Assembly: GCA_923172585.1 (NCBI GenBank)
Contig: OV298644.1
Coordinates: 885,427-949,426, forward strand
Length of the DNA: 64,000 nucleotides
Source of the DNA: Haemophilus influenzae
GTDB lineage: Bacteria; Pseudomonadota; Gammaproteobacteria; Enterobacterales; Pasteurellaceae
Direction of reading: 5' to 3'
This document shows positions 1 to 64,000 of the stretch, piece by piece. The translations under genes and the position numbers were made by a program. The stretch's first letter is position 1. Every line of letters begins with the position of its first letter. The notes under the pieces are model-generated. The model saw only the letters and a list, made by a program, of their open reading frames with translations, did no database searches and had not been told where the DNA came from.

Positions 1-256
1 CTGTTAAAATTAAAATTCGCGCATCAACGCCTTCTGCGCGTAATCCTTTGAGTGTATCTAACCCAGAAAGTCCTTTCATGTTGAGATCTAAAATGATCAC
101 ATCAGGTGATGTTTGTAATGCCACAGAAATCCCTTCTGTGCCGCTGCTTACGTCAGCCACTACTTCAAAGTTATCGTCTAATTCTACAAGTTGTTTAATG
201 CCACGACGCATTAACGGATGGTCGTCAATCAATAAAACTTTTAGCTTATCTTGCAT
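1..256 (-). CDS. narP: NarP response regulator, N-terminal part (runs off the window)
   Basis: The reverse strand encodes the first 85 residues of a NarL/FixJ-type response regulator, starting MQDKLKVLLIDDHPLMRRG. The receiver domain shows the acidic pair D11/D12 and the phosphoacceptor D57 in VIILDLNM. The C-terminal LuxR-type helix-turn-helix lies outside the window. NarP mediates nitrate/nitrite control of anaerobic respiratory genes with a NarQ-type sensor. The ATG at 254-256 is preceded by a good ribosome binding site (AGGAGAAATT). The NarP assignment rather than another NarL-family member rests on the opening sequence and the remembered gene order in H. influenzae. Confidence 0.85.
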   Translation of the reverse strand, partial: MQDKLKVLLIDDHPLMRRGIKQLVELDDNFEVVADVSSGTEGISVALQTSPDVIILDLNMKGLSGLDTLKGLRAEGVDARILILT

Positions 257-404
257 AATTTCTCCTTTAGTGGTTAGAAGTCCACTTTAAAAAGCATGAC
301 ATTTTATAAAGAATTCAATTCTATGCCAATCTAGAATAGAAAAAAATTTGATTTATATCACAAACTTACTATTTGAGGTAGGTTTATTGATGGATAAAAA
401 TAGA

Positions 405-446
405 AAAAGTGCGGTAGAAAAATAGATAATTTTTTACCGCTCTTTT
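405..446. terminator. Inverted uptake-sequence pair, terminator-like, downstream of lysA
   Basis: AAGTGCGGT at 407-415 faces a one-mismatch copy ACCGCTCTT at 436-444, extended by A/T arms that form a stem-loop. On the minus strand the stem leads out of lysA toward narP. In Haemophilus, facing uptake signal sequences commonly act as intrinsic terminators. Confidence 0.6.
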
Positions 447-461
447 TTAAGATAAGAAATA

Positions 462-1709
462 TTAAATGGTCGATTCTAATGCCCAAAGTTCCTGTAAAGT
501 TTCTCGGCGACGAATTAGATAGGATTGATCGCCATCTACTAAAACTTCTGCAGTACGGGGTCTTGAGTTATAGTTTGATGACATACTTGCTCCATAGGCA
601 CCAGCAGAACATTGAGCTATATAATCCCCTTCGGCAATTGAAAGTTCCCGTTGTTTGCCTAAGAAATCAGATGTTTCGCAAACTGGTCCCACAACATCAT
701 AAATGGCTTTTTCTCTTTCTAAAGTGCGGTCAATTTCGATGATGTTCATGTAAGCCTCATACAATGCTGGTCGGATCATATCGTTCATTCCTGTGTCGGT
801 AATGGCGAAATTACGGCTTTCATTACTTTTTAAGTATTGTACTTTTGCTACTAGAATACCCGCATTGGCAGAAATTGCTCTGCCTGGTTCAAGAATAATT
901 TCAAGTTCGAGATAATTTTTTAGTTTTTCTAATAACGCATTTGCGTAATCGCTTGGATGCGGAGGCGTTTCATCCGTATAAGTCACGCCTAAACCACCGC
1001 CCAGATCGAGATGTTTTAATGTAATTCCATCTTCTTTTAATTGTTCCATTAGGACAATTAAGCGATCTGTTGCATCTAAGAATGGTTGTAATTCAGTGAG
1101 CTGTGAGCCTATGTGGCAATCCATCCCTGTTATTTTTATGTTTGGTAGCGTTGAGGCTAATTTATATACCTCTCGAGCTTCATCTACACTTACGCCAAAT
1201 TTATTTTCTTTTAATCCTGTTGAAATATAAGGGTGTGTATGTGCATCAACATCTGGATTTACACGTAAAGAAATAGGTGCGATTTTACCCATTTCTCCTG
1301 CGATTTGGTTAATGTGCTTGAGTTCAGAAACTGATTCCACATTAAAGCAACGGATTCCAACTTCTAATGCGCGCATAATTTCTTCTCGAGATTTCGCAAC
1401 GCCAGAAAAGACTACTTTTGACGCATCGCCACCTGCTGCCAGTACACGCTCAAGTTCGCCTTGTGAGACAATATCGAAACCTGAACCAAGTTTTGCCATA
1501 ATATTTAACACGCCAATATTTGAGCAAGATTTCACGGCAAAGCAAATTAAGTGAGGACGCTTACCGAAAGCTGAGTCAAAAGCGTGCCAATGACGTTCTA
1601 GTGTCGCGCGAGAATATACATAAAGAGGTGTACCGAATTGTTCAGCAAGTTGTTGAACCGGAATATCTTCAGCATAAAGCTTATTATTTTTATATTGGAA
1701 GAAATTCAT
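462..1709 (-). CDS. lysA: Diaminopimelate decarboxylase
   Basis: This 415-aa PLP-dependent, alanine-racemase-fold enzyme converts meso-diaminopimelate to lysine, the last step of lysine synthesis. K60 in ICFAVKSCSN is the expected PLP Schiff-base lysine. Also visible are HIGSQL, the glycine loop LDLGGGLGVTY, EPGRAISANAG and, near the C-terminus, CETSDFLG plus the AYGASMSSNYNSRPR tail that completes the dimer active site. Length is normal for the family. It lies 47 bp downstream of the small lipoprotein gene on the same strand and is probably co-transcribed with it. The dapF gene for the preceding substrate epimerisation lies elsewhere in the window (31961). Confidence 0.97.
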   Translation of the reverse strand: MNFFQYKNNKLYAEDIPVQQLAEQFGTPLYVYSRATLERHWHAFDSAFGKRPHLICFAVKSCSNIGVLNIMAKLGSGFDIVSQGELERVLAAGGDASKVVFSGVAKSREEIMRALEVGIRCFNVESVSELKHINQIAGEMGKIAPISLRVNPDVDAHTHPYISTGLKENKFGVSVDEAREVYKLASTLPNIKITGMDCHIGSQLTELQPFLDATDRLIVLMEQLKEDGITLKHLDLGGGLGVTYTDETPPHPSDYANALLEKLKNYLELEIILEPGRAISANAGILVAKVQYLKSNESRNFAITDTGMNDMIRPALYEAYMNIIEIDRTLEREKAIYDVVGPVCETSDFLGKQRELSIAEGDYIAQCSAGAYGASMSSNYNSRPRTAEVLVDGDQSYLIRRRETLQELWALESTI

Positions 1710-1756
1710 GTTGTGTGCCTGTTTTAGTTATTTTGGGAATGATATTAGATAATAGA

Positions 1757-1873
1757 TTATTGAGTTTGTTGAGCTTGATCTTTTTCAGGAAAATATAAAG
1801 AACCTTTTACGCCGCATCCTGTTGTCACAATGCAAATTGCACTAAGCACTAAAATTGATAGTAGTTTTTTCAT
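1757..1873 (-). CDS. lptM: Small lipoprotein of the LptM (YifL/LppL) family
   Basis: A 38-residue ORF, MKKLLSILVLSAICIVTTGC followed by GVKGSLYFPEKDQAQQTQ. It has a charged N-terminus, a hydrophobic core and a lipobox (TTGC), so Cys20 should be lipidated after signal peptidase II cleavage. The CGxKGxLYxP pattern just after the cysteine is the YifL/LptM signature. In E. coli this protein binds the LPS translocon LptD-LptE and promotes its disulfide maturation; function here is inferred from that. E. coli yifL sits between cyaY and dapF. Here the gene is divergent from cyaY and upstream of lysA. The matching lptD lies at 6028-8376. Confidence 0.85.
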   Translation of the reverse strand: MKKLLSILVLSAICIVTTGCGVKGSLYFPEKDQAQQTQ

Positions 1874-1970
1874 TTTTCTCTCTCTCACTTATCGGTAAAT
1901 CCGCCTTTCACAAGCTTGAGAAAGGCTTTATAATTTGCCGCATTTTATCAGATTTAAACAGGAAAATTTT

Positions 1971-2276
1971 ATGAATATTGCAGAATTTCACCAAAATATT
2001 GAACAAGTTTGGCAAAAAATTGAAGAAGAATTGGAAAACCAAGGCGCAGATGTGGATTGCGAAACGCAAGGTTCAGTATTTACAATCACCTTTGATAATC
2101 GCACACAAATAGTGATTAACAAGCAAGAACCATTACTTGAGCTTTGGATTGCAAGTAAATTAGGCGGTTTCCATTTTGCTTTTAAAAATGGCGACTGGGT
2201 TTCTAATGACGGACAACGTTTTTGGGATTGTTTCGTTGAAGCCTGTGCTGCACATGGCGAGAACGTGCAGTTCTAA
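1971..2276 (+). CDS. cyaY: Frataxin homologue CyaY
   Basis: A 101-aa protein, starting MNIAEFHQNIEQVWQKIEEE. It carries the acidic first helix that binds iron, the strand DWVSNDGQRFW and the C-terminal helix of the frataxin fold. CyaY binds Fe2+ and modulates iron-sulfur cluster assembly on IscS/IscU. The ATG at 1971 follows CAGGA and fits the family length; an upstream in-frame start would add about a dozen residues without homology. It is immediately followed by recQ (stop at 2276, next ATG at 2278) and divergent from the lptM-lysA pair. Confidence 0.93.
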   Translation: MNIAEFHQNIEQVWQKIEEELENQGADVDCETQGSVFTITFDNRTQIVINKQEPLLELWIASKLGGFHFAFKNGDWVSNDGQRFWDCFVEACAAHGENVQF

Positions 2277-2277
2277 A

Positions 2278-4137
2278 ATGCTGGATTCTCCTTTACCATC
2301 AAAAATAATAGAAAAACCGACCGCACTTTCTGTTTTGAAATCGGTTTTTGGTTATCAATCTTTCCGTAAAGGGCAGGAAGAAGTTATTAATGCTGCTTTA
2401 AATGGACAAGATGCGTTGGTGGTAATGGCAACGGGGAATGGCAAATCGCTTTGTTACCAAATTCCCGCACTTTGTTTTGATGGTTTAACTTTAGTGATTT
2501 CTCCGCTGATTTCCTTGATGAAAGATCAAGTGGATCAGCTGCAGGCTAATGGAATTGAGGCGGATTTTCTTAATTCTAGTCAGACTTTAGAACAGCAGCA
2601 ACAAGTACGAAATAAGCTTATTTCTGGGCAACTTAAACTACTTTATGTGTCGCCAGAAAAAGTGATGACGAACAGTTTCTTTCAACTTATTTCTTATAGC
2701 AAAGTCTGCTTTATTGCGATTGATGAAGCACATTGTATTTCTCAATGGGGGCATGACTTTCGCCCTGAATATACCCAGCTTGGCGGTTTAAAAGCCAGTT
2801 TCCCTGATGCGCCGATTATGGCACTTACGGCAACGGCAGATTATGCGACTCAACAAGATATTCTGCGGCATCTTAATCTGAAAAATCTGCACAAATACAT
2901 TGGTAGTTTTGATCGACCAAATATTCGTTATACCTTGGAAGAAAAATACAAACCTATGGAGCAACTGACACGTTTTGTGTTGGCTCAAAAGGGTAAAAGT
3001 GGGATTATTTATTGCAACAGCAGAAATAAGGTTGAGCGAATTGCGGAAAGTTTACGCAATAAAGGTGTCTCTGCTGTTGCTTACCATGCGGGAATGGAAA
3101 CGGCAATTCGTGAACGTGTGCAACAGGATTTTCAGCGTGATAATGTTCAAGTAGTAGTCGCAACCATTGCTTTTGGAATGGGGATTAATAAATCCAATGT
3201 GCGCTTTGTTGCCCATTTTGATTTACCACGTAGCATTGAATCTTACTATCAAGAAACAGGTCGAGCAGGACGTGATGATTTACCCGCAGAGGCGGTTTTG
3301 TTTTATGAACCAGCTGATTACGCTTGGTTACAAAAAATTCTCTTAGAAAAACCAGAAACGCCACAGCGTCAGATTGAGCAGCATAAATTAGAAGCTATTG
3401 GGGAATTTGCGGAAAGCCAGACTTGTCGCCGTTTAGTTCTTCTCAATTATTTTGGCGAGCATCGACAAACACCATGTAATAACTGTGATATTTGCCTTGA
3501 TCCTCCTAAAAAATATGATGGTTTAGTCGATGCGCAAAAAGTAATGTCTACTATTTATCGAGTGGGACAATGTTTCGGTGCACATTATGTGATTGCGGTG
3601 TTGCGTGGCATGCACAATCAGAAAATTATTGAACGCCAACACCATAAACTTTCAGTGTATGGCATTGGAAAAGATAAAAGTAAAGAGCATTGGCAGTCCG
3701 TCATTCGTCAGCTTATTCATTTGGGTTTTGTGCAACAGGTTATTAGTGAATTAAATCCAACGTTGCAACTTACTGAAAGTGCGAAAGTGATTTTGAAAGG
3801 CGAAGAACCGTTAGAATTGGCAATGCCTCGTATTTCTGCAATCAGTAAAATTGCCCATAATCCACAACGTCAAGGTGTTGCAAATTACGATAAGGATTTA
3901 TTTGCACGCTTGCGTTTCTTACGCAAACAAATTGCCGATAAAGAAAATATTCCGCCGTACATTGTCTTTAATGATGCGACGTTGCAAGAAATGGCACAAT
4001 ATATGCCAACAAGCAATATTGAAATGTTGCAAATTAATGGCGTGGGCTCTATCAAATTAGAGCGGTTTGGGCAGCCGTTTATGGCATTGATTCAAGAACA
4101 TAAGGCAATTTTGGCGAATGCGCAAAATAATGACTAA
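2278..4137 (+). CDS. recQ: ATP-dependent DNA helicase RecQ
   Basis: A 619-aa superfamily 2 helicase with the full RecQ layout. It has motif 0 (GYQSFRKGQEEVI), motif I (TGNGKSLCY around residue 55), DEAH (residues 149-152, IDEAHCISQWGHDFRPEY), TATAD, motif VI (YYQETGRAGRD), the zinc cysteines CRRLVLLNYFGEHRQ..PCNNCDIC, a winged-helix region and a C-terminal HRDC domain (LRFLRKQIADKENIPPYIVF). It unwinds 3'-overhang DNA in recombination and fork repair. I chose ATG 2278, one base after the cyaY stop, because upstream in-frame sequence overlaps cyaY and lacks homology. Motif I reads TGNGKS where most RecQ proteins have TGGGKS. Confidence 0.96.
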   Translation: MLDSPLPSKIIEKPTALSVLKSVFGYQSFRKGQEEVINAALNGQDALVVMATGNGKSLCYQIPALCFDGLTLVISPLISLMKDQVDQLQANGIEADFLNSSQTLEQQQQVRNKLISGQLKLLYVSPEKVMTNSFFQLISYSKVCFIAIDEAHCISQWGHDFRPEYTQLGGLKASFPDAPIMALTATADYATQQDILRHLNLKNLHKYIGSFDRPNIRYTLEEKYKPMEQLTRFVLAQKGKSGIIYCNSRNKVERIAESLRNKGVSAVAYHAGMETAIRERVQQDFQRDNVQVVVATIAFGMGINKSNVRFVAHFDLPRSIESYYQETGRAGRDDLPAEAVLFYEPADYAWLQKILLEKPETPQRQIEQHKLEAIGEFAESQTCRRLVLLNYFGEHRQTPCNNCDICLDPPKKYDGLVDAQKVMSTIYRVGQCFGAHYVIAVLRGMHNQKIIERQHHKLSVYGIGKDKSKEHWQSVIRQLIHLGFVQQVISELNPTLQLTESAKVILKGEEPLELAMPRISAISKIAHNPQRQGVANYDKDLFARLRFLRKQIADKENIPPYIVFNDATLQEMAQYMPTSNIEMLQINGVGSIKLERFGQPFMALIQEHKAILANAQNND

Positions 4138-4142
4138 GTGTT

Positions 4143-4174
4143 AAAAGTGCGGTTAAAAATGACCGCACTTTTTG
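4143..4174 (+). terminator. Terminator made of paired uptake sequences after recQ
   Basis: AAGTGCGGT at 4145-4153 and ACCGCACTT at 4162-4170 form a perfect 9-bp stem extended by flanking A/T, followed by TTTTTG. It lies directly after the recQ stop and before proS. Confidence 0.85.
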
Positions 4175-4221
4175 TTATACTTGCGCCAATTTTTTCAGTT
4201 CTTAGAATTTAAGGTTAAACA

Positions 4222-5940
4222 ATGCGTACAAGTCAATATTTATTTTCCACCCTAAAAGAAACGCCAAATGATGCTCAGGTTGTGAGCCACCAATTAATGT
4301 TGCGTGCAGGTATGATTCGCCCAATGGCATCAGGTTTATATAACTGGCTACCGACGGGTATTCGCGTATTGAAAAAAGTGGAAAAAGTTGTTCGCGAAGA
4401 GATGAACAAAGGTGGTGCCATTGAGGTATTAATGCCAGTTGTGCAACCTGCGGAATTATGGGAAGAGTCTGGTCGTTGGGATCAATATGGCCCTGAATTG
4501 CTTCGTTTTGAAGACCGCGGAAACCGTAACTTTGTACTTGGACCAACTCACGAGGAAGTGATTACAGATTTAGTCCGCCGTGAAGTTTCTTCATACAAAC
4601 AACTTCCACTTAATTTATACCAAATTCAAACTAAATTCCGTGATGAAGTGCGCCCTCGTTTTGGTGTAATGCGTTCGCGTGAATTTATTATGAAAGATGC
4701 GTATTCATTTCACACGACACAAGAAAGTTTGCAAGCAACCTATGATGTGATGTATCAAGTGTACAGTAACATTTTTAACCGTTTAGGCTTAGATTTCCGT
4801 GCGGTGCAAGCGGATACAGGTTCAATCGGGGGTTCAGCTTCTCACGAATTCCAAGTGTTAGCTTCAAGCGGGGAAGATGATGTTGTGTTCTCAACGGAAT
4901 CGGATTTTGCCGCGAATATTGAGCTTGCAGAAGCAATTGCTATAGGCGAACGCCAAGCTCCAACCGCTGAAATGTGTTTAGTTGATACACCAAATGCGAA
5001 AACTATTGCGGAGTTGGTGGAGCAATTCAATTTACCAATCGAGAAAACCGTAAAAACTTTGATTGTGAAAGGTGCAGACGAAAATCAACCACTTGTTGCG
5101 TTGATTATTCGGGGCGACCATGAATTAAACGAGATCAAAGCACAAAAACACCCGTTAGTGGCAGATCCTCTTGAGTTTGCGGACGAAACTGAAATCAAAG
5201 CGAAAATTGGTGCGGGCGTGGGATCGTTAGGCGCGGTAAATCTTAATATTCCTGCAATTATTGACCGCACTGTGGCGTTAATGTCTGATTTTAGTTGTGG
5301 TGCGAATATCGATGGAAAACATTATTTCAATGTGAACTGGGTACGCGATGTAGCAATGCCTGAAGTATTTGATTTACGTAACGTAGTGGAAGGTGATCCA
5401 AGTCCGGATGGTAAAGGCACGCTTCAAATCAAACGTGGTATTGAAGTGGGACATATTTTCCAACTGGGTAAAAAATACTCTGAAGCGATGAAAGCGACCG
5501 TTCAAGGCGAAGATGGTAAACCTCTTGTGATGACGATGGGTTGCTACGGTATTGGTGTAACTCGTGTGGTGGCTTCAGCCATTGAGCAACACCATGATGA
5601 ACGCGGTATCATCTGGCCATCAGACGAAATCGCCCCATTCACTGTGGCGATTGTGCCAATGAATATGCACAAATCTGAAGCCGTGCAAAAATACGCTGAA
5701 GAACTTTACCGCACTTTACAATCACAAGGCGTAGATGTGATTTTTGATGATCGTAAAGAACGCCCGGGCGTGATGTTCGCCGATATGGAACTTATCGGTG
5801 TGCCGCATATGGTGGTAATCGGTGAGAAAAACCTAGAGAACGGTGAAATTGAATATAAGAACCGCCGTACTGGTGAAAAAGAAATGATTAGTAAAGATCA
5901 GTTGCTCAGCGTTTTAAACGAAAAGTTAGGTAATCGCTAA
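4222..5940 (+). CDS. proS: Prolyl-tRNA synthetase (bacterial type, with editing domain)
   Basis: A 572-aa class II aminoacyl-tRNA synthetase. The N-terminal catalytic core includes [30 protein letters not shown], and motif 2 in [26 protein letters not shown]. Residues about 240-380 form the INS editing domain that hydrolyses Ala-tRNAPro. Motif 3 lies in [17 protein letters not shown] and is followed by the C-terminal anticodon-binding domain ([18 protein letters not shown]). The length matches the E. coli-type enzyme. It stands alone between two stem-loops and is probably a single-gene transcript. Confidence 0.98.
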
Positions 5941-5965
5941 TCAGTATTTTATTTTGTATATTGTG

Positions 5966-6000
5966 ACAAAAGAGCGGTTAAAAATAGCCGCTCTTTTTGT
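5966..6000. terminator. Bidirectional terminator between proS and lptD
   Basis: AAAGAGCGG at 5969-5977 pairs with CCGCTCTTT at 5988-5996, flanked by A-run on the left and T-run on the right, so it can serve both converging genes. It resembles an uptake-signal pair in which both cores carry the same single change (AGAGCGG). Confidence 0.75.
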
Positions 6001-6027
6001 TGATCTAACGTTTATATTGAACAATGT

Positions 6028-8376
6028 TTAATCCAAACTAAATGCTCGAATATAAGGTAGTTTTCCTTTTTCTAACATCTCTTGAATACCGCTTTGATGG
6101 TCATTGCTGCCTAACCCCCTTAATTCTAAGGTTATGCCAATGCTATTATCATAAACAATTTCATTACGTGTTTGGTTTTGGTGGTTTGTGACATTGCGTT
6201 TTACACCAACACTTGCAGCCCAACAGCAACTGTTATATTGAACGCCTAGATATTGTTCTACTGGTTTTTGTAAGGCGAGATCTTGATAATAGCGTCCTAC
6301 TACAGCCCAATTATTGGCAATTTCCCAGCCTACAACTAATCCCACTTGTTGGATATCTTGTTGATAGGCGTTAGCCGATTTACCTAAGTTTTGGTCAATA
6401 TATTCTTGGTTCGCATATCGATAATTTAACTGAATTAAATTATTTTTTTCAGGATTATATTCTAGTGATGTATTCGCTAATGATGTTGAATTGGTATGAG
6501 TATCAAATTGATAGCTACCACGCCAATACCATTTATTACTTATTTTCCAATTAGATTCTAATGCCCAAGCAGATGATGAAGTTGGTGTTTTATTCGCAGG
6601 GTTTTCATCAATACGAGAATTACTTAAGTAATAAATTTGACCTGCAGATAAATTAAATCGTTCTTCGCCAGCAATATCATAAAAACGCGTTGTGCCACCC
6701 AAGGTAACTTGATTTGCCGATGAAATTCGATCTAAACCACTATAACGGCGATCACGGAATAGCGAATAGTAATCTTGCTGTACTAATGCTGAATCGTAAC
6801 CAAATCCCAAATAATCATTATTAAGTGTTGAACCAATATTGCTTTGATTTCGGTAAGGACGATATAAATACTGCACGTGCGGTTCGAAGGTTTGTGTATA
6901 CTCTTTTAAGAACGTTATATCGCGTGCTAATACACTTTGTAAATCAACTTTAAATTGTGGAATAACTCGATTTACCGTTTTTTGCACGTCCTCTGCATTT
7001 TTTCCTGAACCTTTTTTCTGCTCGTAACGAGTCGCATAAAGTTTCGTTTCAATATTCAAACTGCCGTATTTATTTGACATTAAAGAATTTAGGCTAGGTT
7101 CTGCATGGAAACGCCATGCAGTTGGCATCAATTTACTGTCATTATCAAAACGAACTGCTTGTGAATGTAATTTGAAATTTAACCATCCATTCGCTAAATC
7201 ATATTTGTGATAGTTGAAATCTAATTGTGGTACTGCACGGTAAGGGCCGATGTTTACAATATCATCAAAAATTTGGAACTGATGTGCAGAAAGAGAAAAA
7301 TTATAATTTGGTTGATAATAAGCTATGCGAGCATATTGGTTCGCATAACCATCGGTACTGCGTCCATAAATAGAATCAAAGTCGTTGAAATAACGTTTAT
7401 CGCTTACTCGGGTGTAATTAATATTTAGACGCCAATTTTGTAAAAAGCTAGAATTGTGATTCCAATAGAACAAATGACGTTTTCGATTATCACTAGCATA
7501 TTCAGAGTAACGATCCTTACCTAAATATTCTCCTGCCACTTTACCTTCGCCAATAGAGGTTAAATAGCGAAATTCCCCATTTGCTTGCCAACCACGGCGA
7601 GACATATATTTTGGGGTGAAAGTAAGATCATAATTAGGAGCGATATTCCAATAAATTGGTTGTGCATACCAAAGACCATCTCGGTTAGATGTTCCCGCGC
7701 TTGGAATCAATAAACCAGAACGACGACGATCTCCAATGGGTAATTGTAAGTAAGGGGTATAAAAGACGGGAACACCGTGTATTTTAAAGCGAGCATGCCA
7801 CATTTCAGCATATTCTTCTTTCACGTATTGACGAATTTCTGACGCATCTACTGCCCAAGCATTATCACCTTGCAAACATGAAGTAAAGGTGGCGTTTTTC
7901 ATTACGCGATAATTATTACTTAATGTTATATCATCAGCCTTACCTCGACCTTGACGACCGACAAACTCATATTCTGAATTTGTTAAATTACCATCGTGAC
8001 TATCTAAATTAAACGCCGCATCTTTACCCAACATATTGATCTGATTATCTTTATAATCAAATCCATTGCGGACATAAGCCATGCGTAAAGGTGTTGATTG
8101 GTTTCCAGATTGTTTGACCTGCACGGATTGTGCTAACAAATGGCGATTGCCTTGTTTCAAATCTACATTACCTTGATAGGTCGCATCATTTGGCTGATTA
8201 ATTTCTGCGTTATCCGCTTCAATATAGACAGGCAGAGAATTCACATCACCCGTCACGACTTCACCGCTAAATTTTGGCACGCCCATTAAACATTGTTCAT
8301 GCAAATCTGCCAAACTTTGTTGGCTATAAAGTGCGGTCAAAATAGCAAGTGAAATTAAAGTGTGTTTTTTATTCAT
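6028..8376 (-). CDS. lptD: LPS-assembly protein LptD (outer membrane)
   Basis: A 782-aa protein with a signal peptide (MNKKHTLISLAILTALYSQQ, cleavage near SLA-D24), a periplasmic OstA-like N-terminal domain and a C-terminal 26-strand type beta barrel rich in alternating aromatic segments. It places lipooligosaccharide in the outer leaflet together with LptE. The four cysteines of the disulfide-rearranging pathway are recognisable: Cys29 (HEQCL), one in TSCLQGD, and the adjacent pair in YNSCCWAAS. The gene ends against proS with a shared terminator. The small lipoprotein LptM at 1757-1873 is the expected oxidation-assisting partner. The frame is intact. Confidence 0.96.
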   Translation of the reverse strand: MNKKHTLISLAILTALYSQQSLADLHEQCLMGVPKFSGEVVTGDVNSLPVYIEADNAEINQPNDATYQGNVDLKQGNRHLLAQSVQVKQSGNQSTPLRMAYVRNGFDYKDNQINMLGKDAAFNLDSHDGNLTNSEYEFVGRQGRGKADDITLSNNYRVMKNATFTSCLQGDNAWAVDASEIRQYVKEEYAEMWHARFKIHGVPVFYTPYLQLPIGDRRRSGLLIPSAGTSNRDGLWYAQPIYWNIAPNYDLTFTPKYMSRRGWQANGEFRYLTSIGEGKVAGEYLGKDRYSEYASDNRKRHLFYWNHNSSFLQNWRLNINYTRVSDKRYFNDFDSIYGRSTDGYANQYARIAYYQPNYNFSLSAHQFQIFDDIVNIGPYRAVPQLDFNYHKYDLANGWLNFKLHSQAVRFDNDSKLMPTAWRFHAEPSLNSLMSNKYGSLNIETKLYATRYEQKKGSGKNAEDVQKTVNRVIPQFKVDLQSVLARDITFLKEYTQTFEPHVQYLYRPYRNQSNIGSTLNNDYLGFGYDSALVQQDYYSLFRDRRYSGLDRISSANQVTLGGTTRFYDIAGEERFNLSAGQIYYLSNSRIDENPANKTPTSSSAWALESNWKISNKWYWRGSYQFDTHTNSTSLANTSLEYNPEKNNLIQLNYRYANQEYIDQNLGKSANAYQQDIQQVGLVVGWEIANNWAVVGRYYQDLALQKPVEQYLGVQYNSCCWAASVGVKRNVTNHQNQTRNEIVYDNSIGITLELRGLGSNDHQSGIQEMLEKGKLPYIRAFSLD

Positions 8377-8495
8377 CGTCTTGTTTTAATTTGTCAGAAA
8401 ATTGGTCAGATTATACTGGAAAAAGCGCAAGGCTAGTAATATTTTTCAAGAAGTGATTAATAGAATATCCACTGGGTTATGATTAAATTTTTTGT

Positions 8496-9905
8496 CTATT
8501 GAACCATCAATACGCCAAGACAGCCCATATCTTCTAACATTAAATTCGATACCCCAAATAAGAATGGGTAGTTGCCAGAAGATGCTTGATCAAATTTCAC
8601 TAAAATTTGAGTTTTGTTTTTTACCCAAACGGTATCTTTCCAAGCTAATTCTTCAGCTTGTAATTGATGTTCTCCTTGGCTTTCCACCACAAATTTGGCA
8701 CCTTGAATAGTAAATCCAACAGGTAAACTTGCATTTAAAATCCAGCGTTCAATGGTGCCTTTACGAGCCATAACATCAACCTTGCGTGGGTCAAAACGTC
8801 TTTGATTAATTAAACCGTTTGTGACATCAATATTAAATTCTCGAGTTTGTGCAACGGCTTGTTGTAATATTGCTGGCGCATCCGTTTCGAAAGTTAGATT
8901 CGGTTGTTTGTTAAATGCGGATAGTTGTCCTTGAGCACGTAATTCAAGGACGGTGTTATTAGCGAGTTCATCGCCTGAGAACAACATATTTTTTATTTCT
9001 TCGTACAAGCTACGTTTACTTCCGCTAATGAGAGATACATTGTCAATTTCATTCATATTAACCAGTATTTCTGCACGTTCTCCTGGCGAGAGAACCAAAG
9101 ATTTGACCGATTTCGCTTTTGGTAAGAAACCTAAATCTTGTGCAATAAGCAGCATTTCTTGATCATTATCCAAGCGTAAATCATAAGCACGCGCTAATGA
9201 GGCATTGAGCAAACGTAAACGAATCCAACCCCGTGCAACATCTAAATATGGTGCTTCAATACCATTTACTAATAAGCGATTGCCTACAAAGTGCGGTTGA
9301 TTTTGTTTGAATAATTGGAGACCATCATTGTTAAATTCCATATCTTGTAAAATCAATGGAATATCATCTACGCCGTATTTATTGGGAAGATTAGCTTTTA
9401 GGCTTTGCTCATCTTCAATTAACCACATTCCAGCTAAGCCACGATAGGTTTGATAGGCTGAGTTGGCTAATGTCGCGGAACGATACCAGCAGCTTGCTGC
9501 AGGTTGTTCAATAGGCACGATGGGTGCCCAAGATTCGCCTTTTTTGAGAACTCGAGCTGCCCCGCCAAACAGTTCGCCTGATGCTTGTAAACCTTGAATA
9601 GATAAAGCAACTGATTGTGGCAAATTGTTATGATAATTAAGTTTGGCAAAGCTCCCTGATTTGATTTTAATGGTTGGGCCAAGATAATTGCCGTTGAATC
9701 CCCATACCGTCACATTGTGTGAGCCATCTAACGGATAATTCGTTTCCTGCATGGTTAATACAATCGGGCGACCGCGACGAACTTCAATTAGTGGTGGCAC
9801 AACTAGTTTTTCACGGCTTGCCGCTAACAATGGTGCGGGCACTGTGGAAAGTGCGGTAGAAATCGCAGCTGTTTTTAATAATTGACGGCGGGAAAGGCGT
9901 GGCAT
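8496..9905 (-). CDS. ftsP: FtsP (SufI), Tat-exported division protein of the multicopper oxidase fold
   Basis: A 469-aa protein starting [20 protein letters not shown]. The SRRQLLK twin-arginine motif and hydrophobic stretch indicate Tat export to the periplasm. Three cupredoxin domains are suggested by length and by segments such as [18 protein letters not shown] and [10 protein letters not shown]. The copper ligands of true laccases are absent: the expected HWHG position reads LSIQG, and the domain 1 His-rich segment reads SCWYRSA. This matches E. coli FtsP, which stabilises the divisome under stress and binds no copper. It starts one base after the plsC stop, so the two are probably translationally coupled. 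Confidence 0.92.
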
Positions 9906-9906
9906 T

Positions 9907-10628
9907 TTAGTTTCCTTTTGCTATCTCTTCATCAAGTTCGGCAATGCGTTTTTCCATTAGATCATGACAATAAGCCGCAAGATCGCGAACATTGTCTTTG
10001 GTATAGCCTGAAACATCGATTGGATCCATTATTTCGCAAATCACTTTGCCATTATCCCAACGATTTAAATTAATTTTGTTATGCGTGGTTGAACACACCA
10101 CTGGAATAATTGGTACACCTGCTGAAATCGCCGCATGGAATGCACCCGTTTTAAAGGGTAATAAACCGCGACCGCGATTGCGAGTGCCTTCTGGGAACAT
10201 CCAAATTGATAAATTATCTTCATTAATTCGTCGTGCAAGCTGTGACATCGTATTATGCGCTTTTGTGCGGTTTTCTCTATCTAAGAAAATATTACCTGTT
10301 ACCCAATATAAAATGCCGAAGAAGGGTATCCAAATTAAGCTTTTTTACCCACGCTTACTGTACGAGGTTGCACCATATAAGAGATTGTTACCATATCATA
10401 ATTATTTTGATGATTACCGATATAAATGGCGCGGCTAATTTGCTTCTGATCTTGAGGAATACGATGTTCTACCTTTAAGCCAAAAAGTGGATATAAGCGT
10501 CCAAACCAACGTGCAACAATGCCTACGTTGCTTGGATTTTTAAAGCGGATAAAAGAATAAATCGTACCCAGTACACAAATTAGAATACAGCAGATTAATA
10601 CGAGGAAAATTCGAAGTAGTTTTAACAT
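9907..10628 (-). pseudogene. plsC: 1-acyl-sn-glycerol-3-phosphate acyltransferase, frameshifted
   Basis: The reading frame runs MLKLLRIFLVLICC... with an N-terminal membrane segment and the HX4D acyltransferase motif (NHQNNYD), then stops at VGKKA near 10335. The missing part continues in another frame: LIWIPFFG, then FPEGTRNRGRG (motif III) and VPIIPVVCS, ending at 9907. An A run of six (T run at 10341-10346 on the plus strand) needs one more base to join the halves as VGKKSLIWIPFFG, giving 240 aa, the normal family length. PlsC makes phosphatidic acid from lysophosphatidic acid and is usually essential, so this may be a sequence error. It is upstream of ftsP on the same strand. Confidence 0.88.
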
Positions 10629-10713
10629 AAGGATGTCCTATATAAAATTTTGTTAAAGTATAGCAAATTCGATCTCAATATGTGCTAATCTAAACAAAAA
10701 TCGTGGAATTTTT

Positions 10714-11427
10714 ATGAAACATAGCTATTTTATTTCTGATTTGCATTTAAGCGAAACTCAGCCAGAATTGACCGCTCTTTTTGTCGATTTTATGCAGAAT
10801 CTTGCCCCACAGGCTGAACGGCTTTACATTTTGGGTGATCTTTTTGATTTTTGGATTGGTGATGACGAGCAGTCTACATTGATTCAACAAGTTAAAGATT
10901 TAATTAAGTCTGTAAGCGAGCAAGGTGTGCAATGTTATTTTCAGCACGGCAACCGTGATTTCTTGATTGGTGAACGTTTTTCAAAAGAAACGGGAGCTCA
11001 GCTTTTACCTGATTATCAATTGATTACACTTTATGATAAAAAAATCTTACTTTGTCATGGCGATACGCTTTGTATTGATGACGTGGCTTACCAACAATTT
11101 CGCCGTAGAGTGCATCAAAAATGGCTGCAGCGTTTGTTTTTGTGTTTGCCATTAAAAGTGCGGTTGAAAATTGCGGAGAAAATTCGGGCAAAGAGTAATC
11201 AAGATAAACAAGCGAAATCACAGGAAATTATGGATGTAAACCAAGCATTCACGGCAGAAAAAGTACAAGAGTTTGATGTAAATTTATTAATTCACGGACA
11301 CACACACCGTGAGGCGATTCATCAACAAGAAGAATTTACCCGAATTGTATTAGGGGATTGGCGAAAAAATTACGCATCAATTTTAAAAATGGATGAAAGC
11401 GGAGAATTTGATTTTATTAAAGATTAG
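10714..11427 (+). CDS. lpxH: UDP-2,3-diacylglucosamine diphosphatase
   Basis: A 237-aa calcineurin-like phosphoesterase that hydrolyses UDP-2,3-diacylglucosamine to lipid X and UMP in lipid A synthesis, at the inner face of the cytoplasmic membrane. Metal-binding motifs appear in the expected order: SDLHLSE (residues 8-14), [31 protein letters not shown] and [10 protein letters not shown]. Family length is normal. An uptake signal sequence is embedded in the coding region at about 11156 and is translated as KVRLK. The gene is divergent from plsC. Confidence 0.96.
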
Positions 11428-11559
11428 AATTGCGGTAAAGCAAAAACTCGTTATTTTACTTAATGATACTAGAATAATACTTATCCATAAAATCGTACCT
11501 AAAAGCTGGTGGATAAGCCCAACTTTTAGATACAGATAAAAGTGCGGTTAATTTTAGGA

Positions 11560-11655
11560 TTAGTTTTCTTTCGGTAAGCGAAGCAACGCGTAAATTAATC
11601 CTCCCCACAATAAAGTAAGGGCTATGATCATCATAATAATTGCGCCAGTAGTCAT
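11560..11655 (-). CDS. metS: MetS-like small subunit of a methionine/alanine importer
   Basis: A 31-residue ORF, MTTGAIIMMIIALTLLWGG followed by LIYALLRLPKEN. It is a single transmembrane helix with a short charged tail. It matches the MetS family (methionine/alanine importer small subunit), known to be required with NSS-type MetP in Corynebacterium. It begins one base after the stop of the adjacent transporter gene, and its ribosome binding site (AAAGGAGAATAA) lies inside the last transporter codons, indicating translational coupling. The substrate is inferred from family pairing. Its small size makes it easy to miss. Confidence 0.85.
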   Translation of the reverse strand: MTTGAIIMMIIALTLLWGGLIYALLRLPKEN

Positions 11656-11656
11656 T

Positions 11657-13183
11657 TTATTCTCCTTTAGTTTCATCAATCGTTAATTTGGTTTCGCTTT
11701 TCCATTTTAAGCGAGAAAGGAAACATGCCACGACAAGTAAGCTAATCGACATTCCCCAACCAAAGGTATTTACAAACCAGTTTGGATAACCTTCGTAACC
11801 TTCAGAGAAGACTTTTGCCCCTTCGCTGAAAAGCATAAATGCTAAAACACCACTCGTTAATACAATGCATAAACGCCAGAAGAAACCTACTTTGAAAGAT
11901 GACGTTTCGTTTAAGTGATTACCTAATAAACCGAGTTTTTCATTTGCTACAATCGCAATTAAAGACGCAAATGCTACGGCAACAATACCGAAATAGTTCA
12001 CAAATTTATCGAACACATCTAACATCGGTAAGCCAGTTGTTGTGCCGAATAAGATGACAGAAACTAGCATCATTGGTACACCCACGATGAATGTCACTTT
12101 TCCACGACTAATACGAATTTTATCCTGAATTGCGGAAATAATTACTTCGATAACTGAGATGAATGAAGTCAATGCGGCAAAGGTTAATGAACCAAAGAAT
12201 AACATGCCTAGCACTTCACCAAATGGTGCTTTGTTGATGATGGTTGGGAACGCAAAAAATGCTAAACCAATTCCGCCTTTTGCCACTTCGCTGACTTCTT
12301 GACCTTGTGCTGTTGCAATAAAACCTAATGCCGCAAATACGCCGATACCCGCTAACACTTCAAAACTGCTGTTAGCAAAACCTACAACCAAGCCGCTACC
12401 AGTCAAATCGGATTCTTTTTTAAGATAAGAGGCGTAAGTCACCATAATCCCAAAGCCGATTGAAAGAGAGAAGAAGATTTGCCCATAGGCCGCAATCCAC
12501 ACACTTGGATTAGAAAGTTTTGACCAATCTGGCGTAAATAATGCATCTAAACCTTTTGCCGCACCTGGTAAGAATAAGGAATAAATCACAAGTACCATAA
12601 ACATCACAACGAGCACTGGCATTAATACGGAAGAGACCTTAGCAATTCCTTTTTGAACACCCATAGAAAGCACGCCTAAGGCAACAATCCACATCGCAAT
12701 TAATGGTGCGGTTACCATACCAACAAATTCAAAGCTGATACCGTTTTTAATATCGCCCATTTTTAAAAATTCACCGATGAAGAAATCAATGGGTTTATCG
12801 CCCCACGCGCCAGTGAAAGAAAAATATGTGTAGCTTGCTGCCCAGCCTAACACTACAGCGTAATATAATCCGATGATGACATTTACCATCATTTGCCACC
12901 AGCCAAACACTTCAAAGTGCGGGCTAAAACGACGATAAGAAAGTGGCGCACCACCACGATGACGGTGCCCAATGGCATAATCTAGGAATAAAAGAGGAAT
13001 CCCTGCCGTTAATAATGCAATAAGGTAAGGGATAATAAATGCGCCACCACCATTTTCATAAGTGGTGTAAGGGAAACGCCAAATATTACCAAGACCAACG
13101 GCAGAACCAATTGCTGCCAGAATAAATGCGCGACGACCAGAAAAAGTCTCACGCTTTTGTGCTTTTGGGGCTGAGTGAGCCAT
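11657..13183 (-). CDS. Sodium:neurotransmitter symporter (NSS) family transporter, MetP-like
   Basis: A 508-aa inner-membrane protein with about 12 hydrophobic segments. The first helix carries the NSS/LeuT signature [20 protein letters not shown], containing the unwound substrate- and Na+-binding region. It should import an amino acid with Na+. Pairing with the MetS-like small subunit immediately downstream suggests methionine or alanine as substrate, an inference rather than something visible in binding residues. The stop at 11657 is separated from metS by one base. The pair is probably one transcript, divergent from the ilv genes. Confidence 0.9.
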
Positions 13184-13256
13184 AAATTATCCTATGTAAA
13201 AAATGAAAAGAGTTTCAATATAATGAAATCTAACAATCAGTCAATAAGCAAGCTTA

Positions 13257-13333
13257 AAGAGCGGTAAAAATTCACGGAATTTTTTAGGGGAAGAACAGGA
13301 ATATTCAAAATAAGCCAATTTTCACCGCACTTT
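13257..13333. repeat. Distant facing uptake-signal pair between the symporter and ilv genes
   Basis: An uptake-like core AGAGCGGTAAAAATTCAC near 13259 faces TTTTCACCGCACTTTTTTT near 13318-13335. The intervening spacer is long, so this is a weak hairpin at best. The stretch also contains a TACAAT (-10-like) hexamer at 13381-13386 ahead of the ilvG remnant, without a convincing -35. Confidence 0.3.
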
Positions 13334-13428
13334 TTTTCGTTTTTTTCTCTCCAAGCCCTACCAATGACTCGAAATTTCGCTACAATGCTGAACTTATCCC
13401 AAAATAAAAATAACAGGAAACAAACACA

Positions 13429-14097
13429 ATGACAGGCGCACAACTTATCATGGCGTGCTTGAAAGCACACCATGTCACGACTCTTTTCGGCTATCCAGGT
13501 GGCGCAATTATGCCAACCTTCGATGCCCTTTATGACACAGGCTTAGATCACTTACTTTGTCGTAATGAACAAGGAGCAGTCATCGCAGCGATTGGCTATG
13601 CTCGTTCCACAGGAAAAGTTGGCGTCTGTATTGCAGCATCAGGCTCTGGTGCCACTAATTTAGTTATTGGATTAGGCGATGCCATGATGGACTCCATTCC
13701 AGTTGTCACCATTACTGGTCAAGTTGCCTCTTCATTAATCGGCACAGATGCTATTGAACCTTGGCGTGAGCAAATCAGAGATTTAAAAGCAAAATTAGAT
13801 TTCACTTATGTTGAAAATCAAGGCAATCGCCCGATTGATCCTTGGGCATTACTCAACAGCCTATCTAATCGCAAACCAAATAATGCGATAATTTGTACTG
13901 ATGTGGGGCAGCATAAAATGTGGTCAGTGCAACACATTTTACGCGTAGCACGTCACTGCGGATTTACCGTTACAACAATGGAAATGACACTCATTGAAAC
14001 CCAAGTGCGGTTAAAAATCACTGTAAAATCTGACCGCACTTTAGATCTATTAGTGAATCAGTTGGTTAAGCTGCCGGATGTTTTAATGGTTAATTAA
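13429..14097 (+). pseudogene. ilvG: Fused remnant of ilvG and ilvM (acetolactate synthase II), in frame
   Basis: This 222-codon ORF is a collapsed ilvGM pair. Residues 1-108 match the N-terminus of the large subunit IlvG ([22 protein letters not shown] with TPP-activating Glu47, ITGQV, IGTDA). Residues about 110-170 match a much later IlvG segment ([20 protein letters not shown]). Residues 171-222 match the small subunit IlvM ([28 protein letters not shown]). Two in-frame deletions removed the central FAD region and the C-terminal TPP/Mg2+ motif (GDG...N), so no synthase activity is expected. Translation remains open into the ilvD leader. A different isozyme (IlvIH) would have to supply acetolactate. 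Confidence 0.9.
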
Positions 14098-14138
14098 TCA
14101 TACAAACGAACCCTAAATTTTACTCGGAGAGATTATTT

Positions 14139-15977
14139 ATGCCCAAACTACGTTCAGCGACCAGCACACAAGGTCGTAATATGGCAGGTGCACGTGCCTT
14201 ATGGCGTGCAACAGGAATGAAAGAAAATGACTTTGGTAAACCGATTATTGCGGTGGTGAACTCTTTCACGCAATTCGTACCAGGGCATGTGCATTTAAAA
14301 GATATGGGACAGCTTGTTGCCGCAGAAATTGAAAAAGCGGGCGGCGTAGCAAAAGAATTTAACACCATTGCGGTGGATGATGGTATCGCAATGGGTCACG
14401 GTGGAATGCTTTATTCTTTACCAAGCCGTGATTTAATCGCTGATAGCGTGGAATATATGGTCAATGCGCACTGTGCTGATGCGATGGTGTGTATTTCCAA
14501 CTGTGACAAAATCACCCCAGGAATGTTGATGGCGGCAATGCGTTTAAATATTCCAACTATCTTCGTTTCAGGCGGCCCGATGGAAGCAGGTAAAACTAAA
14601 CTTTCTGATCAATTAATCCGATTAGATTTAGTAGATGCGATGATTGAGGCAGCCGATCCGAATGTATCAGATGAACGTATTGATGCCATCGAACGCAGTG
14701 CGTGTCCAACTTGTGGTTCATGCTCAGGTATGTTTACCGCAAACTCTATGAACTGCTTAACTGAAGCCTTAGGTTTATCTTTACCTGGTAATGGTTCTAT
14801 GTTAGCCACTCACGCAGACCGCAAAGAATTATTCTTAAAAGCAGGTCGTCAAATTGTCGAGCTTTGCAAACGTTATTACGAACAAGATGATGCAAGCGTA
14901 TTACCTCGTTCAATCGGTACTTTTGATGCCTTTGAAAATGCAATGAGCCTCGATATCGCAATGGGTGGTTCAAGTAACACTGTTTTACACTTATTAGCGG
15001 CAGCACAAGAAGCAGGCGTGGATTTTAAAATGGAAGATATTGACCGTTTATCGCGCAAAGTGCCTTGTTTAAGCAAAATTGCACCAAACACCAATAAATA
15101 TCATATGGAAGACGTACACCGTGCAGGCGGTATTATGGGATTGTTGGGTGAATTAGATCGTGCTGGATTAATTCATAAAAATACACACACCGTGCTTGGA
15201 ATGAGCATGGGAGAGCAACTAGACCAATACGATATTATTCGCAATCAAGATGAAGAATTACATAAATTCTTCCGTGCAGGCCCTGCAGGTATCCGCACAA
15301 CTCAAGCATTCTCACAAGATTGCCGCTGGGATACCGTTGATAATGATCGTGTAAACGGTTGTATTCGCAACAAAGAAAATGCGATTTCACAAGAAGGTGG
15401 CTTAGCCGTATTATTCGGTAATCTCGCTGAAGACGGATGTATCGTTAAAACCGCTGGTGTAGATGAATCTATTTGGAAATTCACTGGCACAGCAATCGTA
15501 TTTGAAAGCCAAGAAGATGCGGTTGCAGGTATTTTAGGTGGCAAAGTCAAAGAAGGTCATGTTGTTGTTATCCGTTACGAAGGGCCTAAAGGCGGACCAG
15601 GTATGCAAGAAATGTTATACCCAACCAGTTACTTAAAATCGATGGGCTTGGGCAAAAAATGCGCTTTATTAACGGATGGTCGCTTCTCTGGCGGTACATC
15701 AGGCTTGTCTATTGGACATGCTTCACCAGAAGCTGCTTCTGGCGGTGCAATCGGCTTAGTACGCGATGGCGATATTATCAACATTGATATTCCAAATCGT
15801 GCAATTAACTTAGAAATCAGTAATGAAGAACTCGCAGCACGCAGAGCCGAACAAGATCAAAAAGGTTGGCAGCCAGCTAACCGTGAACGTGAAGTATCTT
15901 TCGCTTTAAAAGTATTCGGTCACTTTGCGACCTCAGCGGACAAAGGTGCGGTACGCGATAAAACATTATTAAAATAA
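14139..15977 (+). CDS. ilvD: Dihydroxy-acid dehydratase
   Basis: A 612-aa iron-sulfur enzyme that dehydrates 2,3-dihydroxyisovalerate and the methylvalerate analogue in valine/isoleucine synthesis. Cluster and metal ligands are seen in [12 protein letters not shown] and [18 protein letters not shown], with [30 protein letters not shown] and the conserved start [19 protein letters not shown]. Length equals the usual proteobacterial form. It lies 41 bp after the ilvGM remnant with its own RBS (CGGAGAG) and is followed by ilvA, keeping the ilvGMDA order. Confidence 0.97.
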
Positions 15978-16056
15978 TTTAACGGTTCCCCTCTTTCATA
16001 AGAGGGGGATAAAACAAAGGAAAAACTAACCGCACTTTATCATCAAAACAAGCACT

Positions 16057-17598
16057 ATGAAAAATTTACTCACCAATCCTCAACCCTCTCAATCAGATTA
16101 TATCAATGCCATTGTTAAACTTGGTTCGCGCGTATATGAAGCTGCGCAAGTGACCCCTTTACAAAAAATGGGAAAACTTTCTGAACGACTGCACAATAAT
16201 ATCTGGATTAAACGAGAAGACCGTCAGCCAGTAAATAGCTTTAAACTACGCGGCGCTTACGCAATGCTTTCTAGCCTTTCAGCAGAACAAAAAGCAGCTG
16301 GCGTAATAGCAGCCTCTGCAGGTAACCATGCGCAAGGCGTGGCATTATCGGCGAAACAATTAGGCTTAAAAGCATTAATTGTTATGCCACAAAACACCCC
16401 AAGCATTAAAGTGGATGCAGTGCGTGGTTTTGGTGGTGAGGTGTTGTTGCACGGTGCTAATTTCGATGAAGCCAAAGCAAAAGCCATCGAGCTTTCAAAA
16501 GAAAAAAACATGACATTTATTCCACCATTCGATCATCCATTAGTGATCGCAGGACAAGGCACGTTAGCGATGGAAATGCTACAACAAGTGGCGGATTTGG
16601 ATTATGTGTTTGTACAAGTTGGCGGTGGTGGCTTAGCTGCAGGTGTGGCAATTTTGCTTAAGCAATTTATGCCGGAAATTAAAATCATCGGTGTAGAATC
16701 AAAGGATTCTGCATGCTTAAAAGCGGCTCTCGATAAAGGCGAACCAACAGATTTAACCCATATTGGATTATTTGCCGATGGCGTTGCTGTAAAACGCATT
16801 GGCGACGAAACATTCCGTCTATGTCAGCAATATCTTGATGATATGGTATTGGTCGATAGTGACGAAGTATGCGCAGCAATGAAAGATTTGTTTGAGAACG
16901 TTCGTGCTGTTGCAGAACCATCAGGTGCATTAGGTTTGGCTGGTTTGAAAAAATATGTAAAACAAAACCATATTGAAGGCAAAAATATGGCGGCAATTTT
17001 GTCTGGCGCGAACTTGAATTTCCACACATTACGTTATGTATCTGAACGTTGTGAAATTGGTGAAAATCGAGAGGCTTTATTAGCCGTGACCATGCCTGAA
17101 CAACCAGGTAGTTTCTTAAAATTTGCTTATGTATTAGGTAACAGAGCTGTAACCGAATCCAGTTATCGTTATGCAGATGATAAACGTGCTTGTGTGTTTG
17201 TTGGGGTAAGAACGACAAATGAGCAAGAAAAAGCAGATATTATTGCAGACCTCACGAAAAATGGTTTTGATGTTGAGGATATGTCTGATGATGATATTGC
17301 GAAAACGCATGTTCGCTATTTAATGGGTGGTCGAGCATCAAATGATAACGAACGTTTATATACCTTCGAATTCCCAGAGCAAAAAGGTGCCTTATTAAAA
17401 TTCTTGGAAACCTTGCAAAATCGTTGGAATATTTCATTATTCCACTATCGTGCCCACGGCGCGGACTATGGAAATATCCTTGCTGGGTTCCAAATTGAAG
17501 AACGCGAACAAGCAGAATTTGAACAGGCACTTGCCCAACTCAATTATGTTTTTGAAGATGTAACAGAAAGCAAATCTTATCGTTATTTCTTACGTTAA
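16057..17598 (+). CDS. ilvA: Biosynthetic threonine deaminase
   Basis: A 513-aa PLP enzyme that converts threonine to 2-oxobutanoate, the committed step to isoleucine. The catalytic domain has the PLP lysine in NSFKLRGAYAM, the SAGNHAQGVA loop and the phosphate-binding GGGGLAAGVA. The C-terminal third contains two ACT-like regulatory domains (LLAVTMPEQPGSFLKFAYVL and LYTFEFPEQKGALLKFLETL), consistent with isoleucine inhibition and valine activation. An uptake sequence (ACCGCACTT) sits between ilvD and ilvA at about 16029. The gene converges on dnaE. Confidence 0.97.
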   Translation: MKNLLTNPQPSQSDYINAIVKLGSRVYEAAQVTPLQKMGKLSERLHNNIWIKREDRQPVNSFKLRGAYAMLSSLSAEQKAAGVIAASAGNHAQGVALSAKQLGLKALIVMPQNTPSIKVDAVRGFGGEVLLHGANFDEAKAKAIELSKEKNMTFIPPFDHPLVIAGQGTLAMEMLQQVADLDYVFVQVGGGGLAAGVAILLKQFMPEIKIIGVESKDSACLKAALDKGEPTDLTHIGLFADGVAVKRIGDETFRLCQQYLDDMVLVDSDEVCAAMKDLFENVRAVAEPSGALGLAGLKKYVKQNHIEGKNMAAILSGANLNFHTLRYVSERCEIGENREALLAVTMPEQPGSFLKFAYVLGNRAVTESSYRYADDKRACVFVGVRTTNEQEKADIIADLTKNGFDVEDMSDDDIAKTHVRYLMGGRASNDNERLYTFEFPEQKGALLKFLETLQNRWNISLFHYRAHGADYGNILAGFQIEEREQAEFEQALAQLNYVFEDVTESKSYRYFLR

Positions 17599-17602
17599 TC
17601 CT

Positions 17603-17637
17603 ATAAAAAAGGCGTAATATTTTTCACGCCTTTGTCT
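17603..17637. terminator. Bidirectional terminator between ilvA and dnaE
   Basis: AAAGGCGT at 17608-17615 pairs with ACGCCTTT at 17626-17633 across a short A/T loop. An A run precedes it and a T-rich stretch follows, so it can stop transcription from both sides. Confidence 0.8.
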
Positions 17638-20600
17638 TATTCAAACTCTAATTCCACCGCACTTTCGCCGAGTAAATTCACCAATTCCGTCAGAATTTCA
17701 TCTGTTGGAATGATCGACCATTGCACGCCTAAACGTAACAACGCACGACCTTTCGAACTTTGATAATACACGTTAATCGGCAACGTTCCACCACTCACTG
17801 GCTCAAGTAATGCTTTAAATTGTTTAATGAAACTTGGTGTAATTTGATGCTCAGAAAGACTAATAGCCAAGGATTTGACATAACGAGAACGAGCCTCATC
17901 TAAGGTCATTAACTCGCGCACCGTCATTTTCAAGCCACCAGAGAAATCATCAAAGCTCACCTGCCCTGAAGCAACAATCACTGTATCTTTTTGTAATTTC
18001 TCACCAAATTGTTCTAGGCTTTCACCAAATAATGTTAAATCTAAGCGACCTGAACGATCGTCCAATGTTGCAATACCTAAACGATTGCCTTTTTTCGTCA
18101 TCGCAATTCTCGATGCCACAAATAGCCCCGCCACAGTGCTAATTTGTCCACGGCGATTTGGTGCGAGATCTTTCAACCGCGTTGATGTGTAATGAGAAAG
18201 TTCTTTCAAATAACGGCTAACAGGATGGCTACTTAAGTACAGTCCCAAGGTTTCTCGTTCGCCATCAAGAATTTGTTTTTCAGTGTAAGGCGGTGTATTA
18301 GCATAGGCATTTTCCACGTCTTCATGGGTTTCAGTCAGCACACCGAACATATCCGTTTGCCCCATTGCTTCATCTTTCGCATGCTGATCGGAAGCTCTAA
18401 GTGCATCTTCCAAATTCTTAGAAAGTGCGGCGCGATGTGGGCCTAATTTATCAAAGGCACCCGACATAATTAGGCTTTCAAAAGTACGGCGGTTAATTTT
18501 TTTCAAATCTACACGAGCGCATAAATCGAATAAATCTTTGAAAATCCCCCCTTCATTTCTTGCCGCCACAAGTGCTTCAATCGGGCCTTCCCCCACGCCT
18601 TTAATCGCGCCAATCCCATACACAATTTCGCCTTGTTCATTGACACTAAAATGGTGTTTTCCGATATTAATATCTGGTGGCATCACTTTTAAGCCCATAC
18701 GCAAACATTCGTCGTACAAACCTACGATTTTATCCGTATTATCCATTTCTGATGTCATCACTGCAGCCATAAATTCTGCAGGGAAATGAGTTTTAAGCCA
18801 AAGAGTTTGGTAAGACACCAAGGCATAAGCAGCAGAGTGAGATTTATTAAAACCATAGCCAGCAAATTTTTCCACCAAGTCGAAAATCTTCATAGATAGC
18901 TCGCCATCAACACCGTTTTTCTCAGCCCCCTCTTTAAACACTAAACGCTGTTTTGCCATTTCTTCTGGTTTCTTTTTACCCATTGCTCGACGCAATAAGT
19001 CAGCCCCACCCAGCGTATAGCCAGCCAACACCTGCGCAATTTGCATCACTTGTTCTTGATACAAAATAATGCCGTAAGTCGGCTCAAGAATAGGTTTCAA
19101 ACTTGCATGTTGATATTCTGCGTCAGGGTAAGATACTTCTTCTATCCCGTGTTTACGGTCGATAAAGTTATCTACCATACCCGATTGTAACGGCCCCGGA
19201 CGGAACAATGCTACCAATGCGATAATATCTTCAAAACAGTCAGGTTGCAGGCGTTTGATCAAATCTTTCATACCTCGTGATTCCAACTGGAACACAGCGG
19301 TGGTTTCGGAACGTTTAAGTAATTCAAAAGATTCAGGATCATCAAGTGGAATGGCGGCAATATCTACTCGAGGCTTGCCTTCACGCACCATACGAACATT
19401 AATCATATCCAATGCCCATTTAATGATAGTGAGAGTACGCAAGCCTAGGAAGTCAAATTTCACAAGCCCTGCATATTCCACATCATTTTTATCAAAGTGA
19501 GTAACCGGATGTAAGCCTTCATTATCACAATAGAGCGGTGCAAAATCAGTAATTAAGGTTGGCGAAATGACCACGCCACCTGCATGTTTACCTGCATTAC
19601 GTGTCACACCTTCCAGCTTGCGCGCCATGTCAATCAATGCTCGCACTTCTTCATCGCTATCGTAGGCAGTCTGTAATTGCGGCTCGGTCTCAAACGCTTT
19701 GGCAAGCGTCATACCTGGATCGGGAGGAATCAATTTCGAAATACGATCAACGAAACCATAAGGATGCCCCAGCACTCGCCCTACATCTCGAATAACCGCT
19801 TTCGCCGCCATCGTACCAAAGGTAATAATTTGTGATACCGCGCCACGACCATAGGTTTCAGCAACGTGCTCAATCACGCGATCGCGACCGTCCATACAGA
19901 AATCCACGTCGAAATCGGGCATAGACACACGTTCTGGATTTAAGAAACGTTCAAATAGCAAATCAAACTCTAACGGATCTAAATCAGTGATTTTTAATGC
20001 ATAAGCCACTAATGAACCCGCACCAGAACCACGACCTGGCCCTACTGGAATATCGTTATCCTTAGACCATTGAATAAATTCCATTACGATCAAGAAATAA
20101 CCTGGGAACCCCATTTGGTTAATTACATCTAGCTCAACTTGCAAGCGTTCATCATATTTTGGTCGTTTTTCTAACCGCACTTTTTCATCAGGGAATAAAA
20201 AAACTAAACGTTCTTCCAAGCCCTCTTTGGATTTTTGCACTAAGAAATCTTCTGTACTTAAATCGCCAGTTGGAAATTGAGGTAAGAAATATTGACCAAG
20301 GCGCAAAGTTACACTACAACGTTGCGCAATTAATAAGGTATTTTCGAGAGCGGAAGGAATGTCTGCAAACAGCTTACACATATCTTCTTCACTACGAAAA
20401 TATTGCTGTGAGGTATAACATTTCGGACGTTTAGGATCGTCTAAAGTATAGCCATCGTGAATCGCTACGCGAATTTCGTGGGCTTCAAAATCCTCTGCAT
20501 TCAAAAACATCACATCATTAGTTGCGACCAATGGTAAATCACAACGTTCTGCTAATTTCAACGCTGCTTGAATGTAACGTTCTTCATTTAGGCGACCTGT

Positions 20601-21116
20601 ACGACTTAATGCTAAATAAAAATGATCGGCAAAAAATTCTTGGTAAAAAGCGACCGCACTTTCAATTTCGGCTACGTTTTCTTTCAACAATTTTTTACCT
20701 ACATCGCCTTGCGTTCCTCCTGATAAAATAATCACACCGTCGCGATGTTCAATTAACCAATCTTGATCAATATAAGGTAAATCGTTATAACCGCGTTGAT
20801 AAGCCTTTGATAACAATAAAGTAATATTTCTATAGCCTTCATTATTTTTAGCTAGCAAAGTAAGATCAAAGTATTCATCGCCACATAATGGGCTTTTTAC
20901 TTTTACATCTGCCCCGATAATGGGCTTCATACCCGAAGAAAGCATTTCGCTATAAAAACTAACCACACCACAAAAATTAGTAAAATCCGTTAATCCCATA
21001 GCAACCATTTCATTAGCAGCAAATGCTTTCACAAGAGGTTTCACTTTGACGATACTGTCAATCATCGAAAAATCTGTGTGTGTGCGAAGATGGACGAAGC
21101 GAGGTTGGGATGACAT
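17637..21116 (-). CDS. dnaE: DNA polymerase III alpha subunit
   Basis: A 1159-aa C-family replicative polymerase, one residue shorter than the E. coli protein. An N-terminal PHP domain ([15 protein letters not shown]) is followed by the palm with the catalytic aspartates in [14 protein letters not shown], fingers, tandem HhH, an OB fold ([20 protein letters not shown]) and a C-terminal tau-binding region. [16 protein letters not shown] is the conserved triphosphate-binding segment. The frame is intact throughout. It converges on ilvA and is divergent from pgm. Confidence 0.98.
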
Positions 21117-21354
21117 TGAAAATCCTTAAAGTGCGGTTAAATTTTGCCGTAAATATTAAAGCGGTATTATAGCGAATTTTTCAAACAAATGCTTATGCTA
21201 CAAATAGTGTTCCCAAATTGGCTCGGATAACCGATTGCGTGAATAAAAAATGTTAAGTAGATCAAAAAATTGAGAATTAGCCGTTTTCATTTTGTTAGAT
21301 TTCCGCTAGTCTAACGGCGATTTTTTATTTATTTCAACGAATAAGGATAACGAT

Positions 21355-23007
21355 ATGACAACACTTTTTGAGGTTGCACAACATTGGTTAAACCAAGATC
21401 CTGACACAGAAACTCGTGCAGAATTAACCGCACTTTTAGATGCAGCAAAAGGCGGAGATAAAGCGGCAGAAGCAGAATTACACGCACGTTTTGATGGTCG
21501 TTTACAATTTGGTACGGCAGGTTTACGTGGTCGTTTACAAGCTGGCTCAATAGGGATGAACCGAGTTTTAGTTGCTAAAGCTGCTGGTGGTTTAGCGGAA
21601 TATTTAAAAGGTTACGATAAAGAACCCTCAATCGTCATTGGTTACGATGGCCGTAAAAACTCTCAAGTTTTAGCCCGTGACAACGCTGAAATTATGGCGG
21701 GTGCAGGCGTAAAAGCTTATTTATTACCACGCAAATTACCGACTCCAGTTTTAGCCTATGCTATCCAATATTTTGATACCACTGCAGGTGTAATGGTAAC
21801 AGCAAGCCATAACCCACCAGAAGATAATGGCTACAAAGTGTATTTAGGTAAAGCAAATGGTGGCGGTCAAATCGTTTCACCGGCAGATAAAGACATCGCA
21901 GCATTAATTGATAAAGTTGCGGCTGGCAATATCCAAGATTTACCACGTAGCGATAATTATGAGGTGTTAAATGATGCAGTGGTAGATGCGTACATTACAA
22001 AAACTGCATCATTAGCTAAAGAACCCGCTTGCGACATTAACTATGTTTATACCGCTATGCATGGTGTGGGCTATGAAGTTTTAAGTAAAACACTGGCAAA
22101 AGCAGGCTTACCACATCCTCACGTAGTAGCAGATCAAGTTTGGCCAGATGGCACATTCCCAACAGTGAACTTCCCAAATCCAGAAGAAAAAGGCGCATTG
22201 GCTTTAGCAATTAAAGTGGCAAAAGAAAAGAATGCTGAATTTATCATTGCTAATGACCCAGATGCAGACCGTTTAGCCGTTGCTGTGCCTGATGCGCAAG
22301 GAAACTGGAAATCACTACACGGTAACGTGGTTGGCTGTATCTTAGGTTGGTACTTAGCAAAACAATATCAAGGTAAACATGGCACATTGGCTTGCTCACT
22401 TGTTTCTTCTACTGCACTCGCTGAAATTGCGAAAAAATACGGTTTCCAATCAGAAGAAACCTTAACTGGTTTCAAATACATCGGTAAAGTATCTGGCTTA
22501 TTGTTCGGTTTTGAAGAGGCATTAGGCTATTTAGTGGACCCAGACAAAGTACGCGATAAAGACGATATTTCTGCAGCAATCGTATTCTTAGATCTTGTGC
22601 GTAACTTGAAAAAACAAGGCAAAACTTTAGCAGATAATGCTGATGAATTTACCAAAGAATTTGATGCTTATGTGAGTGGACAAAGCTCTATTCGAGTCAG
22701 CGATCTTTCAGAAATCGGAAAATTAATGACCGCACTTCGTAACAATCCACCAGCAGAAATCGCTGGCGTGAAAGTGGCACAATTTATCGATCATACTAAA
22801 ACAGATCGTCAAAGCGATATCCTTGTATTTAACTTGGAAAATGGCGGACGCTTAATTGCTCGTCCTTCAGGTACTGAACCAAAAATTAAATTCTAATTAG
22901 ATGCGCGCAGTAAAGATCCAAAAGATGCAGATCGCGTATTGGCAGAATTTGATGAAGGTGTTTGTCACATTCTTCGCCAAGATGCTTATGGCAAACAAGA
23001 CTGCTAA
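21355..23007 (+). pseudogene. pgmB: Phosphoglucomutase/phosphomannomutase family enzyme with a late in-frame stop
   Basis: The alpha-D-phosphohexomutase has the phosphoserine loop TASHNPPEDNGYKVY, the metal loop NDPDADRLAVA, the sugar-binding FGFEEALGYL and the phosphate-binding PSGTEPKIKF. A TAA at 22894-22896 interrupts it at KF*LDARSKDPKDAD, where a Tyr codon (one substitution away) restores the frame. Reading then continues to a second TAA at 23005-23007, for 550 aa in total. The stop removes the last 36 residues of domain 4, after all catalytic loops, so partial function cannot be excluded. In H. influenzae this gene (from memory, HI0740) supplies glucose-1-phosphate for lipooligosaccharide. 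Confidence 0.85.
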
Positions 23008-23079
23008 TTGCAAAATAGGATATAGATACGTCAAACGGTGCATTGACTTGTTGTTTGAAAATTATGTGGTATTTGGTCA

Positions 23080-23137
23080 TAAAAAATCTGCACCTTAGTT
23101 AGTTGGTTATTTAATCCAACTATTGAGGTGCAGATCA
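23080..23137 (-). terminator. Terminator of the yibN-secB transcript
   Basis: ATCTGCACC at 23086-23094 pairs with GGTGCAGAT at 23127-23135, with an inner stem AGTTGG/CCAACT. Read on the minus strand, the hairpin is followed by a run of T (A run at 23080-23086), so it terminates the minus-strand transcript downstream of secB. Confidence 0.8.
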
Positions 23138-23168
23138 TTACTAGCATGCCTTTTGTTTCACCATTTAA

Positions 23169-23678
23169 TTAATGTTTAGTTTGTTCTTCCTCAGATTTTT
23201 CTTCTGCATTTGCTGCTTGTTGGCGATTCATATATTCAACAAACAATGCATCAAAGTTTACTGGAGATAAGTTTAATGCAGGGAACGTACTGCGATTTAC
23301 TAGGTTAGACACTAATTCACGCGCATAAGGGAAAAGCATATTCGGGCATTGAGAAGTTAAACAATGCGCCATTTGAACATCTTCGAATTCGGTAATAGTA
23401 AATACGCCAGCTTGTTTTACTTCGCAAATAAATGCGACATCGCCACTATCTTCAAGTGTAGTTTCAACAGAAATGTTTAATACCACTTCATATAAGTCAT
23501 CGCCATCTTGGCTTGTTTCGGTGCTTAAATCAAAACCAAGTTTTGGTTTCCATTCTTATTGGAAAATATGTGGAAGATTTGGAACTTCAAAAGACACATC
23601 TTTCACATAAATACGTTGAATTTGGAGAACGGGTTGTTGTTCTTCTGTTGATGCAACGTCTTGATTATGTTCTGACAT
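23169..23678 (-). pseudogene. secB: Protein-export chaperone SecB with an internal stop
   Basis: The minus strand encodes a 169-codon Sec[21 protein letters not shown], then [20 protein letters not shown], then a TAA (23556-23558) before EWKPKLGFDLST. It continues intact through MAHCLTSQCPNMLFPYAREL and NLSPVNFDALF. The stop replaces what is probably Gln (CAA to TAA). Only about 40 residues would be made, or a late restart lacking the first strands. SecB keeps preproteins unfolded for SecA. The secB start overlaps the end of yibN by 14 bp. Confidence 0.9.
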
Positions 23679-24138
23679 CTTCTATTCCTAAATATTCATG
23701 TTTTTTAACTAAAGGTAAATTTGCTGCTACCCACTCGTAAAGGCCTTCTTTCAACACAAATACAGAATTAAAACCTAGTTTGGTTAAAAATACTGCAGAA
23801 GCAGAGGCTGAAGTACCATTTGTATCGACTAATACAAGAGCTTTCTCTTTATACGACTCTAATTTTCAGATATTTTGATTTTTAATTTCGCTTAGAAGCA
23901 CATTAATACTATTAATGATATGTCCACGTTGAAATTCTTCAAGACTACGTAAATCTACCACAATGGCTTCATCTGAATTTATTAACCGAATAACTTCATT
24001 GTTTTTAATTACTTTAAATTTACTCGTTGCACCTTTGTAGAAGGTATAAATCACCATCACGAAAATCTCAAACCAAGAAACCGCTAAAAGAGTATGTTTT
24101 TGAGCAAACTCTGTTACCATTGAGATAAATTCTTGCAT
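23665..24138 (-). pseudogene. yibN: YibN-like rhodanese-domain membrane protein with an internal stop
   Basis: The N-terminal half ([20 protein letters not shown]..) has one membrane segment followed by the start of a rhodanese domain ([20 protein letters not shown]). TGA at 23866-23868 interrupts it at [19 protein letters not shown], where Gly (GGA) would be expected. The rest of the domain follows in frame: [20 protein letters not shown], then [11 protein letters not shown]. The usual catalytic-loop cysteine position reads DTNGTSA, so the family member may already have lacked sulfurtransferase activity. It lies upstream of and overlaps secB, the order seen in E. coli. Confidence 0.82.
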
Positions 24139-24264
24139 TATTTTCTCTACTGATTAAGTACGTCAAAATAGGGCTCAAGTATAACCGCACTTGAAGCATC
24201 TTTCAAAAAAATTATGCTTAAATTCCGTACTTGCATAAAGATTATACAATCAACAAAAAATTAT

Positions 24265-24278
24265 TTGATCGAGATCAT
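24265..24278. promoter_or_regulatory. FNR-type site upstream of ansB
   Basis: TTGATCGAGATCAT matches the FNR consensus TTGAT-N4-ATCAA with one mismatch. A -10-like TATAAA at 24299-24304 predicts a start near 24312, placing the box centre about 41 bp upstream, the class II FNR activation position. Anaerobic induction of ansB by FNR is established in E. coli. Confidence 0.7.
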
Positions 24279-24361
24279 AAATTTGTTTTTCCATTGTTTA
24301 TAAATAACTTAATTTACTTAGACTACTTTAGAGAAATTTTTATTCATCTTAGGAGAAATCT

Positions 24362-25411
24362 ATGAAATTAACTAAATTAGCCTTATGTACTTTATTTGGT
24401 CTAGGTGTTTCAATAGCAAATGCAGCTGACTTACCAAATATTACAATCTTGGCAACGGGTGGTACCATAGCAGGAAGCGGGCAAAGTTCGGTAAATTCTG
24501 CGTATAAAGCTGGACAATTAAGTATTGATACTTTAATTGAAGCTGTACCAGAAATGAAAAATATTGCCAACATTAATGGTGAGCAAATTGTAAAAATAGG
24601 TTCACAAGACATCAATGACGAAATCTGGCTAAAACTGGCAAAAGCCATCAATGCTCAATGTAAAAGTACTGATGGATTTGTCATTACCCATGGTACAGAT
24701 ACCATGGAAGAGACGGCTTATTTCTTAGATTTAACCGTAAAATGTGAAAAACCGGTTGTTCTCGTTGGGGCAATGCGTCCTGCAACAGAAAAAAGTGCTG
24801 ATGGCCCATTAAATCTTTACAATACTGTAGTTGTCGCAGCAGACAAAAAATCAAGTGGTCGTGGTGTTTTAGTCGCAATGAATAATGAAGTACTAGGTGC
24901 TCGCGATGTAACAAAAACCAGTACTACCGCAGTGCAAACGTTCCATTCACCAAATTATGGTTCTCTAGGCTATATTCATAACAGCAAAGTGGACTATGAA
25001 CGTTCCCCAGAAAGCAAACATACCATCAACACTCCGTTTAATGTAGAAAAATTAGATAGCCTACCCAAAGTGGGGATTATTTATGCTTATTCAAATGCAC
25101 CTGTCGAACCATTAAACGCATTACTCAATGCTGGCTATCAAGGGATTGTATCTGCAGGAGTTGGCAATGGAAATGTTAATGCTGCACACTTAGATCGCTT
25201 AGAAAAAGCCGCAAAAGATGGCATCGTTGTAGTCCGTTCTTCTCGTGTACCAACGGGTTATACAACTCGTGACGCTGAAGTTGATGATAGTAAATATGGC
25301 TTTGTAGCATCAGGTACTTTAAATCCACAGAAAGCCCGCGTGCTCTTGCAATTAGCTTTAACTCAAACTAAAGATCCAAAAGTAATTCAACAATATTTCG
25401 AAGACTTCTAA
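24362..25411 (+). CDS. ansB: Periplasmic L-asparaginase, type II
   Basis: A 349-aa precursor with a signal peptide (MKLTKLALCTLFGLGVSIANAA) and the two catalytic threonine motifs TGGTIAGSG and HGTDTMEETAYFL. It hydrolyses asparagine to aspartate and ammonia in the periplasm. The C-terminus TRDAEVDDSKYGFVASGTLN is typical of the tetrameric type II enzyme. It is followed by a terminator and then dcuB. Aspartate made here is a natural substrate for the DcuB exchanger, linking the two genes to fumarate respiration. Confidence 0.96.
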   Translation: MKLTKLALCTLFGLGVSIANAADLPNITILATGGTIAGSGQSSVNSAYKAGQLSIDTLIEAVPEMKNIANINGEQIVKIGSQDINDEIWLKLAKAINAQCKSTDGFVITHGTDTMEETAYFLDLTVKCEKPVVLVGAMRPATEKSADGPLNLYNTVVVAADKKSSGRGVLVAMNNEVLGARDVTKTSTTAVQTFHSPNYGSLGYIHNSKVDYERSPESKHTINTPFNVEKLDSLPKVGIIYAYSNAPVEPLNALLNAGYQGIVSAGVGNGNVNAAHLDRLEKAAKDGIVVVRSSRVPTGYTTRDAEVDDSKYGFVASGTLNPQKARVLLQLALTQTKDPKVIQQYFEDF

Positions 25412-25428
25412 GATCAATTGTAATAAAC

Positions 25429-25459
25429 AAAAGTGCGGTTATAAATAACCGCACTTTAG
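25429..25459 (+). terminator. Uptake-signal hairpin terminator after ansB
   Basis: AAGTGCGGT at 25431-25439 pairs with ACCGCACTT at 25448-25456, separated by 8 A/T bases that extend the stem. Confidence 0.8.
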
Positions 25460-25470
25460 ACCACAATTTA

Positions 25471-25512
25471 TTGATCCAAGTTATGGAATCTCTACCTATT
25501 TGTTGCTATATT
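25471..25512 (+). promoter_or_regulatory. Probable FNR-dependent promoter of dcuB
   Basis: TTGATCCAAGTTAT (25471-25484) has one perfect FNR half-site and one degenerate half-site. TATATT at 25507-25512 is a good -10 element, and the implied start near 25519 puts the box centre at about -41.5, the same geometry as at ansB. The degenerate half lowers confidence. Confidence 0.5.
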
Positions 25513-25568
25513 ACACGCCGTTTCAACAAATAAAACAAAGTGTTTTTTTATTAACTTAGGGGGGCAGT

Positions 25569-26891
25569 ATGTCTGCAATGTTTTTACTACAATTTGCCAT
25601 CGTATTATTGTGTATCTTTGTGGGTGCGCGTGTAGGTGGTATCGGTTTAGGTGTATTTGGTGGTTTAGGTCTTGCCATTCTTTCTTTTGGCTTTGGCTTG
25701 AAACCAGCAGGTTTACCTATTGATGTTATGTTTATGATTATGGCTGTAGTGGCAGCCGCGGCAGCAATGCAAGCAGCTGGCGGTTTAGACTACATGATCA
25801 AAATCGCAACCAAAATCTTACGTCGTAATCCTAAACACATTACGTTTATTGCGCCAGCAGTAACTTGGTTATTCACTCTCTTAGCGGGTACTGGTCACGT
25901 GGCATATTCTGTATTGCCAGTTATCGCTGAAGTGAGCCGTCAAAACGGTATTCGTCCTGAACGCCCAATGTCAATGGCGGTAATTGCATCACAATTTGCT
26001 ATCGTAGCAAGCCCAATCGCTGCAGCGGTGGTGGCTGTGGTTGCTTACCTTGAGCCACAAGGCATTCATCTTGGCGATGTTTTAATGGTAACCATTCCTT
26101 CAACTATTCTAGGACTTTTCCTTGCTTGCTTATTTGTTAATAAAATGGGTAAAGAATTAAAAGATGATCCAGAATATCAACGTCGTTTGAATGATCCAAA
26201 ATATGCAGATATTTTTGCTTCTACCACTTCAGTCAAAGAAGTAGAAGTGAGCAAAACAGCTAAAATTTCCGTTTCTTTATTCTTATTTGGTGCTTTACTT
26301 GTCGTGTTAATGGGTGCAGCTCCTTCTATTCGACCTGTTTTTGATGGAAAACCAATGGGAATGGCACATACCATTGAAATTATTATGCTTTCTATTGGTG
26401 CATTGATTATCTTAACTTGTAAACCAGATGGCACAGCGATTACCAAAGGTTCTGTATTCCATGCAGGTATGCGCGCAGTAATCGCAATCTTCGGTATTGC
26501 TTGGTTAGGTGACACTTTAATGCAGGCACACATTACTGAAGTAAAAGAAATGGTGAAAGGCTTAGTGGAAACTGCACCATGGGCATTTGCTTTCGCTCTA
26601 TTTGTACTTTCAGTATTAGTAAACAGCCAAGGTGCAACAGTAGCGACATTGTTCCCTCTTGGTATCGCATTAGGTATCCCCGCACCTGTATTAATCGGTG
26701 TATTTGTTGCTGTAAATGGTTACTTCTTCATCCCTAACTATGGTCCAATCATTGCATCTCTTGACTTTGATACCACGGGTACAACCAAAATCGGTAAATA
26801 CATTTTAAACCACAGCTTTATGCTTCCGGGTTTATTGAGCATGTTTTTCTGCTTATTAATCGGTTTAGGTCTTTCTCACGTTATTCTTTAA
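25569..26891 (+). CDS. dcuB: Anaerobic C4-dicarboxylate exchanger DcuB
   Basis: A 440-aa polytopic inner-membrane protein starting [20 protein letters not shown], with about 10-12 hydrophobic helices and the Dcu-family segments [34 protein letters not shown] and [20 protein letters not shown]. Dcu carriers exchange fumarate, malate or aspartate for succinate during fumarate respiration. DcuB rather than DcuA is chosen from overall resemblance and its position beside ansB under an FNR-like site. The RBS (GGGGGGCAG) is strong. Confidence 0.88.
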
Positions 26892-26909
26892 AATGTGATT
26901 CGATAACAA

Positions 26910-26938
26910 AGAACGGTGCTGAAATAGCACCGTTTTTG
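26910..26938 (+). terminator. Terminator of dcuB
   Basis: AACGGTGCT (26912-26920) pairs with AGCACCGTT (26925-26933), loop GAAAT region, followed by TTTTG. A classical intrinsic terminator. Confidence 0.9.
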
Positions 26939-26971
26939 TTGTTCTAATATCAACTTAAAATAACTCAAAAA

Positions 26972-27007
26972 ATAACCGCACTTTGATATATAAGTGCGGT
27001 TATTTTT
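26972..27007. terminator. Second, uptake-signal hairpin between dcuB and ndh
   Basis: ACCGCACTT at 26975-26983 faces AAGTGCGGT at 26992-27000, with flanking A/T arms and a T run to 27007. The core order is the reverse of the other pairs (ACCGCACTT first). Confidence 0.65.
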
Positions 27008-27045
27008 ATGAAAGTTTTCCGCCCTGTTTCGTTGTTATGTTATCA

Positions 27046-27059
27046 TTACATTAATGTAA
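27046..27059. promoter_or_regulatory. Perfect palindrome upstream of ndh
   Basis: TTACATTAATGTAA is an exact 14-bp palindrome 35 bp before the ndh start, with flanks GTTATC and CATTTTTAAC that extend weakly. Position and symmetry suggest a repressor or dual-regulator operator. The binding protein is not identified; the TGTTA-rich context would also suit ArcA. Confidence 0.45.
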
Positions 27060-27093
27060 CATTTTTAACAATTTAAACTTTTAGGAGAGCTTT

Positions 27094-28428
27094 ATGAAAA
27101 ACGTCGTGATCGTTGGTGGGGGTGCTGGCGGTATTGAATTAGCAACATTTTTGGGTAATAAATTAGGTCGTCAAAAACAAGCTAAAGTGACGCTGGTTGA
27201 TCGTAATGCCACCCATTTATGGAAACCCTTATTGCATGAAATTGCAACAGGTGTAATGGATGATGGCGTTGATTCTTTAAGTTATCGTGCGCACGGTAAA
27301 AATCATTTTTTCAGTTTTGAGCAAGGTTCAATTATACGTATTAATCGCGAGCAAAAATATGTTGAACTTGCACCTGTTTATGGACAAGAGGGCGATATGC
27401 TTGTCATTGCTCGTCGAATTCCTTACGATTATTTAGTGATTGCCATTGGCAGTAAATCTAATGATTTCAACACAAAAGGGGTGGCTGATAATTGTATTTT
27501 TTTAGATAGTTCAAAACAGGCTTTACGTTTTCAACATAAACTGTTGGAATTATTTTTAAAATTTTCAGAAAACCGCGCATTAGATGACATTGGCGAAGAA
27601 GAATTTAAACAAAAGTTAGTGGATGAAAATAAAGTAAATATTGCTATTGTGGGAGGTGGTGCTACTGGTGTGGAATTAACCGCAGAACTTTATCATGCCG
27701 CTGAAGATTTGTCTTCTTACGGTTATGGTAAAATTGATAGTTCTTGCTTACAAGTTACTTTAGTCGAAGCAGGAACACGTTTATTGCCAGCATTACCTGA
27801 AAATTTATCTGCTGCAGTGTTAGATGAATTAAAGGAAATGGGCACCAATGTGCAATTAAACACAATGATTACTGAGGCGCAGCCAAATACACTTATTACC
27901 AAAGATGGCGGGGAGATTAAGGCTGATCTTATTGTTTGGGCAGCTGGGGTTCGCGCCTCAACAGTAACGCAGCAATTTGATGGATTAGAAATTAATCGTA
28001 TCAATCAATTATTGGTTAAAGATACACTTCAAACTACCGTTGATGATAGTATTTTTGCGATTGGCGATTGTGCTGCATTAATACAATCAAATGGTAAATT
28101 GGTTCCGCCAAGAGCGCAAGCTGCACATCAAATGGCAAAGGCTTGTGCAAAAAATATTTTTGCATTGTTTGAAAATAAACCACTGAAATCTTTTAAATAT
28201 AACGATAAAGGTACTTTAGTTTCTCTGTCAAATTTTACCGCACTTGGTAGTCTAACCAATAAGTTTGGTAAAAATCCACTTACCGTTCAAGGTAAATTTG
28301 CGCAGTTTGCTTATGTGTCTTTGTATCGAATGCACCAACATGCTTTGCACGGTTGTATTAAAATTGGTTTGATTATTCTCGTTGATAAATTGAATCGTTA
28401 TTTAAAACCAAGATTAAAATTGCATTGA
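27094..28428 (+). CDS. ndh: Type II NADH dehydrogenase
   Basis: A 444-aa non-proton-pumping NADH:quinone oxidoreductase. The FAD-binding Rossmann motif IVGGGAGGIELATFLG lies at the N-terminus and the NADH-binding IAIVGGGATGVELTAELYH near residue 180. The quinone-side region includes IFAIGDCAALIQSNGKLVPP and RAQAAHQMAKACAKN. The C-terminus (residues about 380-444) is amphipathic and likely membrane-associated. It oxidises cytosolic NADH and reduces menaquinone/ubiquinone. It sits alone between dcuB and the convergent plsB, with its own palindromic upstream site. Confidence 0.96.
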   Translation: MKNVVIVGGGAGGIELATFLGNKLGRQKQAKVTLVDRNATHLWKPLLHEIATGVMDDGVDSLSYRAHGKNHFFSFEQGSIIRINREQKYVELAPVYGQEGDMLVIARRIPYDYLVIAIGSKSNDFNTKGVADNCIFLDSSKQALRFQHKLLELFLKFSENRALDDIGEEEFKQKLVDENKVNIAIVGGGATGVELTAELYHAAEDLSSYGYGKIDSSCLQVTLVEAGTRLLPALPENLSAAVLDELKEMGTNVQLNTMITEAQPNTLITKDGGEIKADLIVWAAGVRASTVTQQFDGLEINRINQLLVKDTLQTTVDDSIFAIGDCAALIQSNGKLVPPRAQAAHQMAKACAKNIFALFENKPLKSFKYNDKGTLVSLSNFTALGSLTNKFGKNPLTVQGKFAQFAYVSLYRMHQHALHGCIKIGLIILVDKLNRYLKPRLKLH

Positions 28429-28469
28429 TTAAGTATAATTTTTCGTTAAATGCGATCTAAATCATTTAT

Positions 28470-28500
28470 ATAAAAGAAAGGGCATCAATGATGCCCTCAG
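28470..28500 (-). terminator. Terminator of plsB
   Basis: GGGCAT (28480-28485) and ATGCCC (28491-28496) form a short stem with loop CAATG. Read on the minus strand it is followed by TTTCTTTTA. No T run follows on the plus strand, so it mainly serves plsB. Confidence 0.65.
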
Positions 28501-28507
28501 TATTGTT

Positions 28508-30940
28508 TTATGAAGAAAGATCTTCGGATTTTTCAATTGTTCCTTTCACCGTTAAGCAAATTTCTGTTGAAATCAAACGGGAAAGCGTTGAAGCTAACTC
28601 TTCTATTTTATCAAGAACAGTATAACCAGATTCATCAAAGTAACGTTGCTCTTTCAAGTTTGCAATAAAGCTTGAAAAAACCGCTTTATCAAAGAATTCT
28701 GGTGCATTTATGCCGTGTAATACTGATAAACGTTGAGCAACAAGCTGGCTTTCTTTTTCAAGTTCAGCTCGAGAAATAGCAGGTTGTTTTTGTAAAATAG
28801 TGACAGTAATGTAATAACGTTGCAAGATTTCCAGCATTCCCGCAGACCAAAGCTGTAAAATTCGTACTTTTGATTTATTAATAGATAAGAAGTTATCATT
28901 TGAATTAATAACGATTTGGCGTGCAAATTCATTAATGATTTGATGGATTTGTACATTCAATTCATCTTCATTGAAATGTAAGAACAATTCGCCTTGTAAG
29001 AAAGGGTAAATTTTTCTAATCGCGTCTAATAATAAATCTTTTTGGATCGCTTCGTAATGCAAAATAATACTCGCAACTAAAGATGGTAATACGAATAGAT
29101 GCTGAATATTATTACGATAATAAGTCATTAGTACAGCAGATGAACGTTCTAAGCGTACAATTTCGCCAAAATTATCTTTTTCAATTAACACACCTATACG
29201 ATCTAAAGCTAATACGTGTTCTAACATTGCTTGCGGTGTCACATTTGGTAGCACTACGTCCGTAGAATAAGGGACATTTTGTAACAATTGTTGATAACTA
29301 CTAAGTTGTTCTAACAGTTGCTCACGTGAAAGTGCTCGCTGACGAGATGAAAGTAGTGCTGTACCCACAAGGTTCATTGAATTAACTGCCGCTGCTTTGT
29401 TAATATTAATCATTACTTGTTTAGAAATATTATTTACCGCAGGTGTAAACCATTGTGGTTTTTCTTCGTGATTTTGCTCTTTCCAATCAGGGAAATGTTG
29501 GCTCAAATAGTTTGAAAGCGTAATTGGCTCACCAAAATTTACAAAACCTTGACCAAGATTACGTAATTTTTTAATTACACGAAGTACTAAACCCGCATTT
29601 TCTTTTTCTTTCGCTGCACCACGTAATTCCTTAGCATAAGTGTCTACTTCTAATACGTGTTCATAACCAACGTAAACAGGAACAATCGAAATGGGGCGAG
29701 TTTGACTATGTTGCAATGCTTGAAGTGTCATTGACATCATACCTGTTTTTGGTGCCAGCAAACGACCTGTACGAGAACGACCGCCCTCAATAAAATATTC
29801 GACGGAATAGCCTCGATGGAATAGTTCTGATAAATATTCGCGAAAAATGGCAGAATATAGTCGATTTCCCTTAAAAGTGCGGCGAATAAAGAATGCCCCC
29901 CAACTACGAAACATTCTACCTATAGGCCAGAAATTTAAGTTAATCCCTGCCGCGATATGTGGCGGAACAAGACCTTGATGATAAAGCACATAAGAAAGCA
30001 ATAAGTAATCGATATGACTACGGTGGCAAGGCACATAAACAATTTCATGACCTTCTAACGCTAATTTACGGACACGATTCGAATTTTGTACATTAATACC
30101 TGAATAAAGTTTATTCCAAAGCCAACGTAAAAAACGATCTACTGCACGTAAACTTGAATGGCTGACATCAGCTGCAATTTCATCCAAAATTTTATATGCT
30201 TCTTTTTGTGCTTTTTCAATACTGATATTTTTTGATTTTGCTTCATCTTCAATTGCTCGTCGGATTGCTTCTGATTGCAATAATTTATTAAACATTGCTT
30301 GACGATTTGGTAAACGAGGGCCTGTCGCTGAAATACGTTGTTTTGCGAAGTGCATTTTTGCAACTCGAGCCAGCTTTTGTGCAATTTTTTCATCTGAGCC
30401 ATGTTCAACTACCATATAACGTAATGAAACCGCTTGAGAAAAACGCACAAAAGTATCACGTCCAAACCAAATTGCTGCAAATGTTTTTTGTATACCATTT
30501 AATAAACGCAAATTAGGCAAATCTGATTTATCTTCTTGTCCGGGAGAACGTCCCCAAAGAACAGAAACAGGAATAAGTTGCACATCTAAACTTTCAGAAG
30601 TGCGGTGTAATTCAAGATATTTATTGAAAATGGTAGTGGTTTCGTCTTTCGCACCTTTTGATTTAAAAATTCGGCGACCTTCGTCTAAATATACATAACG
30701 TGGTAACTTAACGCCATTAATTTCATTTTTCTCTGCGGGATCGGGCAAGCCTAACGCTAAGCAATTTCGGCGGAAAATAACGAAATCAGTTTGAGATGTA
30801 TAAGGCAAAACATAAACAATAGGTTGATGAATATTAAGTGAAAGCTCTTCTATTGGATTGGCGGGAATAGGATTATTTTTCACCAATGCAGACAGCGGCA
30901 AGCTCAATAATTGGCGATACATATTTATAAAATTTGCCAT
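28508..30940 (-). CDS. plsB: Glycerol-3-phosphate acyltransferase PlsB
   Basis: An 810-aa membrane-associated enzyme acylating sn-glycerol-3-phosphate at position 1, the first step of phospholipid synthesis. The acyltransferase motifs are [15 protein letters not shown] (HX4D), [38 protein letters not shown] and [12 protein letters not shown] start it at [20 protein letters not shown] (ATG 30938-30940) because the 34 upstream in-frame residues lack homology to E. coli PlsB and the resulting length fits. It is divergent from lexA. The next enzyme, PlsC, is at 9907-10628 and frameshifted. Confidence 0.95.
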
Positions 30941-31133
30941 AATAAATTTTCTCTTTGTTATAAGTTTGTAGATCTTATAGACGTTTAAAAAGCAGTTTGT
31001 GAATAGAACTATTTTTAGCCCTTTGGTGTTTTTATCGTCCAAAAACTCAAATATTTTAACACATCCGATCTCAACTAATTTAGAAAATTTGGCGACAAAA
31101 TGTGACTTAATACACAGATTTAAAAAATAACAG

Positions 31134-31161
31134 TTGCAACTTTACACAATCTGTATACAAT
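31134..31161 (+). promoter_or_regulatory. lexA core promoter
   Basis: TTGCAA (31134-31139), 16 bp spacer, TACAAT (31156-31161). The -10 lies inside the upstream SOS box, so LexA binding would occlude polymerase. Confidence 0.55.
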
Positions 31162-31186
31162 ACCAGTTATCTGTGTTTAAAAACAG
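31151..31186. promoter_or_regulatory. Two tandem SOS (LexA) boxes before lexA
   Basis: CTGTGTTTAAAAACAG at 31171-31186 is a perfect CTGT-N8-ACAG operator. CTGTATACAATACCAG at 31151-31166 is a second site with one mismatch in the right half. Their centres are 20 bp apart, and the downstream one ends 8 bp before the ATG, overlapping the ribosome binding site. This is the standard autoregulation layout. Confidence 0.88.
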
Positions 31187-31194
31187 GAGTGTAT

Positions 31195-31818
31195 ATGAGA
31201 CCATTAACCGCACGCCAACAAGAAGTGTTGGATTTATTAAAACGCCATTTGGAAACAACAGGTATGCCACCAACACGAGCAGAAATATCTCGAGAATTAG
31301 GTTTCAAATCTGCAAATGCCGCAGAAGAACATTTGAAAGCACTTTCACGTAAAGGTGCAATCGAAATCATTCCCGGCGCATCTCGTGGTATTCGTATTTT
31401 AGACAATAGTTCGAATGATGAATTTGACGGTTTACCGCTTGTAGGGCGCGTAGCTGCTGGAGAACCGATTCTTGCAGAGCAGCATATTGAAGCGACATAT
31501 CGAGTAGATGCAGATATGTTTAAACCACAGGCTGACTTCTTACTTAAAGTTTATGGTCTATCAATGAAAAATGTTGGTATCTTAGATGGTGATTTATTAG
31601 CTGTGCATAGTACTAAGGATGTACGTAACGGACAAATTGTGGTTGCACGTATTGAAGATGAAGTAACAGTAAAACGTCTTGAGAAAAAAGGTTCTATCAT
31701 TTATCTACACGCAGAAAATGAAGAATTTGATCCTATAGTAGTCAATCTTGAAGAACAAAAAAATTTTGAAATTGAAGGTATTGCAGTAGGCATTATTCGT
31801 AATAACGCTTGGATGTAA
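31195..31818 (+). CDS. lexA: SOS repressor LexA
   Basis: A 207-aa protein with an N-terminal winged helix ([40 protein letters not shown]) and a C-terminal self-cleaving peptidase domain. The cleavage bond Ala-Gly is in [13 protein letters not shown]. The catalytic Ser is in [17 protein letters not shown] and the Lys in [10 protein letters not shown]. RecA-stimulated autolysis derepresses SOS genes. ATG 31195 is preferred over the upstream GTG because AGGAG at 31185-31189 is well spaced from it. Confidence 0.97.
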
Positions 31819-31835
31819 TCTGATACCAAGAATGA

Positions 31836-31878
31836 ATAAAGTGCGGTAAAAATTTACGGTATTTTTACCGCACTTTGC
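31836..31878 (+). terminator. Uptake-signal hairpin terminator after lexA
   Basis: AAAGTGCGGTAAAAAT (31838-31853) pairs over 16 bp with ATTTTTACCGCACTTT (31861-31876). One of the longest perfect stems in the window. Confidence 0.88.
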
Positions 31879-31960
31879 TTATACTAGAGTTCTTTATTTG
31901 CCATGATTTTTGCTGCTCTTTATAATGCAAAAATCTTGAATTTATACAAAGGATGGAAAA

Positions 31961-32785
31961 ATGCAGTTTTCCAAAATGCACGGATTAGGTAACGATTTTG
32001 TTGTGGTTGATGGAGTCACTCAAAATGTGTTTTTTACTCCAGAAACGATCCGACGTTTAGCCAATCGCCATTGTGGAATTGGGTTTGATCAACTTTTAAT
32101 TGTTGAAGCTCCTTACGATCCTGAACTCGACTTTCATTATAGAATTTTTAATGCTGATGGAAGCGAAGTTTCGCAATGCGGAAATGGTGCTCGTTGTTTT
32201 GCTCGGTTTGTGACATTAAAAGGGCTAACTAACAAAAAAGACATCTCGGTTAGCACACAAAAGGGTAATATGGTTTTGACGGTAAAAGATGACAATCAAA
32301 TTCGTGTGAATATGGGCGAACCAATTTGGGAACCAGCAAAAATTCCATTTACCGCAAATAAATTTGAGAAAAATTATATTCTGCGTACAGATATTCAAAC
32401 CGTACTATGTGGTGCAGTTTCAATGGGGAATCCTCATTGTGTTGTACAAGTAGATGATATTCAAACAGCAAATGTTGAACAGCTTGGTCCTTTGTTAGAA
32501 AGCCACGAACGTTTTCCTGAGCGTGTCAATGCTGGTTTTATGCAAATCATCAACAAAGAACATATTAAGCTTAGAGTTTATGAACGTGGTGCTGGCGAAA
32601 CTCAAGCCTGTGGAAGTGGTGCTTGTGCAGCTGTTGCAGTTGGAATTATGCAAGGCTTATTGAACAACAATGTCCAAGTAGATTTATCGGGCGGTTCGCT
32701 CATGATCGAATGGAATGGTGTTGGTCATCCACTTTATATGACAGGCGAGGCGACCCATATTTATGATGGGTTTATAACTCTTTAA
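31961..32785 (+). CDS. dapF: Diaminopimelate epimerase
   Basis: A 274-aa PLP-independent epimerase converting LL- to meso-diaminopimelate, feeding both peptidoglycan and LysA (462-1709). The two catalytic cysteines are in [14 protein letters not shown] (first Cys) and [13 protein letters not shown]. The N-terminal [18 protein letters not shown] is diagnostic. Length equals the structurally studied H. influenzae enzyme as I remember it. RBS AAGGA is well placed. Confidence 0.98.
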
Positions 32786-32793
32786 TATTTTTC

Positions 32794-32826
32794 CCCACTT
32801 ATCTTAAAAAAGATGAGGCGTTTTTC
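32794..32826 (+). terminator. Terminator of dapF
   Basis: CTTATCTT and AAGATGAG pair (with one G-T) across a short A loop, followed by GCGTTTTTCTT. Plausible intrinsic terminator on the plus strand. Confidence 0.6.
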
Positions 32827-32956
32827 TTAAATTAGCGTAAACATTTTGTATCTAAATATATTTTTATTGAACTGCTTGATAACTTTGAGTAATCAGAACA
32901 AGCATTTTTCATACAATCTCTAGATTTTTTACTCAAAGAAATAGATTATTAGCATA

Positions 32957-32982
32957 ATAAAAAACCGCCTCTCGGCGGTTCT
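32957..32982 (-). terminator. Terminator of tpx
   Basis: AACCGCC (32963-32969) and GGCGGTT (32974-32980) enclose a 4-base loop. On the minus strand the stem is followed by a T run, directly downstream of tpx. Confidence 0.85.
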
Positions 32983-33002
32983 TGTTTTAAATCTTCTATC
33001 TA

Positions 33003-33500
33003 CTACGCTAACACTGCCAATGCAGCTTCATAGTTTGGCTCTTCTTTAATTTCTTCAACTAACTGGCTGTGTAAAACATTGTTTTGTTCATCTAACACAA
33101 TAACCGCACGAGAAGTTAAACTTGCCAACGGACCAGTTTGAATATCTACGCCTAATTGTAAGTGTAATGCGTGGTTACGAAAAGTTGAAACTGTTTTGGC
33201 ATTTTCAATTCCTTCTGCTCCACAAAAACGAGCTTGAGCAAAGGGCAAGTCTGCTGAAATACAAAGCACTATGGTGTTACTTAATTTTGCCGCTTGTTGG
33301 TTAAATTTACGTACTGAAGTCGCACATACACCTGTGTCGATGCTTGGAAAAATATTTAGGACCTTGCGTTTACCTGCAAAATCGTTTAATGCAACATCGG
33401 TTAAATCATTACCGACTAAAATAAAGTTTTCTACTATTTCGCCTACTTGAGGGAAATGTCCGCCAACTTCAATAGGGTTTCCTGCTAATGTAACTGTCAT
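33003..33500 (-). CDS. tpx: Thiol peroxidase Tpx
   Basis: A 165-aa atypical two-Cys peroxiredoxin that reduces alkyl hydroperoxides with thioredoxin. The peroxidatic Cys is in [15 protein letters not shown] and the resolving Cys in [14 protein letters not shown]. The N-terminal [20 protein letters not shown] matches the family. It is transcribed away from dapF toward a shared terminator region. The degraded yagU copy lies just upstream on the same strand. Confidence 0.96.
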
Positions 33501-33553
33501 AAAATCCTCTTTATTTAGATTAAGTGAAAAGCGTTTAAACTATACCACGCTTT

Positions 33554-33805
33554 CTAATTATTTCCACCAATTAAAGCTATCCAGAATTTGATTTTCGGGA
33601 AAATTTCAGCCACCACACAATAACCAATAGCAAAGACTAATGAAAACAGTATGTGCGTTACCCCGATCCAGTTAAATCCGTGAAATCAATAGGGCTGCGT
33701 GGTGGAAAAGGATGCTCCGCTCCCCATTTAACGAAAGCAGAGATAAAACCTGCAAAAAATTGCAACGCCATAACGACGTTTAGATGGTTCTGAAAATAAG
33801 CTCAT
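33554..33805 (-). pseudogene. Remnant of a YagU (DUF1440) inner-membrane protein
   Basis: The minus strand starts [17 protein letters not shown], then switches frame (an extra T in the run before TGCAGG) to [20 protein letters not shown], followed by PIDF. It switches again to [20 protein letters not shown], then [20 protein letters not shown] and a stop. These blocks align in order with E. coli YagU, but the part between PIDF and the GFNW segment (about 40 residues) and the whole C-terminal third are missing. It is a truncated, frameshifted and internally deleted relic. YagU is linked to acid resistance in E. coli. Confidence 0.75.
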
Positions 33806-34075
33806 TGTTATGTCCTTAAATTAATTAAAAGTATAAAAATTTCCGAGTTTATGAAAGTGTGTAATTTTACGTCTGTTATATCACATTATCAAACAAAAAT
33901 ACTTCAATTGGGTTATCTTTGGCTGGCTGTTCATAAGGTTTTAAAATTTATTAGCAATAGATAAAGTAATTGATTGATTTTTTAGCGGTTGTAGAGCGAG
34001 TATAAGCTTTGTATTACAAAATCTTTTTTGAAAATAGGGAGTATGTTTGAACATAAATCTTCTTGTTTTATTTTG
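33806..34075. other. Intergenic stretch between yagU remnant and purL
   Basis: AT-rich DNA of about 270 bp. I find no open frame of note, no hairpin with a T run and no uptake signal. Only the PurR box and purL promoter at its right end are recognisable. Confidence 0.5.
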
Positions 34076-34105
34076 AATGCAAACGTTTGCTTTGTTCGTT
34101 ATAAT
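34076..34105 (+). promoter_or_regulatory. PurR operator and -10 element of purL
   Basis: GCAAACGTTTGC at 34079-34090 is a perfect palindrome matching the PurR box core. TATAAT at 34100-34105 is an exact -10 hexamer, so the operator occupies the -35/spacer region and should repress purL when hypoxanthine or guanine is available. Confidence 0.85.
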
Positions 34106-34145
34106 ACGTCTGTTTTTTTATTTTTCTTTTATACGGAACTGCAAT

Positions 34146-37100
34146 ATGACTGTCAAAACCTTTCGTGGCTCGCCTGCTCTTTCTGAATTTCGTTTAACTC
34201 AACTTCAACAAAAATGCCAGCAATATCAATTGCCTATTACGTCAGTTTATGCAGAGTATTTGCATTTTGTTGAACAAAAACATCGCTTGTAGAAGATGAA
34301 ATCGTTAAATTACAAGCATTATTGCATTATGGGTCAATGTTTTCTGAACTCAAGCCTGCAGGATATTGTTTAATTGTGACTCCACGAGTGGGGACAATTT
34401 CCTCTTGGTCTTCAAAAGCGACAGACATCGCTCACAATTGTGGTTTGTCGAAGGTAAATCGTATTGAACGTGGTATAGCCTATTACTTCAATATTGAGCG
34501 TGATTTAACCGAAGCAGAATTGGCTACGCTGAAAGATTTATTACACGACCGTATGTTAGAAACCGTGTTAAATCACGAAACAGAAGCAGCCTTGCTTTTT
34601 ACTCAACAAGAACCCAAAGCATTAACTACAATTGATATTTTAAATGGTGGCCGTCAAGCATTAGAACAGGCGAATATTGCCTTGGGTTTAGCGTTGGCAG
34701 ATGATGAGATGGATTATTTAGTGGAAAGTTTTACTGCCTTAAAGCGTAATCCACAGGATGTGGAGCTTTATATGTTTGCACAAGCGAATTCGGAGCATTG
34801 TCGCCATAAAATTTTTAATGCCGATTGGATTATTGATGGCAAAAAACAGGATAAATCGCTGTTTAAAATGATCAAAAATACCTTTGAGCAAACGCCTGAT
34901 TTTGTGCTTTCTGCTTATAAAGATAATGCTGCAGTAATGGAAGGTTCGAAAGTCGGGCGTTGGTTTCCTGATCCTGATGGACAATATCGTGTTCATCAAG
35001 AAGATGTGCACATTTTAATGAAAGTAGAAACACATAACCATCCCACAGCAATTTCGCCATTTCCTGGTGCCGCAACAGGCTCTGGCGGGGAGATTCGTGA
35101 TGAAGGGGCAACGGGGCGTGGGGCAAAACCCAAAGCAGGTTTAACAGGTTTCTCGGTGTCTAACCTCGTTATTCCAAACTTTGAACAACCTTGGGAAAAT
35201 CCATTGTCTAAACCAAATCGCATTGCTTCTGCCTTAGATATTATGATAGATGCGCCTTTAGGTAGTGCGGCATTTAATAATGAATTTGGTCGCCCAGCAT
35301 TATTAGGTTATTTCCGTACTTATGAAGAAAAAGTAAATAGTTTTGCTGGAAAAGAAGTGCGCGGTTATCACAAGCCGATTATGTTAGCGGGAGGAATCGG
35401 TAATATTCGTGGCGAACAGGTTCAAAAAGGCGAAATTCCAATCGGTGCTAAATTGATCGTGTTGGGTGGGGCAGCAATGAACATCGGTTTAGGTGGTGGT
35501 GCTGCTTCTTCGATGGACAGTGGTAAATCAAAAGAAGATTTAGATTTTGCTTCTGTTCAACGTGAAAATCCGGAAATGGAACGCCGCTGCCAAGAAGTTA
35601 TTGACCGCTGTTGGCAATTAGGCGAAGAAAATCCAATCCTGTTTATTCACGATGTGGGTGCGGGTGGTTTATCTAATGCAATGCCTGAATTGGTACACGA
35701 TGGCAAGCGTGGAGGAAAATTCGATCTGCGTTCTATTCTTTGTGATGAAAAAGGTATGTCGCCATTGGAAATTTGGTGTAATGAATCGCAAGAACGTTAT
35801 GTATTAGCCGTTGCGCCAGAAAACCTCGAATTATTTACCGCACTTTGTGAGCGTGAACGTGCCCCTTTTGCAGTGATTGGCGAAGCAACACAAGCAGAAC
35901 ATTTAATCTTGCACGATAGTCATTTCGATAATAATCCAATTGATTTACCAATGAATGTGTTATTAGGTAAAACGCCGAAAATGACGCGTGAGGTTTTGTC
36001 AAAAACAGTGGAAAATCAACCGCTTAAAACAGAAGGCATTCAATTAAAAGAAGCATTCCACCGTGTATTACGTTTACCCGTTGTTGCAGAAAAAACTTTC
36101 TTAATTACGATTGGCGATCGCTCGGTAACAGGAATGGTAGCCCGAGATCAAATGGTGGGTCCTTGGCAAATCCCCGTGTCTGATGTGGCTGTTACTACTG
36201 CTTCACTGGATAGCTACCACGGCGAAGCAATGGCAATGGGCGAACGTTCTCCAGTTGCCTTGCTAGATTTCTCGGCTTCGGCACGTTTAGCTGTGGCGGA
36301 GGCCATTACTAACATTGCTGGCACCCACATTGGCGAGATGAAACGTATTAAACTTTCTGCCAACTGGATGAGTGCAGCAGGTCACACAGGCGAAGATGCG
36401 GGACTTTATGAAGCAGTAAAAGCTGTGGGCGAAGAACTTTGTCCTGCGTTAGGCTTAACTATTCCTGTGGGTAAAGACTCAATGTCGATGAAAACCACTT
36501 GGATCGATAATGGCGAACAAAAATCAGTGACTGCCCCACTTTCATTAGTAATTTCCGCTTTTGCTCGTGTAGAAGATGTACGTAAAACGCTTACGCCACA
36601 ACTTCGTACCGACAAAGGTTTCTCGAGTTTATTGCTAATTGATTTAGGCGAAGGGCATAATCGATTAGGTGCGACCGCACTTGCTCAAGTGTACAAACAG
36701 TTAGGAGACAAGCCTGCCGATGTGGTAAAGGTTCAACGCTTAAAAGATTTTTACAATGCAATGCAAATTTTAGTGGCAGAAGATAAATTATTGGCTTATC
36801 ACGACCGTTCGGACGGCGGTTTAATCACAACTCTTGCAGAAATGGCGTTTGCTGGGCATTGTGGGGTAGAAGTTGATATTTCAGCTTTAGGCGACAACGA
36901 TTTAGCGGTATTATTTAACGAAGAATTGGGAGCGGTTATCCAAGTTGCCGATAGCCAATTAGAAAGCGTACGTGAGGTGTTGAAAGCTCACAATTTGCTT
37001 GGTATTACTCACCAACTTGGTACGGTAACTGTTGATGATCGCTTTGAGATCAGCCGCGGCAGCCATAAATTATTCAGCGAAAAACGTTCTGAATTACGTA

Positions 37101-38038
37101 GTATTTGGGCAGAATTAACTTACCAAATGCAACGCTTACGCGATAATCCAGAGTGTGCTGAGCAAGAGTTTGAAGCTAAGAGAAACCCTGACGACAAAGG
37201 CTTATCCGCATTTTTGACTTACGATGTGAATGAAGATATTACTGCGCCATTTATCAATAAAGGTGTAAAACCAACCATTGCAATTTTACGTGAACAAGGT
37301 GTAAATAGTCATTATGAAATGGCAGCAGCGTTTGATCGTGCAGGCTTTAATGCAATTGACGTGCATATGTCTGATTTAATGATTGGTCGTCGTAATTTAG
37401 CAGAATTCAATGCAATGGTTGCTTGTGGCGGTTTCTCTTACGGCGATGTGCTTGGCGCAGGGGGCGGTTGGGCAAAATCCATCTTATTTAACCCGAAATT
37501 ACACGAGCAATTCAGCCAGTTTTTTATCAATCCAAATACACTGACCTTAGGCGTATGTAACGGTTGTCAAATGATCTCTAACTTGGCGGAAATTATCCCA
37601 GGTACAGAAAACTGGCCGCATTTTGTACGCAACAAATCTGAACGCTTTGAAGCGCGTGTGAGTTTAGTGAAAATTAATGAAGTGGATTCAGTTTGGTTTG
37701 CAGGAATGGCAGGCTCACATATGCCCATTGCGGTTTCTCACGGGGAAGGGCAAGTTAAGTTTAAATCAGTTGAACAGTTTGCAGGCTTAAAAGCACAAGG
37801 CATCATTGCCGCACAATATATTGACAACAACGGTAACCCCACCGAACTATATCCTGCCAATCCGAATGGTTCTTCGGAGGGCATTACTGCAATTACAAAT
37901 CTTGATGGGCGAGTTGCTATTATGATGCCACACCCTGAACGTGTGTTCCGTGCTGTGAGTAACTCTTGGCACCCAGAAAACTGGACAGAAGACGGTGCGT
38001 GGATGAGATTATTCAGAAATGCAAGAATGGTATTTTAG
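34146..38038 (+). pseudogene. purL: Phosphoribosylformylglycinamidine synthase, frameshifted near the N-terminus
   Basis: The start MTVKTFRGSPALSEFRLTQL is followed after about 45 codons by a premature TAG. The rest of the 1297-aa enzyme is intact in another frame from about 34282 onward. Adding one A to the five-A run at 34276-34280 joins them as [20 protein letters not shown]. The large part has the FGAM-synthase blocks ([44 protein letters not shown]-like [14 protein letters not shown]) and a C-terminal glutaminase with Cys in LGVCNGCQM and the HPERVF motif. It catalyses FGAR to FGAM in purine synthesis. As read, the N-terminal PurS-like domain would be lost. Confidence 0.9.
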
Positions 38039-38065
38039 AGAAATAAATGGACTTGAACGCTAAAA

Positions 38066-38110
38066 AAGTGCGGTGGAAATCTAGCAGATTTTCACTGTGC
38101 TTCGGTGTAA
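38066..38110 (+). terminator. Degenerate uptake-signal hairpin after purL
   Basis: AAAGTGCGGTGGAAATCT is followed by AGATTTTCACTGTGCTT. The right arm departs from ACCGCACTT at several bases but still pairs over AAATCT/AGATTT. This is the left edge of the damaged tract, and the decay of the right arm may belong to it. Confidence 0.4.
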
Positions 38111-38244
38111 TTTTATAATTGTTTTTATGTTTTTGTTTGATGATTAATTATTTTTATTGTTAAGTTAGCGATAAATCATCAAATTAGATAATATACGAAA
38201 TGAATTAATATAAATAAATATTTTATGATGTCAGAACTAGGTTA

Positions 38245-38605
38245 ATGACGTTAATGCGTGTTATTAATGACTTGATAATAAGATATCAAATTTTAGATAT
38301 TTTTCCCATGCCAGAAGTATGCGAGTAAGAAATTAATCATGCACTTATTCAAGTAGGTAAACAATCAAGCAAGCAATTAAGCGAACTGGAAAGTAAACTA
38401 GCTTGCAAACAGTGACTTGTATAATACATTTCAATGCAAACAAATTATTCTTCGACAAATAAATCAGGTAATTGCAAAGAGAACAATATTAGAAAAAATA
38501 AGGAGATTGTTTACTAAACATAAAAGAATTACTGCTAGACAAAATAGGCAGAAATTTATCGTTCCAATTAAACAACTATGGAGCGATTATGTTTATTTCG
38601 CCTAA
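38245..38605 (+). pseudogene. Unrecognised decayed coding sequence
   Basis: Frame 38245-38415 reads MTLMRVINDLIIRYQILDIF, PMPEVCE, stop, then EINHALIQVGKQSSKQLSEL, ESKLACKQ, stop. A second open stretch, 38417-38605, contains RTILEKIRRLFTKHKRITAR and overlaps the start of the GT25 relic. The composition is protein-like but I do not recognise a family. Given the neighbours, it may be the end of another lipooligosaccharide glycosyltransferase; that is a guess. Confidence 0.35.
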
Positions 38606-39308
38606 CGGCATTATTAATCTAGCAATTTCTACAGATTGAAAAGCTTATGTGCAAGCGTAGTTTGAACTGTTATTTTCGAATAATGTAATACAAGCTTTTC
38701 ACTTTTTTGATGCTATTTATAGAAAATCGGATCTGAATCATATATTGTTTCAACGTTACAATGAAAATAGGCGGTTGAATGCAAAAGGCAATCCTTTAAC
38801 CTTGGATGAATTAGGCAGTTATGCTAGCAATTATTCTATGTGGGAGAAATGAGGAGAATTAGATTACCCTATTATTGTATTAGAAGATAATACTAAATTA
38901 ATCAATAATTTCTTACAAGTACTTGATTTCACTAATAGTGATAAAAATATGTTTGAACTTTTCTGGTTACAACCTGATAGTTTGAAAAATAAAGGAAAAT
39001 TGATCGCTAATTTCAGTAATCTTTCGATATATCAATTTAGTAAAGGATTTGCTGGTGCTACAGGTTATTACTTAATTCCCCAAGTAGCAAGGAAATTTTT
39101 AACACAATGCAAGGATTGGTATTTAACCGTGGATGTGACAATGAATCGTTTTGTTGAGAATAAAGTGCCAAATTATGCAATAGTAGCATTTTAATTAGTA
39201 GATGATGGCGAGATAGAATCAACTATTTATGAGAAACAAATGAAACAGAGATCATTAAAAATAGTGATTATGAGAGGGCTATTTATTCTAAAGACTAATA
39301 TTGAATGA
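38589..39308 (+). pseudogene. Family 25 glycosyltransferase, degraded by in-frame stops
   Basis: One frame, opened by GGAGCGATTATG, carries GT25 features throughout: VIQAFHFFDAIYRKSDLNH, NAKGNPLTLDELGSYASNYS, PIIVLEDNTKLINNFLQVLD, FSKGFAGATGYYLIPQVARK and TVDVTMNRFVENKVPNYA. Stops interrupt it at 38637 (TGA), 38658 (TAG), 38850 (TGA) and 39192 (TAA), with the final TGA at 39306-39308. No frameshift is needed. The conserved LEDD motif reads LEDN. Relatives add hexoses to H. influenzae lipooligosaccharide. The lpsA gene at 48778 belongs to the same family. Confidence 0.8.
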
Positions 39309-39396
39309 CGTATTTAAAAGTTAATCCACGATAAATTGACATAATAGACAAAGCCAATTCGTTGATATTGATCGTCAAATATTAGAAATTGTTCGA

Positions 39397-40236
39397 TTAA
39401 GGAATTAGAAGTAGTAATCCTACTGGATCAAAAGGTTCAACAGACGTTGGCGTAGGCAATTCGCTGAATATTTCAACAAATGGATTGGGCGGATTAACTT
39501 TTTGATGTTGGTATAAGTTGTCGATTCGGTCTGATTGAATATCTTCGCGTAAATTACGAAGACATGCTTGTACAACAGAAATCGTGTTTGGACAAGGATG
39601 AATTATTGCAATGGCGGAGAAGTGTATTCTATCATAGTGAATTGCTGCGGTAAATTGACGAAGAACGTCTGCGAATTCGTGACTATTATCTAAAAATACA
39701 TTGCGAAAAAATGAACGCATGAGTTGCTATGCTGCAATTGGTCCAGCTACAGATTATGCTATTGATCGACTATCTAAAACGAATAAATGTTTTTCTTGAA
39801 GATTTGTCATTAAATAAGTCATTAATTGGAGATCTGAGATTGCTGCACTCCCGATATGATTGTTCATACCGATAGCATCACGCACAATACTTTTAGCAGT
39901 ATTAACGCGATCATTTACTTGTGCTGCAGACATTGCTAAATGCTGCAATACGGCTTCTATTGTCATTGCACTAACTGATTGCATCGGCATATCGATTAAA
40001 ATATCACAACCTTGAGATCGTGCTTCGTGATTACGTGCTCAAGCATAGAGCGCAGCATGAATAATTGCAACAGAAATTTCACGTGGCATAGCAAAAATTG
40101 CTGAATCTGCTTTGAGATGATAGCCTATATCATAAATCACAATAGCAAGTTTACTTTGAGCAAAAGACAAAGAGGGATAAAGTGCTTTAGAAAAAACAAT
40201 GAAATTTTTTAAAGCAGTTTTTATTAGAATATTCAT
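39397..40236 (-). pseudogene. yibQ: YibQ-type divergent polysaccharide deacetylase, degraded
   Basis: One minus-strand frame covers the whole gene: SFAQSKLAIVIYDIGYHLKA, stop (40039-40041), DILIDMPMQSVSA, NTAKSIVRDAIGMNNHIGSA, HLFVLDSRSIA, two stops near 39736-39756, then NVFLDNSHEFADVLRQF and PFDPVGLLL. Homologues have IDDIG where this has IYDIG, destroying a metal-site aspartate. Many other conserved positions are altered. It follows envC with a TGATG stop/start overlap, the order gpm-envC-yibQ seen in E. coli. No frameshift is required to read it. Confidence 0.8.
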
Positions 40237-40414
40237 CAACGAACCAACTCTGCAGGATTTACTGGCGTTCCATTACGGCTAATAACAAAATAAAGCGCAG
40301 AACGTGATATTTACCATGTATTTCCTACTTGAGCAATAACCTGTCCTGCTGAAACAAGTTGACTAACTTTCACTGATACAGTTTGATTGAAGCCATATGA
40401 ACTTGAATCAGTTT

Positions 40415-40553
40415 CGCCGTGTTTAACAATAACCATATAACCATAACCATTTAAATATCCCGCTAAAATGACGCGTACAGCAGCAATTGCTTTAACAGCT
40501 ATGCCTGATGATGCGCCAATTACCATACCGTTCCAACGTACTTCGCCTGCTTA
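40415..40553 (-). repeat. envC internal repeat, copy A (normal LytM position)
   Basis: The segment encoding AGEVRWNGMVIGASSGIAVK through MVIVKHGE is partly duplicated at 41243-41391. The two copies share an exact 19-base string (CATAACCATTTAAATATCC, here at 40442-40460) and recognisable similarity over about 140 bp. Confidence 0.7.
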
Positions 40554-41242
40554 AATACAGCTAAAAGTTTGCAAAATTGAACGAGTATCTAAAAAGAATA
40601 ATGTTTTTTTGCAGCCCCTAATCCGATTGTATTATTAAGTAATTGGCGTTCTTGCACAGTTGATTGATAAGGTTTTGATGATCGTTTTTCATCAGCTTTA
40701 TGGCGTTGAGCAAGTGCCTATCTTTTACGTTTTTATTGTTCGTGCGCTGATTGTTCAGCTCGTTGAATTTCTTGACGAATTGCTTGTTCGTCTGCTTATA
40801 GTGCATTCAATTTATCTCCATCTAGGGCTAGATTTTTATTGAGTTCATTCAGCGTAGATTGATGCTATTGATGTGCTTTTTGCAATGATTGTTGTAGTAT
40901 TTTCTGTGTGGAAAATTGATTTCGGTGATTCTTTTGTTGAGAAAAAATTGCCATATTTTGTACTGCAATTTGAGCTTGCATAGCATTAAAATTAATAATC
41001 ATTTCAAAAAGAACATGATTTAAATGCTGATAATAAACTATCATTCGCACTGCTTTTGTCGGATATTGATCAAACATTCGTCCAATCAGCGATGGATTAA
41101 TGCCTGAACGATAAATTATACCTATATATTTGGCTAATCGTGCTTTTTGCTCACGTTCCTGTTTAACTAATTGTTTGACCTGCTAATCTGCATCGGCAAT
41201 TTGCTTACGAATTTCATTTAAACTTATATCAATTTAAAGCAG

Positions 41243-41391
41243 TTCGCCTTCAACAATAATAATTTTACAATCATAACCATTTAAATATCCTTTTAAATTA
41301 GCGTGCAGCACGCAATTGCTTCAACAGGCGTGCCTCCTGATGCGCAAATTGCTACACCATTTCATTGACTTCGCCTGCTTGGATGAGAACC
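41243..41391 (-). repeat. envC internal repeat, copy B (misplaced near the N-terminus)
   Basis: A diverged second copy of the LytM-domain segment, with the shared 19-mer at 41272-41290. In one frame it starts IQAGEVNEMV and in another reads ASGGTPVEAIACCTLI, a LytM-like stretch. It replaces the start of the expected coiled coil between FLVLIQ and LNEIRKQ. Confidence 0.7.
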
Positions 41392-41645
41392 AAAAATATT
41401 AATAAATTGCAACCTAAAACTGCGGTTAATAATAATAATGTGTTTTTTGATTCACGCCAAAACGCAGCATAATTCATCCTAATTTCGTAAAATTCGCAAT
41501 TCTTATCATGTTTGTTAAAAGGCGATGAAGTTTGATTGTTATTGTTTGCTAAAGTTGAGGAAATCATCCCTTTTAACTTTTAAAGCTAAGGATTTTTTGC
41601 TATAAAATGTGCGTTCTTTTTATTTGAAAAAATTAGGAGATTCTT

Positions 41646-42329
41646 ATGGAATTAGTATTTATCAGTCACGGTTTTAGTGAATTGAATGCGAAAAACTTAT
41701 TGACAGGCTGGCGTGATGTGAATTTAACTGAACGTGCTGTGGAAGAAGCTATTGCTGCGGGTAAAAAACTGTTAGATAATGGTTATGAATTTGATATTGC
41801 ATTTACCTCTGTTTTAACTCGAGCAATCAAAACTTGTAACATCGTGTTAAAATAATCCCATCAATTATGGATTCCACATGTATAAAACTGGCGTTTAAAT
41901 GAACGTCATTATGGTGCTTTACAAGGTTTAGATAAAAAAGCGATTGCGGAGCAATACGGTGACGAACAAGTTCATATTTGGCGTCGTTCTTACGACATTT
42001 CTCCACCAGATTTAGATCCACAAGATCCAAATTCTGCACACAATTACCGTCGCTACACAAATATTCCGTCTGATGTTGTGCCAAACACAGTAAATTTAAA
42101 ATTAACATTAGAACGTGCATTACCATTCTGGGAAGATCAAATTTCACCAGCAATGCTTTCTGCCAAACGTGTTTTAGTGGTTGCTCACGGAAATTCACTT
42201 CGTGCGTTGGCAAAACATATTATCGGTATTTCTGATGCTGAAATTATGGATTTTGAAATTCCAACAGGCCAACATTTAGTTTTAAAACTTGATGATAAAT
42301 TAAATTACGTAGAACATTACTATCTTTAA
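41646..42329 (+). pseudogene. gpmA: Phosphoglycerate mutase (2,3-BPG-dependent), degraded
   Basis: One frame of 228 codons spans the whole gene. It reads [60 protein letters not shown] (41853-41855), [52 protein letters not shown], then [18 protein letters not shown] and HYYL. The RHG catalytic motif, with the phospho-histidine and its partner arginine, reads SHG, and the usual SxWN reads SELN. Two stops plus loss of conserved residues predict no enzyme. GpmA interconverts 2- and 3-phosphoglycerate, so a living cell would need another mutase. Confidence 0.88.
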
Positions 42330-42363
42330 TTAAGTTCAACGTATTGTTGTTCTAACTATATAA

Positions 42364-42394
42364 AACAAAACCCCGCAAATTAGCAGGGTTTTTA
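42364..42394. terminator. Bidirectional terminator between gpmA and rpmE
   Basis: AAAACCCCGC and GCAGGGTTTTT face each other across AAATTA with one mismatch. An A run on the left and T run on the right serve both converging genes. Confidence 0.75.
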
Positions 42395-42406
42395 AGCAAG
42401 TCCAAA

Positions 42407-42619
42407 TTATTTTGTGCTTTGAATTTTGAAACAGCTGTTGAAAAGCTCAACACGACCACCAGTATCAACAACACGTTGTTTACCAGTGTAGAATGGGTGG
42501 AAGTTACCACACACATCAAGATTGATGTCTTTGCCTAAAGCTGAACGTGTTTTGATCACATTACCGCAAGAACAAGTCGCAGTAATTTCTTTATATTCTG
42601 GATGAATACCTTGTTTCAT
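42407..42619 (-). CDS. rpmE: Ribosomal protein L31 with one zinc cysteine replaced
   Basis: A 70-aa L31 ([20 protein letters not shown]). The zinc-type L31 ligands are Cys16, Cys18, Cys37 and Cys40. Here the first three are present but position 40 is Phe ([14 protein letters not shown]), which a single TGC to TTC change would explain. The C-terminus [14 protein letters not shown] also departs from the usual basic FNxRFK pattern. The frame is intact, so protein may be made. L31 sits on the 50S central protuberance. The gene adjoins the damaged tract on its right edge. Confidence 0.9.
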
Positions 42620-42795
42620 AGAAAAACCTCAAAATGAAGCCACGCCGCTATAGGAACTTTCTCCCCACACCGCGTGAGTGAATAATACGCCATAATTGGC
42701 ACCAAATAGGTTGCGAATTATACTGAAAAAATGCAGATAAACAAGCTCTATTTTCGTGTAAAATCATCAGCATTTTTAACCGCACTTTGCTTTTT

Positions 42796-43932
42796 ATGTT
42801 AGCAAAATCTTCCATCAATGTGCCATTTGCCAAATCTGTTTTAGCTTGGTACGACAAGTTTGGACGCAAGCATTTACCTTGGCAGCAAAATAAAACGCTT
42901 TATGGTGTATGGCTTTCTGAAGTGATGTTGCAACAAACGCAAGTTGCGACGGTAATTCCTTATTTTGAGCGGTTTATCAAAACATTTCCAAATATCATCG
43001 CACTTGCCAATGCTTCACAAGATGAAGTGTTACATTTATGGACAGGATTAGGCTATTATGCACGAGCGCGTAATTTACATAAAGCCGCTCAAAAAGTGCG
43101 GGATGAATTTAATGGAAATTTCCCAACAAATTTTGAGCAAGTTTGGGCGTTATCTGGAGTGGGACGTTCAACTGCTGGTGCCATTTTATCTTCTGTTTTA
43201 AATCAGCCTTATCCAATTTTAGATGGTAATGTGAAACGTGTGTTGGCACGTTATTTTGCTGTTGAGGGATGGAGTGGCGAGAAAAAAGTAGAAAATCGCT
43301 TGTGGGCATTAACGGAGCAAGTTACACCTACGATGCGTGTGGCAGATTTTAATCAAGCAATGATGGACATTGGTGCAATGGTTTGCACGCGAACTAAGCC
43401 CAAATGCGATCTTTGTCCGTTAAATATAGATTGTTTGGCTTATAAAAATACAAACTGGGAAAAATTTCCTGCTAAAAAACCTAAAAAAGCGATGCCAGAA
43501 AAAACTACCTATTTTTTAATTTTGTCGAAAAATGGCAAAGTATGTTTGGAACAGCGAGAAAACTCAGGATTATGGGGCGGATTATTTTGTTTTCCACAAT
43601 TTGAAGATAAATCCTCGTTGCTTCATTTTTTAGCCCAAGAAAAAGTCACGCATTATCAAGAATGGCCGAGTTTTCGACATACATTCAGCCATTTTCATTT
43701 AGATATTCATCCAATTTACGCCGAAATGGAGAGCACTTTATGCGTAGAGCAGGCTAATTTAGACTGGCGAAAAGTGATGGAAAGCACAAAAGAATACCAA
43801 TCAAACCTATCAAGTGCGGTCAAATATTGGTATGATCCACAAAATCCTGAACTGATCGGGCTGGCTCAGCCTGTGAAAAATCTTTTAATACAATTTGTAA
43901 GGAATCATTATGGCAAGAACAGTATTTTGTGA
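42796..43932 (+). CDS. mutY: Adenine DNA glycosylase MutY
   Basis: A 378-aa base-excision enzyme removing A opposite 8-oxoguanine. It has the catalytic Glu in [18 protein letters not shown], the helix-hairpin-helix [15 protein letters not shown], the catalytic Asp in [13 protein letters not shown], four [4Fe-4S] cysteines in [17 protein letters not shown], and a C-terminal Nudix-like domain ([11 protein letters not shown]). I start it at ATG 42796; an upstream in-frame TTG is unlikely. It overlaps yggX by 23 bp. All catalytic residues I can check are present. Confidence 0.96.
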
Positions 43933-44182
43933 ATATCTCAAAAAAGAAGCGGAAGGCTTAGATTGTCAACTTTATCCAGGAGAGTTGGGGAAGCGTATTT
44001 TTGATTCAGTAAGTAAACAGGCTTGGGGCGAATGGATTAAGAAACAAACGATGCTTGTGAATGAAAAAAAACTTAATATGATGAATGCAGAGCACCGTAA
44101 ATTATTAGAACAAGAAATGGTTAAATTTTTGTTTGAAGGTAAAGATGTTCATATTGAAGGTTATGTTCCACCATCAAATTAG
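43910..44182 (+). CDS. yggX: Fe(2+)-trafficking protein YggX
   Basis: A 90-aa protein starting [20 protein letters not shown], followed by [20 protein letters not shown]. It matches the YggX family, which protects iron-sulfur clusters from oxidative damage. Cys7 is the conserved functional cysteine. The gene overlaps the end of mutY and precedes mltC, the same mutY-yggX-mltC order as in E. coli, so these three are likely one operon. Confidence 0.96.
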
Positions 44183-44196
44183 TTATCTATCCTACA

Positions 44197-45270
44197 ATGA
44201 AAAAATATTTATTATTGGCATTATTGCATTTTTTGTATGCTTGTAGTAATTCATCGAATCAAGGTATTAACTATGATGAAGCCTTTGCTAAAGACACGCA
44301 AGGGTTAGATATTCTCACAGGGCAATTCTCGCATAATATTGACCGCATTTGGGGCGTCAATGAATTGTTAGTGGCAAGCCGTAAAGATTATGTGAAATAT
44401 ACAGATTCTTTTTATACGCGTAGCCATGTGAGTTTTGATGAAGGTAATATCGTTATTGAAACCCAGCAAGATCTAAATCGTTTACATAATGCTATTGTCC
44501 ATACCTTGTTAATGGGAGCGGATGCAAAAGGTATTGATTTATTTGCATCTGGCGATGTGCCGATTAGCTCTCGCCCATTCCTTTTGGGGCAGGTTGTGGA
44601 TCATCAAGGGCAACAAATTGCTAATCAAGTTATCGCAAGTAATTTCGCCACTTATTTGATTCAAAATAAATTGCAAACACGTCGATTACAAAACGGGCAT
44701 ACCGTGCAATTTGTCTCTGTTCCTATGATTGCAAACCACGTAGAAGTGCGTGCACGAAAATATTTACCATTGATTCGTAAAGCTGCACAACGTTATGGCA
44801 TTGATGAAAGTTTGATTTTGGGCATTATGCAAACAGAATCAAGTTTTAACCCATATGCGATTAGCTACGCAAATGCTATTGGTTTAATGCAGGTGGTGCC
44901 TCACACTGCGGGTCGAGATGTATTTGCAATGAAAGGCAAAGGTGGACAGCCATCAACGCGTTATTTATATGATCCTGCAAATAATATTGATGCTGGCGTA
45001 TCTTATTTGTGGATTTTACAAAATCAATATTTAGATGGAATTACAAATCCAACCTCAAAACGTTTTGCCATGATTTCTGCGTATAATAGTGGTGCAGGCG
45101 CAGTGTTACGTGTTTTTGATAATGATAAGGATACGGCGATTTACAAAATCAACCAAATGTATCCAGAACAAGTTTATCGCATTCTAACGACGGTTCACCC
45201 ATCATCACAAGCACGCAATTATTTGTTGAAAGTTGATAAGGCACAGAAAAAATTCCGTGTTAGACGATAA
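44197..45270 (+). CDS. mltC: Membrane-bound lytic murein transglycosylase C
   Basis: A 357-aa lipoprotein with a type II signal ([20 protein letters not shown], lipidated Cys16) and a C-terminal SLT domain. The catalytic Glu is in [20 protein letters not shown], followed by [18 protein letters not shown] and [16 protein letters not shown]. It cleaves peptidoglycan to 1,6-anhydromuropeptides at the outer membrane. It begins 14 bp after yggX. Confidence 0.95.
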
Positions 45271-45440
45271 TTAGATTTTTTCAGATAATCAAAATGCTCG
45301 CTGGATAACACCATTGAGCATTTTTTATTAAAAAGTGCAGCAAATTTTAAAATAGTTTTCATTATTTCGTTGTTTTAATAAACATATTGATGATTAACTA
45401 TTCAAATGAAATATTTTTTCCATTTTTTTCAATTTAGTTA

Positions 45441-45469
45441 TTGACCGAAAACCGAAAAAATAGTTTAAT
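45441..45469 (+). promoter_or_regulatory. Strong promoter for the tRNA pair
   Basis: TTGACC (45441-45446), 17 bp, TTTAAT (45464-45469), followed by the GC-rich CGCCCCG discriminator typical of stringently controlled stable-RNA promoters. Confidence 0.75.
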
Positions 45470-45505
45470 ACGCCCCGTTGTCAGGCAGTAGCCAATAACG
45501 ATAAC

Positions 45506-45581
45506 GCCTCGATAGCTCAGTCGGTAGAGCAGGGGATTGAAAATCCCCGTGTCGGTGGTTCGATTCCGCCTCGAGGCACCA
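45506..45581 (+). tRNA. tRNA-Phe (GAA)
   Basis: A 76-nt cloverleaf with acceptor arms GCCTCGA/TCGAGGC, anticodon loop TTGAAAA (GAA, Phe), T loop GGTTCGATTCC and an encoded CCA end. Confidence 0.97.
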
Positions 45582-45583
45582 TT

Positions 45584-45659
45584 TCCTCCTTAGTTCAGTC
45601 GGTAGAACGGTGGACTGTTAATCCATATGTCGCAGGTTCGAGTCCCGCAGGAGGAGCCA
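45584..45659 (+). tRNA. tRNA-Asn (GTT)
   Basis: A 76-nt cloverleaf two bases after tRNA-Phe, with acceptor arms TCCTCCT/AGGAGGA, anticodon loop CTGTTAA (GTT, Asn), T loop GGTTCGAGTCC and an encoded CCA end. Co-transcribed with tRNA-Phe. Confidence 0.97.
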
Positions 45660-45668
45660 AATTTAGAA

Positions 45669-45700
45669 AGGCCGCTAAAGAAATTTAGTGGCTTTTTGCT
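45669..45700 (+). terminator. Terminator after the tRNA pair
   Basis: GCCGCTAAA and TTTAGTGGC (one G-T pair) enclose GAAA, followed by TTTTTGC. A clear intrinsic terminator. The next 170 bp to 45870 show nothing else I recognise. Confidence 0.85.
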
Positions 45701-45876
45701 TTCTTATATATAAAATATATAATATATCTAGTCTTGTAACTATAACTAGGCATCAAAATTCAAAATGGCGTATCAATGAGCGAGAGCCTTTTTATTTTTG
45801 ATGTTAGCAAGCGACCTAAGTCGCTTATGTTTAACTTAAAGAAGAAAAATAAATCGACTTTTATTTTGGAATAGAT

Positions 45877-47945
<2,069 letters not shown>

Positions 47946-48036
47946 AAACGAGTTGCGTTCCCAAATCGTTCATTTTATTTGCATTTCTCAGCCCTGATTC
48001 TGGTATTTAATTGAAATCTCAAATTAGGAAATTACT

Positions 48037-48684
48037 ATGAATCAGTCAATTTAATCCCCATTCGGCAACACCGCTGAAGAACGCGTACTTAATGCAATTA
48101 ATGCCTTTAAAAATGGAACTGGCGTATTAGTTTTAGATGATGAAGATCGTGAAAATGAAGGCGATTTAATTTTTCCAGCAGAAACAATCACACCAGAACA
48201 AATGGCAAAATTAATTCGTTATGGCAGTGGCATTATTTGTTTATGCATTACTGATGAACGTTGCCAACAACTCGATTTACCGTCAATGGTAGAACACAAT
48301 AATAGCGTAAACAAAACGGCTTTCACTGTGACGATTGAAGCCGCAAAAGGTGTTTCTACTGGCGTATCTGCCGCAGACCGAGTCACAACCATTCAAACGG
48401 CTATTGCTGATAATGCAGTTCCAACAGATTTACATCGTCCCGGTCATGTCTTTCCACTTCGTGCAGCAAATGGTGGCGTACTTACTCGTCGCGGACACAC
48501 AGAAGCTTCCGTTGATTTAGCGCGTCTGGCAGGATTTAAAGAAGCAAGCGTTATTTGTGAAATCACGAATGACGACGGCACAATGGCTCGCACCCCCGAG
48601 ATTGTAGAATTTGCGAAAAAATTTGGTTATTCTGTGCTAACCATTGAAGATTTAGTTGAATATCGTTTAGCACATAATATTTAA
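48037..48684 (+). pseudogene. ribB: 3,4-dihydroxy-2-butanone-4-phosphate synthase, nonsense at codon 6
   Basis: The frame begins MNQSI, then TAA (48052-48054), then [20 protein letters not shown] and the catalytic [20 protein letters not shown], continuing intact to HNI at 48684 (216 codons, normal length). Family members have Leu at the stop position, so TTA to TAA is the likely change. The next in-frame ATG (48202) lies after the essential DRENEGD loop, so a restart would be inactive. RibB makes the four-carbon unit of riboflavin from ribulose 5-phosphate. It is controlled by the upstream FMN riboswitch. A real stop would make the cell a riboflavin auxotroph. Confidence 0.92.
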
Positions 48685-48688
48685 AATG

Positions 48689-48735
48689 CAAAAGTGCGGT
48701 GAAAATTTCTATGATTATTTTACCGCACTTTTTAT
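48689..48735 (+). terminator. Uptake-signal hairpin terminator after ribB
   Basis: AAGTGCGGT (48692-48700) and ACCGCACTT (48722-48730) with A/T-extended arms and a following T run. Confidence 0.85.
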
Positions 48736-48777
48736 ATTATACTGTTCCAACTTTTTTATTTATTTGGGTTACTTATT

Positions 48778-49547
48778 ATGCATAATGCAGCTCAGCACAA
48801 TTATGTTATCAGTTTAACTACTGAACAAAAACGCCGAAAACACATTACCGAAGAATTCGGTAAGCAGAATATTCCTTTCGAATTTTTTGATGCTATTACG
48901 CCCGACATTATTGAAGAAACCGCTAAAAAATTTAATATTACATTAGATCGATCTCCAAAAGCCAAGTTGTCGGATGGGGAAATTGGTTGTGCATTAAGCC
49001 ATATTGTTTTATGGGATTTAGCATTAGAAAATAATTTAAACTATATCAATATCTTTGAAGATGATATTCATTTGGGGAAAATGCCAAAGAATTATTAGAA
49101 ATTGATTATATTTCTGATGATATTCATGTTTTAAAATTAGAAGCAAATGGCAAGATGTTCTTTAAACAACCAAAATCTGTAAAATGCGATAGAAATGTTT
49201 ATCCCATGACGGTAAAGCAATCAGGATGTGCAGGATATACTGTTACAGCAAAAGGGGCTAAATATTTGCTTGAATTAGTAAAAAATAAACCACTTGACGT
49301 GGCGGTTGATTCACTTGTTTTTGAGGATTTTTTACATTTTAAAGATTATAAAATAGTACAACTTTCTCCTGGTAATTGCGTTCAAGATTTTGTGTTACAT
49401 CCAGATAATCATTTTGAAAGCAGTTTACAAGAAGGACGAGATAGAGTACACGGAAATCAACGCAAGTTTTCTATTTTAGAAAAAATAAAAAATGAATTTG
49501 GACGAGTAAAAATAAAAATGTTTGGAAAACAAGTACCATTTAAATAA
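48778..49547 (+). pseudogene. lpsA: LpsA-type lipooligosaccharide glycosyltransferase (GT25), frameshifted
   Basis: The N-terminal part ([47 protein letters not shown]) and the C-terminal part ([52 protein letters not shown]) are in different frames. One base is missing at GGGGAAAA (49074-49081); restoring it gives a 256-aa GT25 protein. LpsA adds a hexose to the third heptose of the H. influenzae inner core. From memory, residue 151 has been reported to influence sugar choice; in the repaired sequence it is Cys. The acidic EDD motif is intact. An off frame would truncate the outer core at that heptose. Confidence 0.85.
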
Positions 49548-49548
49548 T

Positions 49549-49594
49549 AAAAGTGCGGTTAAAAATCTTATTAAATTTTAACCGCACTTTTTTG
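49549..49594. terminator. Uptake-signal hairpin between lpsA and trmL
   Basis: AAGTGCGGT (49551-49559) and ACCGCACTT (49581-49589), arms extended by TTAAAA/TTTTAA, with A-rich left and T-rich right flanks. It can terminate both converging genes. Confidence 0.88.
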
Positions 49595-49595
49595 T

Positions 49596-50078
49596 TTATT
49601 TTACTTCTGGTAAATTTACCGCACCTTTATAGCCTAATTGTCGCCACGCTTCATAAACCGTTACTGCAACAGAATTAGACAAGTTCATACTGCGGCTATT
49701 GGCAGTCATTGGAATGCGGATTTTTTGTTCCATCGGCATTTCATTTAAAATTGACATCGGAATGCCACGAGTTTCTGGGCCAAACATTAAATAATCCCCA
49801 AGTTTAAATTTCACTTGGCTATGTGCTGGACAGCCTTTTGTTGTAAGTGCAAAAAGGCGTTTGGGTTTTTCGCTTTCTAAAAAGGCTTCAAAAGTCTTGT
49901 GGCGTTTGATTTCCGCAAATTCGTGATAATCCAAACCTGAGCGGCGTAAGCGTTTATCATCCCAAGTGAAACCTAGTGGTTCAATTAAGTGCAAGCGAAA
50001 TCCTGTGTTGGCACAAAGTCGAATAATGTTACCAGTATTTTGTGGGATTTCTGGTTCATATAAAACGATATCTAACAT
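49596..50078 (-). CDS. trmL: tRNA (cytidine/uridine-2'-O)-methyltransferase TrmL
   Basis: A 160-aa SPOUT-fold enzyme methylating the wobble base of tRNA-Leu. The knot motifs are [32 protein letters not shown] and [21 protein letters not shown] structure of the H. influenzae homologue (YibK) established the trefoil knot fold in this family. It follows rsmD on the same strand by 10 bp. Confidence 0.95.
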
Positions 50079-50088
50079 AATTTTTTCT

Positions 50089-50670
50089 CTAATTCTGATA
50101 TAAACGATAACTCACTATTCCTGTCGTTTTTTCTTTCAATAACGTCCAGTTTTCAGGAGTGATGAGCGGTTTATCTTTCTCTGTTTCTACGTAAATTAAC
50201 GCATTGGGTTTTAGCCAGTTATTTTCACAAAGCAAACTAATTGCTTGTTCTGCCAAATTAAAATGAAATGGAGGATCTAAAAATACCACATCAAAGTGCG
50301 GTTGATTTTGTGGCTGTTTTAGAAAATCCAAACTACTTTGATTAATTACTTCAGCCTGTTCTGATGAGCATTTGAGTGTTTGTAAATTCTTTTTTAATTG
50401 ATTGGCGACAGTTTTATCTAGTTCTAAAAAAGTTACTTTTTTCGCTTGGCGAGAAAGTGCTTCAAAACCTAACGAACCACTCCCCGCAAAGCCATCTAAA
50501 CATTCAGATTGGTGGATATAAGGCATTAACCAATTAAAAAGCGTTTCTTTCACTCTATCGCCAGTTGGGCGTAAGCCTTCAGAATTTAATACGGGAAGTT
50601 TTCGCCCTCGCCATAGACCTGCAATAATGCGAACTTCGCCCTTTGCATTTGGCGTTTGTATTTTTTTCAT
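50089..50670 (-). CDS. rsmD: 16S rRNA m2G966 methyltransferase RsmD
   Basis: A 193-aa Rossmann-fold methyltransferase starting [20 protein letters not shown]. It has the SAM loop [18 protein letters not shown] and the catalytic motif [10 protein letters not shown], plus [17 protein letters not shown]. It methylates N2 of G966 in 16S rRNA. It is divergent from ftsY, the same neighbourhood as in E. coli (rsmD-ftsYEX). Confidence 0.95.
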
Positions 50671-50766
50671 AAAGATTCGATTTTTATTGAAAATTGTGCT
50701 TAGTTTAGACGATTTTTTGCTAGAATGAACGACATTTTTATCGGATTACAGTTAAGAGAGCATTTT

Positions 50767-51968
50767 ATGGCTGAAGAAAATAAAAAAGGCGGATTTTGGG
50801 CATCGTTATTTGGGCGTAATAAAAAGCAAGATGAACCTAAAATTGAGCCAATAATTGAAGAAGAAAAGATAAAAGATATCGAGCCGTCTATTGAAAAATT
50901 TGAAGCTAATGATTTAGTCGAAGAAGAAAAAATACAGGAAATTTCAACCGCACTTGAGCCGATTGAAGAAATCATCGATGCGAAAAATTTAGAAGATGAC
51001 CTTCAGCCTGTTGCTGAAATTGAAACTCGCGAAAAGCCAAGTGAAGGGGGCTTTTTTAGTCGTTTAGTTAAGGGGTTACTGAAAACTAAACAAAATATTG
51101 GTGCGGGTTTTCGTGGTTTTTTCTTAGGAAAGAAAATTGATGATGAGTTGTTTGAAGAATTAGAAGAACAACTTTTAATTGCGGATATTGGCGTGCCGAC
51201 AACAAGTAAAATCATCAAAAATTTGACTGAACATGCAAGCCGTAAAGAATTACAAGATGCCGAGCTTTTATATCAACAATTAAAAGTAGAAATGGCGGAT
51301 ATTCTTGAGCCAGTAGCACAACCGTTAGAGATTGATAGCACGAAAAAACCTTATGTGATTTTAATGGTGGGCGTAAATGGCGTGGGTAAAACAACGACAA
51401 TTGGTAAGCTCGCACGTAAATTTCAGGCTGAAGGAAAATCAGTGATGCTTGCGGCGGGCGATACTTTCCGTGCGGCGGCTGTTGAGCAGCTTCAAGTTTG
51501 GGGAGAACGTAATCATATTCCAGTTGTTGCCCAAAGCACGGGGTCTGATTCTGCATCGGTGATTTTTGATGCGATGCAATCAGCGGCTGCACGCAATATT
51601 GATATTCTTATTGCGGATACGGCGGGTCGTTTACAAAATAAAAATAACTTAATGGACGAACTGAAAAAATTGTTCGTGTTATGAAAAAATATGATGAAAC
51701 TGCGCCACATGAAATTATGCTTACGCTGGATGCTGGCACGGGACAAAATGCTATTAGCCAAGCGAAGTTATTTAATGAGGCAGTGGGTTTAACAGGGATC
51801 TCTCTAACTAAATTAGATGGCACGGCAAAAGGTGGCGTGATTTTTGCCATAGCCGATCAGTTTAAGTTGCCTATTCGCTATATCGGTGTAGGCGAGAAAA
51901 TTGAAGATTTACGTGAGTTTAATGCGAAAGAATTTATTGAGGCATTATTCGTTCATGAAGAAGAATAA
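50767..51968 (+). pseudogene. ftsY: Signal-recognition-particle receptor FtsY, frameshifted near the C-terminus
   Basis: An acidic N-terminal region (MAEENKKGGFWASLFGRNKK, rich in Glu/Asp) is followed by the NG GTPase domain. It shows G1 GVNGVGKTTTIGKLARKF, DTFRAAAVEQL and DTAGRLQNKNNLMDELKK. The frame then stops at LFVL. The rest continues in another frame: IVRVMKKYDETAPHEIMLTL, DAGTGQNAISQ, TKLDGTAKGG. One A added to the six-A run at 51664-51669 repairs it. I start it at ATG 50767 rather than 50725, because MAEENKKGGF fits the family start. FtsY receives SRP-ribosome complexes at the membrane and is essential in E. coli, so an error in the read is likely. Confidence 0.92.
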
Positions 51969-51986
51969 AAAGAATAAGGAAGAATT

Positions 51987-52643
51987 GTGATTAAGTTCTC
52001 AAATGTTTCTAAAGCCTATCATGGTGCAACGCAGCCCGCGTTACAAGGCTTGAATTTTCATCTTCCAGTGGGAAGTATGACTTACTTAGTTGGGCATTCA
52101 GGCGCAGGGAAAAGTACATTACTCAAGCTTATTATGGGAATGGAAAAAGCCAATGCGGGTCAAATTTGGTTTAACGGACACGATATTACTCGTTTGTCAA
52201 AATATGAAATTCCATTTTTGCGTCGCCAAATTGGTATGGTTCATCAAGATTATCGTTTATTAACAGATCGTACAGTGGTGGAAAATGTGGCATTGCCGTT
52301 GATTATTGCAGGTATGCATCCAAAAGATGCGAATACTCGAGCAATGGCATCTTTAGATCGTGTAGGATTGCGTAATAAAGCCCACTATTTGCCACCGCAA
52401 ATTTCTGGCGGGGAACAGCAACGCGTTGATATTGCGCGTGCGATTGTGCATAAACCTCAGCTCTTATTGGCAGATGAACCAACGGGTAATTTAGATGATG
52501 AACTTTCTTTAGGTATTTTTAATTTGTTTGAAGAATTTAATCGTCTCGGAATGACTGTGTTAATTGCTACTCACGACATTAATTTAATTCAACAAAAACC
52601 AAAACCTTGTCTTGTGCTTGAACAAGGTTATTTACGTTATTAA
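51987..52643 (+). CDS. ftsE: Cell-division ATP-binding protein FtsE
   Basis: A 218-aa ABC ATPase with a GTG start preceded by AAGGAAGAATT. Walker A is VGHSGAGKSTLLKLIMG, the Q-loop is in HQDYRLL, the signature is ISGGEQQRVDIARAI, Walker B is LLLADEPTGNLDD and the switch His is in LIATHDINL. With FtsX it transmits division-site ATPase cycles to periplasmic amidase activators of the EnvC type, whose gene here (40236-41477) is degraded. Confidence 0.96.
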   Translation: MIKFSNVSKAYHGATQPALQGLNFHLPVGSMTYLVGHSGAGKSTLLKLIMGMEKANAGQIWFNGHDITRLSKYEIPFLRRQIGMVHQDYRLLTDRTVVENVALPLIIAGMHPKDANTRAMASLDRVGLRNKAHYLPPQISGGEQQRVDIARAIVHKPQLLLADEPTGNLDDELSLGIFNLFEEFNRLGMTVLIATHDINLIQQKPKPCLVLEQGYLRY

Positions 52644-52652
52644 GGAATAATC

Positions 52653-53585
52653 ATGAGCCGATCAACGGATGCATCTGTTTTTGTTCAAACAGCCTATACT
52701 TTGCGTGCAGTATGGGCGGATTTATGGCAACGTAAATTTGGCACGCTGCTCACGATTTTAGTGATTGCCGTTTCGCTTACGATCCCGACTGTGAGCTATT
52801 TAATGTGGAAAAATTTGCATTTAGCCACCACTCAATTTTATCCTGAAAGTGAATTGACTATTTATCTTCATAAAAATTTAAGTGAGGAAAACGCGAATTT
52901 AGTGGTAGAAAAAATCCGTCAGCAAAAAGGCGTGGAATCACTGAATTATGTTTCTCGTCAAGAAAGTTTAAAGGAATTTAAAAGCTGGTCTGGCTTTGGC
53001 GAAGAATTAGAAATTTTAGATGATAATCCATTGCCTGCGGTCGTTATTGTAAAACCGACGAGCGAATTTAATGTTTCAGAAAAACGTGACGAATTACGAA
53101 CCAATTTAAATAAAATTAAAGGCGTGCAAGAAGTTCGCTTAGATAACGATTGGATGGAAAAATTAACCGCACTTTCATGGTTAATCGCCCATGTGGCAAT
53201 TTTCTGCACTGTATTAATGACGATAGCGGTATTTTTAGTTATTGGTAACAGTATTCGCTCTGATGTGTATAGTAGCCGATCAAGTATTGATGTGATGAAA
53301 TTGCTTGGTGCAACAGATCAATTTATCCTTCGTCCTTATCTTTATACAGGGATGATTTATGCCCTGTTAGGTGGGTTAGTTGCAGCAATTTTTAGTAGCT
53401 TTATTATCAGCTATTTTACTTCTGCGGTGAAATATGTAACGGATATTTTTGCCGTCCAATTCGGTTTGAATGGATTAGGCGTTGGCGAATTTGTATTCTT
53501 ATTAGTGTGCTGTTTAATTATGGGCTATGTTGGGGCGTGGATTGCCGCGACAAGGCATATTGCGATGATGGAGAGGAAAGAATAA
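52653..53585 (+). CDS. ftsX: Cell-division membrane protein FtsX
   Basis: A 310-aa inner-membrane protein with four predicted transmembrane segments: one near residue 35 (GTLLTILVIAVSLTIPTVSY) and three in the C-terminal half. A periplasmic loop (residues about 65-170) is the region expected to bind EnvC. MKLLGATDQFILRPYLY is the conserved FtsX/permease coupling region. It follows ftsE by 9 bp, completing ftsYEX. Confidence 0.95.
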   Translation: MSRSTDASVFVQTAYTLRAVWADLWQRKFGTLLTILVIAVSLTIPTVSYLMWKNLHLATTQFYPESELTIYLHKNLSEENANLVVEKIRQQKGVESLNYVSRQESLKEFKSWSGFGEELEILDDNPLPAVVIVKPTSEFNVSEKRDELRTNLNKIKGVQEVRLDNDWMEKLTALSWLIAHVAIFCTVLMTIAVFLVIGNSIRSDVYSSRSSIDVMKLLGATDQFILRPYLYTGMIYALLGGLVAAIFSSFIISYFTSAVKYVTDIFAVQFGLNGLGVGEFVFLLVCCLIMGYVGAWIAATRHIAMMERKE

Positions 53586-53599
53586 TTGGATATCAAAAG

Positions 53600-53634
53600 A
53601 AAAGCGAATTTCTTAAAAGAAATTCGCTTTTTTA
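53600..53634 (+). terminator. Terminator of ftsYEX
   Basis: AAGCGAATTTCTT and AAGAAATTCGCTT form a near-perfect 12-13 bp stem with an A-rich loop, followed by TTTTT. Confidence 0.9.
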
Positions 53635-53679
53635 GTTAGAAGTGAAATATTTCGCTGTTGTAGTTTAGGAAGTAAATAG

Positions 53680-54861
53680 TTATAAGCGTTCTACAATCAT
53701 AGAAATACCTTGACCACCGCCAATACAAAGTGTAGCAAGTCCAAGTTTTTTATCTTTTTCGATAAGATTGTGCAATAACGTTACTAAAATCCTTGCACCA
53801 CTTGCGCCGATTGGATGCCCAAGTGCGATAGCTCCACCATGAATATTGGTTTTATTCATATCCAAATTGAGATCTTTGCCAACACCTAAGAACTGTGAGG
53901 CAAAGGCTTCATTTGCTTCTATCAGATCGATATCATCAAGATTTATTCCTGCTTTTTTCAATGCTTTTTGCGTTGCTGGAACTGGACCTAATCCCATAAC
54001 AGATGGATCTACCCCACCGCTGGCATAGCTTCTAATTTTTGCAATGGCTTTTAATCCAAGTGCATGAGCTTTGCTTTCGCTAACTAAAATAAGTGCTGCA
54101 GCACCATCATTAATGCCAGAAGCGTTACCTGCGGTGACAGTACCCTCTTTTTTGAAAGCAGGTTTTAATTTAGCTAAACCTTCAGCTGTAGTATCTGCTT
54201 TAGGATACTCGTCTCGTGAAACAATAATGTCACCTTTGCGAGTTTTTACCATAACAGGGACAATTTCCTTATCAAATACACCTAATTGCACGGCTTGAGA
54301 TGCTAAGGTTTGTGAACGTAATGCGAGTTCATCTTGTGCTTGGCGGCTAATACCATATTGTTCTGCAATATTTTCGGCAGTAATCCCCATATGATAGTGA
54401 TTGCTAGCACAAGTTAGTCCGTCTTCAATCATTGTGTCCCTTAATGTGAGATTACCCATTTTGACGCCTTGTCGTACTTTGCTATCTAAAAGATAAGGTG
54501 TTTGGCTCATATTTTCCATGCCACCCACAACAACAATATCAGCATCACCACTGATAATAGACTGTGCACCTAATGCGACACTTTTTAGACCAGATCCACA
54601 TACTTTATTGATTGTTAAAGAAGGGATTTCTTTCTCTATTCCTGCTTTTAATGCTGCTTGACGGGCTGGATTTTGCCCTAGTCCTGCTTGTAATACGTTC
54701 CCCATGATGACTTCATTAACTAATGCACTTTCAATGTTGGCACGTTTGATGGCTTCTTGTATCACTATTGCACCTAAATCAACCGCACTTACGGAAGATA
54801 ATGCACCATTAAAGCTGCCGATCGGTGTTCTAACTGCACTAACAATAACAACATTTTCCAT
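53680..54861 (-). CDS. atoB: Acetyl-CoA acetyltransferase (thiolase)
   Basis: A 393-aa biosynthetic/degradative thiolase cleaving acetoacetyl-CoA to two acetyl-CoA. The acyl-accepting Cys is in [16 protein letters not shown], with the active-site His in [12 protein letters not shown] and the second Cys in [10 protein letters not shown] start at [17 protein letters not shown] (ATG 54859-54861, RBS AAGGAG); longer frames upstream run into atoE. It is last in an atoDAEB arrangement and completes acetoacetate breakdown. Confidence 0.95.
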
Positions 54862-54875
54862 TTTTAACTCCTTTT

Positions 54876-56219
54876 CTATAAGAAATATAAACCAATAATA
54901 AAAATTGGTGCGGTGAAGATAAGTGCGGTCATACAGAAGCCCATAATATCTCTCACGCCAAGCCCTGCGATACCCAGTGCTGGTAATGCCCAAAATGGCT
55001 GAGCCATGTTCATCCATTGCTCACCATAGGCAATCGCCATTGTAGACTTACCTAGATCTGCACCTAATGCTTGAGCAGCAGGGATAACAAATGGTCCTTG
55101 GATGACCCAGTGACCGCCACCAGAAGGCACTGCAAAGTTAATAAAGGCAGAACTAAAGAAGGTTAATAATGGGAAAGAATCTTTGTTAGCAACATTGATA
55201 AAGAATTCGGTGATTAAACCACCTAAGCCTGAATGCTCCATCATTAGTTGCACACCCGCATAGAATGGGAATTGCACTAAGATCCCTGCTGTGCTTCGTG
55301 TGGCATTAATAATTGCTCGCATATAGGCCATTGGCGAGCCATGAAGCACAATTCCTGTGATTAAGAAAATAAGGTTTACATTATTAATTGTGAGATTGAA
55401 TCCGTTTTTGTAGAAATACATACTGAGGTAACTATATCCTAATGCCCCGATTGTATAGGCTAAGAAGCGGCTTTCTTCCATTTTTTCAGCAAGTGTTGCA
55501 TCTTTATCCAATTTTTTATCAAATGTTGGATCGGGCGCAATAAGTTTTGGATCAATACTTTTTGCTTCGCCATTTTTGGGCATCATCATATAGGTAATGA
55601 AAGGCAAGCAAATGACTAAACTTAACGTGATAAAAATATTGTACCCAGAGAAAAGCGTACTAACTGCAGGAATAATACCTTGTGGGTTGTTTTCGCTCAC
55701 TATTAAATGAGCAACTGGGTTGCCTGGTGTTGCGGCTAAAAGTGGCATTGAACCTGAAAAACCTCCACCCCATGTCATAAATGCAATATAGGCACAGGCA
55801 ATCAGTAAGGCGTAGTCACTGCCTTTTATTCTCCGCGCGACTTCTTTTGCAAACATCGCACCAACGACCAAACCGAAGCCCCAGTTAATGATACAGGCAA
55901 TTGAACCCATAAACGTAACTAAGACAACACCTTGTGCTGGTGTTTTTGCTATTGAAGCGATTGTAGAAAGAAACTTACGAATTTGCGGTGAGGTTGCAAG
56001 AGCATTACCAGTTACGACAATTAATGCCATTTGCATACCAAAACCAAGTAAATTCCAAAAGCCATTACCCCACATATTAACTAAATCAACAGGTGTACTA
56101 TCGGTTAATCCCCAAGCACAAATGAATGTGACAAAGGTGAGTAACACGGCAAAAATAAGTGGGTCTGGCAGGTATTTACTGACGAATGTCGTCATAAAAC
56201 GAGAAACGCGACTAATCAT
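54876..56219 (-). CDS. atoE: Short-chain fatty acid transporter AtoE
   Basis: A 447-aa polytopic membrane protein ([20 protein letters not shown]) with about ten hydrophobic segments and the AtoE-family segments [20 protein letters not shown] and [20 protein letters not shown]. It probably imports acetoacetate, butyrate or similar acids for the CoA transferase encoded just upstream. It begins 2 bp after the atoA stop and ends 14 bp before atoB. Confidence 0.93.
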
Positions 56220-56221
56220 AA

Positions 56222-56887
56222 TTAAAGTCCTTTCTGGCTGATTTGCATTTCTTTGAAATCATCGGCAACAATGAAATCGGCTTCTGTTTTGGCTTTAATT
56301 GTTTCTAAATCCACATGAGGAGCATGTTCTTTTAGAACTAATCTGCCTTCAATGAAGTTAAATACTGCCAATTCGGTAACCACCATGGCAACTTTTTTAC
56401 TTGCTGTGAGCGGTAATGTACATTTCTTTAGAATTTTTGAGGAACCTGACTTGGCACAATGTTCCATGCCAATAATCACTTTTTTTGCACCAGTCACTAA
56501 GTCCATTGCTCCGCCCATTCCTGGTACCATTTTGCCAGGCACCATCCAGTTAGCGAGATTTGCTTCTTGATCAACTTCAAGTCCACCTAGCACACAGGCA
56601 TCAACATGACCGCCACGAATTAAAGCGAAAGAAAAAGCACTATCAAAAGTAGCGCCGCCTTTTTTAATTCCACAAGGCTGACCACCAGCATTTACTAAGT
56701 TTGAATTAGCATTTTCTGGGTCAAATGCAGTTAAACCAAGAAAGCCATTTTCTGATTGAAGTGTAATATTGACATTATCAGGTAAATAATTAACAACCTG
56801 TGTTGGTAAACCAATACCGAGATTAACAATATCTCCATCATGTAATTCCATCGCAATTCGGCGAGCGATTAATTCTTTTGCATTCAT
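56222..56887 (-). CDS. atoA: Acetate CoA-transferase beta subunit
   Basis: A 221-aa beta subunit starting MNAKELIARRIAMELHDGDI (ATG 56885-56887, RBS AAGGAGAACGCC). It shows NLGIGLPTQVVNYLP and the catalytic Glu in LQSENGFLGL. With AtoD it moves CoA from acetyl-CoA to acetoacetate or other short-chain acids. The upstream in-frame extension overlaps the atoD end and is not homologous. Confidence 0.95.
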   Translation of the reverse strand: MNAKELIARRIAMELHDGDIVNLGIGLPTQVVNYLPDNVNITLQSENGFLGLTAFDPENANSNLVNAGGQPCGIKKGGATFDSAFSFALIRGGHVDACVLGGLEVDQEANLANWMVPGKMVPGMGGAMDLVTGAKKVIIGMEHCAKSGSSKILKKCTLPLTASKKVAMVVTELAVFNFIEGRLVLKEHAPHVDLETIKAKTEADFIVADDFKEMQISQKGL

Positions 56888-56897
56888 GGCGTTCTCC

Positions 56898-57551
56898 TTA
56901 TTCTGAACAAACAATGTAATCAATTAATGCGGCTGGCGTGATGACTTCATCTGGGGGTAACTGACCGACCTCTAGTAGATTATCAACTTGGGCAATGACA
57001 GTTTTGGCTGCTAAAGCAACTAGTGGATTAAAGTTCCTAGCAGATAATTCATAAGCTAAATTGCCATTCATGTCACCTTTTTGAGCATGGATAATGGCAA
57101 TATCAGCTTTTAGTGGGAGTTCAAGCAAATATTCTTTGCCATCAATTTGAATTTTTTGTTTTCCTTCTTCAACAACAGTGCCGACACCCGTTGGTGTTAA
57201 AATACCACCTAATCCGGCGCCACCTGCACGAATCCGTTCAGCTAAGGTACCCTGTGGAACGAGTTCTACATCTATTTCACCAGCAATCATTTTTTTGCCA
57301 GTTTCTAGATTTGTACCAATATGGGATGTAATTAAACGTTTGACTCGATTATTTACAATTAAAGGCCCTACGCCAGTGTCAATAAAGGCTGTGTCATTGC
57401 CTATGAGTGTGAGATCCTTTACGCCAGAATCTAAGATTTGTTGGACAAGTTTGGCTGGAGTGCCGATACCCATAAATCCACCAAACATGATGCTCATACC
57501 ATCATGTAGGTGTTGATTTAGATTATTAAGCTTAAGATGTTTTTGTGTCAT
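56898..57551 (-). CDS. atoD: Acetate CoA-transferase alpha subunit
   Basis: A 217-aa alpha subunit starting [20 protein letters not shown], with the CoA-binding glycine stretch [16 protein letters not shown] and the [20 protein letters not shown] segment. It is the first gene of the minus-strand ato operon (atoD-atoA-atoE-atoB) and is divergent from the LysR gene. RBS AGGAGG is strong. Confidence 0.95.
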
Positions 57552-57696
57552 AGAGACCTCCTAATAACGAGATTAAAAGAAAGAATATCAACAAATAAGT
57601 ATCTTATATTTCAAATGGATATGTTTCTTGCGATGATCCTTGATAGGCAATAAAGGAACTAGATTGATATTAAAAATAGCAAAAAAAATTTCGTAA

Positions 57697-57714
57697 AAGA
57701 AATACATCTTTCTT
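57697..57714. promoter_or_regulatory. Dyad in the ato divergent region
   Basis: AAGAAA-TACATC-TTTCTT is an 18-bp dyad midway between atoD and the divergent LysR gene. The position suits an operator for the adjacent regulator, but no consensus is known to me for this protein. TATATT at 57761-57766 could be the -10 of the regulator gene. Confidence 0.35.
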
Positions 57715-57798
57715 AGGCGGGTATAAGTTATTTTGATAGTGTTTTAAACAATCCTTGTGCTATATTTTGTAAAAATGGCAGTCCTTAGGGGGATGAAA

Positions 57799-58704
57799 AT
57801 GATGGATATTAGGCATCTAAGATATTTTGTTTCAATCGTAGATAATGATTTTAATTTAAGCCGAGCGTCTCAAAATTTATATGTGTCTCAACCTGCATTA
57901 AGTATGATGATTACGGAGTTTGAGAATCGTGAAAATATTCAGATATTTAAACGGGCATCAGGAAAAATTATTGGACTAACCTTTGCGGGGGAAAATTATT
58001 ATCGTGATGCAAAAGAAGTGATCAAGCGTTACAATGATATGAGAACAAATCTTTATAAATCAAAAGATTGTAAGAAAGGCACGATAACAATTGGTATTCC
58101 TCCCTTAGTTTTATCAGCCGTGTTCTCTTCTGTATTGCCTCATCTTATTCTTAAGAATCCAGATATTAATTTCATTATTAAAGAAATTGGAGCTTATGCT
58201 CTAAAGAGTGAACTTCTTTTAGATAAAGTTGATTTAGCCGTGTTGTTATATCCCGAGCGAATATCAAAAAATATTATTGATTCAATTGAAATTCATAGTT
58301 CTGAATTAGCCTTATTTCTTTCACCAAAGCATGTTTTAGCAAAAAAACAACAAATCACATGGGCTGATTTACATCAGCAGAAAATGGCAATTTTTGATCA
58401 AACATTTATGATTCATCATCATTTGAAGGAAGCTTTTGAGCGCAATAATTGTTATCCAGATATTGTTTTGGATTCGAGTTGTTGGGATTTTCTGCTAAGT
58501 GCGGTCAAAACAAACAAAGAATTATTAACTATTCTACCGTTACCTATGGCTGAGCTTTATCATTCAAAAGAATTTTTGTGTCGTAAAATCGAAAGTCCTG
58601 TTCCGTGGAAAGTGACACTATGTCGTCAAAGAAAAACGGTCTACACACATCTTGAAGAATATATTTTTGATAAATTATTAGAGGCTTTTAGACCAACAAA
58701 ATAG
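57799..58704 (+). CDS. LysR-family regulator divergent from the ato operon
   Basis: A protein of about 301 aa with an N-terminal winged helix ([40 protein letters not shown]) and a C-terminal periplasmic-binding-like effector domain ([20 protein letters not shown]). LysR regulators typically control the divergent neighbour, so acetoacetate or its CoA ester is a likely effector (inference). E. coli uses the AtoSC two-component system instead. AGGGGG at 57787-57792 is best spaced from ATG 57799; longer in-frame starts back to 57757 are less likely. Confidence 0.88.
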
Positions 58705-58717
58705 TTAAAATAAAAGC

Positions 58718-58770
58718 TTGCAAATAGGGTTGTCTTTCTATAGAATCTACGAGCTCTCAATATGAGAGCC
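58718..58770 (+). promoter_or_regulatory. Promoter and leader hairpin of the S10 operon
   Basis: TTGCAA (58718-58723), 17 bp, TAGAAT (58741-58746) form a plausible promoter. Directly downstream GCTCTCA/TGAGAGC (58753-58769) forms a hairpin at the 5' end of a leader of about 190 nt. In E. coli the S10 leader binds L4 for autogenous control; whether this leader does so cannot be read from sequence alone. Confidence 0.6.
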
Positions 58771-58891
58771 GTTTAATGTAATCATTTATTGAACGGGCAT
58801 GACGATATGTCAGGCTAACAATGTTTCCGATTTGGAGACTATATAACAGGTAACTTGCACCTCCTTTTCTATTTTGAAGTTAGAATTGTGA

Positions 58892-59251
<360 letters not shown>

Positions 59252-59267
59252 TTAAGAGGTTATTACA

Positions 59268-59893
59268 ATGATTGGTTTAGTCGGTCGTAAAGTTGGTATG
59301 ACCCGTATCTTCAATGAAGACGGCGTGTCAGTACCAGTTACCGTTATCGAAATTGAAGCCAACCGCGTAACTCAAGTTAAAACTCTTGAAAACGATGGCT
59401 ATACTGCAGTTCAAGTTACTACTGGTTCTAAAAAGCGAATCGTGTAACTAAACCTGAAGCAGGTCATTTCGTGAAAGCAGGTGTTGAAGCTGGTCGCGGT
59501 TTATGGGAATTTCGTACTGAAGGTGAAGAATTCACTTTAGGTCAAGAAATCAATGTAGACATCTTTGCAGATGTTAAAAAAGTAGATGTTACTGGTACTT
59601 CTAAAGGTAAAGGTTTCCAAGGTGGTGTTAAACGTTGGAACTTCCGTACTCAAGATGCTACACACGGTAACTCTTTATCACATCGTGTACTTGGTTCTAT
59701 TGGTCAAAACCAAACACCAGGTCGTGTGTTTAAAGGTAAAAAAATGGCAGGACATTTAGGTGCTGAACGTGTAACTGTTCAATCACTTGAAGTTGTTCGT
59801 GTAGATGCTGAGCGTAAATTGCTATTAGTAAAAGGTTCTGTACCTGGTGCTATCAATGGCGATGTTATCGTTAAGCCGGCAGTTAAAGCATAA
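59268..59893 (+). pseudogene. rplC: Ribosomal protein L3, frameshifted
   Basis: The start [20 protein letters not shown] is typical. The frame breaks at TGSKK (a five-A run at 59430-59434), giving TGSKKRIV and a stop. Continuing with one extra A gives [20 protein letters not shown], and the rest ([40 protein letters not shown]) is intact, for 208 aa. L3 is a core 50S assembly protein and indispensable, so this is most likely a missed base in the sequence. Confidence 0.95.
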
Positions 59894-59908
59894 GTCTAGG
59901 AGATAGAG

Positions 59909-60511
59909 ATGGAATTACAAGTTGTAGGTGCAAACGCACTCACTGTTTCTGAAACTACCTTCGGACGTGAGTTTAACGAAGCGTTGATCCACCAAGTTGT
60001 TGTTGCTTATGCAGCAGGTGCGCGTCAAGGTACTCGTGCGCAAAAAACTCGTGCTGAAGTGTCTGGTTCAGGTAAAAAACCTTGGCGTCAAAAAGGTACA
60101 GGTCGTGCTCGTGCTGGTGATATTAAATCACCAATCTGGCGTTCTGGTGGTACAACCTTCGCGGCTAAACCACAAGATCACAGCCAAAAAGTGAACAAGA
60201 AAATGTACCGTGGAGCTATCAAAAGCATTCTTTCTGAATTAGTTCGTCAAGACCGTTTGGTTGTGGTGGAAAAATTTGAATTAGATGCACCAAAAACTAA
60301 AGTTTTAGTACAAAAATTAAAAGATTTAGCCGTTGAAGATGCGTTAATTATCACAGCAAGTTTAGATGAAAATCTATTCTTAGCCGCACGTAACTTATAT
60401 AAAGTTGATGTACGTGATGTTCAAGGTATCGATCCAGTTAGCTTAATCGCTTTCGATAAAGTGATTGTTACTGTTGATGCTGTGAAACAAATTGAGGAGA
60501 TCCTAGCATGA
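59909..60511 (+). CDS. rplD: Ribosomal protein L4
   Basis: A 200-aa protein ([20 protein letters not shown]) with the exit-tunnel loop [20 protein letters not shown] and [14 protein letters not shown]4 also represses its own operon in E. coli. Its stop overlaps the rplW start by 4 bp (ATGA). Confidence 0.98.
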
Positions 60512-60807
60512 GTCAAGAACGTTTGCTAAGCGTGCTACGTGCACCACATATCTCTGAAAAAGCAACTAACAATGCTGAAAAATCTAACACTGTTGTACTT
60601 AAAGTTGCTTTAGATGCGAACAAAGCTGAAATTGCTGCTGCGGTTGCTCAATTATTTGAAGTAAAAGTAGATTCAGTTCGTACTGTGGTTGTTAAAGGTA
60701 AAACTAAACGCCGTGGTAACAAAATGGGTCGTCGCAGCGACTGGAAAAAAGCTTATGTAACTTTAGCCGAAGGCCAAAACTTGGACTTCGTGGACAGTGC
60801 AGAGTAA
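60508..60807 (+). CDS. rplW: Ribosomal protein L23
   Basis: A 99-aa protein ([20 protein letters not shown]) near the tunnel exit, docking site for trigger factor and SRP. The conserved [20 protein letters not shown] extension reaches into the tunnel. Confidence 0.98.
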
Positions 60808-60824
60808 TCGGAGGAAATTAGAGA

Positions 60825-61646
60825 ATGGCTATCGTTAAATGTAAGCCGACCTCCGCTGGTCGTCGTCACGTTGTTAAAATCGTGAACCCTGAATTACACA
60901 AGGGTAAACCTTACGCACCTCTTCTAGATACTAAATCTAAAACTGGTGGTCGTAACAACTATGGTCGTATTACTACTCGTCACATTGGTGGCGGTCACAA
61001 ACAACACTACCGTTTAATCGATTTCAAACGTAACAAGTTAGACATCCCAGCGGTTGTTGAGCGTTTAGAATATGATCCAAACCGTTCTGCTAACATTGCT
61101 TTAGTGCTTTATAAAGATGGTGAACGCCGTTATATTTTAGCACCTAAAGGTTTGTCAGTAGGCGATCAAATCCAAGCTGGCATAAACTCACCAATTAAAG
61201 TGGGTAACTCATTACCAATGCGTAATATCCCAGTTGGTTCAACAGTACATAACGTTGAATTAAAACCAGGTAAAGGCGGTCAAATCGCTCGTTCTGCTGG
61301 TGCTTATGTACAAATCATCGCACGTGAAGGCAACTATGTAACTTTACGTTTACGTTCTGGTGAAATGCGTAAAGTATTAGCTGAATGTGTTGCTACAATC
61401 GGTGAAGTTGGTAACTCAGAACATATGCTTCGCGTATTGGGTAAAGCTGGTGCTAACCGCTGGAGAGGTATTCGCCCTACAGTTCGTGGTACTGCAATGA
61501 ACCCAGTAGATCACCCACACGGTGGTGGTGAAGGTCGTAACTTTGGTAAACACCCAGTAACTCCTTGGGGCGTTCAAACTAAAGGTAAGAAAACTCGTCA
61601 CAACAAACGTACTGATAAATATATCGTACGTCGTCGTGGCAAATAA
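60825..61646 (+). CDS. rplB: Ribosomal protein L2
   Basis: A 273-aa protein ([20 protein letters not shown]) with the conserved [17 protein letters not shown] and the C-terminal [16 protein letters not shown] loop near the peptidyl transferase centre. Confidence 0.98.
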
Positions 61647-61659
61647 TAGATTAAATTAA

Positions 61660-62291
<632 letters not shown>

Positions 62292-62308
62292 TAAGTAGAG
62301 GAATAGCA

Positions 62309-63016
62309 ATGGGTCAAAAAGTACATCCACATGGTATTCGCCTAGGTATTGTTAAACCTTGGAGCTCTACTTGGTTCGCGAATACACAAGACTTCGCTGA
62401 CAATCTTGAAGGCGATTTCAAAGTACGCAAATTCTTAAATAAAGAATTAGCAAATGCTTCAGTTTCACGTATTACTATTGAGCGTCCAGCTAAAAGTATT
62501 CGTGTAACTATTCACACAGCTCGTCCTGGTATCGTAATCGGTAAAAAAGGCGAAGATGTTGAAAAATTACGTAACGCAGTGTCTAAAATCGCTGGCGTTC
62601 CTGCTCAAATCAACATTGCTGAAGTGAAAAAACCTGAATTAGATGCGAAATTAGTTGCAGATAGCATCGCTTCTCAATTAGAACGTCGTGTAATGTTCCG
62701 TCGTGCAATGAAACGTGCGGTACAAAGTGCTATGCGTTTAGGTGCTAAAGGTATCAAAGTTGAGGTTAGCGGTCGTTTAGGTGGTGCAGAAATCGCACGT
62801 TCAGAATGGTATCGTGAAGGTCGCGTACCTCTACATACTCTTCGTGCGGACATCGATTATAACACTGCAGAAGCTCACACAACTTACGGCGTAATCGGCG
62901 TTAAAGTGTGGATCTTCAAAGGTGAAATTCTTGGTGGAATGGCTGCCGTTGCGCAATCAGAACAACAACCTGCCGACAAGCCTAAAAAGGCTCCTCGCGG
63001 TAAAGGTCGTAAGTAA
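62309..63016 (+). CDS. rpsC: Ribosomal protein S3
   Basis: A 235-aa protein ([20 protein letters not shown]) with the KH domain motif [17 protein letters not shown] and the mRNA-entry residues in [20 protein letters not shown]. Confidence 0.98.
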
Positions 63017-63029
63017 GGAGAAACGCTAA

Positions 63030-63440
63030 ATGTTGCAACCAAAACGTACAAAATTCCGTAAAGTTCACAAAGGCCGCAACCGTGGTATCGCGAGCGGTAC
63101 TGAAGTTAGTTTCGGTACTTACGGTTTAAAAGCAGTTGGTCGTTGTCGTTTAACCGCTCGTCAAATCGAAGCGGCACGTCGTGCAATGTCACGTGCAGTA
63201 AAACGTCAAGGTAAAATCTGGATTCGTGTATTCCCAGATAAACCAATTACTGAAAAACCATTAGAAGTCCGTATGGGTAAAGGTAAAGGTAACGTTGAGT
63301 ACTGGGTAGCCTTAATCCAACCGGGTAAAGTGCTTTATGAAATGGATGGTGTGTCTGAAGAAGTAGCAAGAAACGCATTTGCATTAGCAGCTGCTAAATT
63401 GCCAGTTAAGACCACTTTCGTAACTAAGACGGTGATGTAA
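63030..63440 (+). CDS. rplP: Ribosomal protein L16
   Basis: A 136-aa protein ([20 protein letters not shown]) with [20 protein letters not shown] and [20 protein letters not shown]. Its stop overlaps the rpmC start by one base (TAATG). Confidence 0.98.
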
Positions 63441-63631
63441 TGAAAGCTCAAGATTTACGTACAAAAAGTGTTGAAGAGCTGAATGCTGAATTAGTAAACC
63501 TTTTAGGTGAACAATTCAAGTTGCGTATGCAGACAGCCACCGGTCAGCTTCAACAAACCCATCAGGCTAAGCAAGTGCGTCGTGATATTGCACGTGTAAA
63601 AACTGTATTAACCGAAAAGGCGGGTGAGTAA
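63440..63631 (+). CDS. rpmC: Ribosomal protein L29
   Basis: A 63-aa helical protein ([20 protein letters not shown]) at the tunnel exit. Start overlaps rplP and its stop overlaps rpsQ by one base, so the three are translationally coupled. Confidence 0.98.
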
Positions 63632-63888
63632 TGACTGATAAAATTCGTAGCGTACAAGGTAAAGTTGTTAGCGACAAAATGGAAAAATCTTTCGTTGTTG
63701 CTATTGAACGTAAGGTAAAACACCCTTTATATGGTAAATTTATCCGTCGTACAACTAAATTACACGTACACGATGAGAACAATGAAGCCAAAGTTGGTGA
63801 TACCGTAGAGATTCGCGAATATCGCCCTCTATCAAAAACCAAATCTTGGACTTTAGTTCGTGTTGTTGAGAAAGCAGTTATTGCTTAA
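63631..63888 (+). CDS. rpsQ: Ribosomal protein S17
   Basis: An 85-aa OB-fold protein ([20 protein letters not shown]) with the conserved [19 protein letters not shown]. It is the last gene of the S10 operon here; a terminator follows. Confidence 0.98.
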
Positions 63889-63911
63889 TTAATAACAAAG
63901 AGTAATAAAAT

Positions 63912-63946
63912 AAAAGCCAATAGTGTAAATCTATTGGCTTTTTTGT
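63912..63946 (+). terminator. Terminator of the S10 operon
   Basis: AAAGCCAATAG and CTATTGGCTTT pair over 11 bp with loop TGTAAAT, followed by a T run. It separates S10 from the spc operon expected downstream. Confidence 0.92.
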
Positions 63947-63949
63947 TTT

Positions 63950-63993
63950 TAAAGTGCGGTTAAAATTCAATGAATTTTAACCGCACTTTTTCT
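63950..63993. terminator. Uptake-signal hairpin following the S10 terminator
   Basis: AAGTGCGGT (63952-63960) and ACCGCACTT (63980-63988) with arms extended through TTAAAATTCA/TGAATTTTAA, followed by TTTTC. A second, stronger stem directly after the canonical terminator. Confidence 0.85.
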
Positions 63994-64000
63994 TTTAGGT

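Follow-up and report, generated by a model that had tools for sequence, protein, structure and literature searches.

The window analysed here, a 64,000-nucleotide stretch of the Haemophilus influenzae assembly GCA_923172585.1 (contig OV298644.1), carries a tract of seemingly decayed genes at 38103..42541, to the right of purL (34322..38038, plus strand). The purL frame is broken near 34275 and runs uninterrupted from 34322 to the stop codon; the gene constitutes both the left flank and the anchor of the register discussed below. The region that follows encompasses a lex2A region (38103..38480, plus strand), a gene for a GT25 glycosyltransferase in the lex2B position (38589..39332, plus strand), yibQ, coding for a Polysacc_deac_2 domain (39396..40238, minus strand), envC (40238..41470, minus strand), gpmA (41646..42329, plus strand), which forms the tail of the tract, and the L31 gene rpmE (42407..42619, minus strand), which holds the final few altered positions.

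As a reference for divergence we used the syntenic locus (L029) of Haemophilus aegyptius NCTC8502, the closest named relative. Against it, positions 38041–42620 of the window show 536 substitutions and 9 indel events, the largest being of 17 bases in a GCAA repeat; thus, the tract of genes decayed by substitution that a sequence-only reading had placed at about 38.2–42.6 kb is real. Mismatches reach 8.8–21% per 500 bp in 38001–41500 and 3–5% in 41501–42500. The comparison covers positions 1 to about 49156 except 24501–25500, which has no counterpart in the NCTC8502 stretches compared: in the rest of 1–49000 most 500-bp bins differ by 0–5% (maximum 8.4%), the partial bin 49001–49156 differs by 17.9%, and the flanks are mostly at 1–2%. 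Of the two sharp edges claimed by that reading, the left one stands, with no substitutions in 37875–38102 followed by 37 within 38100–38199, whereas the right one is a gradual fade across gpmA and rpmE, ending at about 42541. Likewise, the GT25 gene, yibQ and gpmA can each be followed in a single frame with internal stops, as had been noted, but the GT25 gene lacks 1 base near its 3′ terminus, and envC contains three indels, all small.

Dense substitutions with few indels would suit focal hypermutation, whether caused by damage, by error-prone synthesis or by a targeted mutator. Such a process should leave a dominant substitution class, and there is none. The G:C to T:A character previously suggested does not survive the count against NCTC8502: these changes make up 102 of the 536 substitutions (19%), fewer than the A:T/T:A swaps (132; 25%), with transitions accounting for 204 (38%). 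A mutational-spectrum reading, prompted by what looked like a purine-to-T excess in the yibQ and envC coding strands, was abandoned after a second allele was found to predict the letters. Copying from neighboring bases, as in phasing-like errors, was also rejected: derived letters match their neighbors less often than expected (82 vs 133 at −1 and 89 vs 136 at +1), a deficit that may be the residue of a gap-tolerant aligner. The spectrum is also relevant to the idea that bases were called badly at random, or at low coverage, with no second allele involved; a transition share close to random is compatible with this. Finally, third codon positions show no substitution excess in yibQ or in the N-terminal portion of envC; this lack of codon-position constraint, together with the sharp left edge and the clean purL, would suit a genuine pseudogene block or a degraded allele imported by transformation, Haemophilus being naturally competent. 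However, a decaying block is expected to accumulate indels jointly with substitutions, contrary to the 9 against 536 observed.

Alignment to other genomes, the check proposed by the sequence-only reading, solved the case by revealing two structural alleles of the purL–rpmE region. In NCTC8502, purL is followed by lex2A with (GCAA)30, the GT25 gene, yibQ, envC, gpmA and rpmE, all of which are intact after purL. In a second genome (G004), the order is purL–anmK–murQ–yibQ–envC–gpmA, with yibQ, envC and gpmA again intact: here anmK and murQ, coding for anhydro-N-acetylmuramic acid kinase and N-acetylmuramic acid 6-phosphate etherase, lie between purL and yibQ in place of lex2, making this allele ~830 bp longer ahead of yibQ. 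The (GCAA)30 repeat followed by a GT25 transferase gene, which we take to be lex2B, likens the NCTC8502 arrangement to the lex2 locus of H. influenzae. A tandem repeat scan of the window detected none at lex2A and the GCAA repeat is unrecognizable there, while that of NCTC8502 is perfect. Consistent with this identification, two lex2A primer sites given in PMC6479036 match NCTC8502 exactly, and PMC2651432 lists lex2A with the same GCAA repeat. Neither of these primer sites occurs in the window at up to 3 mismatches; both they and the repeat are missing on account of an overlay by the other allele. Intact anmK–murQ was found neither in the assembly of the window nor in NCTC8502, but the 5′ ends of both genes are visible in the window as ghosts.

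Indeed, the tract reads as a letter-by-letter interleaving of both alleles that takes its alignment from the left edge and its register from purL; past the length difference the second allele is never re-synchronized and hence runs ~830 bp out of register. Three instances of show-through make this apparent. First, the lex2A region is overlaid by the purL–anmK spacer and the anmK 5′ end (z 8.1); the unrecognized ORF of the sequence-only reading is this overlaid region. Second, a ghost of the murQ 5′ end (39276..39408, plus strand) sits over the 3′ ends of the GT25 gene and yibQ (39241–39420, z 7.3; bin 39250: 35/39). Third, a ghost of the C-terminal LytM/M23 segment of envC (41211..41430, minus strand) sits over the N-terminal segment of envC itself (z 13.4; bin 41250: 59/62). 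All three lie where a single left register with a small drift would place them. Elsewhere in the tract the overlay is fainter: over the GT25 gene, where the register calls for anmK, z is 3.2 in 38861–39240 and only 1.0 in 38481–38860; over yibQ, a backbone allele lying mainly under murQ by register, the blocks are at 2.9 and 1.6; over envC, beneath yibQ and then envC by register, 40241–41210 is weak (0.1–2.1); over gpmA it is again weak.

The mixing occurs at the scale of single letters. Of the 440 letters in 38041–38480, 251 equal both alleles, 80 the lex2 allele only, 91 the anmK allele only and 18 neither, i.e., 422 equal one allele or the other, with the source alternating from letter to letter; each allele was here aligned to the window, so that this count, made with no shuffle, is partly fitted. 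More generally, when the second allele is fitted by an alignment in which gaps are cheap, 432 of the 536 substitutions are accounted for, as against 363–374 in 6 shuffles; dearer gaps give 376 and 352, as against 287–315 and 238–282. Since such alignments overfit, we put an unfitted test in their place, wherein the left register is imposed on a pairwise alignment of the alleles that makes no use of the window; an unconstrained global alignment of the alleles had jumped to the homologous register and was uninformative. In this test, substitutions occupy 334 of 1528 columns where the alleles differ as opposed to 154 of 2573 where they agree, a ratio of 3.65, and 230 of the 334 (69%) carry the letter of the second allele. 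None of 25 shuffles exceeds a ratio of 1.32 or a letter fraction of 0.43, and when the same DNA is placed in 8 wrong registers the maxima are 1.27 and 0.41. With the three strongest blocks removed, the values are still 2.78 and 0.58 against controls of at most 1.43 and 0.43; five other scoring schemes, run without shuffles, give ratios of 2.8–3.5, and two more, with two shuffles each, give 2.2 and 2.8.

Resolved by block, the signal is uneven: 5 of the 13 blocks score above every control (right of 39400 the controls exclude the homologous register), and the remaining 8 are at z 0.1–2.4; a gapless scan is mostly unimpressive beyond the strong blocks. Of the 488 substitutions that the unfitted alignment places in aligned columns, 154 fall where the alleles agree; these would reflect strain polymorphism and an alignment unlike the one originally used. 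Within three gap-free stretches, neighboring columns at which the alleles differ share their source in 75 pairs and switch it in 32, a slight clustering compatible with more than one manner of choosing letters. In 41211–41430, moreover, the second component fits the envC of NCTC8502 better than that of G004 (132.4 vs 117.5).

These observations bear directly on the alternatives. The suggestion of bad base calls was right as to class, namely sequence error, but noisy calls are not the answer: most of the damaged letters that can be judged are those of the second allele at an offset of ~830 bp, and random errors would neither spell out one particular allele in one particular register nor concentrate exactly where the alleles differ, leaving this explanation improbable. 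The other two earlier suggestions, that mutation struck focally and that recombination brought in a degraded allele, were rejected, as neither would place the letters of one gene upon another at an offset fixed by purL. Decay within a resident or imported block should be independent of unrelated neighboring genes, but the changes here follow the shifted second allele, and we consider such decay very improbable. Hypermutation is the least credible of all, given that a mutator cannot know the letters of another allele, while the shifted second allele predicts the changes.

Hence, we propose, with a probability of roughly 93%, that the tract represents two structural alleles combined in a chimeric consensus and is neither a biological sequence nor a feature of a living bacterium: its letters come from two known sequences, in a single register set by a common edge, the signal of which is strong in the 5 blocks noted above and weak in the other 8. 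The few indels relative to substitutions, the transition share of 38%, the lack of a third-position excess and the loss of the GCAA array also favor this reading, as do the ORF-poor tracts and the cost of a truly dead gpmA described below. Briefly, reads or a second assembly with the anmK–murQ allele would have been aligned from the left to a lex2-type backbone; a gap-tolerant alignment of unlike sequence would then have forced a common consensus, in which each differing column takes the letter of either allele, with the backbone favored and the second allele fading rightward. Collapsed or chimeric assembly consensuses of two haplotypes are known mainly as block-wise haplotype switching. The tract resembles them in that two real sequences are forced into one that bears letters of both, with the damage starting at a structural difference, but differs in being a letter-by-letter mix with the second haplotype out of register for kilobases; judged by title and the beginning of the abstract, no account of such a consensus was present among the literature matches listed.

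The source would most likely be two related H. aegyptius-like genomes, present in one sample or data set and joined as a single circle. It is unlikely, albeit hinted at by the better fit of an NCTC8502-like component in 41211–41430 and in the tract L123 described below, that the culture of one strain held two near-isogenic chromosomes, with lex2AB exchanged for anmK–murQ and repeat copies differing elsewhere, in which case the blur would reflect true structural heterogeneity of that strain instead of a mixture of strains. Two different genomes are better suited to the spread of ORF-poor tracts over the genome. The window outside the tract, where the sequence-only reading deemed genes clean apart from single-base lesions, is fairly so, but the genome is not: ORF-poor tracts occupy 85305 of 400000 sampled bases (21%) in 10 of 20 samples, one of these with an rRNA operon, as against 3007 of 340000 (0.9%) in 1 of 17 samples of G004.

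One of these tracts, L123 (G000 424.8–427.8 kb), follows a difference in repeat-copy length of ~570 (G004) or ~582 (NCTC8502), as judged from match coordinates. With NCTC8502 as the backbone, shifts of 580 and 600 give ratios of 2.55 and 2.46 with 98/156 and 93/159 letters, while the other 24 of 26 shifts stay at or below a ratio of 1.55 and a letter fraction of 0.49, including 550 and 565, unremarkable despite their nearness to the predicted shift. With G004 as the backbone, the peak falls to 2.04 at 550 and 2.02 at 600 (letters 46–48%) and is rivaled by a shift of −200 (1.90, 50%); the NCTC8502-like shifted sequence is thus the better fit. The recurrence at a structural difference indicates that this process affected the assembly in at least one further place, and the same pattern after a length difference elsewhere also speaks against a focal mutator. 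In another tract, L120 (125–140 kb), a second component was not found among the stretches tried (0/154 and 1/90 segments significant); this, like the further ORF-poor tracts themselves, is a point in favor of random error.

No intact second copy of the region was found: a search of the genome with 9 kb of DNA matched only the tract itself and a further 34 bases, and the plasmids show no match to it. The genome has two other M23 genes (open frames of 227 and 408 aa), but no further His_Phos_1 domain and no iPGM gene were found in the assembly. A truly dead gpmA is costly without another phosphoglycerate mutase, and as none was found its loss would be costly here, which is a further difficulty for genuine pseudogenization.

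In conclusion, the apparent decay is most likely a fault of the database sequence, and the cells themselves probably carry intact gpmA, envC, yibQ and rpmE. If this assembly represents a species in a public set, and if much of its ORF-poor fifth shares the cause, shown for two tracts only, it would lend false gene loss and hypermutation to studies of gene content, pseudogenes, essentiality and divergence. The signature, a substitution-rich but indel-poor ‘decay’ that begins at a structural difference and continues out of register, can be screened for; read in reverse, it can also reveal which second allele a sample contained.

The altered genes at 38.1–42.5 kb represent a data-quality fault, clearly diagnosed, and not a biological feature. 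The assembly is a single contig of 1984730 bases with a stated completeness of 97.12%, and the window spans its positions 885427–949426. The closest named record we found is Haemophilus aegyptius NCTC8502 (NZ_LS483429.1); its locus is collinear with window positions 32727–49156. The flanks are also ~92–98% identical, per 250 bp, to G004, a genome of the same genus. Against NCTC8502, window 38041–42620 shows 536 substitutions and nine indel events, so the heavily altered gene tract proposed by the sequence-only reading is real. Mismatch per 500 bp reaches 8.8–21% in 38001–41500 and 3–5% in 41501–42500. Of the sharp edges claimed for the tract, the left one holds (no substitutions in 37875–38102, then 37 in 38100–38199), whereas the right one is gradual, tapering across gpmA and rpmE. 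The surroundings, described as clean, are mostly so, with 0–5% mismatch over the rest of 1–49000; nevertheless, they reach 8.4% per 500 bp, and 17.9% in the partial bin 49001–49156. The divergent block at 46500–47500 (5–8% per 500 bp, open frames long) looks like ordinary recombination. Neither 24501–25500 nor 49156–64000 has a counterpart among the NCTC8502 stretches compared, and a rearrangement boundary near 49156 is possible.

Of the 2627 sites in 39450–42331 at which the outgroups G001 and G007 agree, 265 are changed in the window alone and 60 in G004 alone; in the right flank the counts are 39 and 45 of 2867. In comparison with G004, third codon positions show no excess of changes in yibQ or the envC N-terminal part, but they do in gpmA. 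The genes yibQ, envC and gpmA are intact in both NCTC8502 and G004, as is rpmE in NCTC8502.

The slot between purL and yibQ is filled differently in these two genomes. In NCTC8502 it holds an ORF with (GCAA)30 and a GT25 transferase gene; two lex2A primer sites published in PMC6479036 match it exactly, and hence this slot is, by sequence match, the lex2 locus. In G004 it holds anmK and murQ, which make that allele ~830 bp longer. Thus, the lex2 genes (L029:5300–6600 of NCTC8502) and anmK–murQ (locus L021 of G004) are alternative fillings. Barring two ~30 bp matches, anmK–murQ was not found in NCTC8502; hence, a phase-variable surface-sugar locus seems to have taken the place of peptidoglycan-sugar recycling genes there. 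No paper on such an exchange was among those that the literature searches listed. A related GT25 gene (73–74% identity to that of the window) lies at another site, near rpmE or gpmA, in G006 (L023) and in H. seminalis G002 (L027/L032), and the gene may therefore be mobile inside this neighbourhood. On the other side of the slot, purL carries an apparent single-base frameshift at its start in the window (34275); that of NCTC8502 is also broken, by different small indels, and lacks 57 bp.

The tract itself reads as a letter-by-letter mix of the two alleles. When each was gap-aligned to 38041–38480, a partly fitted count, 251 letters matched both alleles, 80 lex2 only, 91 anmK only and 18 neither, with the lex2-only and anmK-only letters interchanging at single-letter scale. 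The alternating sequences are non-homologous, a GCAA repeat and a kinase gene, and we are aware of no mutational or recombinational route to such alternation. Further, anmK–murQ was not found in the assembly outside a 130-bp trace in the tract and two ~30 bp matches elsewhere. That trace, of the murQ 5' end (39276–39408), lies over the ends of GT25 and yibQ; a second, of a C-terminal envC segment (41218–41422), lies over the envC N-terminus. Both agree with allele mixing because they sit where the anmK–murQ allele falls if laid from purL beside the lex2 allele and never re-synchronised.

We also built an alignment in this register from the two alleles alone, leaving the window out (band of 110, simple gap costs). 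It has 1528 columns in which the alleles differ, 334 of them substituted in the window, and 2573 in which they are the same, 154 of them substituted, a ratio of 3.65. At 230 of those 334 positions the window shows the letter of the second allele. The controls stay lower in both ratio and letter share: at most 1.32 and 0.43 in 25 block shuffles, and 1.27 and 0.41 when the same DNA was set in eight wrong registers. With the three strongest blocks removed the values are 2.78 and 0.58 (control maxima 1.43 and 0.43), and seven alternative scoring schemes give ratios of 2.2–3.5. The test has three weak points. Block by block, five of 13 exceed all controls and the other eight have z of 0.1–2.4; a gapless scan is mostly unimpressive beyond the strong blocks; and 154 substitutions stand in columns that agree between the alleles in our alignment.

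We propose that reads of the other allele, or a second assembly, would have been anchored at the shared left sequence and then forced along the backbone. A gap-tolerant alignment of unlike sequence would produce matching columns, gaps and differing columns, and at the last the consensus would have picked either letter. The derived letters shun those of their neighbours, a pattern that such alignments would be expected to produce. Closed PacBio/HGAP genomes are published for biogroup aegyptius (PMC6838629). In envC the second component resembles H. aegyptius (132.4 versus 117.5 for G004). Its anmK part is closest to G004, and its murQ part fits other Haemophilus better than it fits G004 (50.3 versus 38.3). 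The source could be either a pair of related strains or a single strain in two forms.

ORF-poor tracts recur across the assembly. They make up 85305 of 400000 bases in 20 evenly spread 20-kb samples (L119–L138), ten of them affected, as against 3007 of 340000 in 17 samples of the control genome G004, one affected. Large examples lie in L120 (5000–20000), L134, L135 and L136. An RNA gene scan covered seven of the ten affected samples; the sample L126 holds an rRNA operon. In L123, match coordinates place the poor tract after a repeat-copy difference of ~570 bp (G004) or 582 bp (NCTC8502). When NCTC8502 served as backbone and a shifted copy of its sequence as second component, two of 26 shifts, 580 and 600, are prominent (ratios 2.55 and 2.46; letters 63% and 58%); the other 24, including 550 and 565, stay within 1.55 and 49%. 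On a G004 backbone, shifts of 550–600 give 1.86–2.04 (45–48%), with −200 comparable (1.90, 50%). In L120, no second component was found among the stretches tried. L123 and L120 were the samples compared in detail, and the result for L123 indicates that allele mixing probably occurs in at least one place beyond the tract at 38.1–42.5 kb.

As written, gpmA is broken in this assembly, in which neither a second His_Phos_1 gene nor an iPGM gene was found. Once the tract is recognised as an artefact, gpmA, envC, yibQ and rpmE are most likely all intact in the living cells.
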